Positions 1-64,000 of a stretch of 64,000 nt of DNA are shown one piece after another (positions within the stretch are counted from its first letter, which is position 1; each line of letters starts with the position of its first letter). Source of the DNA: Chlorops oryzae. Its lineage: Eukaryota; Arthropoda; Insecta; Diptera; Chloropidae. The stretch is taken from positions 62,191,812-62,255,811 of the forward strand of contig CM035807.1 in assembly GCA_020466095.1 (NCBI GenBank), read 5' to 3'. The position numbers and the translations under genes were made by a program. The notes under the pieces were generated by a model. The model worked only from the letters and a program-made list of their open reading frames with translations. It ran no database searches and was not told the origin of the DNA.

Positions 1-342
1 AGAAAATCTCGGTGGGCAATAAACTGCACTTAAAGCGATAATGCTGTTACCATAATGCAATGAGATAGACGTTGCTTGTAAGTAATTTTGGGAAAATTCA
101 TCCATTAAATTGTGTTTTATTCGAGTTTTGATCAAAACGCCGGTGCCGCCGTGTGCCTTTCCATCTGGGTGATGAGTGCCATAAAACGTATAATTTTTAA
201 TAGTAAAATTATTTTTGCTTGTGAGGTGGGTTTCACTGACGAGCATTACGTCAGTTGAATGTAATTCAAGAAATGTTTGAATTTCAAGCTTGTGTTGTCG
301 AATGCCGTTAGCATTCCAATGACAAATTTTTAGGACACTCAT
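1..342 (-). CDS. Jockey-type LINE ORF2, endonuclease N-terminus (partial, runs off the window)
   Basis: The minus strand from 342 to the window edge is open for about 114 codons. It begins MSVLKICHWNANGIRQHK and continues with VSETHL and GGTGVLIK. This is the apurinic/apyrimidinic-like endonuclease start of a LINE ORF2, with the Asn of WNANGI and the Glu of SETHL as metal and active-site positions. The enzyme nicks target DNA to prime reverse transcription; the RT would lie outside the window. The ATG (342-340) overlaps the ORF1 stop in an ATGA, which suggests termination-reinitiation. Family assignment (Jockey superfamily) rests on the motifs and on the partner ORF1. Confidence 0.8.
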   Translation of the reverse strand, partial: MSVLKICHWNANGIRQHKLEIQTFLELHSTDVMLVSETHLTSKNNFTIKNYTFYGTHHPDGKAHGGTGVLIKTRIKHNLMDEFSQNYLQATSISLHYGNSIIALSAVYCPPRFS

Positions 343-2246
343 TTCTTTGCAATAAGAATTTGCATGAGTTGGCTTTGAGCCCGCATCATCTCTTGCAGCA
401 TTGATTGCACAGTTGAAGTGAACTGCATCATGCAGTTAGTCAAATTCGAGATCATTGATTCCAAATTTGATATGGCACCTTGAGGGTGTACCGCAGTGTT
501 TGACCTGACAGCTACAGCATACGAAATAGTCACAGGAGTGTGAACAGGATGTGCTGCTGTCGCAAAAAATGCTTGAGGTTGGGTCGCAGTGTTAGACTTT
601 ACTGCGTCAGCATATGAAAATGCTTTGGGAGGAAGAGCAGCTGATGCTGGCCCTTGCTGGCTCGGCAAGAAGTTCGGAACTTCTTCGTGAGTTTTCCGCT
701 TGGGTTGGTCTTTTTTTTTTATTGCCATGTAGATCGGGCATGCACGATAACTCGCTTTGTGGTTACCACCACAGTTGCTGCATTTTCTTACATCAGGGTT
801 GTCTTGATCAACTTGACAAGAGTACGAAGAATGCCGATCTCCACATGTAGCGCACACGGGGTTCAAAGTGCAATAGTTTTGCGTGTGACCAAATTCTTGG
901 CAATTAGAGCATTGAACCGGTCCTTTCCGCTTATGAGGCTCTTCGACAGTAATTTTGCGGTGTAGCAAAAATTGCAGATTGTATATTGGGTGGACCTTGT
1001 TCTTTTTTAGTTTTTGGGAGTAAGCTGAAGGATCACGCTCAATGCGATATAGGGGTTGCGGAATATTTTGTTTGTTTTTAATATTAAAAACGGTTTTCTT
1101 TGGAAAACCTGCAGCTTGCAGAGCGCCTTTGATCTCTGCTGGGTCAAGTGAGGGCTCGATGCCTTTTATTACTACCACTAAACCTTTGCTTGCTTTAAGC
1201 TGGTAGGTATAGTAGCTTTTTTTGAGTGCATCAAAGTGGTTCACCAGGGTACGTAAGTGGATTTCCGTATAAATTTGTATTTTAGTTTCTTTCACGTTAC
1301 CCCTTTTAATGGAAACAACGTGAAAGTTGCTGCTGCCAATGGAACGAGCGATAGTTGCTACTAGAGCGTTGGAACCTTCCTCACGCAAGTAGATTGGGGG
1401 AGGCTTAATTTTTTTGATGGGGTTTGGAGTAGATGCTTTATTGTCATCTTTGCTAGCAAGCAGCGCAAATCTATTTTGGCTTGGGCTAGTAGCAGTGCTC
1501 GTTGATGCATTGGGTTTCAATACTTTTAGAGCCTTCTGTCCTTGCATTTTTTGGGGACTCAATTTCCGCTTGATGTTGACGTAGCGATCCATGCCTGTCT
1601 GCACTGCCGACCCCTTTTGCTTTTCGTGGACGCCAATTTTTTTTGCTATAGCGGCAGCGGCGCTAGCCTTCACTTGAGTAGAGCGCACGGCTGAGCTCTG
1701 AGCAGCGGTTGGGGCAGCAATTTCGGCTTCGTTTTGTCTGCTGTATTCTTCTTTTGACTTAGTGTTTGTCAGTATGTCGGTTGTTTCTTCGTTTTGCAGT
1801 GATGCTGTTGTTTTTGAAGAGGTGAGGCTCGTAATAAGAGCAGAAACCGTTGACGTTGTAGCTGTGTACTTAGGACTAGCAAAAGTATTAGTTGGCGTAC
1901 TTACTGCGATCGAGCAGGGAGTATTGGAGCTTGTAGGCAGAAAGGGTAGTGCATTTGCTGCATTTGTTTTCTGCGGTGTGCGGGAAAGCTTGCCTGACGT
2001 CACCGAGTGAAGGTTCAGCAGAGCATTTTGTTGTTGGATCGGTTCCGTAACACTGTGCGAGCGACGTCGGCCGCACGGCGGCGAACGTTGAACACTTATT
2101 TGATTTTCAATTTTTTTCTTCTTCTTTCTCTTTTTTTTTACATGCACTTTTCGTCCGACCGAATCAAGCGCTATCGAATGATGAGGCAAAACATAGTGCG
2201 CCAATAATATCGGGACGCTGGGTATTTCGAAGTCGGGCTTGACCAA
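339..2246 (-). CDS. Jockey-type LINE ORF1, Gag-like nucleic-acid-binding protein
   Basis: This 635-residue protein has an unusually basic run of Lys/Arg near residues 36-46 and a Ser/Thr/Ala-rich stretch to about residue 200. A globular PRE_C2HC-like region covers roughly 295-430. Three Cys-rich knuckles follow: CSNCQEFGHTQNYC near 445, CATCGDRHSSYSC near 462 and CSNCGGNHKASYRAC near 482. The C-terminal region has two YADAV/YAVAV repeats and a Met/Gln-rich helix. Such ORF1 proteins coat the LINE RNA and take it to the nucleus. The frame has no stop, so this copy is fairly young or intact here. The start is the first Met; 5' UTR and promoter are not recognisable beyond 2246. Confidence 0.85.
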   Translation of the reverse strand: MVKPDFEIPSVPILLAHYVLPHHSIALDSVGRKVHVKKKRKKKKKIENQISVQRSPPCGRRRSHSVTEPIQQQNALLNLHSVTSGKLSRTPQKTNAANALPFLPTSSNTPCSIAVSTPTNTFASPKYTATTSTVSALITSLTSSKTTASLQNEETTDILTNTKSKEEYSRQNEAEIAAPTAAQSSAVRSTQVKASAAAAIAKKIGVHEKQKGSAVQTGMDRYVNIKRKLSPQKMQGQKALKVLKPNASTSTATSPSQNRFALLASKDDNKASTPNPIKKIKPPPIYLREEGSNALVATIARSIGSSNFHVVSIKRGNVKETKIQIYTEIHLRTLVNHFDALKKSYYTYQLKASKGLVVVIKGIEPSLDPAEIKGALQAAGFPKKTVFNIKNKQNIPQPLYRIERDPSAYSQKLKKNKVHPIYNLQFLLHRKITVEEPHKRKGPVQCSNCQEFGHTQNYCTLNPVCATCGDRHSSYSCQVDQDNPDVRKCSNCGGNHKASYRACPIYMAIKKKDQPKRKTHEEVPNFLPSQQGPASAALPPKAFSYADAVKSNTATQPQAFFATAAHPVHTPVTISYAVAVRSNTAVHPQGAISNLESMISNLTNCMMQFTSTVQSMLQEMMRAQSQLMQILIAKK

Positions 2247-2899
2247 CTTAAGCTTTCTTACTTGTTAAAATATTATTTTTGTGCAAATCTTGAAACAGCT
2301 AGAACTACGCTCCGTAGGTAAAGACATTTATATATATTCTTGATTGGAATCAAAAACTGAATCGATTTAGGCCTGTCCGTTTTTCCGTGCGTATGGCCGT
2401 TTGTCCGCCTGTGGTCGAATCTCCTCCGAAACGGCTGGACCAACCAAGTCGAAAGTTGGCACCAAAGGTAACTCGGGATCCGGGTATGGCCCTTAGTAAA
2501 AATGTGAGACATCCTCCGACTGCCACGCCCACAAATAAATATAATGTGTTTTCAGTAAAATGCTTGTAACTTGCGAATTACCAACACATTTCATTATTAT
2601 TTGGTGTACTGGTAAACTACAAAAAAGGACATACCCCAAACAAAAAACTAAGCCATTCTTTTTAAGCCATGCCCCCAAAAAAGAGTTAATCGTAACTTGC
2701 TAAGTAAAAGGAGTACGAAACTTCAAATTTGCAACATAAGTTGACCAAGGTGAATGAAAGGTGTTCAAAAAAAATTATGTGGGCCGCCCACTGCCACGCC
2801 TACAAATGGAGATTTCTCGTAACTTCCGAAGTAGAAGGCGAAGAAGCTTCAAATTTGCAACATAGGTTCACCAAAGCAAATGAAAGACGTAGGCAAAAA
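2247..2899. repeat. degenerate repetitive DNA between the LINE and Polinton A
   Basis: No gene is visible. Two diverged units (about 2690-2775 and 2815-2899) share the order 'cgtaacttnc..aagtanaaggng', 'aacttcaaatttgcaacata' and 'caaatgaaag'. The words 'ccactgccacgcc' and 'ccgactgccacgcc' recur at about 2516 and 2790. This looks like an old non-autonomous repeat. Polinton A homology begins abruptly at 2900, so the left end of that element was lost here. Confidence 0.5.
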
Positions 2900-3006
2900 A
2901 TCACAATCTGCAGGACATAATAATCATAACAAAGAAATTTTTTCAATTATTGAAGAGCTTAAAGAAGCTGACATAATTGAATGAAAACTCGACGAAAAAT
3001 AAAAAG

Positions 3007-3438
3007 ATGAGCGTGGACAAATTCGGTCGATATAATAACAATACATCCAAGTCAAAAAGTTTTAATACGGAATTGACTCTAAGCGCTAGCAGAGATCACA
3101 GCTTCAACGCTCATTTTAAACGCATCAGAAATCTTAAAGATCCAATAGTAAAGGGCGACGCTGCAACGCAAAATTTTGTAATTCTAAGTCTTGATGCGTA
3201 TCGAACTGAATTTCAGGATTCAATTAAAGCTTATGAAAGTCACCGTAATAAAGAAATTGAAACCGTTTATGAAAAAATTAAATCTATTGAACGCGATATT
3301 GATGAGAGGTTTAAGGTGTATATGGAATATGTTGAGAAGCGTTTAGAAGGTACGGAAAATGTTTTGTTTTCAATGATTTCTAATCAAAACATTATTCAAA
3401 AACCAAACCAAAACCACACAATACCATCTTCAAGATGA
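3007..3438 (+). CDS. Polinton accessory protein, 143 aa, unknown function (copy A)
   Basis: I chose the ATG at 3007 (MSVDKFGRYNNN). A longer frame from 2977 would need a TTG start. The protein is polar, Asn/Lys-rich at the start, and its second half (ESHRNKEIETVYEKIKSI onwards) has the charge pattern of a long helix or coiled coil, so a structural or DNA-associated role is possible. It has no catalytic motif that I recognise. Its stop overlaps the integrase start as ATGA (3435-3438), so the two are probably co-expressed. The same gene sits in the same place in copy B (23591-24022). Confidence 0.6.
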   Translation: MSVDKFGRYNNNTSKSKSFNTELTLSASRDHSFNAHFKRIRNLKDPIVKGDAATQNFVILSLDAYRTEFQDSIKAYESHRNKEIETVYEKIKSIERDIDERFKVYMEYVEKRLEGTENVLFSMISNQNIIQKPNQNHTIPSSR

Positions 3439-4352
3439 GTCGATTTCAAATAGTTGAGGAGCTCCATCGACAGGCACGGCGAAATTTTAAACGAAGAGCT
3501 GTTATAACCAAAGATATTGATGATCTTTGGCAAGCTGATTTAGTGGAAATGGGTAATTACTCTACATTCAACAAAGGTTATCGCTACCTACTCACAATCA
3601 TTGACACTTTCTCCAAATATGCCTGGACCGTTGCGATAAAGTCGAAAACAGCTCCTGATGTTACCAAAGCAATGAAAAGTGTATTTGAATGCGGTCGAAA
3701 ACCTAAAAATTTGCAAACAGATGATGGGAAGGAATTCTTCAATAAAGAGTTTCAACTTTTAATGAAACAAAACAAAATAAATCACTACTCTACCTATAGT
3801 GTAATGAAAGCCTCGATAGTTGAACGATTTAATCTCACTTTGAAAAATATGATGTGGAAGGGCTTCAGTAATCGCGGTTCTTACAAATGGATTGATGAAT
3901 ATCAAAAATTGACTAAAGAGTACAATGGAAAAGTGCACAGAACAATAAAAATTGCACCCGATAAAGTGAATTCTTTAAATGCAGCAACAATTCTAAAAAC
4001 GATTTACAACCGTCTGAAAGTCTATAATAAGCCCAAATTTCATGTAAACAATTACGTTCGAATAAGCAAATATAAACATGTTTTTGAGAAAGGTTACACA
4101 CCCAATTGGACAACGGAAATCTTCAAGATAAATAAGGTTCAAAATACCAATCCATGTACTTATATTTTAGAAGACTATCAGGGAAATGTAATTAAGGGTG
4201 CTTTCTATACACAAGAATTGCAAAAATCACGTTTTCCTCACATGTATTTAGTTGAGAAAGTTATAAAGAAGCGGGGTGATAAAGTGTATGTAAAATGGTT
4301 GGGGTTTTCCGATAGTCACAACTCTTGGATAAATAAATATGATATACTATGA
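3435..4352 (+). CDS. Polinton integrase with C-terminal chromodomain (copy A)
   Basis: This 305-residue retroviral-type integrase catalyses insertion of the Polinton DNA. Asp in LWQADLVEM (near residue 34), Asp in LQTDDGKEF (near 96) and Glu in SIVERFN (near 129) form the D,D,E triad. The C-terminus (FPHMYLVEKVIKKRGDKVYVKW, read as two parts) is a chromodomain ending near HNSW, which in such elements can steer integration to chromatin. Compared with copy B, one Arg after VERFN is Leu here and a chromodomain Gly is Arg in B. The reading frame is full length, similar to other Polinton integrases. Confidence 0.88.
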   Translation: MSRFQIVEELHRQARRNFKRRAVITKDIDDLWQADLVEMGNYSTFNKGYRYLLTIIDTFSKYAWTVAIKSKTAPDVTKAMKSVFECGRKPKNLQTDDGKEFFNKEFQLLMKQNKINHYSTYSVMKASIVERFNLTLKNMMWKGFSNRGSYKWIDEYQKLTKEYNGKVHRTIKIAPDKVNSLNAATILKTIYNRLKVYNKPKFHVNNYVRISKYKHVFEKGYTPNWTTEIFKINKVQNTNPCTYILEDYQGNVIKGAFYTQELQKSRFPHMYLVEKVIKKRGDKVYVKWLGFSDSHNSWINKYDIL

Positions 4353-4422
4353 AAAAATTTTATAAAAAGAAGTTTTATTTCTTTGATTGATTCAGTTTAC
4401 TTTACTATCTCAACCCCTCAAG

Positions 4423-4746
4423 ATGTCAAGAACATTGACTTTGACTGGAAATTCCTCAATTCTTACAGCAAATTATTTTCCTCCCATAGAGCTTAAAAAG
4501 GAATATGTTTGTGGACTGATTGATTTTCATACATATTACTCAATACCGAATATTGATGAAAAAAAATAACCTTTTTCACATTGGCAAGCATGTAATCGAG
4601 CTTCCTATCGGGTCTTATGAGTTCGATGATATTGTGAAATATATTTTAGACGCATACGAAAATCAAGAAGCAGCAGCAGCTGGTGCTACATTAAGTATAA
4701 AGGCCAATAATAATACATTAAAAGCTGAAATCTTCTCTGAAAAAGA
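4423..4746 (+). pseudogene. Polinton putative minor capsid (penton-like) gene, 5' part, cut by the gap (copy A)
   Basis: The start MSRTLTLTGNSSIL at 4423 matches the copy B gene. A frame break lies at about 4558-4566, where an A-run is one base longer than in copy B, and the continuation (HIGKHVIELPIGSYEF) is in another frame. The gene runs into the 100-N gap. By position next to the major capsid gene and by its beta-rich character I infer a single-jelly-roll minor capsid (penton) protein. No catalytic motif is visible. The break may be a sequencing indel, because copy B has a different one nearby. Confidence 0.5.
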
Positions 4747-4846
4747 NNNNNNNNNNNNNNNNNNNNNNNNNNNNNNNNNNNNNNNNNNNNNNNNNNNNNN
4801 NNNNNNNNNNNNNNNNNNNNNNNNNNNNNNNNNNNNNNNNNNNNNN
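4747..4846. other. assembly gap (100 N)
   Basis: Exactly 100 N, the conventional size for a gap of unknown length. By alignment to copy B, the missing piece corresponds to 22284-22043 plus 10433-9864, about 812 bp: the C-terminal part of the minor capsid gene and the first ~85 codons of the major capsid gene. Confidence 0.97.
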
Positions 4847-5784
4847 TTGAGGAAATACGTTATGAAATGAATGGTGTGGAAATTGATCGCACACGGTACT
4901 TGGGTCAAACTTCTACTTTAAAAAATCTTGTATCCTTAAACAAAAATACAAGTACAATGTTGGAAAATGCCGGTTGGTCTCCGGAAGAAAATATTAAACC
5001 AGCTATAAATACTGGCTATTTCAATTTTTGCGTACCACTAAAAATGTTGATGGGCTTTGCCGAAGACTTTGATAAAATTATGATAAATTCAAAACATGAG
5101 CTTATATTGCTACGTTCTAGATCAAATGATAAGTCTGTCTATAGTACGGAAGAGAGTGAAAAGGATAACATTAACTTAAAGCTCTTAAATGTTGCTTGGA
5201 AGGTTCCCCAAATTCAATTATCCGATGCAGCCAAATTGAAAATCTATACAACTATTAAAGAGGATATTCCTCTACCTATATCATTTCGTAGTTGGGAATC
5301 TTACTTTTATCCAGAGCTACCTCAAAGTACAAATCATACATGGAACATAAAAGTAGGAACACAAAGTGAGCGTCCTCGTTTTATTCTTATCGCTTTCGAG
5401 AATGGAGAAAAGTTTACAAACTGTAGCTTAACCGATTTAAAAGTACATTTAAACTCTGTTTCATATCCATACGATGACCTTAATTTAAATTTGTCTCGTA
5501 ATCGATATGCTCTCTTATATGAAATGTATGCAAGGTTTCAACAAAGTTATTACATGATTGAGTCACACCCACTTTTATGCTGCAAAAAGTTTAAAGAATG
5601 TCCAATAATTGTTATTGACACATCGCATCAAAATGAAGAAATTAAAACAGGTGCTCTCGATATTCGTATAATGTTCAAAACTCTTGAAAACATTAAACCA
5701 AACACTTCGGCATATTGTGTTCTTATACATGATCGTGTCATTACATACAAACCGATGACTGGTGAAATTGTAAAGCACACTTAA
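4847..5784 (+). CDS. Polinton putative major capsid protein, 5' end in the gap (copy A)
   Basis: About 310 residues remain. The true start is in the gap: copy B shows another ~85 residues upstream of FEEIRY, so the full protein would be near 396 residues. The sequence is beta-strand-rich with no enzyme motif. The FEEIRY..NGVEIDRTRYLG pattern and the neighbouring ATPase and minor capsid genes support a double-jelly-roll hexon-like protein of the insect Polinton/adintovirus type. The internal ATG at 4867 is unlikely to be the start. No stop interrupts the remaining frame. Function is inferred from family context, not from a structure. Confidence 0.6.
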
Positions 5785-5879
5785 TATAAAGCATTGATTT
5801 GTAGCACATTTTATTTATTTCATCATAAGCCTTTGAGCAAAAAACTTGTTCACGACAATAAAACCCGGATAAAGGAAAA

Positions 5880-6398
5880 ATGCCTAAATTTGTTGTCTTC
5901 GATTGTCAAGGATTCCGACTCACTAATAACCAATTCATTTTTAAGGAAGTCGCTTTTTGCTTCAGTGATAAAAAATATATCCATTTTCTTATAAAGTCAC
6001 CATTTAATTTCAAATTATTGAACGATGCCGAGAAAAAATCAGTAATTTGGCTCAAAAACAACTACCATATGCTCGATTGGGACTCTGGTGACTTCACTTT
6101 GAGTGAAATGAAGAAATATATGAAATTTCTCCTCAAAGGCTATCAAATACATGTAAAAGGCGAAGAAAAAGCAATGTGGGCAAAGGAACTTTTGGCAGAG
6201 TGCACAATTTCTGGCATAAAAGAAATCGATTGTAATTATTCGCTTAAGAACATAAGGCATCTATGTGATTCAGATGATATAACATGTAATAATCATTGTA
6301 ATTTGTTGACAAGAAAAAAGAAAGCTTGCGCTTGCGCCCTTAAAAATTCTTTAGCTCTAAGAAAATTTGTTCAAGATTATGGTTCAGCTATGTCATAA
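5880..6398 (+). CDS. Polinton conserved protein, 172 aa (copy A)
   Basis: The protein starts MPKFVVFDCQGFRL and contains FKEVAF shortly after. The acidic residue after a hydrophobic strand, followed by Lys-Glu, is reminiscent of an RNase-H-fold exonuclease start, but I cannot complete a catalytic set, so function stays open. A Cys-rich basic stretch (RKKKACACALKN) lies near residue 145. It follows the major capsid gene by about 95 bp in the same orientation, so it may share its transcript. Copy B retains only the C-terminal two thirds. Confidence 0.55.
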   Translation: MPKFVVFDCQGFRLTNNQFIFKEVAFCFSDKKYIHFLIKSPFNFKLLNDAEKKSVIWLKNNYHMLDWDSGDFTLSEMKKYMKFLLKGYQIHVKGEEKAMWAKELLAECTISGIKEIDCNYSLKNIRHLCDSDDITCNNHCNLLTRKKKACACALKNSLALRKFVQDYGSAMS

Positions 6399-6493
6399 GT
6401 TTCTCTATTCATTTATTAAATAAAAGATTCTTTTAAGAATTGAAAACAAAATTTATTTTCTTTTATTTTTGAAAAAAAATGTTTACATATTTA

Positions 6494-6961
6494 TTAGAAT
6501 ATTTTCCTTTTCTTAACATTTATAACATCATCAACATAATCATTATCATTATCTTCCTCAATATCATTGGTTCTTATATTAGGTGGGGCGTAAAAAAGGT
6601 TTTCATTGAACAAATGATCATGAACGTTAAAATCTATGAAGAGTGGTTGAGAGTTTGGAATACCTTCAACAATGTGTAAAGTATAATTTTGCATAGACCC
6701 TCTCCGAATAAGAGAAAAACTTTGATCTTTCAATAGCTCCAAGGTTTCTTCCTTCAAATCGTTGAACATTGCCGGTAAAAATATTACTCCTTTGATAAGT
6801 TCCAATAAAATTCGTTTTCCAAATTTTGTTTGAACTCTCACAGCCCTAACAATAGGATGCTGTTCCCCTTCCGCTAGCTGATTAATAGGGATACTTTCCT
6901 TTTTATTAAGTCTTTCGAAGTCCTTAATAGCATTCAGAGCTCTCTGACTTTGATCCGTCAT
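6494..6961 (-). CDS. Polinton TIR-proximal protein, 155 aa (copy A)
   Basis: An intact minus-strand frame beginning MTDQSQRALNAIKDFERL and ending in an Asp/Asn-rich tract and KKRKIF, which could be a nuclear localisation signal. It is transcribed towards the capsid genes, opposite to them, and starts about 260 bp inside the TIR boundary, so its promoter probably lies at the TIR edge. I do not recognise the family. Copy B has the same gene with an internal deletion. Confidence 0.55.
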   Translation of the reverse strand: MTDQSQRALNAIKDFERLNKKESIPINQLAEGEQHPIVRAVRVQTKFGKRILLELIKGVIFLPAMFNDLKEETLELLKDQSFSLIRRGSMQNYTLHIVEGIPNSQPLFIDFNVHDHLFNENLFYAPPNIRTNDIEEDNDNDYVDDVINVKKRKIF

Positions 6962-7221
6962 ATTTATCTACAAAAAATAAAAGGACATTATTAATTTAAT
7001 TTAAAATAATTTGTTGTTTTTTTTTTCCCTTACCTTTTTTGTATTTTTGTGCGTCGCAAGGGTACTACTATATCAATATCTGTTTGACTTCACTTGTAAG
7101 ACTGATAGCGCCAATAGAACAAATTTATTTTTATACCTTCACACTTTTCTTCAAACTTCCACACAGTTTCTCACCCACACCATACTCACACATATATGTA
7201 CTAATTTTTCAAAACATTCAA

Positions 7222-8074
7222 TCCCAAAAATATCCCCCCGATTGAACTGAACTTGAACTTGAAAAATTTTTGAATAAACATCCAATGAGGCACGCTTCAA
7301 CTTGTTCTGGCTAAAAAATCATGCCTTGTCTTCATCTCAATGACTTCAGTAGCGATAAGTCAACTCCAGCTCTAACCCAATGTTTACATATTGAACTATA
7401 TATGCTCTCCTACCGCACAGCTTCTCACCCACACCATACTCACACATATATGTACTAATTTTTCAAAACATTCAATGAGGCAAGCTTCAACTTGTTCTGG
7501 CTAAAAAATCATGCCTTATCTTCATCTCAATGACTTCAGTAGCGATAAGTCAACTCCAGCTCTTACCCAATGTTTACATATTGAACTATATATGCTCTCC
7601 TACTGCACAGTTTCTCACCCCCTCACCTCTTCAATGAGGCTCAATGTGAACCTTCTCATACAAACCTCCAAAAATTTGCAAAGACCTAAATGTATGTCAC
7701 CTCATACAAACTTCCTAAATTTCCAAAGACCTAAATGTATGTCATCTCATATAAACCAACCAAAATTTTCTAGATGTGCGACGTCTCATAATATAAACCA
7801 ACCAAAATTTTCTAGATCTCAAATGTGCGACGTCTCATACAAATCAACAAAAATTTTCTAGATCTCAAATGTGCGACGTCTCATACAAATCAACAAAAAT
7901 TTTCTAGATCTCAAATGTGCGACGTCTCATACAAATGAAAAAAATTTTCTAGATCTCAAATGTGCGACGTCTCATACAAATCAACAAAAATTTTCTAGAT
8001 CTTCAATGTGCGTCTTTTTCCGATTTTCCATACAAAAAAAGTTGCACATCCAGAACGAACATATCCCCCCTACT
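7222..8074. repeat. terminal inverted repeat of Polinton A with minisatellite
   Basis: Homologous to the right TIR of copy B (42581-43143) and ending in the same terminal sequence, which reads agtaggggggatatgttcg from the tip inwards. It is longer than that TIR because a block of about 190 bp around 7290-7430 is repeated at 7470-7615. A 45-50 bp unit containing 'gtgcg..gtctcatacaaatc' and 'caaaattttcta' is repeated from about 7740 to 8010. Open frames through this block are translations of repeats, not genes. Confidence 0.8.
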
Positions 8075-8657
8075 GAAGTTTGTATGAGATGACATAAATA
8101 TAGGTCTTTGGAAATTTTTGGAGGTTTATATGAGATGACATACATTTAGGTCTTTGGAAATTTAGGAAGTTTGTATGAGATGACATACATTTAGGTCTTT
8201 GGAAATTTTTGGAGGTTTATATGAGATGACATACATTTAGCTCTTTGGAAATTTTTGGAGGTTTCTATGAGATGACATACATTTAGGTCTTAGGAAATTA
8301 AGAAAGTTTGTATAAGATGACATACATTTAGATCTTTGGAAATTTTTGAAAGTTTATATGAAATGACATACATTTAGGTCTTTGGAAATTTTTGGAGGTT
8401 TATATGAGAAGGTTTGCATTGAGCCTCATTGAAGTTGTGAGGGGGTGAGAAACTGTGCTGTAGGAGAGCATATATAGTTCAATTATTTCAATATGTAAAC
8501 ATTGGGCTGGAGCTGGAGTTTACTTATCGCTACTGAAGTCATTGAGATGAAGATAAGACATGATTTTTTAGTCAGAACAAGTTGAAGCTTGCCTCATTGG
8601 ATGTTTATTCTAAAAATTTTCAAGTTCAAGTTCAGTTCAATCAGGGGGATATGAGAA
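8075..8657. repeat. truncated terminal inverted repeat of Polinton B
   Basis: Starts directly after the tip of copy A and lacks the terminal ~100 bp seen at 43143. It consists of a ~46-bp unit ('atgagatgacatacattta', then 'ggtctttggaaatttt') repeated about seven times from 8084 to 8410. The unique TIR sequence follows in reverse complement up to 8657. It forms a near-palindrome with 7222-8074. Confidence 0.75.
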
Positions 8658-8856
8658 ACTGTGTGGAAGTTTGGAGAAAAGTGTTAAGGTATAAAAATAA
8701 TATTTGTTCTATTGACGCTTTCAGTCTTACAAGTGAAGTCAAACAGATATTGATAAAGTAGTAACCTTGCGACGCACAAAAATACAAAACAAAGATAAGG
8801 GAAAAAAGTTATTTTAAATTAAATTAATAATGTCCTCTTATTTTTTATAGATAAAT

Positions 8857-9243
8857 ATGACGGATCAAAGTCCGAGAGCTCTGAATGCTATTAAGGACTT
8901 CGAAAGACTTAAAAAAAAGGAAAGTATCCCTATTTATCAGCTAGCGGAAGGGGCACAGCATCCTATTGTTAGGGCTGTGAGAGTTCAAACAAAATTTGGA
9001 GCTATTGAAAGATCAAAGTTTTTCTCTAATTCGGAGAGGGTCAAGCAAAATTATACTTTACACATTGTTGAAGGTATTCCAAACTTTCAACCATTCTTCA
9101 TAGATTTTAACGTTCATGATCATTTGTTCAATGAAAACCTTTTTTACGCCCCACCTTATATAAGAAGCAATGATATTGAGGAAGATAATAATGATGATTA
9201 TGTTGATGATGTTATAAATGTTAAGAAAAGGAAAATATTCTAA
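8857..9243 (+). pseudogene. Polinton TIR-proximal protein, internally deleted (copy B)
   Basis: Same start (MTDQSPRALNAIKDFERL) and end (KKRKIF) as the 155-residue copy A protein, but about 77 bp are missing after KFG. The deletion ends share the word 'ttgga'. The frame is shifted for about 17 codons and then restored by a second small indel before QNYTLHIV, so a 128-residue open frame survives with a scrambled middle. Confidence 0.6.
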
Positions 9244-9338
9244 TAAATATGTAAAAAAAAATTTTTTAAAATAAAAGAAAATAAATTTTGTTTTCAATTC
9301 TTAAAAGAATCTTTTATTTAATAAATTAATAGAGAAAC

Positions 9339-9762
9339 TTATGTCATAGCTGAACCATAATCTTGAACAAATTTTCTTAGAGCTTAAGAATTTTTAAGGG
9401 CGCAAGCGCAAGCTTTCTTTTTTCTTGTCAACAAATTACAAAGATTGTAACATGTTATATCATCTGAATCACATAGGTGCCTTATGTTCTTAAGCGAATA
9501 ATTACAATCGATTTCTTTTATGCCAGAAATTGCGCACTCTGCCAAAAGTTCCCTTGCCCACATTGCTTTTTCTTCGCCTTTTACATGTATTTGATAGCCT
9601 TTGAGGAAAAATTTCATATATTTCTCCATTTCACTCAAAGTGAAGTCACCAGAGTCCCAATCGAGCATATGGTAGTTGTTTTTGAGCCAAATTACTGATT
9701 TTTTCTCGGCATCGTTCAATAATTTGAAATTAAATGGTGACTTTATAAGAAAATGGATATAT
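9339..9762 (-). pseudogene. Polinton 172-aa-type conserved protein, N-terminus deleted (copy B)
   Basis: Matches the copy A gene from about residue 33 (IKSPFNFKL) onwards, with a stop after ACALKNS at 9384 and the remaining codons down to 9339 still recognisable. The N-terminus was removed by the same ~1.0-kb deletion that removed most of the major capsid gene. The deletion junction lies at about 9755-9770. Confidence 0.65.
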
Positions 9763-10116
9763 ATTTTTGTTTAAGGATACAAGATTTTTTAAAATAGAAA
9801 TTTGACCCAAGTACCGTGTGCGATCAATTTCCACACCATTCATTACATAACGTATTTCCTCAAATAGATATGCAATACAATTATTTCGAAATTTAACTCC
9901 TTTGGGTGCTGCATTTTCGGAACCAATTAAAACAACCCCCTCAATGTACAGTAGGCTTTCATGAGGTAGATCGTAGAGATCTTGATTTTGAATTGCTATC
10001 CGTATCTCATCATTGTTGTTAAAGAATTGCAAATATGGTTGATATGTGTGAAATTCTTTCTTCGTAATAGACTCATCGAAGACGGGTTGTTCTCCAACTC
10101 TCAAGATATTATTCAT
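9763..10116 (-). pseudogene. Polinton putative major capsid, N-terminal fragment (copy B)
   Basis: Supplies the start missing from copy A: MNNILRVGEQPVFDESI at 10116, then about 118 residues to NLVSLNKN. There the frame jumps into the downstream 172-aa-type gene. The deletion covers what in copy A is about 4945-5975, with the short shared word 'aaaaata' at the joint. The following 186 bp (10117-10302) hold no gene. Confidence 0.65.
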
Positions 10117-10302
10117 TTCTTTTTAATGTAAGTAAATCCCAATGATTGTAAAAAGTTTCTATTTTTAATACTTAATGGCTTTTTTATAAGAAAATTTTTC
10201 TTTGCTTATTCTTGATGCGTTGTGTACAAGAGATGAAGATAAACTGATAGAAGAACCATCGTTCACACCATTTTGATTAAATATAATCATAGCTGATGCT
10301 AA

Positions 10303-10433
10303 TTATTTAACAGGTTTCAAGTGGAGTCTTAATGTAATTGTTTCTCCTTGAAAATTTAATAATACACCGTTTTCGTTAACAAGTCTAACTGCAATTGAAC
10401 CTATCTCTTTGACGATCACAGGCAAATAGATAA
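10303..10433 (-). pseudogene. Polinton minor capsid gene, 3' part, separated by BEL-1 (copy B)
   Basis: The last ~43 codons (IYLPVIVKEIGSIAV to the stop) continue the gene fragment at 22043-22606. The LTR of BEL-1 begins at 10434 and the 5-bp word gataa is duplicated at the joint (10429-10433 and 22038-22042). The apparent frame that reads on into the LTR is an artefact. Confidence 0.7.
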
Positions 10434-10988
10434 TGTTTAGCAAATGCTCCTTTGCACTGCTTGAAGAATAGCAATAACAGCACATAAACTGAATTGCTTT
10501 AGGAATAGCGATAACAGCACTTAAACTGAATCGCATATATGTTTAGCAGAACGCTTCTTTGCGCTGCTTGATGAATGGCAATAACAGCACTTAAACTGAA
10601 TTGCCGATATTTTGTTGTTTGTTTGACAATCGGCACTTTAACCGAGTCAGTCTCTTTTCAATCAATGTTCACAGATTGCTTGCTATTGAAAGAGTGAATT
10701 TATTTTCATATTACATTGTTTTTATACAAATATTAAGCTAATTTGGCACAATTGGAATTTGAAATTTATTGATTGGAAAATGCTTATTAATACTTTCATA
10801 TATTTGATTTTGGTGGAATTTGAGCTATGACAAAAAGAAAGAAATATGAAATTTTGTACTGTCAGCATAATTCAAAGCTAATGATCGACATTCAGTTTTG
10901 CTTTTTTCTTTTGTTTACGTAAGCTGAGTTCAAAGACTTAAAGCTACAAATATGTGAATATATACATATTTTTATGTAGATATGAACA
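10434..10988 (-). repeat. BEL-1 3' LTR
   Basis: 555 bp, same length as the partner at 21483-22037, with only scattered substitutions (for example gaagaatagcaat here and gaagaatggcaat there). Bounded by TG...CA. A degenerate internal repetition ('cagcacttaaactgaat' three times in the first 180 bp) is present in both LTRs. Confidence 0.92.
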
Positions 10989-11004
10989 TGCTCGCCCCGT
11001 TGAG
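10989..11004 (-). other. candidate polypurine tract of BEL-1
   Basis: Minus-strand sequence caacggggcgagca lies immediately upstream of the 3' LTR. It is purine-rich and in the right place to prime plus-strand synthesis. It is not a perfect purine run. Confidence 0.45.
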
Positions 11005-11128
11005 CTTAGCTCAACATCTGAGTAGTGATGATGTTTTGTGGCTTGAGCTGCACTGCTGTTGCTTGCGTTGGAATTCGCTGAGAAGGCATTCTTTGCTAGC
11101 AGGCTGTTGTTTTCGTTGAAATTGGTCG

Positions 11129-14100
11129 CTAAATGTGAACGGTGAAATCAGTTGTTTCTAGTTGATTTCTCGGAGCTGGTGTTGGAGGATTTCTAACATT
11201 TTGTTTACATTTGAGGTAAAGCAGAATGCAAGCGATGAGAATCAATGAAGAGTATCCGATCGTCATATGATGAAAATTTTGATGTTCGATTTTATTTGGA
11301 AGCTGTGACCATTCTTGTGTTGCTAAAGAGGTTTGTAGTTCGGTTAAATTTTTTATTTGTGAGAGATACTGCTTTGTGTTGATTTCATCTAATAGTGGTT
11401 TTACAAGGGACACGTGGACCTTTGCTGTGACCTTTAACAAGCTGGTATAAGACGCTTGCCGCGAGCTGGATACTATTCGCTGTGCTTGAATGGAAACGAA
11501 GTTGTGTTTGAGAATGCATTCTGGTTCCAAGATAAGTAAACCTGAACCTTCAAGCGTTAGTTGTGTGATTTCTTGGTTACATACGACTGTTGCAGGAATT
11601 GGAGCTGGCATTGAATATAAATATTGGTTCTGATGACGTAACGGAATCCATGCCACTGTGAAGCTCGTTTTTTTTAGTGGACATTTGGTTTGTGTTTTCT
11701 TGTGAAATAAATTGATTTCGCAAGCGCATACTGTTGAACCTTCTTCGTATTGAATATGACCGCTGGAACAAATATATGAGTCAGCTGTAACTATTGTGCA
11801 TGAATCAAATTCGGTATTACTGATGGATATATATTGTTTGTTTTGACTATTGATGGCCAAAATGTCGGAACATGTAGTTATGGAGATCATGGTCTCATTG
11901 ATCCAGCTTGGAATGGCAACTAGATTAAATAATTCAAGTCTTTCAGGTTCAACTAAAGGTAACGTAATACTAAAAATGACGGTATTTTTTGTCAGTCCGC
12001 CTTTCACTTTCATAAGTTTGTACAACTGTAACATATCTTCCTTGTTTACAGGTAACTCCAGATTCTTCGGTAAATGAAATTTTATCTTTTCTACTTCATG
12101 TTGTAGCTGGCTGGGAGTAAGGATTAATGGACTTATAATGCCATGGTGAGTGTTTGTAAGTACATCTAGTATTGATGCCTGTGTCCGCTCTAGTTTTGCT
12201 GCGATAGTTGTTAGTTGAATGCAAAGTGTTGTAAGAATGCGCTGTAATTTTTCTTCTCGCTGGTCTTTATTTTCAGTTTTTATTCTATTGAAAATTTGGG
12301 ATATCTGATGATCCATGTGATCAAATTTTGCCTTCACACTTTCTTGATCCGCCTTGATAATATTTATTGTAGAGTCCACAATAGATGTTTGGTTTTTTAA
12401 TAAATTGAGTACGTGACCTTCGTTTTCCTTAATTTGTGTGATCGTGTTTGCCATCTGCTTTGCATACTCGGTATCCAAGACTCCAAACAAAGAATGTGCG
12501 ATGTTTCCCACAAGATCTAGCGCTGCTCTTCTGAGTCTTCGTCCAGAAAGTAATGTGCTATCCATCAACAGTTCGGCCTCCCTGCTTTTAAAATGTTTTT
12601 CGAGATTTAGGCATGTTCCATTGCCTTTTAGCTCTGCACATAATTGGTTGAGAGCGCTGGTCCCATTAGAAAAGATGGCAAGTTCCGTCCAGAATCCTTC
12701 TAAGTCGTAATAGATAAGCAGCTGCCATTGGGTGGGTGAGACCATCGCCGATCCGATTCCTTCAAAGTGCATGCCCAATTGATTTTCAAAGTGGGTATTT
12801 TGAAATTTCGAGCATAGCACTAGGGGTATCAACATGAGTGCAATTATTGCTGTCATTAAGTTATACTGGTTGGAAGTGCGTCTTCTTTTCTTTGGCACTC
12901 CTGGGGTGTCGTTCAATTTAGCGAAGTCTTGTTTCCTGAAAATTGTTTCAACATTTTCGATTTTCTCCAATGGAATACTGATAATTTGAGAGCTTTGAGG
13001 GTGTTCTTTTCGGTCGGATGTGCGGTTCTTTGCACTTTCTTCTGGTTCTTGGTTATTGACTGGTAATGGTGCTAATCTGTCAATTGGTCTCTTGCAAATG
13101 CTGTTTGCCGTTTTAATATCAACAACTCTTACGATTCCGTCATCGCCTGGATGTGTTTTTATAATCCTTCCTAAGGGCCATTGTAGCGGAGATGTATTTT
13201 CTTCCTTGAGAATGACCATGTCGCCTTGCTTAAGATTGCTCTGATGTGTTTTCCATTTATTACGGTATTGTAGCTCACACAAATACTCCCGTGACCATCG
13301 TCTCCAAAATTCTTGTTTAAGATGAGTCACCAATTTCCACCTGGTTAACAGCCCGGTATTTGCTGGTGTTGAGTTTGCATCTACCTGTGCGTTAAGTGGC
13401 TCTCCTATTAAAAGGTGTCCAGGAGTTAAGGCTGCTAAATCATTAGGGTTGTCTGAGAGTGGACAAAGTGGTCTTGAGTTTAAAATGGCCTCGATTTCGA
13501 TGACAACTGTATCCAATTCTTCGTAGGTCAATGATGCAGTAGCCACACTTCTCACCAACAAATGCTTTGCAGATTTTACGGCAGCCTCCCATAATCCTCC
13601 AAAATGAGGTGCTCTTGGCGGGATGAAGTGAAAATTTATACCTCTGTTTATGCATTCTTTGTTGATTTTTTCACTGGACGTACTTGAGTAAATGGACTCT
13701 GCAAGCTCGCTGAGTTTATTTTTCGCACCAACAAAGTTAGTGGCATTGTCGCAGTAGAGGTTTTGACCATGACCCCTTCTGCTTACAAACCGTTTTAATG
13801 ATCCGATGAACGCCTCGGTCGTAAGGTCACTAACCAGCTCAAGGTGTACTGCTTTTGTCGCAAAACAGCAAAATATTGCGATGTACGCCTTTTGTGGTCT
13901 TTTTCCTCGTACCTTAAAGTGGATCCAGAATGGCCCACAGAAGTCGACCCCAGAGGTAATGAATGGGCGTGCTGGTGATATCCGTGCTGAGGGTAAGTTT
14001 CCCATGACTTGGTTAAGCAATTTCGGTCTTGCTCTAGAGCATCGTACGCAATTTTGAACGATCGATCTAGCAAGCGTTTTTCCTTTTATTGGCCAGAATC

Positions 14101-14674
14101 TTTGTCGTACGTGTGAGAGAAGTGCTTGAGGTCCACAATGCCGATTCATTTCGTGTATTCCCTGCATTAACAGTTTAGTTATTGGATCGTTGTGCGGTAT
14201 AAGCATTTGATGCTTTGCGTCGAATGACAGTCCAGCAGCCTCCAATCTTCCACCTACTCGTATGATGTTGTTTTTGTCTAAGAATGGAGACAGGTTGCTA
14301 AGCTGACTGCTTTTCTGTACTACATTATGCCTTTTTAGATGTTTCAGGTCGTCTTCAAAGTCTGATTGTTGGATAGTACGAATTATGACAATGAGAGCTT
14401 CTTCTAATTCTTGAACTGTTAAATTCACTCCAGTTGCTTGTTTTAACTTCTTGATGCGGTTGATGAATCTTATTCCATATCCTATAATCCTTTGAAGGGT
14501 GTGAAACGATCCTCGATGATTGATGTTGTAAATGATGTTTGATAAGTCCTCAGCAGACGTTGTTACTGGAATTGAGACTATCTTCTTTTGCTCCATTTGT
14601 GCAATGTTTTTAATTATTGCGTTGATATTTTGCTTTGGTTGGAGCCAGAGTTCCTCATTTCCGTGCAGAAACAA
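11129..14674 (-). CDS. BEL-1 integrase and F-type envelope in one frame
   Basis: 1181 residues without a stop. The integrase occupies about 1-520: zinc-binding HCGPQ..CVRC near 180-215, then D,D,E in GVDFCGPFW (~243), YCDNATNF (~306) and GGLWEAAVK (~361). An internal hydrophobic segment (TAIIALMLIPLVLC, ~605) can act as signal peptide. A furin-like RRLRR and the hydrophobic GNIAHSLFGVLD follow (~711), as in baculovirus F and errantivirus envelopes. A membrane anchor lies near 1140. The pol-env fusion in one frame is like the roo lineage. The start given is only the first Met after a nonsense codon (14708-14710), not a natural start. Confidence 0.85.
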   Translation of the reverse strand: MFLHGNEELWLQPKQNINAIIKNIAQMEQKKIVSIPVTTSAEDLSNIIYNINHRGSFHTLQRIIGYGIRFINRIKKLKQATGVNLTVQELEEALIVIIRTIQQSDFEDDLKHLKRHNVVQKSSQLSNLSPFLDKNNIIRVGGRLEAAGLSFDAKHQMLIPHNDPITKLLMQGIHEMNRHCGPQALLSHVRQRFWPIKGKTLARSIVQNCVRCSRARPKLLNQVMGNLPSARISPARPFITSGVDFCGPFWIHFKVRGKRPQKAYIAIFCCFATKAVHLELVSDLTTEAFIGSLKRFVSRRGHGQNLYCDNATNFVGAKNKLSELAESIYSSTSSEKINKECINRGINFHFIPPRAPHFGGLWEAAVKSAKHLLVRSVATASLTYEELDTVVIEIEAILNSRPLCPLSDNPNDLAALTPGHLLIGEPLNAQVDANSTPANTGLLTRWKLVTHLKQEFWRRWSREYLCELQYRNKWKTHQSNLKQGDMVILKEENTSPLQWPLGRIIKTHPGDDGIVRVVDIKTANSICKRPIDRLAPLPVNNQEPEESAKNRTSDRKEHPQSSQIISIPLEKIENVETIFRKQDFAKLNDTPGVPKKRRRTSNQYNLMTAIIALMLIPLVLCSKFQNTHFENQLGMHFEGIGSAMVSPTQWQLLIYYDLEGFWTELAIFSNGTSALNQLCAELKGNGTCLNLEKHFKSREAELLMDSTLLSGRRLRRAALDLVGNIAHSLFGVLDTEYAKQMANTITQIKENEGHVLNLLKNQTSIVDSTINIIKADQESVKAKFDHMDHQISQIFNRIKTENKDQREEKLQRILTTLCIQLTTIAAKLERTQASILDVLTNTHHGIISPLILTPSQLQHEVEKIKFHLPKNLELPVNKEDMLQLYKLMKVKGGLTKNTVIFSITLPLVEPERLELFNLVAIPSWINETMISITTCSDILAINSQNKQYISISNTEFDSCTIVTADSYICSSGHIQYEEGSTVCACEINLFHKKTQTKCPLKKTSFTVAWIPLRHQNQYLYSMPAPIPATVVCNQEITQLTLEGSGLLILEPECILKHNFVSIQAQRIVSSSRQASYTSLLKVTAKVHVSLVKPLLDEINTKQYLSQIKNLTELQTSLATQEWSQLPNKIEHQNFHHMTIGYSSLILIACILLYLKCKQNVRNPPTPAPRNQLETTDFTVHI

Positions 14675-14707
14675 GGGTCCATAAAACCAGAAATTACATC
14701 CTACTAA

Positions 14708-15060
14708 TTATTTAGGAGATATTCCTCTTGACAGAATGTCTGCAGGATTCTCCTTTGAGTCGATGTGTCGCCATTGTTGTGGTATTGTTAATTCTTGTAT
14801 GTTAGATACTCGATTGGCCACAAAGGTATGATATGCTGATGATTGGGAATTGATCCAAGCTAAAACAATCGCCGAATCTGTCCACAAATGTGCTGTTGTG
14901 TTATCAAGGTTCAAGTCGTTCATTACCCGCACTGTCAGTTGAGCGCACAATAGTGCCGCACATAGTTCGAGGCGTGGGAGTGTTTGCCTTTTCAATGGTG
15001 CCACTCGTGATTTCGCGCACAGTAGTCTTACTTTTATGAGTCCTTCCTTATATATCGATC
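14708..15060 (-). pseudogene. BEL-1 RNase H, C-terminal half
   Basis: Continuation of the RNase H domain (LLCAKSRVAPLKRQTLPRL, then LWTDSAIVLAWI and SKENPADILSRG). It is separated from the RT frame by a short insertion within a ta-repeat at about 15055-15065, and from integrase by a TAA at 14710-14708. BEL-2 reads through both positions, so these are lesions of this copy. Confidence 0.85.
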
Positions 15061-17896
15061 TTATATATTATATATAGCTGCTCCGTATGCCTTTTCTGAT
15101 GCGTCTGCAAAGCCGTGCACTTGTATTTTAAGAGGGACTTGTCCATCGTATACGTGCCGCGGGAACTTCATGTTATTGATAGATTCCAGTTCTTGTCGGA
15201 AGATCATCCATCTTGTATGTGATTCTGCAGGTAATGCTTCATCCCAGTCCAATTTCAATTTCCATAATTCTTGTATCAGTATTTTCGCCGTGACAACGAT
15301 TGGACCCAATACTCCCAAGGGGTCAAACAATCTCGCCAAATCTGAGCTTACTGTTCTCTTGGTAATGTGGTTGGTGTCTGTAAGATTAACCTTGACACAG
15401 AATTTGTCGCACCCAGGCATCCATGTTAAGCCCAATGTTTTAGTTGTTTCACCCTTGCTGTTGGTAAAATCAATATTAACTTCGTCTTCGTCTGTTGCTA
15501 CGTTTCGCAATAATTGTTCATGATTTGCCCTCCATTTTTGAAGCTTAAGACCATGTTTATTTAAAATATGTTGTAGCTCTCGTTGAATCGTGAGTGCTGT
15601 GTTCAAACTGTCTGCTCCTCCGCTCCCATCATCCACGTAAAAATTGTTAAGAAGAAATTGAGCTCCATAAGGATACTGCGTCATGTGCTCCTTGGCTATT
15701 TTTTCTAAACATTTTGTTGCTAGATAAGGTGCTGCTCTGGTTCCATACGTTATCGTATTCAGCTGGTAGTATTTTATTGGCTGGTCGGGGTCGTTTCTCC
15801 AGATGATTAGTTGGAATTTTCTATCTTCAGGGTGTATCAGCATCTGCCGATACATTTTTGTTACATCTGTGGTGAAAACGAAAAGAGGCATACGAAAACG
15901 GAGTAAGATGGAGAACAGCTCGCTTTGCACCGTGGGCCCAATGTGCATTAAGTCATTCAGCGACAGGCCCGTCGTAGTTTTGGCTGAAGCGTCGAATACC
16001 ACTCGCAACTTTGTTGTCAGGCTTTCTGGTCTCAGGATGCAGTGATGAGGGATGAAATATTTCGGATCAGTTAGTGAGGTGACGTCGATTTGAGTCATGT
16101 GTCCCAATGTTTCGTATTCTTCCATGAAACTGACGTACTGGCTTTTGATTTTGGGATTTTTCATCAGTCGGCGCTCCAGAGATAGAAAACGGTTGAAGGC
16201 TATTCCATGAGATTCGCCTAGTGCATCAGGGTTTTCACAAAATGGCAGTCTAACAACGTACCTCCCATCTTCATTCACCGTATGGTTGAGAGCAAAGTGC
16301 GATTCACATTGTTTTTCTGGAATTGAAAGAGGTTTTTGGGTGGCTGTCACATCTTCTAATTCCCATAGTCTGGCAATGGCGTCTTCTAAACTGATGTTTT
16401 CATCGATACATATGCCGCATGTTGCTGTTGATAAGAGCGTGTTTTCCACTTTTCCTCCTATGATCCATCCGAATACCGTGTTTTGTAGAGTTGGAAGGCC
16501 GTGTGCTAATTTGATCTGACCAATTGACAAGAGTTGATGATAAAATTCGGCACCTAATAAAACATCAATTTTATCAGGGCGATTAAATGCTGGATCTGCC
16601 AATTCGATGTTTTTGGGGATCGGCCAATCTTTGATGTCCAAAGGTTGTGATGGTTGCGGTGAGATTATGTGTGGCAATACTGCAGCTTCTAGCCTTGTAT
16701 TGAACTTGTTGATTCTAGAATGGATTGCCACATTAACTCTGTGCTGAACCTTTGCATTACTTGACCCAATTCCGTTGATTGATATTGAAGTGGGTTGTGC
16801 GGTAATCCCAAGCCGTTTGATCAGCCGTTCTGTGATAAAATTTAGTTGTGAGCCAGAGTCGAGTATTGCTCGACATTTGACTTCAGCGCCTTTAGCTCGA
16901 ACGATTATCATTGCAGTGCTGAGAAAAACGTAATTGTTTGCTGCAGAATGTTTTGATGTGGTCAGTGACGTTGCTTCTCTAGCATTTTGTGTTGCTTCCA
17001 CGACAGCTGATGAATTGAATTCTGTCTGTTTTTCTGGCCTGCTTGATTCTGTTCCTGATTTATTCGTGTTCTGTGCTGCATTTTCCAGATGAAGCAACGT
17101 GTTGTGTTTTTTGTTGCATTTCATGCAACTTCTTGAAGTGCAGCTTTTTGTGCGGTGTCCAGCTTTCATGCAGTTGCAGCATAGTTTATTCTTCTGAACA
17201 AACTGCAGTCGTTCTGGTGGTGTTAACTGCAATAATGTTTTGCATGAAAACAATGGATGCTTCCCATTTTTACAAACTGCACACGAACTATCAACTGAAG
17301 TCACGGATGTGCAAACCTTTCCCTTTGAATTTCCTGATCTGTCTTTTTCACCTTTTGCTTCCAATGATTGGAAATGCCTTTCCCGAAATTGTAAGAAATC
17401 TTCTATTGTTGGAACTTCTCTTGGATTTGAAAGACATTGCTCATATCGAAGGCGTGTTGCGTGATCTAATTTTTTTAATAGCACATACAGAAGTAATGGG
17501 TCCCAGGTTGAGGTGTCGATCTTCAGATTTTTAAGTGCTAATAGACATTCTTGTGTTCTGTCATGTAGCTCCTTAAAATGGTCGCTGGATGCCTTTGTTG
17601 GGGTGTCGACCAATTCTTGAATTAGTTTTCCAACAAGTATTCTTTTGTTGTTGTATCGATCTACCACCATTGTCCATGCTGCATCAAAGTTTTCTCCAGT
17701 GGCCGCAAAGTGCTTTATTAGATTCGAAGCCTCCCCCACCAAGTGTGTTTTGAGGTACCAAATCTTCTGAACCTTTGGCATTGGTTGGAGCACTATCAGT
17801 GAGGTGAATAAATCATGAAATTCTTGCCATTTGATGTGGTTACCATCAAATTTCGGGATTGTTAGTTTTGGCATTGGAATTGATTCCTGATAGTGC
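15061..17896 (-). CDS. BEL-1 gag C-terminus, protease, reverse transcriptase, RNase H start
   Basis: The 937-residue frame begins PKLTIPKFDGNHIKW (gag DUF1759-like). It continues through CAVCKNGKHPLFSC and two adjoining Cys/His knuckles (~200-265) ending HNTLLH. An aspartic protease with AILDSGSQLNFI follows near 337. The RT has LRVVFDASAKT near 620 and the catalytic FYVDDGSGG near 745, and the RNase H start HGFADASEKAYGAA lies at the end. BEL/Pao enzymes are made as one polyprotein. The Met at 17874 is not a natural start: the upstream gag is cut off by the foldback-like insertion. Confidence 0.9.
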
Positions 17897-18863
17897 GGGA
17901 GCTAGCACGGGTTTTACCCTCCTCATAAGCGCCGCATTCCAAATGTATCTTAAAAGACGGGATTTTACTCGTACATCACAAAAATCGTTTGCTGCCACCT
18001 CAGAGAGGTGGCATAAGGCGCGATCTGCGCCGCGGTTGAAATTTTGCTGAGTGGTAGATAAATGGCTAACTAAGCGAAAAATCATTTGCTGCCACCTGTG
18101 GGAGGTGGCGAAGTCTTGCTGCCAGTCGATTGAAGTTGCAAAATTTAGGGGTCAACCCTCCTCATAAGCGCCGCGCTTGAAATTTTGGATTCAGTTAGGG
18201 AATATACTCACTAACACGAAAATCATTTGCTGCCACCTGTGGGAGGTGGCGAAGTCTTGCTGCCAGGCCGATAAAGTCCACGGCGCCAAGCGAATGAACA
18301 AGTTTGCAACTGAAGTCTCTTCGCAGACACTTCTGTTATAAATAGCGCAAAGACTTAAGACACGAGCTGTAAAAATGTGACATAATTTAAATGGTTTTCC
18401 TAAAAACGCAGAGCAGATTATATAAGTTTCTGGTATCAATCAACCAAGTTTTAAGTTTGGTTTGAATCCGATAACGTTTAATGACCCCGCAAGTCGATCA
18501 AAGTTAAAAAATTCTGAACAAATTCCAAGTAAAGCAAGCAACGTATCGCCTCAGCTTGTGTACGTATGTATGTGTGTAGCATTGTACAGAATGCGTTGCA
18601 CAGTGGGAAAGAGTAGAAGGAGTAGTGGATACTTTCGGTTTTTGAATAAGTATCACAGATAGAGGTTAAAATTATATCATTATTTTACATTTACTTACAT
18701 TTATTTACATTAGACTTGTTTTTATGGTAATTTATATCCAATAATAATAAAATAATAAAAAAGAAGGAATAAAAAATGAAGCATAGACAATTAAATTCAA
18801 ATAACGTCAATCAAATCGCCTCACTGTCGAAATCATCCTCGTCATCAGTCGTACTTTTAAGGT
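17897..18863. repeat. left inverted arm of the foldback-like element
   Basis: Mirrors 19731-20640 over nearly its whole length. It is ~57 bp longer because of an extra block around 17972-18030 holding one further 'gctgccacct' palindrome. The innermost ~50 bp contain the last codons of the element's protein. Confidence 0.85.
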
Positions 18864-19605
18864 CATTTTCACCATTGTCAGGTTGAATCAGGACGTCTTG
18901 TACAAGTCGAGGGCATTGTTCTCCTTCAAACCAAACAAACTTGTACTCTCCCTCTTCTTCTTTCCACCCATATTGTAATGGATGAATGTTTGGTTTGTTA
19001 GAAGAATGTGCCCCTTTCCATGTACAAGCTATGTATGCTGTTCTTAAAAAATGCTGCCATAGCACAGACTTGCAGGGGGGCAAAGATGATGCGTCGCAAT
19101 TGACAATTTTTTTATTGAACTCTTCGTCGATTTTTAGAGCTTCATAGGTCTTTGTAAACAAGAGCATTCTTGTTGTATTGACAGAGTCAATTGAGTTTTC
19201 CGTGTAAAGCCTACAAGCAAATTGCTCGACGTCAGCAAAAGCATCTGTCAAGGAAAGAAAAGAAGTTCCAGAATCTCCTAAAATTGAAAAAGCAGACTGA
19301 AAAACTTCTGACTGTTCGAGCAATTGAAAAGGTTTTTTTTTTCCTTTCCTGAAAAAAGCAGGGTTGTAATCGCAACCAGTTAATGCGTGCAAGCCCGGCA
19401 ACGCTGAAGACAATTTTTCTCCAAGTTTCTTATATAATAAAGAAACATCGATATACCTTTGCCAGTTCCCTACCCCAACGTGCATAAATATTGAATGATA
19501 ATGTTTCAGATGCTTCATGTTTCCTAAAAGAATGACTAAAACATCTGTATCGGAGCATCGCACTACAACATTGGTTGGAATAGACAATTGACAAATATGG
19601 TACAC
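18811..19605 (-). CDS. PIN/FEN1-like domain protein fragment in the foldback-like element
   Basis: 264 residues from the first Met, but the frame is open up to about 19650 and includes EEADTKIVYH, the usual start of this family's core. Further motifs are SDTDVLVILL and LHALTGCDYNPAFF followed by RKGKKK, a pattern resembling XPG/FEN1-type nuclease acid clusters. The C-terminus is acidic (TTDDEDDFDSEAI) and lies within the inverted arm. The N-terminal part is missing, so this is a fragment. A role in transposition is possible but unproven. Confidence 0.6.
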   Translation of the reverse strand: MYHICQLSIPTNVVVRCSDTDVLVILLGNMKHLKHYHSIFMHVGVGNWQRYIDVSLLYKKLGEKLSSALPGLHALTGCDYNPAFFRKGKKKPFQLLEQSEVFQSAFSILGDSGTSFLSLTDAFADVEQFACRLYTENSIDSVNTTRMLLFTKTYEALKIDEEFNKKIVNCDASSLPPCKSVLWQHFLRTAYIACTWKGAHSSNKPNIHPLQYGWKEEEGEYKFVWFEGEQCPRLVQDVLIQPDNGENDLKSTTDDEDDFDSEAI

Positions 19606-19730
19606 GATTTTTGTGTCCGCCTCTTCGTGTTCTGGGCACGAGAGTAGTTAAATGATGTTAAACGACACAAGCGCCGCAAACTCTGACTTCCCTAGAAAAA
19701 TGATACTACAAAAAAAGGCAAAAAAAAATT

Positions 19731-20640
19731 ACCTTAAAAGTACGACTGATGACGAGGATGATTTCGACAGTGAGGCGATTTGATTGACGTTCTTTGAATT
19801 TGATTGTCTATGCTTCATTTTTTCATTCCTTCTTTTTTATTATTTTATTATTATTGCATATTAATTACCATAAAAACAAGTCTAATGTAAATAAATGTAA
19901 GTAAATGTAAAATAATGATATAATTTTAACCTCTATCTGTGATACTTATTCAAGAACCGAAAGTATCCACTACTCCTTCTACTCTTTCCCACTGTGCAAC
20001 GCATTCTGTACAATGCTACACACATACATACGTACACAAGCTGAGGCGATACGTTGCTTGCTTTACTTGGAATTTGTTCAGAATTTTTTAACTTTGATCG
20101 ACTTGCGGGGTCATTAAACGTTATCGGATTCAAACCAAACTTAAAACTTGGTTGATTGATACCAGAAACTTATATAATCTGCTCTGCGTTTTTAGGAAAA
20201 CCATTTAAATTATGTCACATTTTTACAGCTCGTGTCTTAAGTCTTTGCGCTATTTATAACAGAAGTGTCTGCGAAGAGACTTCAGTTGCAAACTTGTTCA
20301 TTCGCTTGGCGCCGTGGACTTTATCGGCCTGGCAGCAAGACTTCGCCACCTCCCACAGGTGGCAGCAAATGATTTTCGTGTTAGTGAGTATATTCCCTAA
20401 CTGAATCCAAAATTTCAAGCGCGGCGCTTATGAGGAGGGTTGACCCCTAAATTTTGCAACTTCAATCGACTGGCAGCAAGACTTCGCCACCTCCCACAGG
20501 TGGCAGCAAATGATTTTTCGCTTAGTTAGCCATTTATCTACCACTCAGCAAAATTTCAACCGCGGCGAGTAAAACCCCGTCTTTTAAGATACATTTGGAA
20601 TGCGGCGCTTATGAGGAGGGTAAAACCCGTGCTAGCTCCC
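19731..20640. repeat. right inverted arm of the foldback-like element
   Basis: Reverse complement of 17897-18863, near identical. Its innermost part carries a mirror copy of the protein's C-terminal codons and stop, so it also has a duplicate 3' end for any transcript entering from the other side. Confidence 0.85.
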
Positions 20641-21311
20641 GGACTATGAGACCTTACTTCTTTTGAGCTTTCTTGTACTGCTGAGCCGATGTTAACAGTT
20701 TTGGACATGTTTCTCACCATATTTTCTAACCATAAAAACTCATCTGTGTTGTAACCTTGTGTGGCTGGGTCATCATACATTTCGTATAATTGAAAATGAA
20801 TATTTTCAACGTTTTCCCATAATTTTTTGGCGATTAGGATGTCTTCCTTTGAAAAATTTTCTTTCAGTAAACGTGTTAGCGATGACATTATTACTTTTTG
20901 TCTGCGGAGAAGCTTAATAATTTCACCGGGAACTACTTGTTGAACTTCACCCACTGCTTGGTCCTGTTGCTTTGTTGAGTTTTGTTGCTGAGCTTTCCCG
21001 TCACTCTCCATTAGTGTTTCTTTCTGGATGGCTGCCTTGAATACTTCTGTATATTGCTGCACTATGTTTAGTATTGAGCTGTAGTAATCTCTAGTGAAGT
21101 ATTCGTGGTTTAACGGTAGATTTTCCAACAATCGTATTTGGTTGTCTTTTGTTTCGAATTTAGACCATTCTTCGTCTAACCGTCTTAGGCGTTCCCTGAA
21201 GTAATTGGTATCTTTTCTTCCGGCTGAATCTTTCTTGAAGTTTCTGATAATAGCTTCAATGTTAGTACCGGTTTCCTTTTGGTTTTCTATAAGTTGATTA
21301 AACGCATCCAT
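20641..21311 (-). CDS. BEL-1 gag, N-terminal part
   Basis: Begins MDAFNQLIENQKETGTNIEA; this Met aligns with the BEL-2 gag start MGLFEDLVEKQKQTGANIEA, so I prefer it over the Met 11 codons upstream. About 224 residues, helix-rich, with matching blocks in BEL-2 (NQIRLLEN.P..HEYF, LWENV.N.HFQ). It ends where the foldback-like element enters after VRSHS, and the rest of gag resumes at 17896. Gag forms the particle that packages the element RNA. Confidence 0.85.
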
Positions 21312-21466
21312 TGCGTTGTTTCGAACTGTGCAAGTTGAATTCAATGGTTTCCTCTAGTCCACGTCGACTTGAGTAAGATAGCTGATGTTCCTTTCCAAGG
21401 GTTGGTTGTTCCTCCTCCGGAATTACAATTTGCGTGTTGCGATGAAGTCTCGTGCCAAATACAAGA

Positions 21467-21479
21467 CTTGGGGTCACCA
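21467..21479 (-). other. BEL-1 primer-binding site
   Basis: Minus-strand tggtgaccccaag three bases after the 5' LTR. BEL-2 has tggtgaccc at the same distance, so both elements use a tRNA whose 3' end is ...gggtcacca. I do not assign the tRNA species. Confidence 0.7.
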
Positions 21480-21482
21480 ATA

Positions 21483-22037
21483 TGTTTAGCAAATGCTCCT
21501 TTGCACTGCTTGAAGAATGGCAATAACAGCACATAAACTGAATTGCTTTAGGAATAGCGATAACAGCACTTAAACTGAATCGCATATATGTTTAGCAGAA
21601 CGCTTCTTTGCGCTGCTTGATGAATGGCAATAACAGCACTTAAACTGAATTGCCGATATTTTGTTGTTTGTTTGACAATCGGCACTTTAACCGAGTCAGT
21701 CTCTTTTCAATCAATGTTCACAGATTGCTTGCTATTGAAAGAGTGAATTTATTTTCATATTACATTGTTTTTATACAAATATTAAGCTAATTTGGCACAA
21801 TTGGAATTTGAAATTTATTGATTGGAAAATGCTTATTAATACTTTCATATATTTGATTTTGGTGGAATTTGAGCTATGACAAAAAGAAAGAAATATGAAA
21901 TTTTGTACTGTCAGCATAATTCAAAGCTAATGATCGACATTCAGTTTTGCTTTTTTCTTTTGTTTACGTAAGCTGAGTTCAAAGACTTAAAGCTACAAAT
22001 ATGTGAATATATACATATTTTTATGTAGATATGAACA
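21483..22037 (-). repeat. BEL-1 5' LTR
   Basis: 555 bp, partner of 10434-10988. Followed on the plus strand by gataa (22038-22042), the second copy of the target duplication. Confidence 0.92.
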
Positions 22038-22042
22038 GATAA

Positions 22043-22606
22043 CATTATTTGGAATTATGTCTATTTTATATCCCGGTTCAACATTTATAGAGAATCCATG
22101 TAAGGTGTGTGCCAAGGTACTGTTAACATATGAACCGCCCACAATGTTGCACTCAATACGTACAACATTGTTTTGGGTAATCATTAAACATGTATCCGAT
22201 ATATTTGTTTCATAAGGTTTAAGTTGACGCTTTGAAAATCCCAAAAGCGATCCAACGCTTCTCTCTTTATCAAAATAAATTATATCTTTTTCAGAGAAGA
22301 TTTCAGCTTTTAATGTAATATTATTGGCCTTTATACTTAATGTAGCACCAGCTGCTGCTGCTTCTCGATTTTCGTATGCGTCTAAAACATTTTTCACAAT
22401 ATCATCGAACTCATATGACCCGATAGGAAGCTCCATTACATGCTTGCCAATGTGAAAAGGTTATTTTTTTCATCAATATTCGGTATTGAGTAATATGTAT
22501 GAAAACCAATCAGTCCACAAACATATTCCTTTTTAAGTTCTATGGGAGGAAAATAATTTTCTGTAAGAATTGAGGAATTTCCAGTCAAAGTCAATGTTCT
22601 TGACAT
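22043..22606 (-). pseudogene. Polinton minor capsid (penton-like) gene, 5' part (copy B)
   Basis: Starts MSRTLTLTGNSSILTE at 22606. A frame break occurs at about 22455, where a T-run after 'aacc' is one base shorter than in copy A, and the frame resumes as ELPIGSYEFDDIV. The rest (GFSKRQLKPYETNI, NVVRIECNIVGGSYV, LHGFSINVEPGYKIDI) is open to the BEL-1 insertion. Single jelly-roll identity is inferred from position and beta-rich pattern. The 3' part is at 10303-10433. Confidence 0.55.
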
Positions 22607-22676
22607 CTTGAGGGGTTGAGATAGTAAAGTAAACTGAATCAATCAAAGAAATAAAATTTCTTTTTATAAAATATTT

Positions 22677-23594
22677 TCATAGTATATCATATTTATTTAT
22701 CCAAGAGTTGTGACTATCGGAAAACCTCAACCATTTTACATACACTTTATCACCCCGCTTCTTTATAACTTTCTCAACTAAATACATGTGAGGAAAACGT
22801 GATTTTTGCAATTCTTGTGTATAGAAAGCACCCTTAATTACATTTCCCTGATAGTCTTCTAAAATATAAGTACATGGATTGGTATTTTGAACCTTATTTA
22901 TCTTGAAGATTTCCGTTGTCCAATTGGGTGTGTAACCTTTCTCAAAAACATGTTTATATTTGCTTATTCGAACGTAATTGTTTACATGAAATTTGGGCTT
23001 ATTATAGACTTTCAGACGGTTGTAAATCGTTTTTAGAATTGTTGCTGCATTTAAAGAATTCACTTTATCGGGTGCAATTTTTATTGTTCTGTGCACTTTT
23101 CCATTGTACTCTTTAGTCAATTTTTGATATTCATCAATCCATTTGTAAGAACCGCGATTACTGAAGCCCTTCCACATCATATTTTTCAAAGTGCGATTAA
23201 ATCGTTCAACTATCGAGGCTTTCATTACACTATAGGTAGAGTAGTGATTTATTTTGTTTTGTTTCATTAAAAGTTGAAACTCTTTATTGAAGAATTCCTT
23301 CCCATCATCTGTTTGCAAATTTTTAGGTTTTCGACCGCATTCAAATACACTTTTCATTGCTTTGGTAACATCAGGAGCTGTTTTCGACTTTATCGCAACG
23401 GTCCAGGCATATTTGGAGAAAGTGTCAATGATTGTGAGTAGGTAGCGATAACCTTTGTTGAATGTAGAGTAATTACCCATTTCCACTAAATCAGCTTGCC
23501 AAAGATCATCAATATCTTTGGTTATAACAGCTCTTCGTTTAAAATTTCGCCGTGCCTGTCGATGGAGCTCCTCAACTATTTGAAATCGACTCAT
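22677..23594 (-). CDS. Polinton integrase with chromodomain (copy B)
   Basis: 305 residues, intact, with the D,D,E residues in LWQADLVEM, LQTDDGKEF and SIVERFNRTLK. Unlike copy A, the Arg after VERFN is kept, but a chromodomain residue is changed (KWLRFSD here, KWLGFSD in A). The start overlaps the stop of the 143-residue gene in ATGA. Confidence 0.88.
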   Translation of the reverse strand: MSRFQIVEELHRQARRNFKRRAVITKDIDDLWQADLVEMGNYSTFNKGYRYLLTIIDTFSKYAWTVAIKSKTAPDVTKAMKSVFECGRKPKNLQTDDGKEFFNKEFQLLMKQNKINHYSTYSVMKASIVERFNRTLKNMMWKGFSNRGSYKWIDEYQKLTKEYNGKVHRTIKIAPDKVNSLNAATILKTIYNRLKVYNKPKFHVNNYVRISKYKHVFEKGYTPNWTTEIFKINKVQNTNPCTYILEDYQGNVIKGAFYTQELQKSRFPHMYLVEKVIKKRGDKVYVKWLRFSDSHNSWINKYDIL

Positions 23595-24022
23595 CTTGAA
23601 GATGGTATTGTGTGGTTTTGGTTTGGTTTTTGAATAATGTTTTGATTAGAAATCATTGAAAACAAAACATTTTCCGTACCTTCTAAACGCTTCTCAACAT
23701 ATTCCATATACACCTTAAACCTCTCATCAATATCGCGTTCAATAGATTTAATTTTTTCATAAACGGTTTCAATTTCTTTATTACGGTGACTTTCATAAGC
23801 TTTAATTGAATCCTGAAATTCAGTTCGATACGCATCAAGACTTAGAATTACAAAATTTTGCGTTGCAGCGTCGCCCTTTACTATTGGATCTTTAAGATTT
23901 CTGATGCGTTTAAAATGAGCGTTGAAGCTGTGATCTCTGCTAGCGCTTAGAGTCAATTCCGTATTAAAACTTTTTGACTTGGATGTATTGTTATTATATC
24001 GACCGAATTTGTCCACGCTCAT
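23591..24022 (-). CDS. Polinton accessory protein, 143 aa (copy B)
   Basis: Identical in the visible residues to copy A's 3007-3438 gene. Start MSVDKFGRYNNN at 24022, chosen over an upstream TTG. It lies between the DUF8207-like gene (stop 30 bp upstream) and integrase (4-bp overlap), so these three genes probably form one transcription unit. Function unknown; the C-terminal half is probably helical. Confidence 0.6.
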   Translation of the reverse strand: MSVDKFGRYNNNTSKSKSFNTELTLSASRDHSFNAHFKRIRNLKDPIVKGDAATQNFVILSLDAYRTEFQDSIKAYESHRNKEIETVYEKIKSIERDIDERFKVYMEYVEKRLEGTENVLFSMISNQNIIQKPNQNHTIPSSR

Positions 24023-24044
24023 CTTTTTATTTTTCGTCGAGTTT

Positions 24045-25083
24045 TCATTCAATTATGTCAGCTTCTTTAAGCTCTTCAATAATTGAAAAAATTTCTTTGT
24101 TATGATTATTATGTCCTGCAGATTGTGATGCTATGAGTAGTCGTAAACGATTAACCAATTCATTTGGGTCATCCCAATATATATAGTTGATTGGATTCAA
24201 ATTTAAATTCATTAAACCAAATCCTTCTTTCTTCACATCTAAGTTCGAGTTTGACCCTTTACTCTCCACATCTTTGATTAAAAATTGAATAATGTTTAGA
24301 TACTTGGGTCCTTTGTTTCCATTGACTTGACCACGAGATGTATAGCCACGTCTATAGGCATTAGTTTTCAATAGAATTTTCTTATACAATTTTAAATCCG
24401 GTTCAGTATATTCGATAGGATTTTTTGTGAACATTAACTGAAAAAGTCCTGGTGTCATTGTAAATGTTTCGTCACCGATTTGAACTTGATTAGAACTTTT
24501 GAATGATATTTTTGAGTCTCCAAACATCAATTGCTTTTCCGAATTGTAATTCAATCCAAATATTCTATCTAGACTGTATTGCTTTTCTAGTAGATCAAAA
24601 ATCGGTTCATTTAACAATTTACTGACTTCTCCTTCTTCTTCTTCCATGGCTTTAATAGTGTTTGATTTGTTATTATCATCATCATCGTTGTCATCATCAT
24701 TGATTTAATTTGATCGTTGCTTTCTTCATCAACATCATCATTATCTTGAACAGAATCAACACTATAAGACCGTTTTGGTGTACTAGTTTGAATCTTTGGT
24801 AGTCTATTATTGTTTTTCCTCCTTCTTTCTTTTTTCATCGGGCTTTTGAATAAACTTTTTTATTGAAAGTTGAAATATTTGCTTTAGAGTTTTCAACGAA
24901 ATCATTTACTATTTCATTTTTAAATTTAGTTTCTGTAAGCAAATCCTTAATTGAGGCAGTGATTGGCAGAAAAGTTTTTTCCACACTTTCTGATGCGCTT
25001 AAATCATAAATTTTAATGGCTTTGAAATTATCCCTCAAAACGTTCCTCGTCTGAATAATTTTGCAAAGCAATTCATCATCCAT
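24045..25083 (-). pseudogene. Polinton DUF8207-like protein in three frames (copy B)
   Basis: Read from 25083: 82 residues (MDDELLCKIIQTRNVL), then 75 residues with a basic KKERRRKNNN and acidic DDVDEESND (24611-24838), then 200 residues (24045-24647) with PGLFQLMF, YRRGYTSRGQ and YIYWDDPNELVNRLRLLIAS. The last block is the hallmark of the insect DUF8207 family found in Polinton-type elements. Two frameshifts separate the parts; one sits near cat-repeats around 24670-24700. Function in the element is unknown. Copy A keeps only the last ~27 codons. Confidence 0.65.
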
Positions 25084-25206
25084 GACTTTGTTGTTGCTAC
25101 TGATAACGCTCTCAAAGAACTGTTTGCATTAATGGTTAAATTATTAATGAGATCATTTAAGTGTCCATGACATCTTTTATATTATAAATTTTCCTCAATT
25201 TAATTG

Positions 25207-25490
25207 CCACCTTCCGTGGCGTAGTGGTTAGGAGTATGTCGGTGTCATACATCTATAGGCTCAAAGCGAGATGTTTAACTCTCGACACAGGTAGAAACTT
25301 TAGAAAATCCTATTTATTCTCTTCCTCTCTCTTTCACTGTGCAAGCCTTCTTGTATCAATCCATCCCAAAGGCCAATTTTCGAAAGGTTTTAGGCGCTCG
25401 CTCTCATAGCACGTTCGATCGGTCATATCCAAAGGTTCAACATTCTTTACACTCTGGATTGATGGTGGCCAAAACGAGTCTGTTCTTGAT
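25207..25490 (+). mobile_element. candidate tRNA-derived SINE
   Basis: Position 25217-25227 reads tggcgtagtgg, a perfect RNA polymerase III A box, followed by ttaggagtatgtcgg. About 45 bp later a weak B-box-like 'gatgtttaactctcg' follows, so the head resembles a degraded tRNA. The body to about 25490 has no coding sense. The boundaries and target duplication are not clear, and an unrelated match is possible. It lies in the spacer between the ATPase and DUF8207-like genes. Confidence 0.35.
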
Positions 25491-25502
25491 GAACAGGTCT
25501 GC

Positions 25503-26393
25503 TTATTGTTGTTGCTGTTGAACAGATCTGCTTATTGAACAGGTCTGTTCCATAATAAAGAGGGCTGTTTGCTGTCGATGAAGAGGAAGAAGGATGACTA
25601 TTGAACTGATCAGATTGTTGCTTGACTCCAAACATTGTTGTTGAACTGCTTGATCTGTTTTTGAAACTGAATATTTTGTTGTGCATACACTTTGCTTTAA
25701 TAGATGAATAAAAATGTTGATCCCTTTTCTAAATCGTCCACTATTTAATGAATCATCTTTGCTAATGACGAGAAACCCATATTTACCCTTCCACCAATCA
25801 GTACAAATTTTTAAAAAATCTTGAAATGACATATCAGAACCAACATGATCATTATAAATATGTCTTATGTTCGTTTCATCTTGTTTAAACATGATAATTA
25901 AGTTTGCATTGTCATGAATCAGATGCTTTGGTATTCGAGTATAAGTTTGGCATAGATAAAAGCTATCAATATTATTGTGCCGACCCATACAGAAATAATT
26001 TCGTATATTGTTCTGTTTTTCACATGCAACATCATCGAAGATAAAATTAGAATCTGATTTTGCTTTTTCTGGAGCTAGAAATTCTCCATTATCTGAGAAG
26101 GTGTAAAAGCCCATTCCTTTTATTGGTTTTATAAGTTGTTGAAGATATTGATATTTCGGTTGATGCAATGACTTTGAACACAAGTATACATTTTTAAATC
26201 TAAGACCATTGGGACTTTCAATAAGACTCAGTATAATGTTGGTTTTTCCACAATTCGATGGTCCGACAATTAGTGCACGTATTGTGTTTGGTAGCAATGA
26301 ACTATGACGTATTTGCGACAATTTATCATTTGAAATCGTTTTTAGGTCTAAATTTTTCACCAAAATATTCATTTGTTGTCTTATGAAACGCAT
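25503..26393 (-). CDS. Polinton packaging ATPase (FtsK/HerA, A32-like)
   Basis: 296 residues. Walker A GPSNCGKTN near residue 44, Walker B FIFDDVACE near 117, and a polar YLCQTYTRIP near 147 that fits the sensor position. Such ATPases drive viral DNA into the capsid, which supports a virus-like Polinton. The C-terminal ~65 residues (from about QSVCTTKY) are Gln/Ser-rich with caa/cag repeats and look like replaced sequence rather than the native tail. No internal stop. Confidence 0.85.
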   Translation of the reverse strand: MRFIRQQMNILVKNLDLKTISNDKLSQIRHSSLLPNTIRALIVGPSNCGKTNIILSLIESPNGLRFKNVYLCSKSLHQPKYQYLQQLIKPIKGMGFYTFSDNGEFLAPEKAKSDSNFIFDDVACEKQNNIRNYFCMGRHNNIDSFYLCQTYTRIPKHLIHDNANLIIMFKQDETNIRHIYNDHVGSDMSFQDFLKICTDWWKGKYGFLVISKDDSLNSGRFRKGINIFIHLLKQSVCTTKYSVSKTDQAVQQQCLESSNNLISSIVILLPLHRQQTALFIMEQTCSISRSVQQQQQ

Positions 26394-26506
26394 TTTACTC
26401 TTTTAACTTAGAAAAATGATACAAAAGCAATTCCTTTTATACTTTTTTGCTCAGAACGCTTTTGACCGTTGATTTGTGTGCTATACAAACAAACAAAAAT
26501 TTATAA

Positions 26507-27089
26507 ATGCTTGTTAGCAGCAAGCAACTATTTAGTCGTAAACGTAAAGCCGTTGGAAAAAGATTAATAAATAACCTTATTAATAATCTGCCAATTGAAC
26601 TTCATTTACCAGGCTATCAGTTTTGTGGACCGGGAACTTAACTCGAAAAACGTTTAGCAAAAGGAGGCAAGGGTATAAATCTTTTGGATTCTGCATGTAG
26701 AGAACTCGATATTGGCTCCTCTAAATTCGAAGACTTACTTAATCGCTCCAGATTCGAGTGTCGCAGAAAAGGCAAACGCTTGGTTTGTCACAAACGCAAT
26801 GAAAGTGAAGAACAAAAAGAAGAAATTCTGTACTAAAATTTTCACTACTGCAATAAAAAATGCTACAAAATTTTTAAAAAGTGCAAAACCAATTGATATG
26901 AATGATGCTATTCAAATTGCTGAGAAATCATTATCATCTACTCTTAAGAGGAAAAATCGTAAAGTTCTACCTCGTTTAATCCCTGTACCAAAAGTGGGTG
27001 GATTTTTATCATTAATACCAATTTTAGCGGGTATTGCAAAACTTGGAGGAATAGTATCGGGAGGCATGTCGATTACAAATAACATATGA
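26507..27089 (+). pseudogene. Polinton PLA2-like / membrane-active virion protein
   Basis: Starts MLVSSKQLFSRKRKAVGK at 26507. LPGYQFCGPGT followed by a nonsense TAA (26639-26641) and then DSACRELDI is a parvovirus VP1-like phospholipase A2 motif with the glycine-rich loop and HD-like region degraded. A frameshift at about 26727 leads into EKANAWFVTNAMK and a C-terminal hydrophobic stretch (VGGFLSLIPILAGIAKLGG), like minor core or membrane-lytic peptides. In related elements these are one protein. At least one stop and one frameshift inactivate it. Confidence 0.65.
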
Positions 27090-27537
27090 TAAAAAATATA
27101 ATATCTGCAAAGGATAAAAGGCCCAAGGAACCTGTTGCCATTGGAAATGGGCTTTATTTAAAACCCTATAGAAATGGATACGGTTTCTATCTTCATCCTA
27201 ATTCAAAAAACAAATTAGCACTCTACCCAAAAGAGCCCTAACCGAGGTCGACCTAAGAAAATATGCCGCAAACTTGAAATCATTCAGAGGAGTTTTTATG
27301 CGAAATATTTTACCAAGACGTCCTCATAAGATTGAATGTGGAATAATTAATCTGGATTCATCAGATGGAGATGGTACTCATTGGATAGCATATTTTAAAA
27401 ATAATACTGTAAAGAAGTTGTCAAATATCTCGGTGCAAATAATTTAAGATACAACTATAAACAACATCAGCAATACAATTCATATAACTGTGGTCATTTG
27501 TGTATAAAGTTTTTGTATTCACAATCATGCAACAATT
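27090..27537 (+). pseudogene. Polinton adenain-like cysteine protease, degraded
   Basis: The start region GNGLYLKPYRNGYGFYLHP is one frame and RALTEVDLRKYA through FRGVFMR is the next. Catalytic His is in GDGTHWIAYF and catalytic Cys in YNCGHLCIKF, as in adenovirus-type maturation proteases. The segment that would carry the acidic residue between them is deleted after KNN, and the frame shifts into VVKYLGANN. Homologues cleave capsid precursors. The gene is broken twice. Confidence 0.7.
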
Positions 27538-27669
27538 AAATAAAATATCAATTTTAAATACATAAAAAGTTTCTTTTATTTAAAATTTGATAATATCTGA
27601 TAATTATAAACCATAACATATATTCCAATAATTCGATATCTTTAGCAATACTCATGAGTTCGTCGTCAT

Positions 27670-30600
27670 TTACAGCAATCTTATAGTGTCCCCAAGCATA
27701 AGTATTTTTTTATCCTCTTTAACAAATCTTGTATCATCATTGTTACTTAAAACTAATTTCGTAAATAATTGTGTATAAATTTTATGAAATTTTGACTTAA
27801 AAATATACATATCGCGAACATAATATTTATCTTCTAATAAACATAATTTATAATCATTAATACTCAATTTATTGAGTACGCATCTTTTAACACCTGTCGA
27901 CTTTTTTATTTCTTTCGTATCTGTTATATCTAAGGAATACATTTTGGGACGTAGACCCACAAATTCTCTAATTATTTTTCCATTAGCTTCGTCTTTCATC
28001 TTTCCTAATATTTTTTTATTTTTTAAAGGTAAATTATATGGATTTTTAGGAGGATATTCGGACGTATCAAAACGCAAATCAATATCGTTGGATATATCTG
28101 AATAAAAGTCATCCGTCTTTATTGTGTATATAAAGGAAGCCGTATCCATATAATTTAGTAAAAGGTTTTCATTATATTTGGGTTTCATATAGTCGTAATG
28201 GAAATCATACATTAGAAATTTCGATAACTCGAGTACTATAAAACCTAAATATAACGGTTTATCATATGTAACATGATCCCGATCTAATTGAATTGCTATC
28301 ATAGAGTCGCTGAAATGTTTAACGCTGCGAAAAGTTGGATGTGCTATAAGAGCACGAGCACCTAAATGTCGTCCTCTACTTTCCCATTCACTCACAATTT
28401 TTATGTTTTTCCATTTATCTACATTTTCCATAGCTTTACCGTAAACCGAATTGTTGAGTAATTTAAAAAAATTCTTCTCAAAATCACTCTTAGAAAGCGT
28501 TCCATGATGAGTATTTAAGTCAATGTAGCTCTTTAACCAAGGTGACTGTTTAAACTTTAATGCTCTATGAACTTTTGTTAGTTTTATTCCATTCTTAATA
28601 CATTGTTGTAGCACTCTATAGTGAATGATATAATTTCGTTTATCTGTTAAGTCTGTTTTTAGCTTCGATGTGCTTGAACCACTTACATTTCTATTTTCCG
28701 CACAAAAAGGAAAATCATTATGATAATAATGAATTCCTTGGGGATAATCTAAATCTACTTCTAAAATACACCCATATAAAGCTTATGAATCTATTTCAAA
28801 TATATTAGAACTTTCAATGTCTTCTACCCATTCAAATTCTCCAGTAGGTAGGTACTGAGACATTGCCCAACCATACAAGTTGTTCGCATCTAAGTATACA
28901 ATACATTCAGATGGTTCGGTGGAATCAAAATCAGGCATATATTTGTTGTTGGCTTTGAAATGTCGTTTTGAATATTGGACAATACCACCTCTGATTCCTT
29001 TTTTAACGAAATCATACATACTTATATCTGTAAATAGAACGAGTTCTATTTTTGTTGATTTTCCAAATTCAAATTTAAATTCCAAATTCAAATTGTTTAT
29101 TCCAAATTGTACATTAAGGCAGGCCTTATTTAGTACATCGTAATAACGGTAGTCATTTCATGCCATTAAGCTAATCCGATACTTAACTTACGTACTAACT
29201 TACATACTACAAAAATTGAAATAATTTCATTAATTCAGTGCAATTAAAAGTTAAATAGGAGTTAAATTAAAACTATGAGAAACAATTGCAATTAAACAGA
29301 AAGCCTTAAAACTATGAATGAAGAAATGTAATAACAGCCAGTTTAAAGAGTTTACTATTTTGAAGAGTTTTTAAGTGAGGTGGGATAGAGTTTCATAGTT
29401 TGACAGCACTAACCAAAAACATTCTTGAGGTCAACGTGTAGCTATAGCGAGGTATAATTAAATTGCGTGTTCTGCTAGATTGGGCAAAGACGAGTTTATT
29501 ATAAAGGTAGTGGGGGCACTGGGTATAAATGAGCTTGTGGAGAAAAACTAGATTTAATGTGTTGAAGTAGGTCGAGATATAACAATTGAGTATTTGTCGA
29601 GAAAAGGTCGAAATGTGATCATATTTCTTTAACAGAAATATGTATCTCGCCCGATTTCAACATTGCATCCCAAGATAAGCCCGGAATAGTTATGTATTGA
29701 CAAGGATCCAAATCATAGATACTTTAACATATTTTTCGAAAATTTTCTAAGATATCGGTTAGGAGAAATACATCTGTTTTTAAATAGAAAATCATGTAGT
29801 CTTTCAATAATTGCCAATTAAATGTATTCCATACATTTACAGCATGACTATAGTCCTCAATAGAACACTCACTATTATTTAGTATATTGAAAAATTTCTC
29901 ACGGGGAGGTAGTTCATTTTCTTTAAGACGTTCAATTGAATCTAAATATTCATAGGGAAAGACACCCTTTCTTTTAAGTAAAGAAAACTGTTCAGTGCTG
30001 CGATACATTGATCTGAGTACGTGAAAATCTTCAGATCGCAAGTTTTGAGCTAAGCGTTCTAAGCTTGCTGTCATGAATCTATAAGAATCTACAAAACGAA
30101 TTTCCATGCGTTCATTCTTCAGATTATCCCCCATCGGAATGTATTTCGATAGTGAAATGTAAAGCTCTTTATTGAGTGGAATTACTCTTATGTCTCCGGG
30201 AATGGAAGTGAGTTCTTTTAAAAACAAATGACACTCGTAGGCGGAAAAATTATAAAAGAAAACTGGAATAAATTTCTATATCTGATATTTCAAATTACAT
30301 TCTGAATGAGCTGCTCCACGAAAATCTCCAGTAAAATGACAGTGATCTGCAACTCGATCATTAATAAGATCTTCATTACAGATATGACATACTGAACTCT
30401 CCGCTAAGTTTTTCATTTGCTCTTTTGTAAGAGAATTCATTGGTTTACAAACACTTAAATAGTTGCTATAAAGAAATTTACAGTCATTTACTAATTTCTT
30501 TATAAACACTTCAACACAATCCTCTCCCGTATAGATCCTAAACTTATTCAAACTTTCATCAAATTTAGATTTAATAAAATAAGCGAATGCCATTGGCTTA

Positions 30601-31478
30601 TGATGCTTAGTGCTTACAACTTTCTTAGAATCTTTAATATTTATATTTTCCAAAATGCACTCAAAATCGGCGTAAATAAAAAAAGGTACATCTAGTTGCT
30701 TTTTTGAGCATGAAACTTTAAAATTTTATTGTCCTCGTCTGGCAGCTTTGTTACGAAATGATTACATACCAATTTATGAGCTTTCAATCGTTCCTTGGAT
30801 AAGGTGTATTGAAGACAGCCATGACAGAGATATTTCATTCTGTGATTTGCAGAAAGTTGAGAGCTGATTAATCTACAAAAATAAATTTAAAAAAACTAAT
30901 AATAAAAATAATAAAAAATAATAATATAATGCGATTGATTGTTTTCCTTCTCAAAAAACAATAGATTTACATGCTTCTGTTGTTCTCCTCTAGTAAAATA
31001 ATACGGTCCAACAATCGCTTTACTCTCCTCATTCAATCCATAAACATTTATACTTATTTCTGGATTATTGTCCTCAAAAATTTTATTTTATCCAATGTCA
31101 ATGAAATGATAAGTTGATGAAATTAAGCAAAGTTCCATCTGGGGTAGTAATGTGATCCAATTTTATATTAAGCTTATAATTTGAGAATTTTTCCAGATGT
31201 CGACCTGTTTGAAAGGACGATATCACTGCCCATTTGAAGCAGTTCTCATCTTTATTTTTAACATTTATACAAGCATATTTTTTCTGAATCCATAATGGAA
31301 GCACTATATGACCAGATCCTCTCATGGGTCTATATTGATTAATGTTCACTTCCAAGTGAACAATTCGTAAAAGAGCCCATTCACTATCCCTTTTGTGAAA
31401 AAAATTCATTTTTTCCAAAATATCTTTGCATTTCTTGGAAAAGTCCTTATTTATATCTGATGACTCCGTTAATATAGT
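27670..31478 (-). pseudogene. Polinton protein-primed DNA polymerase B, main part
   Basis: Pieces in order: N-terminal region (31418-31098), an exonuclease part with YADFECILE near 30665, a Cys/His cluster CHICNEDL..CHFTGDFRGAAHSECN (30300-30390), EIRFVDSYRFMTASL (30100), the polymerase motif YLDANNLYGWAMSQYLP (28890), and motif C at 28140. Motif C reads YMDTAS where YxDTDS is normal: a GAT to GCT change that should destroy catalysis. A LINE at 29062-29652, an AT-rich block near 30890-30945 and several frameshifts interrupt it. BEL-2 separates its zinc-finger N-terminus. Confidence 0.85.
29062..29652 (-). mobile_element. non-LTR retrotransposon 3' end, 5'-truncated, inside PolB
   Basis: Minus-strand reading gives the C-terminus of a LINE reverse-transcriptase protein (RTRNLIIPRYSYTL, RMFLVSAVKL, stop, NSIPPHLK), with UGA where Trp is usual. 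About 250 bp of 3' UTR and a tail of repeated 'aatttgaattt/aatttgg' follow. The word gattt occurs at both borders (29057-29061 and 29653-29657), and the PolB frame continues across. CR1/Jockey-type affinity is a guess from these few motifs. Confidence 0.6.
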
Positions 31479-31975
31479 TGTTAAGGAAAACTGTCTGTCT
31501 CCTTGTTAATGTTGTGTCTTAAAAGGTTCCAATTGCAGCACATAAACTGAATTGGGCTTTTAAGTTTTGTTCTGTGTAACAACGGCACTTGAACCGAGTT
31601 ACTTGCTCTCAAAATGAGATGCTCTGTTTTGAAGTCAAATTAAGAGTCAGTTTAATTTGCACCTTGTGGTGCTTATATATCATAAAATGTTACATTCTGA
31701 TTTCACTTAGCATAACAAAAAATAACAATTTATTGCAAATTTTGCATTATTATGACCATGAACTTCGTCGCAGGGCATTTACTACAATATCGAATTCAAA
31801 AAAAAAAATAAAAAATTGAAAATCAAACGTAATGAAGAAATGCAATGTCAACATTAAAGACGCGATACAATTTTCAACGCTGTTATGAACTTATTTCGAT
31901 TCAAGAAGTATTATTGTTTACTGCAAACTAAACAAAAAATAAACATAAAAAATAACAGTTTCGAACAATTAAACA
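31479..31975 (-). repeat. BEL-2 3' LTR
   Basis: 497 bp, partner of 40751-41247. Substitutions include ttaatgttgtg here and ttaatgtagtg there, plus length changes in the A-run near 31800. Confidence 0.92.
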
Positions 31976-32057
31976 TTCTGCCCGCCTTGAGCACTGCTCG
32001 AAATTTACGATGTTGAGGTGTTGCCTTTTCAGTGTTGCTTCTGTTGATATGGTTTGC

Positions 32058-32999
32058 TTATACATACACTGTGAAGTCTGTTGTTGTGAATTGATTTCGT
32101 GGTGCTGGAGTTGGCGAGCCCTTGGCTTTTCGTTTAATTCCCAAGTAGATCAAAATGCATACAGTGATGATTAGTGCTATATAACTGACCGTCATATGAT
32201 GATAATTTTGGCTTTGAATTTTATTGGGAAGTTGGAATATTTCCTGTTTCGCCAGTGAGTACTGTAGCGCCGTTAGATTTTCTATTTGTGCAATATAATC
32301 AGTTTTTTGGATTTCTTGAAGCAGAGGTTTTAATTTTTCTGTGTAGTTTTGTTTTGTGAATTCCCAAAGGCTGGTGTACGATGATTTGAGAGTGTTGGAT
32401 ATTACTCGTTGCCCTCGTATAGATATGAAGTCATGTTTGAGTATGCATTGCGGTTCTAGACTGAGCAATCCCGATCGCGTGAGAGTTAGTTGTGTGATCT
32501 CTCTTTTGTATACTGCTATTGCACGAGTAGCTGTTGGTAGTGCGTATATCCACTTGTTTGTATGCCTGAGAGGGATCCAAGCAGTGCTGTCGGATAATCG
32601 TTGCAGTGCGCAATCGGAATGACTTTTGTTGTGAAATAAGTTTATTTCACAGGAACAAATTGTTGAGCCACGGTCATATCGGACTTGACCTTTTGAACAA
32701 ATGTACGTTTCGTCTTTTATGATCGGACATTCTTGTAATTCCGAATCCCTGATGGTGAAATATTGGTTGTCCATGCCTATAGCCAGAAGAGAGGAGCACG
32801 GCTTTATGGATATCATCGTTTTGTTGATCCAATTGGGTATTGGCACGAGATTGAATATTTGAAATTGTTCATGCTCGATTAATGGTATGGTAAGGCTGAA
32901 AATGACGGTGTTTCGCGTGAGTCCTCCTGTAATCTTCATTAATTTATACAGTTGAAATGAATTTTCTTGTCTTACAGGCAGGGAAAGCGACTCCGGCAA
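32058..32999 (-). CDS. BEL-2 envelope C-terminal part
   Basis: 313 residues in a frame different from the upstream pol-env frame. It matches the end of BEL-1 env (LYKLMKITGGLTRNTVIFSL, IPLRHTNKWIYALP) and ends with a membrane anchor (YIALIITVCILIYLG) and a short tail PTPAPRNQFTTTDFTVYV shared with BEL-1. A frameshift near 32990-33000 separates it from the rest of env, so this copy cannot make a complete envelope as read. Confidence 0.8.
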   Translation of the reverse strand: MPESLSLPVRQENSFQLYKLMKITGGLTRNTVIFSLTIPLIEHEQFQIFNLVPIPNWINKTMISIKPCSSLLAIGMDNQYFTIRDSELQECPIIKDETYICSKGQVRYDRGSTICSCEINLFHNKSHSDCALQRLSDSTAWIPLRHTNKWIYALPTATRAIAVYKREITQLTLTRSGLLSLEPQCILKHDFISIRGQRVISNTLKSSYTSLWEFTKQNYTEKLKPLLQEIQKTDYIAQIENLTALQYSLAKQEIFQLPNKIQSQNYHHMTVSYIALIITVCILIYLGIKRKAKGSPTPAPRNQFTTTDFTVYV

Positions 33000-35900
33000 G
33001 TGAAGTTTTTATTTTTTGAATTTCCTGTTGCAATTGACTTGGTGTAAGCAGCAATGGACTAATAATGCCATGGTGAGTGTTTGTCAGTATATCAAGAATT
33101 GAGGATTGTGTCTGCTGTAAGTTTGCTGCAATTATGTTGAGTTGTATGCAGAGTGACAAAAAAGTTCGTTGTATTTGTTCTTGGTATTTATCATCCGTAT
33201 TATTGCGCACGAGGTTGTAAATTTGAGTTATCTGGTTGTCAAGGTGATCAAATTTTGACGTTACCGCCTTTTGATCCGTTTTTAAGATGTTTATCGTGGA
33301 ATCAATAATGGATGTTTGGTTTTTAAGCAGATTCAAAAGATGGGCTTCATTGTCCTTAACTTTTGTTATTGTGGGCGCCATTTGTTCGGCATATTCGGAA
33401 TCTAAAACTCCAAATAGTGAATGTGCAATATTGCCAACTAAGTCTACCGCCCCTCTTTTATGTCGTCTCCCTGACAAGAGCGTGCTTTCTGACATCAATT
33501 CAGACTCCGTATGCTCAAAGTGTGTGGCCAAGTTTGTACAGGTGCTCTTTTGCTGAATTTGCTGACACAATTCATTTAAGGCCTTAGTGCCGTTAGAAAA
33601 TGCTTGCAGGTCCTTCCAAAATCTGTTGAGATCGTAATAAATCAAAAGCTGCCAGTCAGTTGATGAAATAGCAACCGAACCAATTCCTTCGAAGTGTATT
33701 CCTAGCCTCGTTCCAAACTGCGTGTTTTGAAATTGAGCTCCGAATACTAGTGGTAAAGCCATGAGAACTACGAGTGCCATAAAAAGACTGGGATTTTTTG
33801 CTAGACGTTTCTTCTTCGTAGCTATTTCGGGTTCTTCTTCGCCTAGTTGACTATTTTCTTCAATTGGTGCTTCCGATTTGATCGGTAACGGTGCTAGTCG
33901 GTCGATCGGTCTTCTACAGGTGCCGGAAGCTGTTTTCACGTCTGCTACCCGGACGATGCCATCATCTCCTGAATGAACTTTTAGAATTCTTCCCATTGGC
34001 CATTGTAAAGGGGCCACATTATCTTCCTTTAGAATGACCATGTCTCCTGGTTTAATATTAACACCTTGAGTTTTCCACTTGTGTCGATATTGCAGCTCGC
34101 ATAAGTATTCCCTCATCCACCGTTTCCAAAATTCTCTTTTTAGATGCGTCACTAATTTCCATCTTGTTAGAAGGCTTATCTTCGCTGGTGTGGACTCTGG
34201 ATCAATTCGTGCGTTCAATGGCTCTCCTATCAGAAAGTGGCCAGGAGTCAGAGCCGTTAGATCATTTGGATCTTCTGACATCGGACTGATGGATCGTGAG
34301 TTCATAATCGCCTCAATTTCTATCACAACGGTGTCGAGCTCTTCATACGTCAAGAAAGCAGTAGATACACTTCTTATCAGCAGATGTTTGGCCGACTTCA
34401 CTGCGGCCTCCCATAAACCTCCAAAATGAGGTGCCCTTGGGGGTATAAAATGGAATGTTATTCCCTTCGTTGTACATTCTCGGCTGATGACTTCGCTTGC
34501 AGAGCTGGTAAATATGGTTTCTGACAGTTCCTTCAGCTGATTCTTAGCACCAACGAAATTTGTGGCGTTGTCACAATATAGATGTTGACAAAATCCTCTC
34601 CTGCTTATGAACCGTTTCAGCGCTCCTATAAAGGCATCAGTAGTTAGATCACTGACAAGTTCCAAATGGACAGCCTTAGTCGCGAAGCAGCAAAAAACTG
34701 CTATGTAGCATTTTTGGGGTTTCTTTCCTCGAACTTTATAGTGGACCCAAAATGGCCCACAGAAGTCAACACCAGCATTGATGAAAGGTCGAGCCGGTGT
34801 GATGCGTGTTGGAGGCAAATTACCCATCAGTTGACTGAGTAATTTTGGTTTAGCTTTAGTACATTGTACACAATGTTGCACAATTGAGCGTGCAGCTGAT
34901 TTTCCCTTTACAGGCCAATATCTCTGTCTCGTGTAGGCTAGTAGTGCTTGAGGCCCACAATGTCGATTTTGTTCATGGATTCCCTGCATTAAAAGCCTTG
35001 ATATAGGGTCGTTGTATGGAATCAACATTGGATGCTTAGCCTCGTATGACAGTGTGGATGATTCCAATTGACCTCCAACTCGGATGATTCCATTTTTATC
35101 CAAGAACGGACAAAGATTACTGATTGGGCTGCTTCTGCTTACTTCGTTATGTTTTGCCAAATGTTTCAAGTCTTCCTGAAAATCTGATTCTTGCATAGAT
35201 CTAACGATGACCACGATAGCACTCTCAAGTTCTTCTACTGTTAACGCCAGCTTGAACTTCCGTTGTCCTTTTCTTGCATTGCTGATGAACCTTAGCACAT
35301 AACCTATAACGCGTTGAAGGGTTAAGAAAGATCCCTTGTGGTCGATTTTATAGATCACCATTGCTGAATCAGTAGTGGCGGCTACGACTGTGGTTTCCCT
35401 TTTGCGTTCCATGATGGTTTCGTCGCATGATATCTTTCTTTGTGGCCAAAACTCTTCTCGACCATGTAAAAACATTGGCCCATACAGCCACATATTGCAT
35501 GTTAACAATTTCTTTGGATCAAGGCCACGGGATAGGATGTCCGCAGGGTTTTCCTTTGAAGGTACATGTCTCCATTGTTCAGCTATTGTTAAGTCCTGGA
35601 TTTGGGACACTCGGTTGGCCACGAATGTGTGATAGGAAGATGAGCTGGAATTGATCCACGCCAAAACGATTTCTGAGTCTGTCCAAAGGAAGGCAGGTGC
35701 ATTTTCGAACTTCAAGTCCTTTTTTATCCTTGTCATTAGTTGAGCACTCACCAAAGCAGCGCAAAGCTCGAGCCGAGGAAGAGTCTGCCGCTTCAAAAGA
35801 GCCACTCGCGATTTTGCACAAAGTAACCTCACAATCACAGTTCCATTTTTTATTACTGATCTTATATAAATAGCTGCTCCGAACGCTCTTTCGGAGGCAT

Positions 35901-36963
35901 CGGCAAAGGCGTGAATCTGTACCGTGGATGTGACGTGGTCCTCAAATATGTGTCGAGGGAACTGCATATTGTTTATGTTTTCCAAGTTATTGCGAAATGT
36001 CATCCATCTTGTATACAGCTCTTCTGGCAAGGCTTCGTCCCATGATAGTTTGATTTGCCATAGTTCTTGAATGAAAATCTTTGCGAGGACAGTAACATGT
36101 GCTAAAATCCCTAAAGGATCGAATAGTCTTGCTAAATCTGAGCTCACTGTTCGTTTTGTTACACGTTTGCTTTGGCTCAGGCATACCTTTACAGAGAATT
36201 TATCACTTCTGGGAATCCAGGTCAAACCCAAGGTTTTCGTTTCTTGACAGTCATTGAAATTAATGTTGACCTCTTGATTTTCTCCTGCTACGTTTTGGAG
36301 TAACTGGGTGTGATTTCCTTGCCATTTTTGTAGATTGAGCCCGTGCTGTTTCAGGATGTGTGTGAGCTCCCGTTGAATTGTCAGCGCAATATTTAAGCTA
36401 TCAGCTCCACCAATTCCATCGTCCACGTAGAAGTTCTCAAGAAGAAACTTGGCCCCAAGAGGATATCGTGTCATGTTCTCCTTAGCTATCTTCTCCAAGC
36501 ACTTAGTTGCCAAATATGGTGCTGCTCGAGTTCCATAAGTTATCGTGTTGAGCTGGTAATATTTGATTGGGGTGGTTGAACTTTCCCTCCATATGATAAC
36601 GTGAAATTTTCGATCTTCTGGGTGGATGAACATTTGGCGATACATCTTCGTTACGTCGGTCGTAAACACGAATCGGGGTAATCGAAAGCGAAGTAGAATA
36701 GAAAAAAGCTCACTTTGGACTGTAGGGCCTGTATGCATTATGTCGTTTAAGGAGACTCCCGATGAAGCTTTTGCAGAGGCATCAAAAACAACTCGTAATT
36801 TTGTTGTTTCGCTTTGTGACCTTAGAATGCAGTGGTGAGGAATAAAATAATTTGGCTTGGTGATTGAGTCAAGAGGTATTTGGGTCATGTGCCCCAATGC
36901 TTCATATTCTTCCATGAAATTCTCGTACTGAGTTTTAATTTCTGGTGTCTTTTCTAGACGGCG
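32944..36963 (-). CDS. BEL-2 RT, RNase H, integrase and envelope N-terminus
   Basis: The long frame (start of the computed ORF lies in the Transib-like insert, so genuine sequence begins at 36963). RT carries VVFDASAKASSG and FYVDDGIGGAD, RNase H carries HAFADASERAFGAA and SKENPADILSRG, and integrase carries AGVDFCGPFW, YCDNATNFVGAK and GGLWEAAVKSAK. Env starts with signal-like FMALVVLMALPLVFG and has the furin-like RRHKRG before the fusion-peptide-like GNIAHSLFGVLD. All in one open frame over 1300 codons, which supports translation as a single polyprotein. Confidence 0.9.
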   Translation of the reverse strand, partial: RRLEKTPEIKTQYENFMEEYEALGHMTQIPLDSITKPNYFIPHHCILRSQSETTKLRVVFDASAKASSGVSLNDIMHTGPTVQSELFSILLRFRLPRFVFTTDVTKMYRQMFIHPEDRKFHVIIWRESSTTPIKYYQLNTITYGTRAAPYLATKCLEKIAKENMTRYPLGAKFLLENFYVDDGIGGADSLNIALTIQRELTHILKQHGLNLQKWQGNHTQLLQNVAGENQEVNINFNDCQETKTLGLTWIPRSDKFSVKVCLSQSKRVTKRTVSSDLARLFDPLGILAHVTVLAKIFIQELWQIKLSWDEALPEELYTRWMTFRNNLENINNMQFPRHIFEDHVTSTVQIHAFADASERAFGAAIYIRSVIKNGTVIVRLLCAKSRVALLKRQTLPRLELCAALVSAQLMTRIKKDLKFENAPAFLWTDSEIVLAWINSSSSSYHTFVANRVSQIQDLTIAEQWRHVPSKENPADILSRGLDPKKLLTCNMWLYGPMFLHGREEFWPQRKISCDETIMERKRETTVVAATTDSAMVIYKIDHKGSFLTLQRVIGYVLRFISNARKGQRKFKLALTVEELESAIVVIVRSMQESDFQEDLKHLAKHNEVSRSSPISNLCPFLDKNGIIRVGGQLESSTLSYEAKHPMLIPYNDPISRLLMQGIHEQNRHCGPQALLAYTRQRYWPVKGKSAARSIVQHCVQCTKAKPKLLSQLMGNLPPTRITPARPFINAGVDFCGPFWVHYKVRGKKPQKCYIAVFCCFATKAVHLELVSDLTTDAFIGALKRFISRRGFCQHLYCDNATNFVGAKNQLKELSETIFTSSASEVISRECTTKGITFHFIPPRAPHFGGLWEAAVKSAKHLLIRSVSTAFLTYEELDTVVIEIEAIMNSRSISPMSEDPNDLTALTPGHFLIGEPLNARIDPESTPAKISLLTRWKLVTHLKREFWKRWMREYLCELQYRHKWKTQGVNIKPGDMVILKEDNVAPLQWPMGRILKVHSGDDGIVRVADVKTASGTCRRPIDRLAPLPIKSEAPIEENSQLGEEEPEIATKKKRLAKNPSLFMALVVLMALPLVFGAQFQNTQFGTRLGIHFEGIGSVAISSTDWQLLIYYDLNRFWKDLQAFSNGTKALNELCQQIQQKSTCTNLATHFEHTESELMSESTLLSGRRHKRGAVDLVGNIAHSLFGVLDSEYAEQMAPTITKVKDNEAHLLNLLKNQTSIIDSTINILKTDQKAVTSKFDHLDNQITQIYNLVRNNTDDKYQEQIQRTFLSLCIQLNIIAANLQQTQSSILDILTNTHHGIISPLLLTPSQLQQEIQKIKTSLAGVAFPACKTRKFISTV

Positions 36964-38234
36964 CACACTGGGGTATTTGACATCGATTTTGGCGATTAGT
37001 TCAAAAAATGAAGTGTAAGGTATGCTTAAGTGTTTCATACCTAGCGAAAGAGAATAAAATGCTACATAATAAACTGAAAGAAAGAGTGGAAATCAATTTA
37101 CCGTTTACTTGGAATTCTCTTTCAAAGTTACAAAATTTTGCATTTTTGTATGTGCATCGGAAGAAACGCGGCTTTTATTTGCATTTCAAGCGCTTAATTT
37201 TTATACTCCAACTAAAACAAAAGGTTAAAGTGATAATGGAGCCCTCTTGTTCAGGTATTTTAACAACATAAAATTGATTCTGAATTTTAAAAAAAAGTTT
37301 ATTAATATTTTTTTTTAATTTTTGTTGTTGCGTATACAAAAAATACTCAGTTTTTGATATATATGTATTCATATAGTTGTGAGTTCCGTGGAGTTCGGCA
37401 AATTTGTTATTATTTTTAAAAAGATGAAATATCAGTGTTCCTATTCTGTAAAAAAAAAAGATGCGGCTAGACTGCGCACTTTCGAAATATATCAGTTTTT
37501 CTGCATTTCGTTAAAGCTGAAATAAGACAAAATTTTTAAGGAGAAAATGGAATATAGTAAATAGAATAATTAATAAAACTGAAAAAAAAAAAAATTTTAG
37601 CTGGTGCGTTTTTATGTTTATGTTTTGATCATTGTTTTTGTACACTACATTTTGGCAGGCGGAATTTTACGTGTAACAATTAGTTGTAACTGACAGTATG
37701 TTGTTTTAAGATTTCCCCGTTTATCACAGAGTGTCGATAAAGATTTTTCAGAGGACGAAGAAGAAGAAGAAGAATAAGGAGGAGGAGGAGGAGGAGGAGA
37801 AGAAGAAGAAGAAGAAGGAGAGGAAGAAGAAATTTTTTAAGAGCTTCGATTTTTAAGAAACCAAGTTTATTTTCTATCAAAATAAAGAAACACCGAAAAA
37901 AACTCAATTTAATTCAAAAGAGTTTATGCATTTTTATTTTCTCTGTTCTGCATGTAAATGAATTGACCTCCATTTTTATACTATTTTGCCCTTTTTTCAT
38001 GATATTAGGTCCAATTTATTTTATAAAAATAATTCCGTAAGTCAGAATTGTCGCAATACAATTTCCCACCAAAAATTTAGATAATTGAGTCCAGGGGGCG
38101 TGGCAGTTGGCGGATATTGTTCATTTTCGGTCCTAAGCATATACTCACTTGTGACAGCATGTGTGCCAAATTTTGGGCCCGTAGCTCATCCCGTTTAATT
38201 GATCTCCAAAATTTGTATCAAATACCCCACTGTG
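36964..38234. mobile_element. non-autonomous Transib-like DNA element 1, in BEL-2
   Basis: 1271 bp. Left tip cacactggggtatttga, right tip (reverse complement) cacagtggggtatttga, with weaker similarity for ~45 bp. The 5-bp GC-rich cggcg is duplicated (36959-36963 and 38235-38239). CACWGTG-type ends and 5-bp duplications are Transib hallmarks. The BEL-2 frame is restored when the element and one duplication are removed. No transposase is present. Contents: AT-rich DNA, a gaa/gga-rich tract (37757-37835) and a plus-strand ORF of 87 codons without recognisable features. Confidence 0.8.
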
Positions 38235-39328
38235 CGGCGTTCAAGAGAGAGAAACCTGTTGAGTGCTATCCCATGAGATTCTCCTAGCACCTCCGGGCTG
38301 TCACAAAATGGAATCCTTACGACGAATCTCCCACTTTTATCGATGTTGCAGGTTTGTGCAAAATGAGTTTCACATTGTCTGTCGGACAGCGATAGGAGTT
38401 TATCTGCTGTTTTAATGTCGTCTAGTTCCCACAATCGAGCAATATTTTCTTCTAGACTGGTTTCATCATCCCTGCATATACTACATGTGGCGGTTGACAA
38501 CTGGGTCCCATTAATCTTCCCTGATATGACCCAACCGAGCCGCGTGTTTTGTAATGTGGGCAACTCATCCGATAATTGTATTTGCCCAACTGCCAACAGC
38601 TGGTGATAAAACTCTGCTCCTAATAGAACGTCAATGTTGTTCGGCTGGTGAAATTCTGGGTCTGCCAGTGTTATGTTTTTAGGAATCGGCCAACTATCGA
38701 TGTTGATTAGCCTAGATGGTTGCGTGGATATGATATGTGGCAACACTGCTGCTTCAAGACGAGTTGTGAAATTGTTGATACGGGAGTGTAATGCAACGTT
38801 GACTCGATGCCTTAATTTTGTGTTGCTTGAGCCGATTCCGTTGATAGATATCGAAGCTGGTTTTGTTGAAATACCCATGCGTTTAACCAAACGTTCGGTG
38901 ACGAAATTGAGTTGAGAGCCCGAATCTAGAACTGCTCTGCACTGAATTTCCTTTCCATTTGCCTGGACCTTTATCATCGCCGTTCCAAGAATTACGTAGC
39001 TACTTGACTTTGATTGCTTAGCTGCGGTCAGAGATGCCGCCTCTTTGTCGTCTTGGGATGTCTCCGTAATTACTGATGACGTGCTTTCCGAGGCCTTAGT
39101 TGTTGTTGATGATGAAGTGCTTGTAGTTTGCTCCTGAAGATGTAACAGTGTATTGTGTTTCTTGTTGCATTTTGTACAGCTTCTTGACGTGCATTTTTTC
39201 GAGCCATGTCCTGGTTTTAAGCAGTTGAAACAGTATTTTTGCTGTTGCACAAACTGAAGTCGTGTTGCAGGGGGTGCCTGAAGGAAATTTTTGCAGGCAA
39301 ACAATGGGTGCTTTCCGTTTTTGCACAT
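38235..39328 (-). CDS. BEL-2 zinc knuckles and aspartic protease
   Basis: Starts at the first Met after a nonsense codon. CKNGKHPLFACK, CFNCLKPGHGSKKC and CTKCNKKHNTLLH are the Cys/His knuckles, AVLDSGSQLNFVTER is the protease active site, and LLGAEFYHQLL and LGWVISGK are conserved BEL protease-RT linker blocks. It ends at FLSLERR, where the Transib-like element enters. The last codon is split across the insertion and completed at 36958. Confidence 0.88.
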
Positions 39329-39346
39329 AGCGCAGGATCCATCAGG

Positions 39347-40630
39347 TTAACTGTTTGACGTGACTGAAGTACATACGTTTGCCTTCGGGTTTGATGATTT
39401 CTCCTTCGAACCTATAGCCTCCATGGATTGGAAATTTCTTTCCAAAAACGTGAGAAAATCCTTAATTTTTGGAATTTCTCGTGGTTTCAACAAAGATTGT
39501 TCATATCGGAGACGTGTCGCTTGATCTAATCGTTTCAGTAGTATATGTAGTAGCAGCGGGTCCCAAGTTGACGTGTTTATTTGAAGATGTTGCAGAGTTA
39601 ATAAGCATTCTAGAGTTCTATCGTGTAATGCCTTGAAGTTATCCTTTGCAGGACTACTTTGCGTGTCAACCAGCTCATGAATTAATTTCCCAACCAGCAT
39701 TCTTTTGTTATTGTATCGATCGGTCACCATTTCCCACGCAGCTTCGAAATTTTCTCCTGTGGCAGAAAAATGCTTTATAAGGTTTGCAGCTTCCCCCACC
39801 AAAAGTGTTTTTAGATACCAAATTTTTTGAACTCTTGATATCGGCTGATTTATTACAAGTGACGAAAATAAGTCGTAAAATTCTTGCCACTTTAGGTGAT
39901 TACCGTCAAATTTTGGTATCAGGATTTTTGGCATTGGAATTGAGTCCGATTGATTACTAGTCCGTATCGAGGTTGGTTGAGTTGATGAATTTCTTGTCAC
40001 AGTGTTGCAAATGTTTCTGATGATTTTTTCGAGAGCAATGAACCTATTCAGGTTGTATCCTTTTTCCTCTGGGTTAGCATGCAGTTCACTAACTTGGAAA
40101 TGAAGATTTTGAATGTTTTCCCATAATTTTGTTGCGACTTGAAGGTCTTGTTCGGAGAAATTGTCTTCTATCAATCGTTGAAGGGAATCCATCATTGAAA
40201 TTTGTCGGCGAACTAATTTGATAAGTTCTGCATCTTCTGCCTGTTGTCCTGCCATATTCGCTTGCTGGCCATCGTTCATGTTACTTGTGCGTTGAGTTGC
40301 TTCCGGAGGCTGCTTAGTATTGTTTGCTTGATTGACCTTAAGCATTGCTGATTTAAATATCTCCTGATATTCTTGGACGATATTCAGTATTGCACTGAGG
40401 TAATCGTTTTTGAAATACTCGTGGTATATTGGTCGATTTTCCAGTAGACGAATCTGGTTGTCTGTAGTATCAAATGTGGACCATTCGTCATTCAGTTTTT
40501 GAAGTCGCTCTTGAAAATACGTTGTAGTAGTCTTCCTTGTTGCTGAATCCTTTTTGAAGTTTTTAATTATTGCCTCTATGTTCGCTCCAGTTTGCTTCTG
40601 CTTCTCGACCAAGTCCTCAAATAGTCCCAT
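39347..40630 (-). CDS. BEL-2 gag
   Basis: 427 residues from MGLFEDLVEKQKQTGANIEA to a TAA at 39349-39347, placed just before the knuckles, where BEL-1 reads on. The nonsense codon is therefore probably a lesion. Blocks shared with BEL-1 include ILIPKFDGNHLKWQEFYDLF and WYLKTLLVGEAANLIKHF. Gag forms the particle; its C-terminal knuckles (next entry) bind RNA. Confidence 0.88.
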   Translation of the reverse strand: MGLFEDLVEKQKQTGANIEAIIKNFKKDSATRKTTTTYFQERLQKLNDEWSTFDTTDNQIRLLENRPIYHEYFKNDYLSAILNIVQEYQEIFKSAMLKVNQANNTKQPPEATQRTSNMNDGQQANMAGQQAEDAELIKLVRRQISMMDSLQRLIEDNFSEQDLQVATKLWENIQNLHFQVSELHANPEEKGYNLNRFIALEKIIRNICNTVTRNSSTQPTSIRTSNQSDSIPMPKILIPKFDGNHLKWQEFYDLFSSLVINQPISRVQKIWYLKTLLVGEAANLIKHFSATGENFEAAWEMVTDRYNNKRMLVGKLIHELVDTQSSPAKDNFKALHDRTLECLLTLQHLQINTSTWDPLLLHILLKRLDQATRLRYEQSLLKPREIPKIKDFLTFLERNFQSMEAIGSKEKSSNPKANVCTSVTSNS

Positions 40631-40736
40631 TTTGTTGTTGTTGTTTTACCTCCGTTAGTTGCTGATTGTTCTTGTACCTCCGTCCTTCCGTAGGTTGGTT
40701 GCGTTTCAAAATAAGGATACACCTTATTCTGTCGTT

Positions 40737-40747
40737 GAGGGTCACCA
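40737..40747 (-). other. BEL-2 primer-binding site
   Basis: Minus-strand tggtgaccctc, three bases after the LTR, the same start (tggtgaccc) and spacing as in BEL-1. Confidence 0.65.
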
Positions 40748-40750
40748 AAA

Positions 40751-41247
40751 TGTTAAGGAAAACTGTCTGTCTCCTTGTTAATGTAGTGTCTTAAAAGATT
40801 CCAATTGCAGCACATAAACTGAATTGGGCTTTTAAGTTTTGTTCTGTGTAACAACGGCACTTGAACCGAGTTACTTGCTCTCAAAATGAAATGCTCTGTT
40901 TTGAAGTCAAATTAAGAGTCAGTTTTATTTGCACCTTGTGGTGCTTATATATCATAAAATGTTACATTCTTATTTCACTTAGCATAACAAAAAATAACAA
41001 TTTATTGCAAATTTTGCATTATTATGACCATGAACTTCGTCGCAGGGCATTTACTACAATATCGAATTCAAACAAAAAAAAAAAAAATTGAAAATCAAAC
41101 GTAATGAAGAAATGCAATGTCAACATTAAAGACGCGATACAATTTTCAACGCTGTTATGAACTTATTTCGATTCAAGAAGTATTATTGTTTACTGCAAAC
41201 TAAACAAAAAATAAACATAAAAAATAACAGTTTCGAACAATTAAACA
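40751..41247 (-). repeat. BEL-2 5' LTR
   Basis: 497 bp, TG...CA bounded, partner of 31479-31975. Confidence 0.92.
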
Positions 41248-41933
41248 ATAATCATTTTAGTTGAGAAAGATTTTATCATTATTTTTGTTTCTTCCTCATT
41301 TTGCTTGATTAGCAAATATTCGCCAAGTTGTTCTATGTTAGATTTTATCGATGCATGCTTTAGAATTAGGTTGCTCAATGCGTCCAGAACTTCTGTTTTT
41401 GCAGCCGCAAAGAACTGTTCTGGAATGAGCATACTTTTATCCTTATTCACATTAACTAGAGTTTCCATTTTTTCGTTAAAAGCATGATTTATCCTCTTGA
41501 GGTTTTCACTAAAGTCAACCATGCTATTCTTTTTATGTTGATTGGTTCGCAGATGATAGGACCAATCTGTTATAATAACATCTACTTCACATGCTTCACA
41601 TTTCTTCGTGACAAGGTTTTCATCAGACATGTTTTGATCTTGGATTTGAAATTCCGTACCATGAAGTGTCTCATAATGACTTTTTATAGCAAAACGGTTT
41701 TTAAATCTAATACCGCAATATTCGCACAGAATATCAGAATCGTTTTGGTCTTGGTTTGGAAATTCCATTCTATGAGTTGTCTCATAATGTCGTTTGAGAG
41801 TAAAATGATTCTTTAAAATAACACCGCATAATTCGCATAAAAAATTGTTCTTTAAATGCATTGCCCTTTTATGGCGTTTCATACCCGTTTCCGAAGAAAA
41901 CTCCTTTAAACAAATTTCGCAAGCCTTATTCAT
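41248..41933 (-). CDS. Polinton PolB N-terminal zinc-finger region (copy B)
   Basis: About 228 residues from MNKACEICLKEFSSETG. C2H2-type fingers: CEICLKEF..HKRAMH, CELCGVIL..HYETTH and CEYCGIRF..HYETLH, then CEACEVDV..HLRTNQH. A helical region follows, and the BEL-2 LTR cuts the frame after KMII. The frame continues at 31478 towards the polymerase. Zinc-finger N-termini are common on insect Polinton polymerases and probably help find the terminal DNA. It starts about 650 bp inside the right TIR. Confidence 0.7.
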
Positions 41934-42169
41934 TTTGATTGTTAACTTTTATATTGTAGAAACAAAAAAGCAAAATATGATATTAAATTCAACCCTACAT
42001 TCCCAGTAGGAATGAAAGGAACAAATATACATATAAAATTTATTACATTAAATTAAAATATTTTTGCTACGTGCACACTTCAGAAAAGGATGCAAGGGGT
42101 CACATACCTGTGGGTTTGACGGCGGAATTGTCTGCGATCGTCTTTGAGTGTAAACGTTAATGGTGGACG

Positions 42170-42400
42170 TTAGTCTCTATCAATACGAGGATCACGATAC
42201 GGATTGGACAAGTCCACGGGTTTTTATACTCTTAAAGACGACACTACTATGGAAACCGATGCTCACGATCGATTTTTTCGGTTTTAATTTGAAGAAAGTA
42301 CCAATACGAGGATCACGCTACGGACTTAACAGGTCCACGGGGATTTTATACACTTAAAGACGACACTACTTTCAAAACCGATGCTCACGATCGATTTTTC
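42170..42400. repeat. tandem ~120-bp duplication next to the right TIR
   Basis: Two units (about 42178-42283 and 42298-42400) share 'caatacgaggatcacg', 'gtccacggg', 'ttaaagacgacactact' and 'accgatgctcacgatcgatt'. No gene. It lies between the polymerase start and the TIR of Polinton B, where promoter or replication signals would be expected. Confidence 0.6.
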
Positions 42401-42580
42401 GATAAATTTAAACTGAACTGTTTGATTTCACTTTAAAGAATGGCAACGTCAAAGGAGAAAATGTGATTCTATGCACACTTCGCTTCACAATTTTGCTCAT
42501 GTTGTACAATTCTTATCCATAAGTATTTCTTAAGAAATAAACGGGATGAAACTGTTTGTTTTTCTTGTCCAAAAAATTTA

Positions 42581-43143
42581 AATATTCCCCTGATTGAACT
42601 GAAATTGAAAAATTTTTGAATAAACATCCAATGAGGCAAGCTTCAACTTGTTCTGGCTAAAAAATCATGCCTTATTTTCATCTCAATGACTTCAGTAGCG
42701 ATAAGTCAACTCCAGCTGTAGCCCAATGTTTACATGTTGAACTATATATGCTCTCCTACCGCACAGTTTCTTACCCCCTCACCTCTTCAATGAGGCTCAA
42801 TGCGAACCTTCTCATATAAACTTCCTAAATTTCCAAAGACCTAAATGTATGTCATCTCATATAAACCAACCAAAATTTTCTAGGACTTAAATGTGCGTCA
42901 TCTCATACAAATCAACCAAAATTTTCTAGGACTTAAATGTGCGTCATATCATACAAATCAACCAAAATTTTCTAGGTCTTCAATGTGCGTCTTTTCATAC
43001 AAATCAACCAAAATTTTCTAGGTCTTCAATGTGCGTCTTTTCATACAAATCAACAAAAATTTTCTACGACTTCAATGTGCACCTTTTTCCGATTTTCCAT
43101 ACAAAAAAAAATGCACACCCAGAACGAACATATCCCCCCTACT
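42581..43143. repeat. right terminal inverted repeat of Polinton B
   Basis: 563 bp ending ...gaacgaacatatcccccctact. It contains six ~48-bp minisatellite units ('aaccaaaattttctagg', 'cttcaatgtgcgtc'). The tip equals that of copy A at 8074. The next bases, gtaaca, belong to Gypsy C. Frames through the minisatellite are not genes. Confidence 0.85.
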
Positions 43144-43415
43144 GTAACATTTTGCCACCCCTCCTTCTTTTATTCTTGTTAACATTATTATGTTGAAACA
43201 ATTCTGTTCCCATACCATACGCCAAAAATCATTTGTTGTGTTTCTTAATGGTCCCTGCATTGCTATGTATTATTTTGCATTTTTAACCGCACTCACTTAG
43301 TTGGCATGAATGTAATTAGAGCCGCTTCCATTGGCGTTTATGAGTTTTACTCTGCTGTGATCGAGGCACGGTACGTTAGCGTATCTGTTTTTCTTGTTTA
43401 TTTCCCCATTAAGTG
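43144..43415 (-). pseudogene. protein tyrosine phosphatase, N-terminal half, in Gypsy C
   Basis: Read on the minus strand: KKNRYANVPCLDHSRVKL, then NYIHAN, two stops, YIAMQGPLRNTTNDFWRMVW, and KEGGVAKCY at the Polinton tip. These are the classical PTP motifs in order, matching the Gypsy D gene (49195-50007) with many substitutions, so the two copies are not a recent duplication. The half with the catalytic Cys is lost beyond the Polinton. It follows the integrase as in Gypsy D. Confidence 0.82.
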
Positions 43416-44300
43416 ATCGTCTTACAACCAAACATTGTTCTTTTTTTAAGCCTTTCTAGACCAATCCTTTAACTGATTCTTCGATTTTCTGTGCCGAAAT
43501 TTTTATGTCTTTTTTTATTGCACATACTTGTTCGTGCTTCTCACGAAATTTTTTTATTAAATTTTTGTGAATAGTCTTTTCTTTACCCTTAATTCTTAAG
43601 CGTATGTTTGTTGACGTCGGATTGGAAATAACTTCATATGGTCCATCTTAAATGGGAGAAAATTAGTTTTTCTATTTTGGTTTTTCAAACCAAACCTTGT
43701 CTCCTACTATAAAGTGTCGTGTTTTTTAATTCTTGTCATAAATTTTTTTTAGCTTTTTCATTAGCAGATTTCTGATTTTCTCTTGGTAGCTCATAAGTTT
43801 GTTGGATTTGGTACTTTAAAATTTTACTAAAGTCATTCGCATTGTATAATAATGCAGGTTTTTGTTTTAGTTTGACGGGAATTTCGAAATCAAAACCGAA
43901 TAAGATTCTTCATGGTGTTTCCTTCGTGGATGAATGAACTGTATTGTTATGCACGTGCATCGCATGATTTAGCCATTCATCCCAGTTAGTTTCGTCTTCG
44001 TTAACCAAATTTCGAAGGTATTCTGCCAATGGGCGATGACTTCTTTCTAATGAGCCATTCGCTTGGGAGTGGTATGGAAACTTCTTTAAAAAGTATGGAT
44101 GTAAAATAAGTACCATTGTCGGTTACCAATACTTTAGGGATGTTGAATTTGGAAATTATTTCGTTGAAAAATGCTCCCGCCACAGATGCCTCAGCATCTG
44201 GAATATCCACGCAGATGAAATACTTAGAAAAGTCGTCTAAAAAGGTTAGGTTGTATTTATTTTCTCTTGACGAGATCGGGAGTGGACCAACTATGTCCAT
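43416..44300 (-). pseudogene. Gypsy C integrase, central and C-terminal part
   Basis: Starts at the Gypsy D insertion with DIVGPLPISSRENKYNL. Continues through DDFSKYF, VTDNGTYFTS (second catalytic Asp) and, after a frameshift, SQANGSLERSHRPLAEYL with the Glu. HNNTVHSSTK and FGFDFEIPVKLK follow. Towards 43416 the frame has many stops. The N-terminal half lies at 55881-56252, on the other side of Gypsy D. Confidence 0.85.
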
Positions 44301-45122
44301 TGTTGTGAGTCGCGATCTCACTTAGACTCACAAACATATTTTTCCCCCTCTTTCTACACGCTCGCAAACTAACTCAAAACAACAAAGTGCGAATGAAGCA
44401 TAAACAAAACGAAAGAAAGCTAAAAGCAAAAGGCAGTGACCTACATTTAGAAATTTCTACTTCAAGGTGATTCCATGCTACTCAAAAGCACTGTCCAGCG
44501 TAAATTGCTGACAAATGCAAACATGCAGTTCGGCCGCTTGCAACAACAACAACACCGGCACGGTATATGCCCGAATGACAAACATCAGCGCTGGCGCAGC
44601 GAATGCACAATTGCAATCCGATCGCTGGCAATAACAACAACAACACACGTCAAGAGTTTTTATGTAAAAGCAACAACAACTACAAAAGAAGAACTAAGAA
44701 CATCGGAATAGCTGTATGTAGTAACAATATGGCATGTTGGTGCAATTGCGGGGGAAGGTCGCGGTTAAGCTTATGCAATATGTTCAGGAAGAATCGACGA
44801 CGATCGCGGATTTTGGGAATAGTCAATATTGCAAGATCAGCAATATTGATCTATATGAACGGAACTTCGACGACTGGAAAGGGACTTCTGCACACGTACT
44901 CATCCACGGGCCACGACGGAGAAGTTAATAGAGTAATCACATTAAATAATAACGGCAAAACTTGTATTTAATTTGAATTAAATAAAAGGATAATTAATTG
45001 AAATCCTTTGTGTTCCTTTTGATTTGGTTAAAGGACCCCATTATATCCTACGGTGTACTTGCCTGACGTGCGTACCTACCCAAGTGCCACGGCGTTAGGT
45101 AATTGCACCGTAGGATATAACA
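44301..45122 (+). repeat. Gypsy D 5' LTR (U3 shared with the 3' LTR, remainder different)
   Basis: 44301 to about 44917 matches 55033-55650 with only about eight differences. From there to the likely end (...gatataaca, 45122) it is not alignable with the 3' LTR. The end is placed by the TG...CA rule and is uncertain. A 15-bp perfect inverted repeat (45042-45056 and 45107-45121) lies in the unmatched part. No primer-binding site follows; gag codons start at once. Confidence 0.7.
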
Positions 45123-45307
45123 CCACCGCTGTCACCAATCAGAACAATTTACAAACGAGAAATAGCGATCGCAATACTAATAACAATCGAAGCGCCCCAA
45201 CAATGAGTAAAACGATTCAATGTTTTAAATGCTCGCAACCGGGTCATATTGCAAGAATTTGTCCGAATAATCAGGGAAACCCCTCGCGGCCCGGTCTCGG
45301 CCATTAG
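45123..45307 (+). pseudogene. Gypsy D gag C-terminal remnant with CCHC knuckle
   Basis: About 60 codons directly after the LTR end: Asn-rich spacer, then CFKCSQPGHIARIC, a CX2CX4HX4C RNA-binding knuckle, and a stop at 45305-45307. The rest of gag is absent, so LTR and gag were joined by a deletion or recombination. Gag lies in the frame +1 to the downstream pol, consistent with -1 frameshifting in Gypsy elements. A Met at 45053 lies in the LTR and is not a natural start. Confidence 0.75.
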
Positions 45308-45351
45308 ACCGGAATGCCAGCAGCAAACAAGAGTCTCTGAGGCCAATTCAA

Positions 45352-46146
45352 ATGAGAAATTCAGAAAAACCAATATATAAAGACGAATTAAATGAGCTAG
45401 ATATAAATAAAATTTTTTTAGATGATGTTGACAAAAATACGATCAGTATAAATTTAAATTGTAATAAATCAGAGAAAAAAAGAATAATGAGTTCAAGAAT
45501 CTTAAGTAAAAAAGAACTCTCATTAAAGAAAAATCAAAAGCAAAAGCGAAGAGTGCATTTTAACGCGAATGTGAGTTTTCATTTTTACGAGAGTTCAATG
45601 CCAATTGTAAATACAGAATCAGAAAAAACGGTTGAAGATAAAAAGAGTAAAAACGAAGATAGAAGTCAATTTCGAAAATTATTTTTATCTTTTGTGTTAC
45701 CTTTTTTAGCAGCCATAAGCGAAAAATTTTCTATTTTGCGCAATCAAACTTGGGAATGGCTAAAAGAACGAAAGAAGCACCCCTGTAGGAACCTGATTCG
45801 AAATAATCCCAAATCCTTTAATACACAATGTTCAGGCTTAGTGTCAGACGACGCGTTTATAGTATTTCCTAATCGACAAGCTATTAACGAGGAGGTAACT
45901 CTGTTAGTGGACACTGGAGCTGACACTAGTTTAATTAAATGGGAAGCGTTAAAAAATGTAAATAACATTTATGAATCGGAAGCCAAGAGTTTAGTGGGAG
46001 CCTTCGGAGGCACCGTTAGGAGTAAAGGAATTATAGACATTGGTCATACAAATAATGAAGAGTTGAATTTTAAGTTTCACGTTTTACCAAAGGGTAGTAA
46101 AATTCCGGGAGACGGACTATTAGGCAGAGATGGGCTCTGGAATTAA
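45352..46146 (+). CDS. Gypsy D pol N-terminus with retropepsin
   Basis: 264 residues. The first ~150 are basic, without recognised domain, and include a hydrophobic stretch (LFLSFVLPFLAAIS) unusual for pol. The aspartic protease has LLVDTGADTSLIKW near 190, a flap-like GAFGGTVRSKG near 215 and GLLGRDGLWN at the end. The stop at 46144-46146 is a nonsense codon: the same frame goes on as SVIDTIDKEIKFF. Gypsy C has the matching LVDTGSDTSLIK. Confidence 0.82.
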   Translation: MRNSEKPIYKDELNELDINKIFLDDVDKNTISINLNCNKSEKKRIMSSRILSKKELSLKKNQKQKRRVHFNANVSFHFYESSMPIVNTESEKTVEDKKSKNEDRSQFRKLFLSFVLPFLAAISEKFSILRNQTWEWLKERKKHPCRNLIRNNPKSFNTQCSGLVSDDAFIVFPNRQAINEEVTLLVDTGADTSLIKWEALKNVNNIYESEAKSLVGAFGGTVRSKGIIDIGHTNNEELNFKFHVLPKGSKIPGDGLLGRDGLWN

Positions 46147-47022
46147 TCAGTAATAGATACCATAGATAAAGAAATTAAATTTTTCAAAAATGGCAAAGAA
46201 ATTGCTTCACTTCCTCTTGTTAGTTCCACGAATAAAAATAGGATTTGCACTATACAACGAGTCAAAATTCAGGCAAGGGAGGCGAGGGTAGTAGAAATAT
46301 GCTTAGCCAACTTTTCAGGAGAAATAGTTGTTCATAAAAAAGAAATTATGCCAAATGTTTTTAAGGGAGGCACAATTACAGAAATTTTAAGAGGAAAAGG
46401 CTATGTGCCTGTGTTAAACGCAAATAACACAGACATTCAAATAGATCCTTTGGAGTTAGAATATGATTGTGGCACAGATTTTGAGAATTTAGGGATTCCA
46501 AACATAAATCAGTTGCAAAACGAATATACGGAAAATAATCGTTTTGAACATTTGATGAACTCAGTAAATTTAGACAAAAATCTGAACAAAGATGAATTGC
46601 ATTCCATAAAAGAAATATTTAGAGATTATACCGATATATTCCTTTTGCAAGGAGATAATCTGTCATACAATACGGTATTAAATCATGAAATTCCTACCGA
46701 ACCGGGAAAAGCCCCAATTAATAGTAGACAATACAGGTTGCCGGAACATCATAAAGCAGAAATAAATACGCAGGTTAACAAAATGTTGACAGACAACATA
46801 ATTAAGCCAAGCAAATCGCCTTGGAATTAGCCCATAATTTTAGTTCCAAAAAGGACAGGAAAAGATGGCGAGAAAAAATGGAGATTAGTAGTTGATTTTC
46901 GAAAATTGAACGAAATTACACTTAAACAAGTTTTCCCTATTTCAAGAATAGATGAAATTCTTGACCAATTGGGATGTAGCCGTTATTTTTCCACTTTGGA
47001 TTTAGCTAGCGGCTATCATTAA
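46147..47022 (+). pseudogene. Gypsy D protease-RT linker and RT N-terminus
   Basis: Same frame as the protease. Contains RGKGYVPVLNANN, SRQYRLPEHH, a TAG at 46828-46830, then ILVPKRTGKDGEKKWRLVVD and the first RT Asp in STLDLASGYH, followed by TAA at 47020-47022 where Gln is expected (Gypsy C has GYYQVL). These two nonsense codons inactivate the enzyme as read. Confidence 0.82.
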
Positions 47023-49223
47023 GTACTGGTCGATGAACAGGATAGACAGAAAACGGCCTTCAGCACGGGCATGGGCCATTTCGAATTCATAAGAATGCCT
47101 TTCGGTCTAACGGGGGCACCAGCCACATTCCAAAGAATTATGATTTTTATTTTGACGGGTCTTCAGGGAATTGATTGCTTTGTGTACCTTGACGACATTG
47201 TTATCTACGCCAGGAATTTAGAAGAACACGATATTCGGTTAAGAAATGTTTTTGACGTCTTAAGGGAAAACAATCTGAAACTTCAAACAGAAAAATGCCA
47301 ATTCCTAAAGAGAGAAGTAGCTTACTTAGGGCACAAATGTTCAGAATCAGGAGTTTTACCTGATCCAGCGAAAGTTGAACCAGTTAGAAATATTAAAATA
47401 CCCAAAAACATCAAAGAATTGCAGTCCTTTCTCGGTTTGATCAACTATTATAGAAAGTTTATACCCGAGGCGGCTCAAATATCCTTGCCATTAACAAAAT
47501 TATTAAGAAAAGATGAGAAATTTATTTGGAATAAGAATTGCCAAGACGCAATGGATAAATTGAAAAATGCAGTTACAAGCCCCCCCATACTACAATATCC
47601 TGATTTCGAAAAGTTATTTATTCTTACAACAGACGCAAGCAACGAAGCGTTAGGTGCGGTATTGTCGCAAGGTGAGCCAGGACAGGATCTGCCAATATAC
47701 TATGCTAGTAGGGCACTTAGTGCAAGCGAGAGACGATATTCCACGATAGAAAAGGAGTTTTTGGCAATCGTGTGGGCAGTTAAAAATTTCAGAACATACC
47801 TTTTAGGCAAACACTTCAAAATTTATACCGACCACAAACCACTGAAAGGAATAGCAAACTTAAAAGAGCAAGACACGAGATTAGGACGTTTTAGATTAAA
47901 ACTTTTAGAATATGACTTCGAAATTCTTTATAAACCTGGGAAGAACAACCTTAACGCGGATGCATTAAGCAGGCTTCCGAGTTCAGACAGACCTATAGGA
48001 GTAGTTACCCGATCAATGTCACAAGACACTCACGACCAATTAGACGAATTACAAAACGTAATTGCGAATGACAATCTAAACGAAGATACAGCAGTGGTGC
48101 TAACTGATCCAATAGAAATACAAAACGTTATGAAAATTTTCCATGACACCCCAATAGGAGGCCACAAAGGTTTTGGAAAAACCTACTGCCGAATCAGAAA
48201 ACAATATAAATCGGAGGGCATGCAACGACAAAATAGAACCTACATTATAGCATGCGAACTTTGCCAGAAAAACAAAAGCTCTCGAGTAGACAAAATGCCT
48301 ATGTCAATAACAGACACACCCCATAGACCTTTCGATAAAGTTTTTATAGACATAGTCGGTCCACTTCCCATTTCGTCCAGGGAAAATAAATACATTCTTA
48401 CATTTTTAGATGACTTTTCAAAATATTTTGTATGTACAGCTATCCCAGATGCAGAAGCATCAACAGTAGCTAGAGCTTTTTTCAATGAAATCATTTCAAA
48501 ATTTAATATTCCAAAAACGCTAATAACAGACAATGGGACCAATTTTACATCAAAACTCTTCAATGAAGTTTGTAAAATTCTTGGAATAAAGAAATCACAA
48601 ACTTCACCCTACCACCCCCAAGCCAATGGTGCTCTCGAAAGGAGTCACCGACCTCTTGCGGAATTTCTCCGAAATTTTGTCAATGAGGATGGCACGAATT
48701 GGGATGAATGGCTGCATCATGCGATGCATGTACATAACAACACAGTACATACATCCACAAAACAAACACCATGCAGAACAATTTTCGGCTTTGATTTCGA
48801 AATTCCCATTAAATTAAAACATAAACCGAGTCCACTGTACAATTCAGACGATTACAGCAAAATATTAAAATTCCAAATCCAAAGAAGCCACGAAATAGTT
48901 AGAAATAATCAAAAGAAAGCAAAAGAGAATTCAAAAAATACTATGATAAGAAAACGAAGATAAGGAATTTTGCAGTGGGCGAGAAAGTTTGGATTAAAAA
49001 TCAGAACAGAATAAATAAATTTTCGGCTATTTGGGAAGGTCCTTATGAAGTCGTGTCCATTCCATCGACAAGTAATGTGCGAATGCGAATAAAAGGAAAA
49101 GAAAAGACGTTTCATAAGGATTTACTCAAACCTTTTGAAGATAAAATTGGCACAATCGAGACACTAAAAGAACAAGAATTAAACACTTTTTTAACAACAA
49201 AAAGTATCAGACGAATTCACTAA
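47023..49223 (+). CDS. Gypsy D reverse transcriptase, RNase H and integrase
   Basis: RT: RMPFGLTGAPATFQRI and the catalytic VYLDDIVIYA. RNase H: TTDASNEALGAVLSQG, IEKEFLAIVW and YTDHKPLKGI. Integrase: HDTPIGGHKGFGKTY..CELCQKN zinc region, then D,D,E in FIDIVGPLPIS, ITDNGTNFTS and NGALERSHRPL. At about 48931-48936 an A-run of six (seven expected) shifts the frame after KENSK. The C-terminus (VGEKVWIKNQNR, WEGPYEVVSI) continues in the other frame to 49223. The next gene, the phosphatase, overlaps the last nine codons in a third frame. Confidence 0.9.
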
Positions 49224-50007
49224 GCTGAACCAAAATATAGAAAATGGCAGAATAGACACATTTGCGAAAAATAAATCAAAAAATCGTTATTCAAATATAC
49301 CCTGTTTTGAACACAGTAGAGTAAAGCTAAGTTCATCCGAACAATCAAATTATATCCATGCGAATTTTGTTGATGGATTTGACAGAAAAAGAGAATACAT
49401 TGCCACTCAGGGCCCATTAATAAATACTGTAAATGACTTTTGGCAAATGGTGTGGTATCAAAATTGTTATAACATAGTTATGCTATCGGAGATACAGGAA
49501 GATGGAACAGAAAAATGTTTTCAATATTGGGGAAAAAATACAGACACGTGCGTTAAGTCCAACAGTTTCATTATAAAGACGTTGAAAATAAATAAAACCG
49601 ACTCTGGTATACAGAGCGAATTATTATTAAAAAATCTGGAAACCAGAGAAGTCAGAAAAATTCTCCACTGGCAATTTTTAAACTGGCCGGACAATGGCAC
49701 TCCGGAGCCAGCACTTTTACTTAAATTCTTGTTGGAAATACAAAATCACCAAAATTCTATAACAACAGAATATAGTTTGTCCAAAATAATAATACACTGC
49801 AGCGCCGGTATTGGCCGAACAGGTACTTTGATAGCAATTGATATTGCCTTAAGGACCCTAAATTCAGGATCCAAATTTAGATTACCCGACACAGTAAGAA
49901 TACTTCGCGAACAACGCGCGGGCATGATAACGTGCATGAAACAATATAAATTTGTGTATGACGTATTGAACTGCTACGTCAAACAACAGTTGAAGAACAA
50001 AATTTAA
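49195..50007 (+). CDS. protein tyrosine phosphatase captured by Gypsy D
   Basis: 271 codons open from 49195. Motifs of a classical PTP domain in order: KNRYSNIPC, NYIHANFVDGF, YIATQGPL, NDFWQMVW, the WPD loop (NWPDNGTPE, Asp codon at 49690), the P-loop HCSAGIGRTG (49795-49824; Cys 49798-49800 and Arg present) and the Q-loop KQYKFVYDVL. Length and residues fit an active enzyme that removes phosphate from tyrosine. No ATG precedes the domain: the first, at 49447, would delete its N-terminal third. So expression probably needs splicing; a 3' splice-site-like tatcag ends at 49210. Related phosphatases occur in baculoviruses and bracoviruses. Gypsy C carries a diverged copy. Confidence 0.9.
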   Translation, partial: QQKVSDEFTKLNQNIENGRIDTFAKNKSKNRYSNIPCFEHSRVKLSSSEQSNYIHANFVDGFDRKREYIATQGPLINTVNDFWQMVWYQNCYNIVMLSEIQEDGTEKCFQYWGKNTDTCVKSNSFIIKTLKINKTDSGIQSELLLKNLETREVRKILHWQFLNWPDNGTPEPALLLKFLLEIQNHQNSITTEYSLSKIIIHCSAGIGRTGTLIAIDIALRTLNSGSKFRLPDTVRILREQRAGMITCMKQYKFVYDVLNCYVKQQLKNKI

Positions 50008-50757
50008 TAGCTAGTAGATTTTAGATTAGGTTAGAAGGACCTTAACAAAAATATTCACCATTACAGTAAAACCGACGACCACAGATACGGTAGAAATTCC
50101 GAGAATACGACACAATGACGCAAAAACCTGCAGAAACAAACCAAACTTAAATTAATCGGCAGATAATTAAAAGATTACCAAACTCACAGGTTGTAGGGTA
50201 ACCGTTCGATGTCTTCGACATCCGCAGAAAAATATCCTAACGGGAAAACTCTTTCGTTGTAAAAAACACAGGAGAGCAGTCAATCAATTGCCGGAGAAAA
50301 AGACAAACTTAAACCCCTGGACAGAAGCTTGACCAAATTCCGGTGAAAACAATATAAATTTCGCACAGAAGTTTTCCTTTCAGTAAAAAATTTGTTTTAA
50401 ATTATTGCACAAATCACATCTGTTCACAAAATGTTTCATTTCAATAAAACTTCTATCATACTGAACACACTGATTCGAAGATGCTAACATAGCAGAAAAA
50501 CATACGAAACGTCTGAGAGACATACGCAATGATAAATTCAAACCAGAGTTACAAGTATGCACATGCATATTATAAAGCGCCACACATAGAATTCGACGAA
50601 CGAAAACGAAAACCAAACAACGAAATTTGCATCTACTCAGCCAGCAAGTCTAAAACTGAAAGGCCTGTTCAAAAAATTCTACGCCAAACCAAAAAGTCAA
50701 AAATAAGAAAGCGTTTTCTAAAATTTTTGTTTTATAAAAATGTTTTTTTTAATTTAT
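50008..50757. other. spacer between the phosphatase and the antisense gene
   Basis: AT-rich. It holds only a Lys/Arg-rich plus-strand ORF at 50529-50795 that runs into the antisense gene and has no recognisable domain. I would not call it a gene. Confidence 0.5.
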
Positions 50758-50758
50758 T
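50753..50758 (-). terminator. AATAAA polyadenylation signal of the antisense gene
   Basis: Minus-strand aataaa begins at the last base of the stop codon of the 183-aa gene (stop 50760-50758). It would end an antisense transcript inside the element without affecting the sense genomic RNA. Confidence 0.55.
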
Positions 50759-51309
50759 TATACATCAGCCCACAACGCTGGGGGGCTGTCGTTAAATTTG
50801 CCATCCGGGGTTAAACCAGCAGATAAATTTTTTGTATTGCGGGGAATATCCCATTGTGAAGACACCTCCCGACTTGTCACAAAATATGACCGAACTCCGG
50901 GAGCAAACAAGTGTAACCGGTCTAAAAGGTCCGATAGCCGGTAGGAATCATGAGTGCGCTCACCCTCATTGTTTCGCACTGCATTAGCCTCTAGTTTTGT
51001 TCGCAATAGTCGTTGCGAAATATGGATCAAATTCTCCTCCCACGGGATGTCGAAATTGTACTCCTCACACCTCTCTGACAACGTAGTAATACGCCGCTGG
51101 TGTCCCCAGTCGCGCATTTTAATACCCTGGGCCTCCTCGTAGCGCAACCGCAAAACCATCTCCAGCACACTTTTCAATATTATGACCATCCTAGGCCATA
51201 CCTCGTCTGTCTGGCAAAATACAGGGAGGGTCCGTTTTAAGCAGACGTCCACCTGATAATTCTCCTCCAAATGATAATCCGCGCAAAACTTTTCTAAATA
51301 AAACTCCAT
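50758..51309 (-). CDS. antisense accessory gene inside Gypsy D, 183 aa, unknown family
   Basis: Uninterrupted minus-strand frame from ATG 51309 (MEFYLEKFCADYHLEENYQ) to TAA. The region is visibly richer in G and C than the flanking element DNA. The protein is charged and probably largely helical, with no signal peptide, membrane segment or catalytic motif that I recognise. Blocks such as PVFCQTDEVWPRMVIILKS and SYRLSDLLDRLHLFAPGVRS look like a folded domain. It has its own TATA-like box 34-45 bp upstream and AATAAA at its stop. A chance ORF is possible, but 183 codons with both signals is unlikely. Probably captured sequence; origin unknown. Confidence 0.6.
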   Translation of the reverse strand: MEFYLEKFCADYHLEENYQVDVCLKRTLPVFCQTDEVWPRMVIILKSVLEMVLRLRYEEAQGIKMRDWGHQRRITTLSERCEEYNFDIPWEENLIHISQRLLRTKLEANAVRNNEGERTHDSYRLSDLLDRLHLFAPGVRSYFVTSREVSSQWDIPRNTKNLSAGLTPDGKFNDSPPALWADV

Positions 51310-51342
51310 GTCGAATAAGTGTTATAAAACGGATTTCAGGAC

Positions 51343-51354
51343 AATTTATATAAA
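51343..51354 (-). promoter_or_regulatory. TATA-like box for the antisense gene
   Basis: Minus-strand tttatataaatt, 34-45 bases before the ATG at 51309. Initiation about 30 bases downstream would leave a leader of only ~10 bases. AT-rich surroundings make chance occurrence possible. Confidence 0.35.
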
Positions 51355-51407
51355 AATTGCAACATAATTAGCAGGGGTTTCCAACATTTCAAACACAGCT
51401 AAAAACA

Positions 51408-51421
51408 AATCAACTTTTCAG
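51408..51421 (+). promoter_or_regulatory. candidate 3' splice site for env
   Basis: The sequence aatcaacttttcag ends in AG at 51420-51421 after a short pyrimidine run, just before the region coding for the env start. Errantivirus env messages are spliced, so an acceptor is expected here. I did not identify the donor. Confidence 0.4.
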
Positions 51422-51428
51422 ATTTTAA

Positions 51429-52883
51429 TTACGATTCTGGGAATTGGCTGGAGCAATCCAAGGAGGGTTAGTGGTAACCCCAATCACACATCAGCGCGGA
51501 TTTATAGAGGTTCACATGCAGAAGACAGAAATAGTAAAAGAATCTTTCACAATTCTACATGTTATCCATCCGAAATAAATTTTAAAAATTATAAATTCAA
51601 TTGAATCACTCGTTATGTCTACAGAAGTACAAAATAGGGGATTTTTGGTAAGCGAGATAACAACAGTAAAATCAAAACTGAATTCAATAATGCCACCATT
51701 GAGAAAAAGAAGAGGACTTATTAACGCAATAGGTAGAGCGGGAAATTGGCTGTTCGGGATAATGGACGATCAAGACCGCCAAGAGATTGAAGAACACCTA
51801 AAGATTGCTGCAGAAAATAGTCATAATGCCATAGGAGGTCTTAACGAACAAATATCAATAAACAGCTATTTCAATGAAACTTTAGGGGAGCTAAAAAATG
51901 CAATCGAACAGGATAGAAAAATTTTTAACAGCATAACAAAGGGTAATGAGGATATTTTAAAACGTATGATATTTAATGAACAATTATATAAATTAAAAAA
52001 TATGGAAGAAAAATTAAATTTGATCCAGGACATCATAGCGGCAGCCAAACACGGCCTCATGCACCCCAGCATCCTTACAACCGAAGAAGTAGAGAGATTC
52101 AATTTAAACTTCTTAAAACTTAAATGGGTTAGAGTAGGAATAATGATATGTGTGGATGAAACATTGGTGATAGTGGTAAAAATTCCTACACGTCTAGAAG
52201 AAATAGAGGTTAATCTTATTATCCCGGTACCAAATAAGGACTTTTACGAAATTATGGCAGAAGACGAATTAGTAACCTCTATTAATAAAACAACATATTC
52301 ATACGATGAAAACGCGATTTTGAAGGAATTAAAGCGGAGTAGACACTGTTCGATTCAGAACACATGTAATTTCATTTTTAACAACAGGACATTCATTAAT
52401 TACATAGACGAAGGTACACTGATTGGGAAAAACGCAAAGGGAATGAAAATAGAAACTAATTGTGATAAAAGAAATCTCATGTTGAACAATAACGCCCTTA
52501 TTACTTTTTCCAATTGTAGTATAAAATTAGGGAATGAGGAATTTTCGAATGAAAAAACCATAATGGAAGACATTTACTTCTACCCGGAGGGCAAAATAAT
52601 CAAAGTACCCAACGATTCCATAATCTTTGAAGAAATAATTGTCAACAACTTCAAAAACAGACCATTTATTAAAGAAATAACACTACACAGAAATATATCC
52701 TACGGTATAAGCATATCATTATTGATTATGATCTGTGCAATAATACTGGGAATAATTATCCTATTTAAGAAAAAAGGAGTTATGGTTGAAATTAAACAAG
52801 CAATAGAAACAACGAACAGGAGAAATGATAGCTTACGGACCATAAGAAAACGACATGATGTACAAGAAAGCCAAAAATGTTAA
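51429..52883 (+). pseudogene. Gypsy D envelope (F-type fusion glycoprotein), interrupted
   Basis: The frame from 51429 (FWELAGAIQGGLVV, signal-like) has a stop at 51576-51578. From 51615 a 422-residue frame is open. A furin-like RKRRG is followed by a fusion-peptide-like INAIGRAGNWLFGIMDD, a coiled-coil region, a Cys-containing ectodomain and a membrane anchor (ISISLLIMICAIILGIIILF) near 368. The layout is that of baculovirus F and errantivirus Env proteins, which mediate membrane fusion. The break lies in the N-terminal region near HPK; a 1-nt loss explains it. Confidence 0.8.
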
Positions 52884-53443
52884 GAACCTCTGGCTCAGGG
52901 CATATTCTCAAATTTAATAAAAAAAAAAAAAAAAATTGAAAACTTCAAAAGCATTTAAGTCACTAATTTTGCAATGAAACTCGCACGAAACCTTCAAAAA
53001 AGAAAAAGGTTTTTTTTTTTCTCTATGTTCTACCTGTCGAATTATGTCGACTAAGGTAAAAACATTTCGTTGATTGATAACGGCTTAAGCAAAACGTGAA
53101 TGCATTTGAAAATTTTTTTTGAACAAGACAAAAGGTACAAGCACAATAGTGCTCAAGAAATAATAATAATAACTTTTGTATAATTCTAAAAACGGAACGA
53201 ATAAAGAAGAACTAAAATACCGAGATATTAATATTAGTAAGTATACGAAAAACATGGATACTTAAAAGCATTTGCCTACAAAAACACAAATGTACGCACA
53301 CGCTTAACCATACAATACCACACTAAGTTTCCTCCTAAGAATTTCGAAAAATTCCAATTTTAAGTGGTGAAAACAAATCCGAAATTATTCTTTTAAAAAA
53401 AAAAAAAAAACTAAAAGGCGAATTTGAATATCAACATTCAGTT
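52884..53443. other. AT-rich spacer after env
   Basis: No gene seen. A-runs at 52919-52935 and 53396-53411, and many short direct words. It might hold signals for the downstream gene, but nothing specific is recognisable. Confidence 0.5.
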
Positions 53444-54253
53444 TTGAATTCAACACTTGTTGACAAAAATCAAAGCCACGAAAATTTTTTAACCAAAATA
53501 AGCCATTTTTACACGATTAAAATAATGGACATTATGTGCTCTTATAAAATAGGCAATAGGATAAACATAATTCATACAGAAGAGTATGAAATACTAGTAA
53601 CAAATAAATGGTTGTCCGACGTTCACATCAACGTTTTTTTAAATTGGATCATTAACAACAATCATCTTACCCAAAATGTGCTAGCGTTCATTTGCATAAA
53701 CAACAATAAAATCGGCTAAAGAATCAAATAATGAATACATAGCCGGGTTACGACTAAAACCATTAATTAAAAACGTCTCTGTGAACAAAGTCGAAAACCT
53801 ATTATTCCCAATTTGCCATGTTAATCATTGGATGCTAGTTCTAATCAAACAAAATTAAATTTATGTTATGGATTCGCTACAGCCGCATGAGATAACGAAA
53901 ATAGAAGAAAATATTAAATTTTTCTTAAATAAATTACAGATTTTAGGTTTAACTAGTTTTAATAAAGATACAGAAATTTCTTACCCAAAATGTATACAAC
54001 AAGAGAATTTAATAGATTGTGGTATTTTTATTTTAAAATTTGCTAACGAATTATGCGAAGCAATTAAAAATAACAAAAACTAAAACCCGATATCACGAAA
54101 TTTAAGCCCAGAATCCATAAAATTAACAAGAAAATTCCTAGCAGAAGTTTTGAAAAAATGGGAAAAAGAAAATAAAGATATTACGAAAAAAGAAAGAGAA
54201 ACCCTATTTGAAATATTGAAATACATGAAAAAAGAAAAGAAAAAAGAGAAATG
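53444..54253 (+). pseudogene. Ulp1/SENP-like (C48) cysteine protease in Gypsy D
   Basis: Frame 1 (53444-53719) has NKWLSDVHINVFLNWI, the substrate-channel motif of Ulp1 enzymes. After a 1-nt shift at ~53705 the next frame has CHVNHWMLVLIK (catalytic His), a TAA, then YVMDSLQPHE (catalytic Asp) and QQENLIDCGIFILKF (oxyanion Gln and catalytic Cys). After another TAA at ~54081 a Lys/Glu-rich tail continues in frame to TGA 54251-54253. All catalytic residues are present, in order, so the gene was functional before three small lesions. Homologues process SUMO-like modifiers. It is placed between env and the 3' LTR. Confidence 0.75.
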
Positions 54254-54348
54254 AAACAAAAGAAAATAGAGTTAAATGGAAAAGTCTTTAAACTAACTAT
54301 AAACAGAAATAGTTCATTTGCAATTAAACTATTAGAAAATAAGAAATA
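54250..54348 (+). CDS. short ORF overlapping the Ulp1-like gene end
   Basis: MKQKKIELNGKVFKLTINRN to a TAA, about 32 codons, with an ATGA overlap at the preceding stop. It may be a genuine small protein expressed by reinitiation or chance. No family recognised. Confidence 0.25.
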
Positions 54349-54544
54349 ATTTTAAATGTGTACCTTAACCTTAAGTTATGCGAGGAAGAATGTACAGAAT
54401 CGAAGCTTTTCATAAAAATATAAAAATAAATATTGAAATGACATGTACTTAAATAAAAGAATTGTTGAAAAATAAGAATATATAAGATAAAGAAAATGTG
54501 TAGAAATACAATAGATATAATTCAACGGGCTCGAGTACGTCACC

Positions 54545-54965
54545 AGCATCTTCAATAACAGCTGTTTCTCAAGAAAAGGGGAGGGGGCTGCAATATAACA
54601 ACCTTAGCAGTGCACCAGCCGCAACAGCAGCCATTAATAGGTACAACCATAGCAGCCTTCGCATCATTCAACGAGCAGCGTACCAGCAGTAGCAGACATT
54701 AAAACAACAGCCGTTTATATATTCATTGCTAATATAGCAGCCTTAACGTACAATGTAACATGCACCGACAATATAACGGCATTGAAGTCAGTCGACACAT
54801 AATACAGCAATCATAGCCAGCAGCCGACAATACAACAACTCGGGCAAACGGTTCTGAAAATTGACACCATAAAGGCCTTACATCAATTAACGTGTAGCGT
54901 ACCAGCCGCAGCAGCAGCCGTTAAATTAAACAACTACAGCAGCCGTCTTACTAACAAAATTTTGC
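54545..54965 (+). repeat. degenerate CAG/CCG-rich tract before the 3' LTR
   Basis: The words cagcagcc, cagccgcaacagcag and accagccgcagcagcag recur about ten times at irregular spacing in otherwise AT-rich DNA. No frame is open through it. It sits between the Ulp1-like gene and the polypurine tract. Confidence 0.55.
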
Positions 54966-55018
54966 AACATAAGAATTCACATGATGGCTATCCGTACATC
55001 AACAGATCTCCACTTTTC

Positions 55019-55032
55019 AAAGGGGGGAGGGA
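55019..55032 (+). other. Gypsy D polypurine tract
   Basis: aaaggggggaggga immediately before the 3' LTR start at 55033: the plus-strand primer of reverse transcription. Confidence 0.85.
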
Positions 55033-55876
55033 TGTTGTGAGTCGCGATCTCTCTTAGACTCACAAACATATTTTTCCTCCTCTTTCTACACGCTCGCAAA
55101 CTAACTCAAAACAACATAGTGCGAATGAAGCATAAACAAAACGAAAGAAAGCTAAAAGCAAAAGGCAGTGACCTACATTTAGGAATTTCTACTTCAAGGT
55201 GATTCCATGCTACTCAAAAGCACTGTCCAGCGTAAATTGCTGACAAATGCAAACATGCAGTTCGGCCGCTTGCAACAACAACAACACCGGCACCGTATAT
55301 GCCCGAATGACAAACATCAGCGCTGGCGCAGCGAATGCACAATTGCAATCCGATCGCTGGCAATAACAACAACAACACACGTCAAGAGTTTTTATGTAAA
55401 AGCAACAACAACTACAAAAGAAGAACTAAGAACATCGGAATAGCTGTATGTAGTAACAATATGGCATGTTGGTGCAATTGCGGGGGAAGGTCGCGGTTAA
55501 GCTTATGCAATATGTTCAGGAAGAATCGACGACGATCGCGGATTTTGGGAATAGTCAATATTGCAAGATCAGCAATATTGATCTATATAAACGGAACTTC
55601 GACGACTGGAAAGGGACTTTTGCACACGTACTCATCCACGGGCCACGACGTACAAGTAAATAGTCAAGTAATAGGGATATTTATATTTGGAAGTATAGGA
55701 TTCATTTTGTTAAATAAAGGATTAAAACCTATTTGTTGGTGTCTTTTATTTGATAAAGGAAATACGGGGACTTATATACGCTCGACATTGTCTGAGCGCT
55801 TGGTACCCTACGTTGTAATTTAGTGACATTTGTGCGCTCGACACAGTTTGAGCGCTGTGCACACTATACTACAACA
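55033..55876 (+). repeat. Gypsy D 3' LTR
   Basis: 844 bp, TG...CA bounded, followed by ccat. The first ~620 bp equal the 5' LTR. The last ~220 bp are unrelated to it and contain a 'gcgctcgaca...gtttgagcgc' hairpin. Confidence 0.88.
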
Positions 55877-58380
55877 CCATGTAAACCTTGTCGAATGGTC
55901 GATGGGATATGTCCGTGATAGTCAAAGGAATTTTGTCAATTTTTTAGCTTTTATTTTTTTGGCAGAATTTACATGTATCTATATATGCTTTAATTTGGCG
56001 TTGCATGCCCTCGCATTTGTATTGACTCCGTATTCTTAAATACGTCTTAAAGAAACCTTTATAACCTGAAATTGGGGTGTCATGAAATATCTTTATATCC
56101 TTTTGAATTTCGCCCTGATCTGAAAGAAAAACAGGTGTGTCTTCTCCTTTCTCGTTTTGAACTTTTTTATTTTGTGGGCTAATTTCTGCTTCCTCTAAAG
56201 TTGTTGTTTGTGATCTAGTCACATTATTTATTTTATTTTTTAAGGGCGTCATTCTGCTTAAGGCGTCTGCATTTAAATTGTTCTTCCCTGGCTTATAACA
56301 TATGTCAAAATCATATTCTAAAAGCTTCAGTCTAAAATCTTGTATCCTGGTCCTTCAAATTAACTATTCCTTTTAATGGTTTGTGGTCTGTGAAGATTTT
56401 GAAATAATTTCCTAAAAGATATGTCCTAAAATTCTTGACTGCCCAAACTATTGCTTAAAATTCTTTTTCGTTGAGTAACGTCTTTCTGTGGCACTAAGCG
56501 CTCTACTAGCGTAATATATTGGTAGATCTTGTCCTGGCTCACCTTGAGATAAGACGGCTCCTAAAGCTTCATTTCTAGCACCTGTGGTTAAACTTAATGT
56601 ATTCTCAAAATCTGGGTATTGGAGGATGGGAGGACTTGTGACTGCGTGTTTTAATTGTTCCATTGCCTTTTGGCAATCTATAGTCCATTCAAATTTTATT
56701 TCTTTTCTCAATAATTTTGTCAAGGGCAGTGAGATTTTTGCAGCATCTGGAATGAACTTTCTATGATAGTTGATTTAACCCAGAAATGCGTGTAACTGTT
56801 TAGTATTTTTTGGTGCCTCTATGTCTTTCACACATTTTACCATTTCCGCTTGACTCCTATTTTAGAACATTTGTGGCCTAAATATATCACTTCTCTTTGT
56901 AAGAAATTGCATTTTTCTGTTTGCAATTTTAGATTGTTTTTTCTCAATACTTCGAGTACTCTTCTTAATCGCATCTCGTGTTCATTTAAATATGTGGCAT
57001 AGATGATGATGTCATCGAGATATACAAAACAGTCAATTCCTTTTAAGCCCGTTAAGATACTGTTAATTATGCGCTGAAAGGTCGCAGGTGCCGCTGTGAG
57101 CCCGAACGGCATCCTTGAAAATTCAAAATGTCCTAAATCTGTGCTAAATGCTGTTTTTTCCTTATCATTGTCGTCCAATAGCACTTGGTAGTAGCCGCTA
57201 GCCAAGTCTAGTGTTAAAAAATAACGGCTGTAACATAGTTGGTCTAGGATCACGTCAATCCGCGGGATTGGAAAAACTTGTTTGATATCATTTAATTTTC
57301 TAATGTCTACTACCAGTCTCCATTTTTTTTCACCATCTTTTCCTGATTTTTTAGGGACTTAGATTATTGGAAAATTCCATGGAGATTTGCTTTGTGAGAT
57401 GATGCCCTCCTCAAACATTTAATTCACTTGGGAGTTTATTTCTTTCTTTTGGTGTTCCGGCAGTCTGTACTGCCCAGAAATAATGGGAGGGTGGTCTACT
57501 GCTGTTGGTATTTAGTGCTTCAGGACTGTAGTGTATGAAAGTTTATCTCCTTGCAAATGGAATACATCTCAGTAATCCTTAAAAATGCTTTGTATTGAAT
57601 TCAACTCATTTTTATTAAGACTACTGTCTAAAGTAACCGTTTTTACCAAAAGGTCATAGCGAATATCTTCATTCCTGCATTTATTCAACTGATTTACATT
57701 TGGGATGTTTAATTTTTCGAAATCTTCTTCTCGATCAAATTCTAATTCAATATCGTTGCTTAATCTGATGGCACTTCTATTCGTATTTAATATTGGTACA
57801 TAACCTTTTCCATAAATGATTCTCGTTAGCGCGCTTCCTACGAAAACATTTGGTTTTATCTCATTTTTATTCAATATAACATTTTCTTCGAGTCCTTTTG
57901 CGCATATTGCTATTATTCTCGCTTCCCTGGCTTTGATTGTGACTGCCTCAGCATTACAAATCCTTTCACTTGGATAAGAAGCTAACAGGGGTAGTGACAT
58001 AATCCGTCCCCCAAGATCAAAATTTAATTCCTTATTGATACTATCTATTATTGATCGATTCCATAGCTCATCACTACCTAAAAGTCCATCTGCCGGAATT
58101 CTGCTTCCTTCGGGCAACACCTGAAGTTTGAATTTTAATTCCGGATAATCAGAATGGGAAATTTGCGTAGTTCCTGCACTATTTATGTGACCCCTGAATG
58201 CTGTTACGAGCCGGCTTGTTTCAAAACATTGAAATTCGTCATGCCCTTTAGTGCTTCTATTTTAATTAAACTTGTATCAGAGCCAGTGTCCACTAATAAA
58301 GTGACTTTGTTGGTTTTAGTTTGTCCGCATGGGATACCGCGTCCTCCGATACTGCCTCTACGTTCTCCTTCTTTTTAAGC
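55877..58380 (-). pseudogene. Gypsy C pol (protease, RT, RNase H, integrase N-terminus)
   Basis: Minus-strand pieces in order: protease with LVDTGSDTSLIK near 58290, linker (58120-57569; ADGLLGSDELWN and YGKGYVPILNTN), RT 57253-56837 (TLDLASGYYQVL, RMPFGLTAAPATFQRI, VYLDDIIIYA), RNase H 56723-56448 (ALGAVLSQGEPGQDLPIYYA), and integrase N-terminus 56252-55881 (HDTPISGYKGFFKTY, CKFCQKNK). Many stops and frameshifts. The frame ends at DKVYM, and the next residues are at 44300. Confidence 0.88.
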
Positions 58381-58559
58381 TACTGACAATGTATGACTAA
58401 CTTTGTGGCAATATCCTGTCTATATCCTTTCTTTTCCTCTTTCTCACTAGAATCTTCTACCTGTAATGACATTTCTTTTCTACCGCTTAAGTTTATGATT
58501 TTATTATCCCTTTCTCTTTCGTCTTAATTATCAAATAAAATTTTGTTTAATTCTAGGTC

Positions 58560-59664
58560 CTTTAAATTCATAGTATCCTTCAATTTTATTGTTTCTTCTT
58601 GTCCCCCATCTCTTTTTATATGCGTCCTTATTAGAACTATATTAGGCCTTCCATTTTCGAACGTATTCAGGGTTTTCCGGTCTATAGGCCTTGACCGGTC
58701 CGCTGAGAGTTTTCCTTCCTATTATCTGGTTGCTGTACGTTACAAAACCTCGCTATATACCCATATTTCGAGCACTTATAACATTGCCTATTTGTAGGCC
58801 CGCAATTGATTTCTCTGCCTGGCTCGCCAGTTGTTTGATTCACATTTTGCGTAATAAAATTCTGATTTCCTATTTTATTGAAATTTGTAGTGTTCTAACT
58901 TTGAGATCTGAATGGATTAAAATGCTGTTTCGGGTTTGAATTTGGCTGCTCTATATTTTGCTCTGAGTTATTGAATTGTTGTCTGATATTCTGCAGATTT
59001 GGCTGCCCATTTGTGTTTTCCTGCCTTGATCTACAAAATCTATTACTTTCGTGACTTTTTGTTTTTCATATATTGCAAAATAGATTCCTAAGCCTGCCAA
59101 AACAGTTGTTATTTATATGGCCTCTTCTTCCACAACAAGTGCAAGTTTGTGCATCCGAGCGTGTGTTCTTGTTATCGCTTAAATTACATTTTCTGCTATA
59201 TTGATGCCCATATTCGGCACAAACCTCGCAGTAAGGGGAATTCCTTCTCTGCTGGCATATGTCCGAAGTATGACCTACTGTCTTGCAAAAATAACAAATA
59301 ATTGGCTTAGGGGCTGCAGGGAGGCCATGACTTACAAAATGGTTGGAACTAGATTTTATATTATATTCAATGTGAAGATCTTCAGACTCATAGTTTCTTC
59401 TAATTTTTTAACTTCATCTTTTGATACCTGACTTAAAGGACCTACTGTATCTTTTACTTTGTTAATGAGGAAACTTGCTTCTTCAAGTTTTGTAAATTGG
59501 CCTTTCACGGCTTGATCTTTAATTAGTTGCGAGATTTCCTTATTCAAATTCACCTCCCTTACTGATTCCCACGTATCTGCTACAATTGATTTCGCATCTA
59601 TTTCTGACTGATGTAGAGTCTGTCTAAGTTTTTCTAATTCCTGTTCCATAGAAAATTTTCGCAA
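58560..59664 (-). pseudogene. Gypsy C gag, degraded
   Basis: Begins MRKFSMEQELEKLRQTLHQS at 59664, helix-rich for 102 codons. Then, in mixed frames, several knuckles: CKTVGHTSDIC, CEVCAEYGHQYSRKC and CCGRRGHINNC around 59300-59110, and CYKCSKYGYIARFC near 58750. The last corresponds to the single knuckle kept in Gypsy D. The extra Cys/His units suggest the full lineage Gag is multi-knuckle. Confidence 0.7.
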
Positions 59665-60100
59665 AAATTTGAAATATGTTAGTTAAGTATGTAAGTTAAA
59701 ATTCTGTACTCACCATTTTCAGCGATGAATCTGCTACCGTCGATTTTATTTTTTATTTATTTTTATGCTTTTGGACTCATGAATCTCACTGTTCCGTTCT
59801 TCCAAAAAATGCTTTTCTTTTTCACAGGATAACAATTTTGCTGAAAGGAGTACCGGCAGAGCATGATCAAACGTTATTCCTGGATAGCTACTTCGATTTA
59901 ACAACCGCATACGCCTGCGGCGCTAGACACATGAATTTTAGAGCTTCGTTCACCCGGGTCTGATTTTGTCAAGTTTTAAAACCAAAAAAGGTTCCACTTC
60001 ACTCAAGTCTTATTTTCATATGCCACACCGCACAAACGCATTAGGATAGTTTCTTAAAAATTCTTATCCTTGATTCGAATCCAACCGAAAATCGGTCAAA

Positions 60101-60114
60101 TACCGGCTGCGCCA
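60101..60114 (-). other. Gypsy C primer-binding site (tRNA-Ser type)
   Basis: Minus-strand tggcgcagccggta, three bases after the LTR end. It differs by one base from the tggcgcagtcgg site of fly Gypsy elements primed by serine tRNA. Confidence 0.7.
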
Positions 60115-60117
60115 AAA

Positions 60118-60522
60118 TGTTGTGGTTATTAGGGGAATGTATCAGTCTGGCTCCTCCAGACTACTACATAGACCTAAATATCCTTATAAATAAAAACCAG
60201 GACACAGTGAATTCAGTTAAGTCCTTTTATTATTGCTAATGTGAGGGGCAAGCAAATAAGGGCACGTACCTGATCTCTCAGCGGGAGATGGCGGGGGAGA
60301 GCTGCTGTTCTTGGTTTCACGGCAATTACGCGGCTTATGTTGCTGTATTTGATCTTGTTTGAAATTAAACGCCTTCCTGGCGATGGTGCGAAATTCGGTG
60401 GTTATAAATAATAATAAAACAAAAACAAAACTTTGCCTTCTTGGCGACTTAGATATATAAAGAATTTTTTTTTTTTTTTTTTTTTTTTTAATTTGAATTC
60501 ACTTTTGTTCTGTGTTTAAATA
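60118..60522 (-). repeat. Gypsy C 5' LTR (outer end not resolved)
   Basis: On the plus strand it begins tgttgtggttattagggg, the inverse of an LTR end ...ccacaaca. The other border is not clear because AT-rich tandem repeats and a MITE follow. It may extend to about 60950. Confidence 0.55.
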
Positions 60523-60769
60523 TCGCACCCTTGCTAATAAATCGGCACAATTCAAAATTATTTTAATCAATTTTTTTATGTTCGATTTCATTTTTCGGTA
60601 AGAAACCCAACACCTACAAAATTAACGCTTATATTGACTGATGCAGCAGTCAATTGAGATTAACATAAGTTTCGAAAATATATTATTTCTCCTTAGTTTT
60701 AAGAGAGATTTAATGATTTTCGAGAAATGCGCAATTTTAAATTGTGCCGATTTAGTAGCAAGGGTGCGA
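60523..60769. mobile_element. MITE with TA duplication (Tc1/mariner-like)
   Basis: 247 bp with ~37-bp inverted ends starting tcgcacccttgcta and flanked by TA on both sides (60521-60522 and 60770-60771). No coding capacity. It is inserted in one unit of an AT-rich tandem repeat. Confidence 0.75.
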
Positions 60770-60950
60770 TATATATTTTTCCTTTTGATTTGAGTTCACG
60801 TTTGATTTGTGTTTAAATCTATATTTTTTCTTTTGAATTTGATTTCACGTTTGATTTGATTGTAAATCTATATTTTTTCTTTTGAATTTGATTTCACGTT
60901 TGCTTTTGAATTTGATTTCACGTTTTATTCGATTTTTTTTTTTCTCATTT
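60770..60950. repeat. AT-rich tandem repeat array
   Basis: Units of about 45-50 bp with 'ttttgaatttgatttcacg' and 'tgtttaaatctatatttttt', four or five imperfect copies. A further partial unit precedes the MITE at 60490-60520, which shows that the MITE entered the array. Confidence 0.7.
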
Positions 60951-61187
60951 TGATTTGGATTTTGTTTTTAATCGTGGTTTTTCTTCGAGTGCGCGGTTAA
61001 CTGCTATCGCCGAGGTAATTGGTTTGAGTGAGTCGATTGAACGGCGAGGAGTCGCTCGAACTCGAACTTCGAAAAAAAAAGAAAAGGAGTAGATTAGTTC
61101 GCCGCGCTTTAAAGGGTCGGCTGCGGAGCTGCGACGGCGAACACGAACATACTGCCCGCCTTGCGCTACGCAACCGTAGTTCCCTGC

Positions 61188-61409
61188 TTACCTTTCCCTC
61201 TGCAGCAAGAACTCCTGGATCTCTCGCAGCGCCTCCGGCGCCCTCTCGCGATCGATGGCCCTTACCGGATATCCGGCGTGACTTCCACTCGATGTCGAAA
61301 GCGTCGAGGGCGAACGGCGGAAGGGAGAAAGGGCGAAGCGGACTCGAGGTCTCTGCCGAGACAACGCCCCACGAGCAGTTCCCCTGGTGAGGCGGTGGTG
61401 ACGCTCGGG
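61188..61409 (-). pseudogene. Pao element zinc-knuckle protein, C-terminal part (separated)
   Basis: Arg-rich 73-codon end (RRSPSTLSTSSGSHAGYP to LREIQEFLLQRER, stop). The reading frame joins exactly to 62703 when the Transib-like element and one 5-bp duplication are removed. GC-rich like the rest of the Pao element. The minus strand below 61188 to about 61020 is GC-rich non-coding, perhaps 3' UTR or LTR. Confidence 0.6.
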
Positions 61410-61414
61410 CCCCG

Positions 61415-62702
61415 CACAGTGTTGCGAGGTGGACAAAATAAAAAAAAGTTGAAGTCGGATTTTTTTAAAAATTTTGATGGCGATTTTCAGCAAATACCAG
61501 CAACTGATCAAGGCTTAAATATCTTTGAAAAATACTAATGTTTACTTATGCTTTGGAGCCTTCAAAGTGCAAACTTCAAAACCGATGTTGCTTATGGCAA
61601 AAATATACCGAATTTATGTAGAATAAGAACTGTCGTATTTCATTTGTTTTTTAACTTATTCATAAGATTGATGACTTTTCTGAAAGCTCAACTTATTTCC
61701 TAAGGGGTAGTTTTTGTTTTGTTTTCTTTTGTTTGACATTTTAAAAGTTTTAAAAGTTTTAAAAGTATTTAGAATGAAACATAAAAGAAAATTACTCAAA
61801 ATATGCGTTTTAAATGTTTCGAAGAGGGCGAAAAGTTGTGTTACAATTTGTGACTACAATTTTTAATAAGAATATATAAAAGAAAGTATGTATAATCCAA
61901 ATCAAAAAGATTTGCCTGCACCTTTTTGCAACTTTGTTTTTTACGTTGATTTTTGCAGTGGAGTCTTCAATAAAAATTGGCGAAATTTTCGAAGCTTGGT
62001 GTGCAGGGAACAATACAAATAAGGAGCCAGCGGTGCAAATATTTGTGAAAAACAAATTAAGCAGAGAGTTGAGTATTGAAGAGCGTAGCAAAATTAGAAA
62101 TATGTGTGTTCATTTTGAAAAATTATGCTCTTGTATGAGATTGGTGCAAATTTATACGATGTTCGCGTCTTAAGTCTTTGCTCTATCTCTGTTGCTTTTT
62201 ATATCAGAACTGTGTACGCAAGGACTTAAGACGCGAACGTGAAAACAGCAATGAAATCCTACGTAATTAAAAGACAACCCCTAGGGCTGGACCGTGTTTT
62301 TTTATTTTTTGTGCTAAATGCACATTTAAATTTTACAAATAAATATCATTCATTAATATTTTCTGAATTGTTATGCGATTTTCGGAAGTTTCAAAAGTAC
62401 TCTATTTACCAACTTTGAGTGGGCGTAGCACAAAAAGTGGGCATGGTAGCAAATTGAAATTAGGTTCTTCCAATTTTGGAGCACAACAGTAAACTCTGTT
62501 CCGAATTTCAAGCCTCTAGGACTAAAATTGCGGAATTTGGATGCCCTCTTTACATGGGGGGTGGGGGTTGGGGTGGTTTGATTTTCAAAATATTCTCAAA
62601 ATTTCTTAATTTTATAAAAATAAACCTCCACGTCAAATTTCATTGGTCTAGCACAACTCCTTGTATTTGTGGCCACGAGATGTATGGAGACGCGACACTG
62701 TG
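61415..62702. mobile_element. non-autonomous Transib-like DNA element 2, in the Pao element
   Basis: 1288 bp of AT-rich DNA inside GC-rich coding sequence. Left tip cacagtgttgcgagg, right tip (reverse complement) cacagtgtcgcgtc: CACWGTG heptamers with a ~12-bp inverted end. The 5-bp GC-rich ccccg is duplicated (61410-61414 and 62703-62707). The host frame is restored by precise removal. Size, ends and duplication resemble element 1 in BEL-2. No transposase. A plus-strand ORF of 79 codons (61934-62173) has no recognised domain. Confidence 0.75.
62162..62241. repeat. 16-bp perfect inverted repeat (hairpin) in Transib-like element 2
   Basis: gttcgcgtcttaagtc and its exact reverse complement enclose 48 bases. 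A 22-base core, cgtcttaagtctttgc plus flank, is also present in the arms of the foldback-like element (near 18340 and 20240). Confidence 0.65.
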
Positions 62703-63227
62703 CCCCGGTCCTGCACAACAGGGGTGTGGTGACGGGCGATGGCGGTCTGAGGTCGGTGATGGCTGTCGGGGAAGTGAAGCTGGCCGGCGTCGATGGTTGC
62801 GCGAACGACGGCGTCGCTGTCCCCCTCGTTGAGCTCCGGCGGGCGATCGGCGGCGGGGCTGCTCCGGGCTGAGCTTTCGAGAACGGCGGTGTGCAGAGTA
62901 GGAGCGACGTCGGGAGCGGCGCCGAGCAGATCGCGCCACCCGCGAAATGGGCTCTCGGGCCTCCCTAGGCTGCCATGGACCGGAGTCATCGGGCGTTACG
63001 GACCGGGCCTGTTGATGGATGAGCGTGTGATGGCACTCACCGCAGGCCTTACAATGTTGTCGCGACGGACACTCTCTCCTCAAATGGCGCGAGGAGAGGC
63101 ATAAGAAGCAGCACTTATTTTGCTGGACTGCGAGCAGACGCTTTGCCGTGGTCCAGCGCCGAAAACGCCGACAGCGAGTGAGCCAATGATTGCGGCCACA
63201 TATCACGCACTGCCTTCGGTGCTCCAT
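62703..63227 (-). CDS. Pao-type element zinc-knuckle protein downstream of integrase
   Basis: MEHRRQCVICGRNHWLTRC at 63227, then CCFLCLSSRHLRREC and CKACGECHHTLIHQQ, followed by a long Arg/Ser/Pro-rich tail. These Cys/His units are like BEL/Pao gag C-termini, but here the gene follows the integrase by ~130 bp instead of preceding the protease. A second, 3' nucleic-acid-binding ORF is the likely reading; a rearranged or second element's gag is the alternative. The reading continues at 61409 after the Transib-like insertion. Confidence 0.65.
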
Positions 63228-63354
63228 GATGTATATCTGAAACGAATAAGAGATCTTCATGAGCGGACGAATCGTGATATACAAAGAGAGGGAGAGGAGG
63301 GGGTGTTGCGATTGGATAACGAATATTAGTCATAAAGCCTCGGAAAGGTCTACA

Positions 63355-64000
63355 GGGAGCAGGCAAAGCTAGGTCCTGTGACGACGCCGAACTGTGTCTT
63401 GACCTCGACGATGCGTACGAGGCCATCATCTCCAGGATGCACTTCAATGACTCACCCTTTTCTCCATTCAAAGGGGGGCAATTGAGCGTCCATAACGACG
63501 ACAAAATCGCCGATTTGGTTGTTACCTTCCATTTATCCCTTTTGTGGAGGCTGACTTCCAACGTTGGGCGAAGCGATGATGAAGAATTTTCACCTTTTCC
63601 CATCTCGTAGTGAGCGGCAAGTCTGCTTGAGGTTCTTCGGGCCAGGCGGTGAGAGGGGCTCCTCGAAGGAAGTGGCCGGGCGTCAGCGCCAGCAGATCTG
63701 TAGGATCATCGGACATCGGAGTGAGGGGACGCGAACTTAGCACCCCTTCTATGCGCGCCAGCAGGGTGGCGAATTCCTCGAATGAGAACTTATTTGGTCC
63801 GGCAACTTTCACAAAATGAAGCTTGAAGCTCTTGACCGCCGCCTCCCATAGTCCACCCATGTGAGGCGCGTGGGGCGGGATCATAGCCATTCGAAGCCGT
63901 GCAGTGAATATTTCTGTTGAAGGTCGTCAGCAGCGTTTGAAAGGAAACTTGTGAATTCAGTGTCCAGAGCCTTTTTAGCACCAATGAAATTTCGCCCGTT
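63355..64000 (-). pseudogene. Pao-type integrase, C-terminal half
   Basis: From the window edge: NGRNFIGAKKALDTEF, a frameshift near 63890, IPPHAPHMGGLWEAAVKSFK with the catalytic Glu, SSRPLTPMSDDPTDLLAL and TPGHFLRGAPL. A second shift follows near 63530, then DFVVVMDAQLPPFEW and VHPGDDGLVRVVEVKT with a stop inside. Ends about 63355. The protein differs strongly from BEL-1 and BEL-2 integrases, so it is a third BEL/Pao lineage. RT and gag lie beyond the window. Confidence 0.82.

What the first reader, a model, noticed from the sequence alone, without database searches (positions are those of the whole stretch)
49195..50007. A Gypsy/errantivirus-like retroelement carries a complete protein tyrosine phosphatase
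Between integrase and env, in sense orientation, lies an intact classical PTP domain with WPD loop, HCSAGIGRTG P-loop and Q-loop, while the surrounding pol has nonsense codons. Phosphatases are known accessory genes of baculoviruses and bracoviruses, and errantivirus Env is related to baculovirus F, but I know of no LTR retroelement described with a PTP. It could act on host signalling or, as with some viral PTPs, on RNA 5' phosphates.
Basis: partly seen in the sequence, partly recalled or inferred. Interest (0 to 1): 0.93.

Follow-up and report, generated by a model that had tools for sequence, protein, structure and literature searches.

The report
Retrovirus-like element with built-in tyrosine phosphatase
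A group of retrovirus-like jumping elements in an insect genome has an intact-looking protein tyrosine phosphatase fused to the end of its integrase, kept by selection in many copies, so these genomic parasites may interfere with their host's cell signalling.

Summary
49195-50007 encodes a complete classical protein tyrosine phosphatase (PTP) inside an LTR element (env related to baculovirus F, 4-bp target duplication). It is not a one-off host insertion. The element sits inside an older, diverged relative that carries a PTP fragment at the same place, in frame with its integrase. The window's own genome holds at least 184 PTP places (180 merged). All 100 that I fetched lie directly behind an integrase on the same strand; 79 share its frame and 50 are open from integrase to PTP. 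Thirty of the 184 lie in open frames of at least 1500 residues. Two Pol proteins from other sources (P0248, P0249) carry the same fusion. So the PTP is a C-terminal domain of Pol, found in nine subfamilies of one lineage, of PTPN9/MEG2-like ancestry but far from the host's own MEG2. Cys, Arg and Asp of the active site are kept; purifying selection shows in most subfamilies tested. The PTP diverges far more than the integrase and mostly lacks the second-step glutamine. A C48 (Ulp1-type) protease follows in at least 23 places. Delivery with Pol and action on host phosphotyrosine are inferred, not shown. No listed paper describes such an element.

The parts
44297..44300 (.). target site duplication CCAT, left copy
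   Evidence: right copy at 55877-55880
44301..44931 (+). 5' LTR, part that matches the 3' LTR (98.4%); beyond it the two LTRs differ, so the end of the 5' LTR and most of gag are lost or rearranged
45032..45304 (+). gag remnant with CCHC zinc knuckle
   Evidence: PF00098 3e-7
45271..48963 (+). pol: protease, RT, RNase H, integrase zinc-binding and core domains in one frame, cut by in-frame stops that end the frames at 46146, 46830, 47022 and 48963
48909..49223 (+). integrase C-terminal (GPY/F) segment, in another frame than the core in this copy
   Evidence: GPY/F named from reading
49195..50007 (+). intact protein tyrosine phosphatase domain, frame of the pol core
   Evidence: PF00102 8.5e-75; model pLDDT 93.2
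50758..51321 (-). antisense open frame (first ATG at 51309), conserved in copies of this subfamily
51579..52883 (+). env, Baculo_F-related
   Evidence: PF12259 2.6e-7
53339..54083 (+). C48 (Ulp1-type) cysteine protease region, interrupted by stops in this copy
   Evidence: PF02902 2.8e-4 for 53859-54080; wider extent from reading
55033..55876 (+). 3' LTR
55877..55880 (.). target site duplication CCAT, right copy
55881..58261 (-). outer, older relative on the minus strand: pol up to the integrase zinc-binding domain
43510..44300 (-). outer relative continued: integrase core and C-terminal segment
43144..43392 (-). outer relative: PTP fragment, 59% identical (49 of 83 aligned positions), same frame as its integrase C-terminus
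   Evidence: (PF00102 2.6e-14)

Best explanation
This is a member of a lineage of insect retrovirus-like Ty3/Gypsy elements in which a PTPN9/MEG2-like catalytic domain was fused, probably once, to the C-terminus of integrase and has since been kept by selection as part of Pol. Shown: the Pol-PTP architecture, its number and spread in this genome, kept active-site residues, purifying selection. Inferred: the domain is made with Gag-Pol and so goes into the particle at the copy number of reverse transcriptase and integrase; freed by the protease or still on integrase, it removes phosphate from tyrosines of host proteins in the cell that the particle enters or in the producing germ line, blunting a response that would block particle uptake, trafficking, silencing or integration. 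Its fast divergence beside a slow integrase suggests that it follows changing host targets. Loss of the glutamine equivalent to Gln262 of PTP1B suggests a slower second step (role recalled), so that binding of substrate may matter as well as turnover.
For: Family-wide: 146 places plus 38 new ones = 184, 180 merged; integrase directly upstream on the same strand in 100 of 100 fetched, same frame in 79, open in 50; open frames of 1500 residues or more without stop inside the match at 30 of 184 places. Elsewhere: P0248 and P0249 are intact Pol-PTP proteins; P0006 begins at the end of Pol (by reading). Only 3 of 214 Pol relatives extend 60 residues or more past the integrase end: these two and one Pol-Env. 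Selection: inner against outer copy, PTP 81 codons pS 0.88, pN 0.25; within subfamilies median omega 0.24-0.40 in five and 0.66 in one of the six that had usable pairs. Active site in 81 open PTPs: Cys 81, Arg 80 (1 gap), Asp 77. Tree: 24 own-genome PTPs one clade 100/98. Divergence between subfamilies: integrase 77-91% identical, PTP 43-66%.
Against: No expression, protein or particle data. The window's own copy is broken in pol. One subfamily (L095) has median omega 0.66, single pairs reach 1.08, and PTP omega is above integrase omega in each of the five subfamilies where both could be measured, so faster change could in part be weaker constraint. The grouping of P0248, P0249 and P0006 with the own-genome clade is not well supported (84/29), so two captures are not excluded; two Pol relatives inside the same integrase clade (P0247, P0250) show no PTP in their open frame. 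Loss of the Gln262 equivalent (Q in 5 of 78 with a residue there, 110 of 115 in the host-search set) could mean reduced activity. A role inside the element (on integrase or Gag) fits much of the data too.
Confidence: 0.7

Rival explanations
1. The PTP acts on the element's own proteins: it keeps integrase or Gag free of tyrosine phosphate, or serves as a docking part of integrase that steers integration, as a chromodomain does in chromoviruses.
For: It sits at the C-terminus of integrase, the place of the chromodomain (paper PMC2774666, passages), in 100 of 100 fetched places.
Against: An own-protein substrate would be expected to change slowly, as integrase does (inference), but the PTP changes much faster (integrase 77-91%, PTP 43-66% identity). 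The catalytic Cys, Arg and Asp are kept, more than a pure docking part needs.
Confidence: 0.25
2. A processed host PTP gene landed once in this one copy.
For: No ATG and no intron in the frame.
Against: 184 places, all 100 fetched behind an integrase; PTP fragment in the outer element; host MEG2-type exons are elsewhere, at C3:26634782-26635621, and are 84, 65 and 84% identical to a fly MEG2-like protein (P0017), against 39-48% for the element PTPs listed.
Confidence: 0.01
3. Two or more independent captures of PTPN9-like domains in related elements rather than one.
For: P0248, P0249 and P0006 join the own-genome clade only with 84/29 support; P0247 and P0250 in the same integrase clade lack a PTP in their open frame.
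Against: Same place after integrase and a threonine at the Gln262 equivalent in P0248, P0249 and the window copy; integrase data do not reject one clade of PTP carriers (p-AU 0.124).
Confidence: 0.2
4. The PTP is a passenger under no selection.
For: The window copy's pol is broken; 40 of 146 places have stops inside the PTP match.
Against: pN/pS 0.28 (95% interval 0.19-0.41) between inner and outer copy, median omega 0.24-0.40 in five of the six subfamilies that had usable pairs, catalytic Cys in 100 of 100 fetched places. The omega set was limited to open copies.
Confidence: 0.03

Closest known systems
Insect errantiviruses and other env-bearing Ty3/Gypsy elements (Metaviridae)
   Same: LTRs, 4-bp target duplication, protease-RT-RNase H-integrase order, env related to baculovirus F. 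Among the Pol hits those with an organism name are from insects.
   Different: A PTP domain follows integrase; 211 of 214 Pol relatives found do not reach 60 residues past the integrase end.
Chromoviruses (chromodomain at the C-terminus of integrase)
   Same: Host-type domain fused to the end of integrase (PMC2774666 and PMC12440569, passages seen).
   Different: The domain is an enzyme of phosphotyrosine signalling, not a chromatin reader.
PTPN9 / PTP-MEG2
   Same: Closest catalytic domain by sequence (best two hits named PTPN9-like, 41 and 45%), by fold and in the tree.
   Different: Element PTPs form their own clade, have integrase where MEG2 has its Sec14 part, and mostly lack the Gln262 equivalent.
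Polydnavirus (bracovirus, ichnovirus) PTPs
   Different: Free-standing genes on wasp DNA circles (recalled), not part of a Pol polyprotein. Their sequences were not in my tree.
Retroelements with other captured enzymes: orchid Gypsy with an m6A demethylase (PMC9289625, passages), bdelloid LTR elements with lipase or exonuclease ORF3 (PMC5408684, abstract)
   Same: LTR element with a captured enzyme.
   Different: Other enzymes, other place; 'phosphatase' occurs once in the first (a reference title) and not in the main text of the second.

Membership tests
env-bearing Ty3/Gypsy (errantivirus-like) element | LTRs with short target duplication | tested here: met
   TSD CCAT, 3' LTR TGTTG...CAACA; the end of the 5' LTR is lost
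env-bearing Ty3/Gypsy (errantivirus-like) element | protease-RT-RNase H-integrase order | tested here: met
   Pfam hits in order
env-bearing Ty3/Gypsy (errantivirus-like) element | env related to baculovirus F | tested here: met
   PF12259 2.6e-7
env-bearing Ty3/Gypsy (errantivirus-like) element | Pol tree places it with named errantiviruses (gypsy, ZAM, 17.6) | not tested
   no named reference errantivirus was in the set; 'transposon 17.6' and '297' are only source names of hits
classical protein tyrosine phosphatase (PF00102) | whole domain with Cys-x5-Arg loop and general-acid Asp | tested here: met
classical protein tyrosine phosphatase (PF00102) | glutamine equivalent to PTP1B Gln262 | tested here: not met
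   Q in 5 of 78 open element PTPs with a residue there (81 examined), 110 of 115 in the host-search set (120 examined, P0006 among them)
classical protein tyrosine phosphatase (PF00102) | phosphotyrosine hydrolysis | not testable with these tools
   needs protein
PTPN9/MEG2 subfamily | inside the PTPN9 clade | tested here: inconclusive
   beside it, not in it; the 29 rows of the PTPN9-like group hold together (99/90)
PTPN9/MEG2 subfamily | N-terminal Sec14 (CRAL-TRIO) domain | tested here: not met
   integrase lies directly upstream in 100 of 100 fetched places
baculovirus PTP (dual-specificity, RNA phosphatase type; type recalled) | DSPc family membership | tested here: not met
   PF00782 23.8 bits, cut-off 33.5
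chromovirus | chromodomain after integrase | tested here: not met
   PTP instead

The most novel reading that the evidence does not exclude
These elements carry a set of enzymes that erase host protein modifications: a Pol-borne tyrosine phosphatase that enters the cell with the particle and a C48 (SUMO or ubiquitin-like) protease behind env, used together to disarm host silencing or signalling; the PTP module diverges fast and is exchanged between co-resident elements, as expected in an arms race.
Probability: 0.25. Interest if true: 0.95.

Novelty: new variant of a known kind. Interest (0 to 1): 0.85.

Why it matters
If the domain is active, this is a retrovirus-like element that delivers a tyrosine phosphatase with its Pol proteins, a strategy that no paper listed in my searches describes. 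With many copies in one genome, open frames over 1500 residues and nine diverged subfamilies, it offers a natural series to ask which host pathway such an enzyme targets and whether retroelements adapt to host signalling as viruses do. It also shows that accessory domains on Gypsy Pol reach beyond chromodomains.

Tried and rejected
Processed host gene in one copy: rejected. Stand-alone PTP gene between integrase and env: rejected in favour of a Pol domain, since no ATG precedes the domain and the outer copy, P0248 and P0249 have it in the integrase frame. RNA 5' phosphatase: rejected on family type. Programmed -1 frameshift into the PTP: considered while reading; the PTP lies in the +1 phase relative to the preceding segment, so it does not fit. 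PTP module swap between subfamilies: synonymous divergence of L009 against L043 is 0.36 in integrase (216 codons) and 0.84 in PTP (255 codons), which suggests exchange, but the PTP data do not reject the integrase grouping (p-AU 0.368), while integrase data reject the PTP grouping (p-AU 0.003; both groups were named after seeing the trees); left open. Scans of IMG/VR with Pol and with PTP gave no relative; close relatives of this genome may be left out there. Antisense protein: single-sequence model useless (pLDDT 38); its TAL-effector matches in the PDB search have no stretch that passes alone and are taken as chance. The two-term paper search listed a review on lateral transfer in Lepidoptera (passages seen) and a paper on baculovirus transcriptomics (listing only), neither on this.

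None of the 38 further places was fetched, so integrase was not checked there. Of the 100, 81 had an open PTP match of sufficient length and only these entered clusters, trees and omega (motif counts for all 100 are too; that script stopped with an error after these counts and the host part was redone). The PTP tree used 26 element rows and 55 of 120 host-search hits chosen by name and length; P0006 was among the 55 and was later read as a Pol-PTP fragment. The integrase tree used 22 rows from 8 of 9 subfamilies plus 13 Pol relatives.

Full report
Observation. The open frame 49195-50007 is a complete classical PTP: PF00102 over profile positions 1-232 of 234, E 8.5e-75. An AlphaFold2 model on an alignment of 44 sequences has mean pLDDT 93.2 and pTM 0.92.

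Setting. The surrounding element has a 4-bp target duplication CCAT at 44297-44300 and 55877-55880, a 3' LTR at 55033-55876 and a 5' LTR that matches it for 631 bp at 98.4% and then differs. Gag is reduced to its zinc knuckle; protease, RT, RNase H and integrase follow, then PTP, a Baculo_F env and a C48 protease region. Pol has in-frame stops and the integrase C-terminal segment lies in another frame, so this copy is broken, while the PTP is not.

Nested copies. The element sits in the integrase of an older relative on the minus strand: the right flank matches the inner integrase up to 48345 and the left flank from 48346. That older copy has, after its own integrase, a PTP fragment 59% identical to the inner one over 83 aligned positions and in one frame with its integrase C-terminus, apart from nonsense codons. 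Between the two, PTP synonymous sites are saturated (pS 0.88) while pN is 0.25 over 81 codons; RT-RNase H-integrase gives 0.80 and 0.185 over 610 codons. The PTP has therefore been in the lineage for a long time and under constraint.

Genome. The window lies in a 442-Mb assembly. P0001 finds 146 places, 106 of them without a stop inside the match; a fly MEG2-like protein (P0017) finds 38 further PTP places and, at C3:26634782-26635621, the host's own MEG2-type gene in pieces (84, 65 and 84% identity). In all 184 places, 180 after merging. These are lower bounds, as only the best candidates are scored (142 of 553, 99 of 586). All 100 have an integrase directly upstream on the same strand, 79 in the same frame and 50 open through to the PTP. 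Open frames of at least 1500 residues without a stop inside the match occur at 30 of 184 places, eight of them of exactly 1618 residues (listing), which suggests recent activity.

Other sources. A search with the closest Pol relative P0122 (best 120 of 5851 hits listed) showed two intact Pol proteins with a PTP at the C-terminus, P0248 and P0249 (Pfam). A third, P0006, starts within the last residues of Pol (by reading). Of 214 Pol relatives, three extend 60 residues or more past the integrase end: these two and one Pol-Env protein. The earlier search with the window's Pol could not show fusions of full length, since its length window ended at 1130 residues.

Enzyme. In 81 open element PTPs the catalytic Cys is kept in 81, Arg in 80 (one gap), Asp in 77, and the Tyr of the KNRY loop in 69 with Phe in 9. 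The glutamine equivalent to Gln262 of PTP1B is Q in 5 of 78 with a residue there; in the 120 host-search proteins (P0006 among them) it is Q in 110 of 115. That this glutamine serves the second step is recalled; I saw only a search listing on it.

History. In the PTP tree 24 own-genome rows from nine subfamilies form one clade (100/98). With P0248, P0249, P0006 and a Cydia protein they form a set at 95/94 beside PTPN9; the Pol-PTP set alone has only 84/29. In the integrase tree own-genome PTP carriers are one clade (99/98), and with the two outside fusions and two proteins without a PTP in their frame a set at 97/95. One capture is the simplest reading, two are not excluded. Within subfamilies median omega for PTP is 0.24, 0.24, 0.28, 0.29, 0.40 and 0.66, with single pairs up to 1.08; a seventh had no usable pair and two were too small. 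Where integrase could be measured too (five subfamilies) its median, 0.15-0.30, was lower each time. Between subfamilies integrase identity is 77-91% and PTP identity 43-66%; mean pN is 0.08 and 0.32.

C48 protease. Of 180 merged PTP places, 23 have a C48 place within 6 kb downstream on the same strand, 21 of them at 2.0-4.4 kb; upstream and opposite-strand controls give 0 and 0. Only 150 of 513 C48 candidates were scored, so 23 is a lower bound. The other 127 C48 places, one of them the likely host gene, are not explained by these elements.

Mechanism. Pol products are packed into particles in retrovirus-like elements (established knowledge); a domain at the end of Pol would go with them. From this, the kept active site and the fast change of the PTP against a slow integrase, I infer delivery with the particle and a host phosphotyrosine target. 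A target within the element is the main rival, and weaker constraint could explain part of the faster change. No step after the sequence level has been shown.

Literature. None of the papers listed is on a PTP in an LTR element. These searches cover open-licence PubMed Central papers only; some searches listed only the best 10-20 of 2025, 123, 63, 33 and 5542 papers; RepBase and subscription journals were not searched. In PMC12992720, PMC12440569 and PMC2774666 the word 'phosphatase' does not occur in the main text; in PMC6338049 likewise (I read part 1 of 4).

Noticed in passing
window 50758-51321 (-): Antisense open frame of 187 codons between PTP and env, GC 0.47 against 0.34-0.35 around it. 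Found in all 8 copies examined (the window and the 7 next best PTP matches), open in 5; median omega 0.21 in its own frame against 1.4-2.2 in four other frames and 0.37 in the one sharing its codon positions. 31 matching pieces in the genome; 16 have a PTP place upstream on the other strand, six of these at 752-757 nt. It looks like a conserved antisense gene of this subfamily; antisense ORFs are reported in plant elements (PMC7264820, passages).
   Followed up: partly
window 53339-54083 (+): C48 (Ulp1-type) protease region behind env, broken in this copy; the same pairing at 23 of 180 PTP places.
   Followed up: partly
proteins P0257, P0280, P0258: Related Gypsy Pol proteins with other domains between RNase H and integrase: a ubiquitin hydrolase (UCH), a macro domain, a G-patch. 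A second slot for captured domains.
   Followed up: no
L009 and L043: Integrase synonymous divergence 0.36 but PTP 0.84: the PTP or the integrase may have been exchanged between elements.
   Followed up: partly
window 44301-45140 against 55033-55876: The two LTRs match for 631 bp and then differ, so the element is mosaic or rearranged at its 5' end.
   Followed up: no
window 11129-17901 and 32058-40645 (-): Two elements about 71-73% identical to each other that read like BEL/Pao retroelements with env-like proteins (named by reading).
   Followed up: no
window 2977-6398 and 22000-30725: Frames that read like Polinton/Maverick integrase and DNA polymerase; two copies 99% identical over 1.8 kb in opposite orientation (named by reading).
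   Followed up: no
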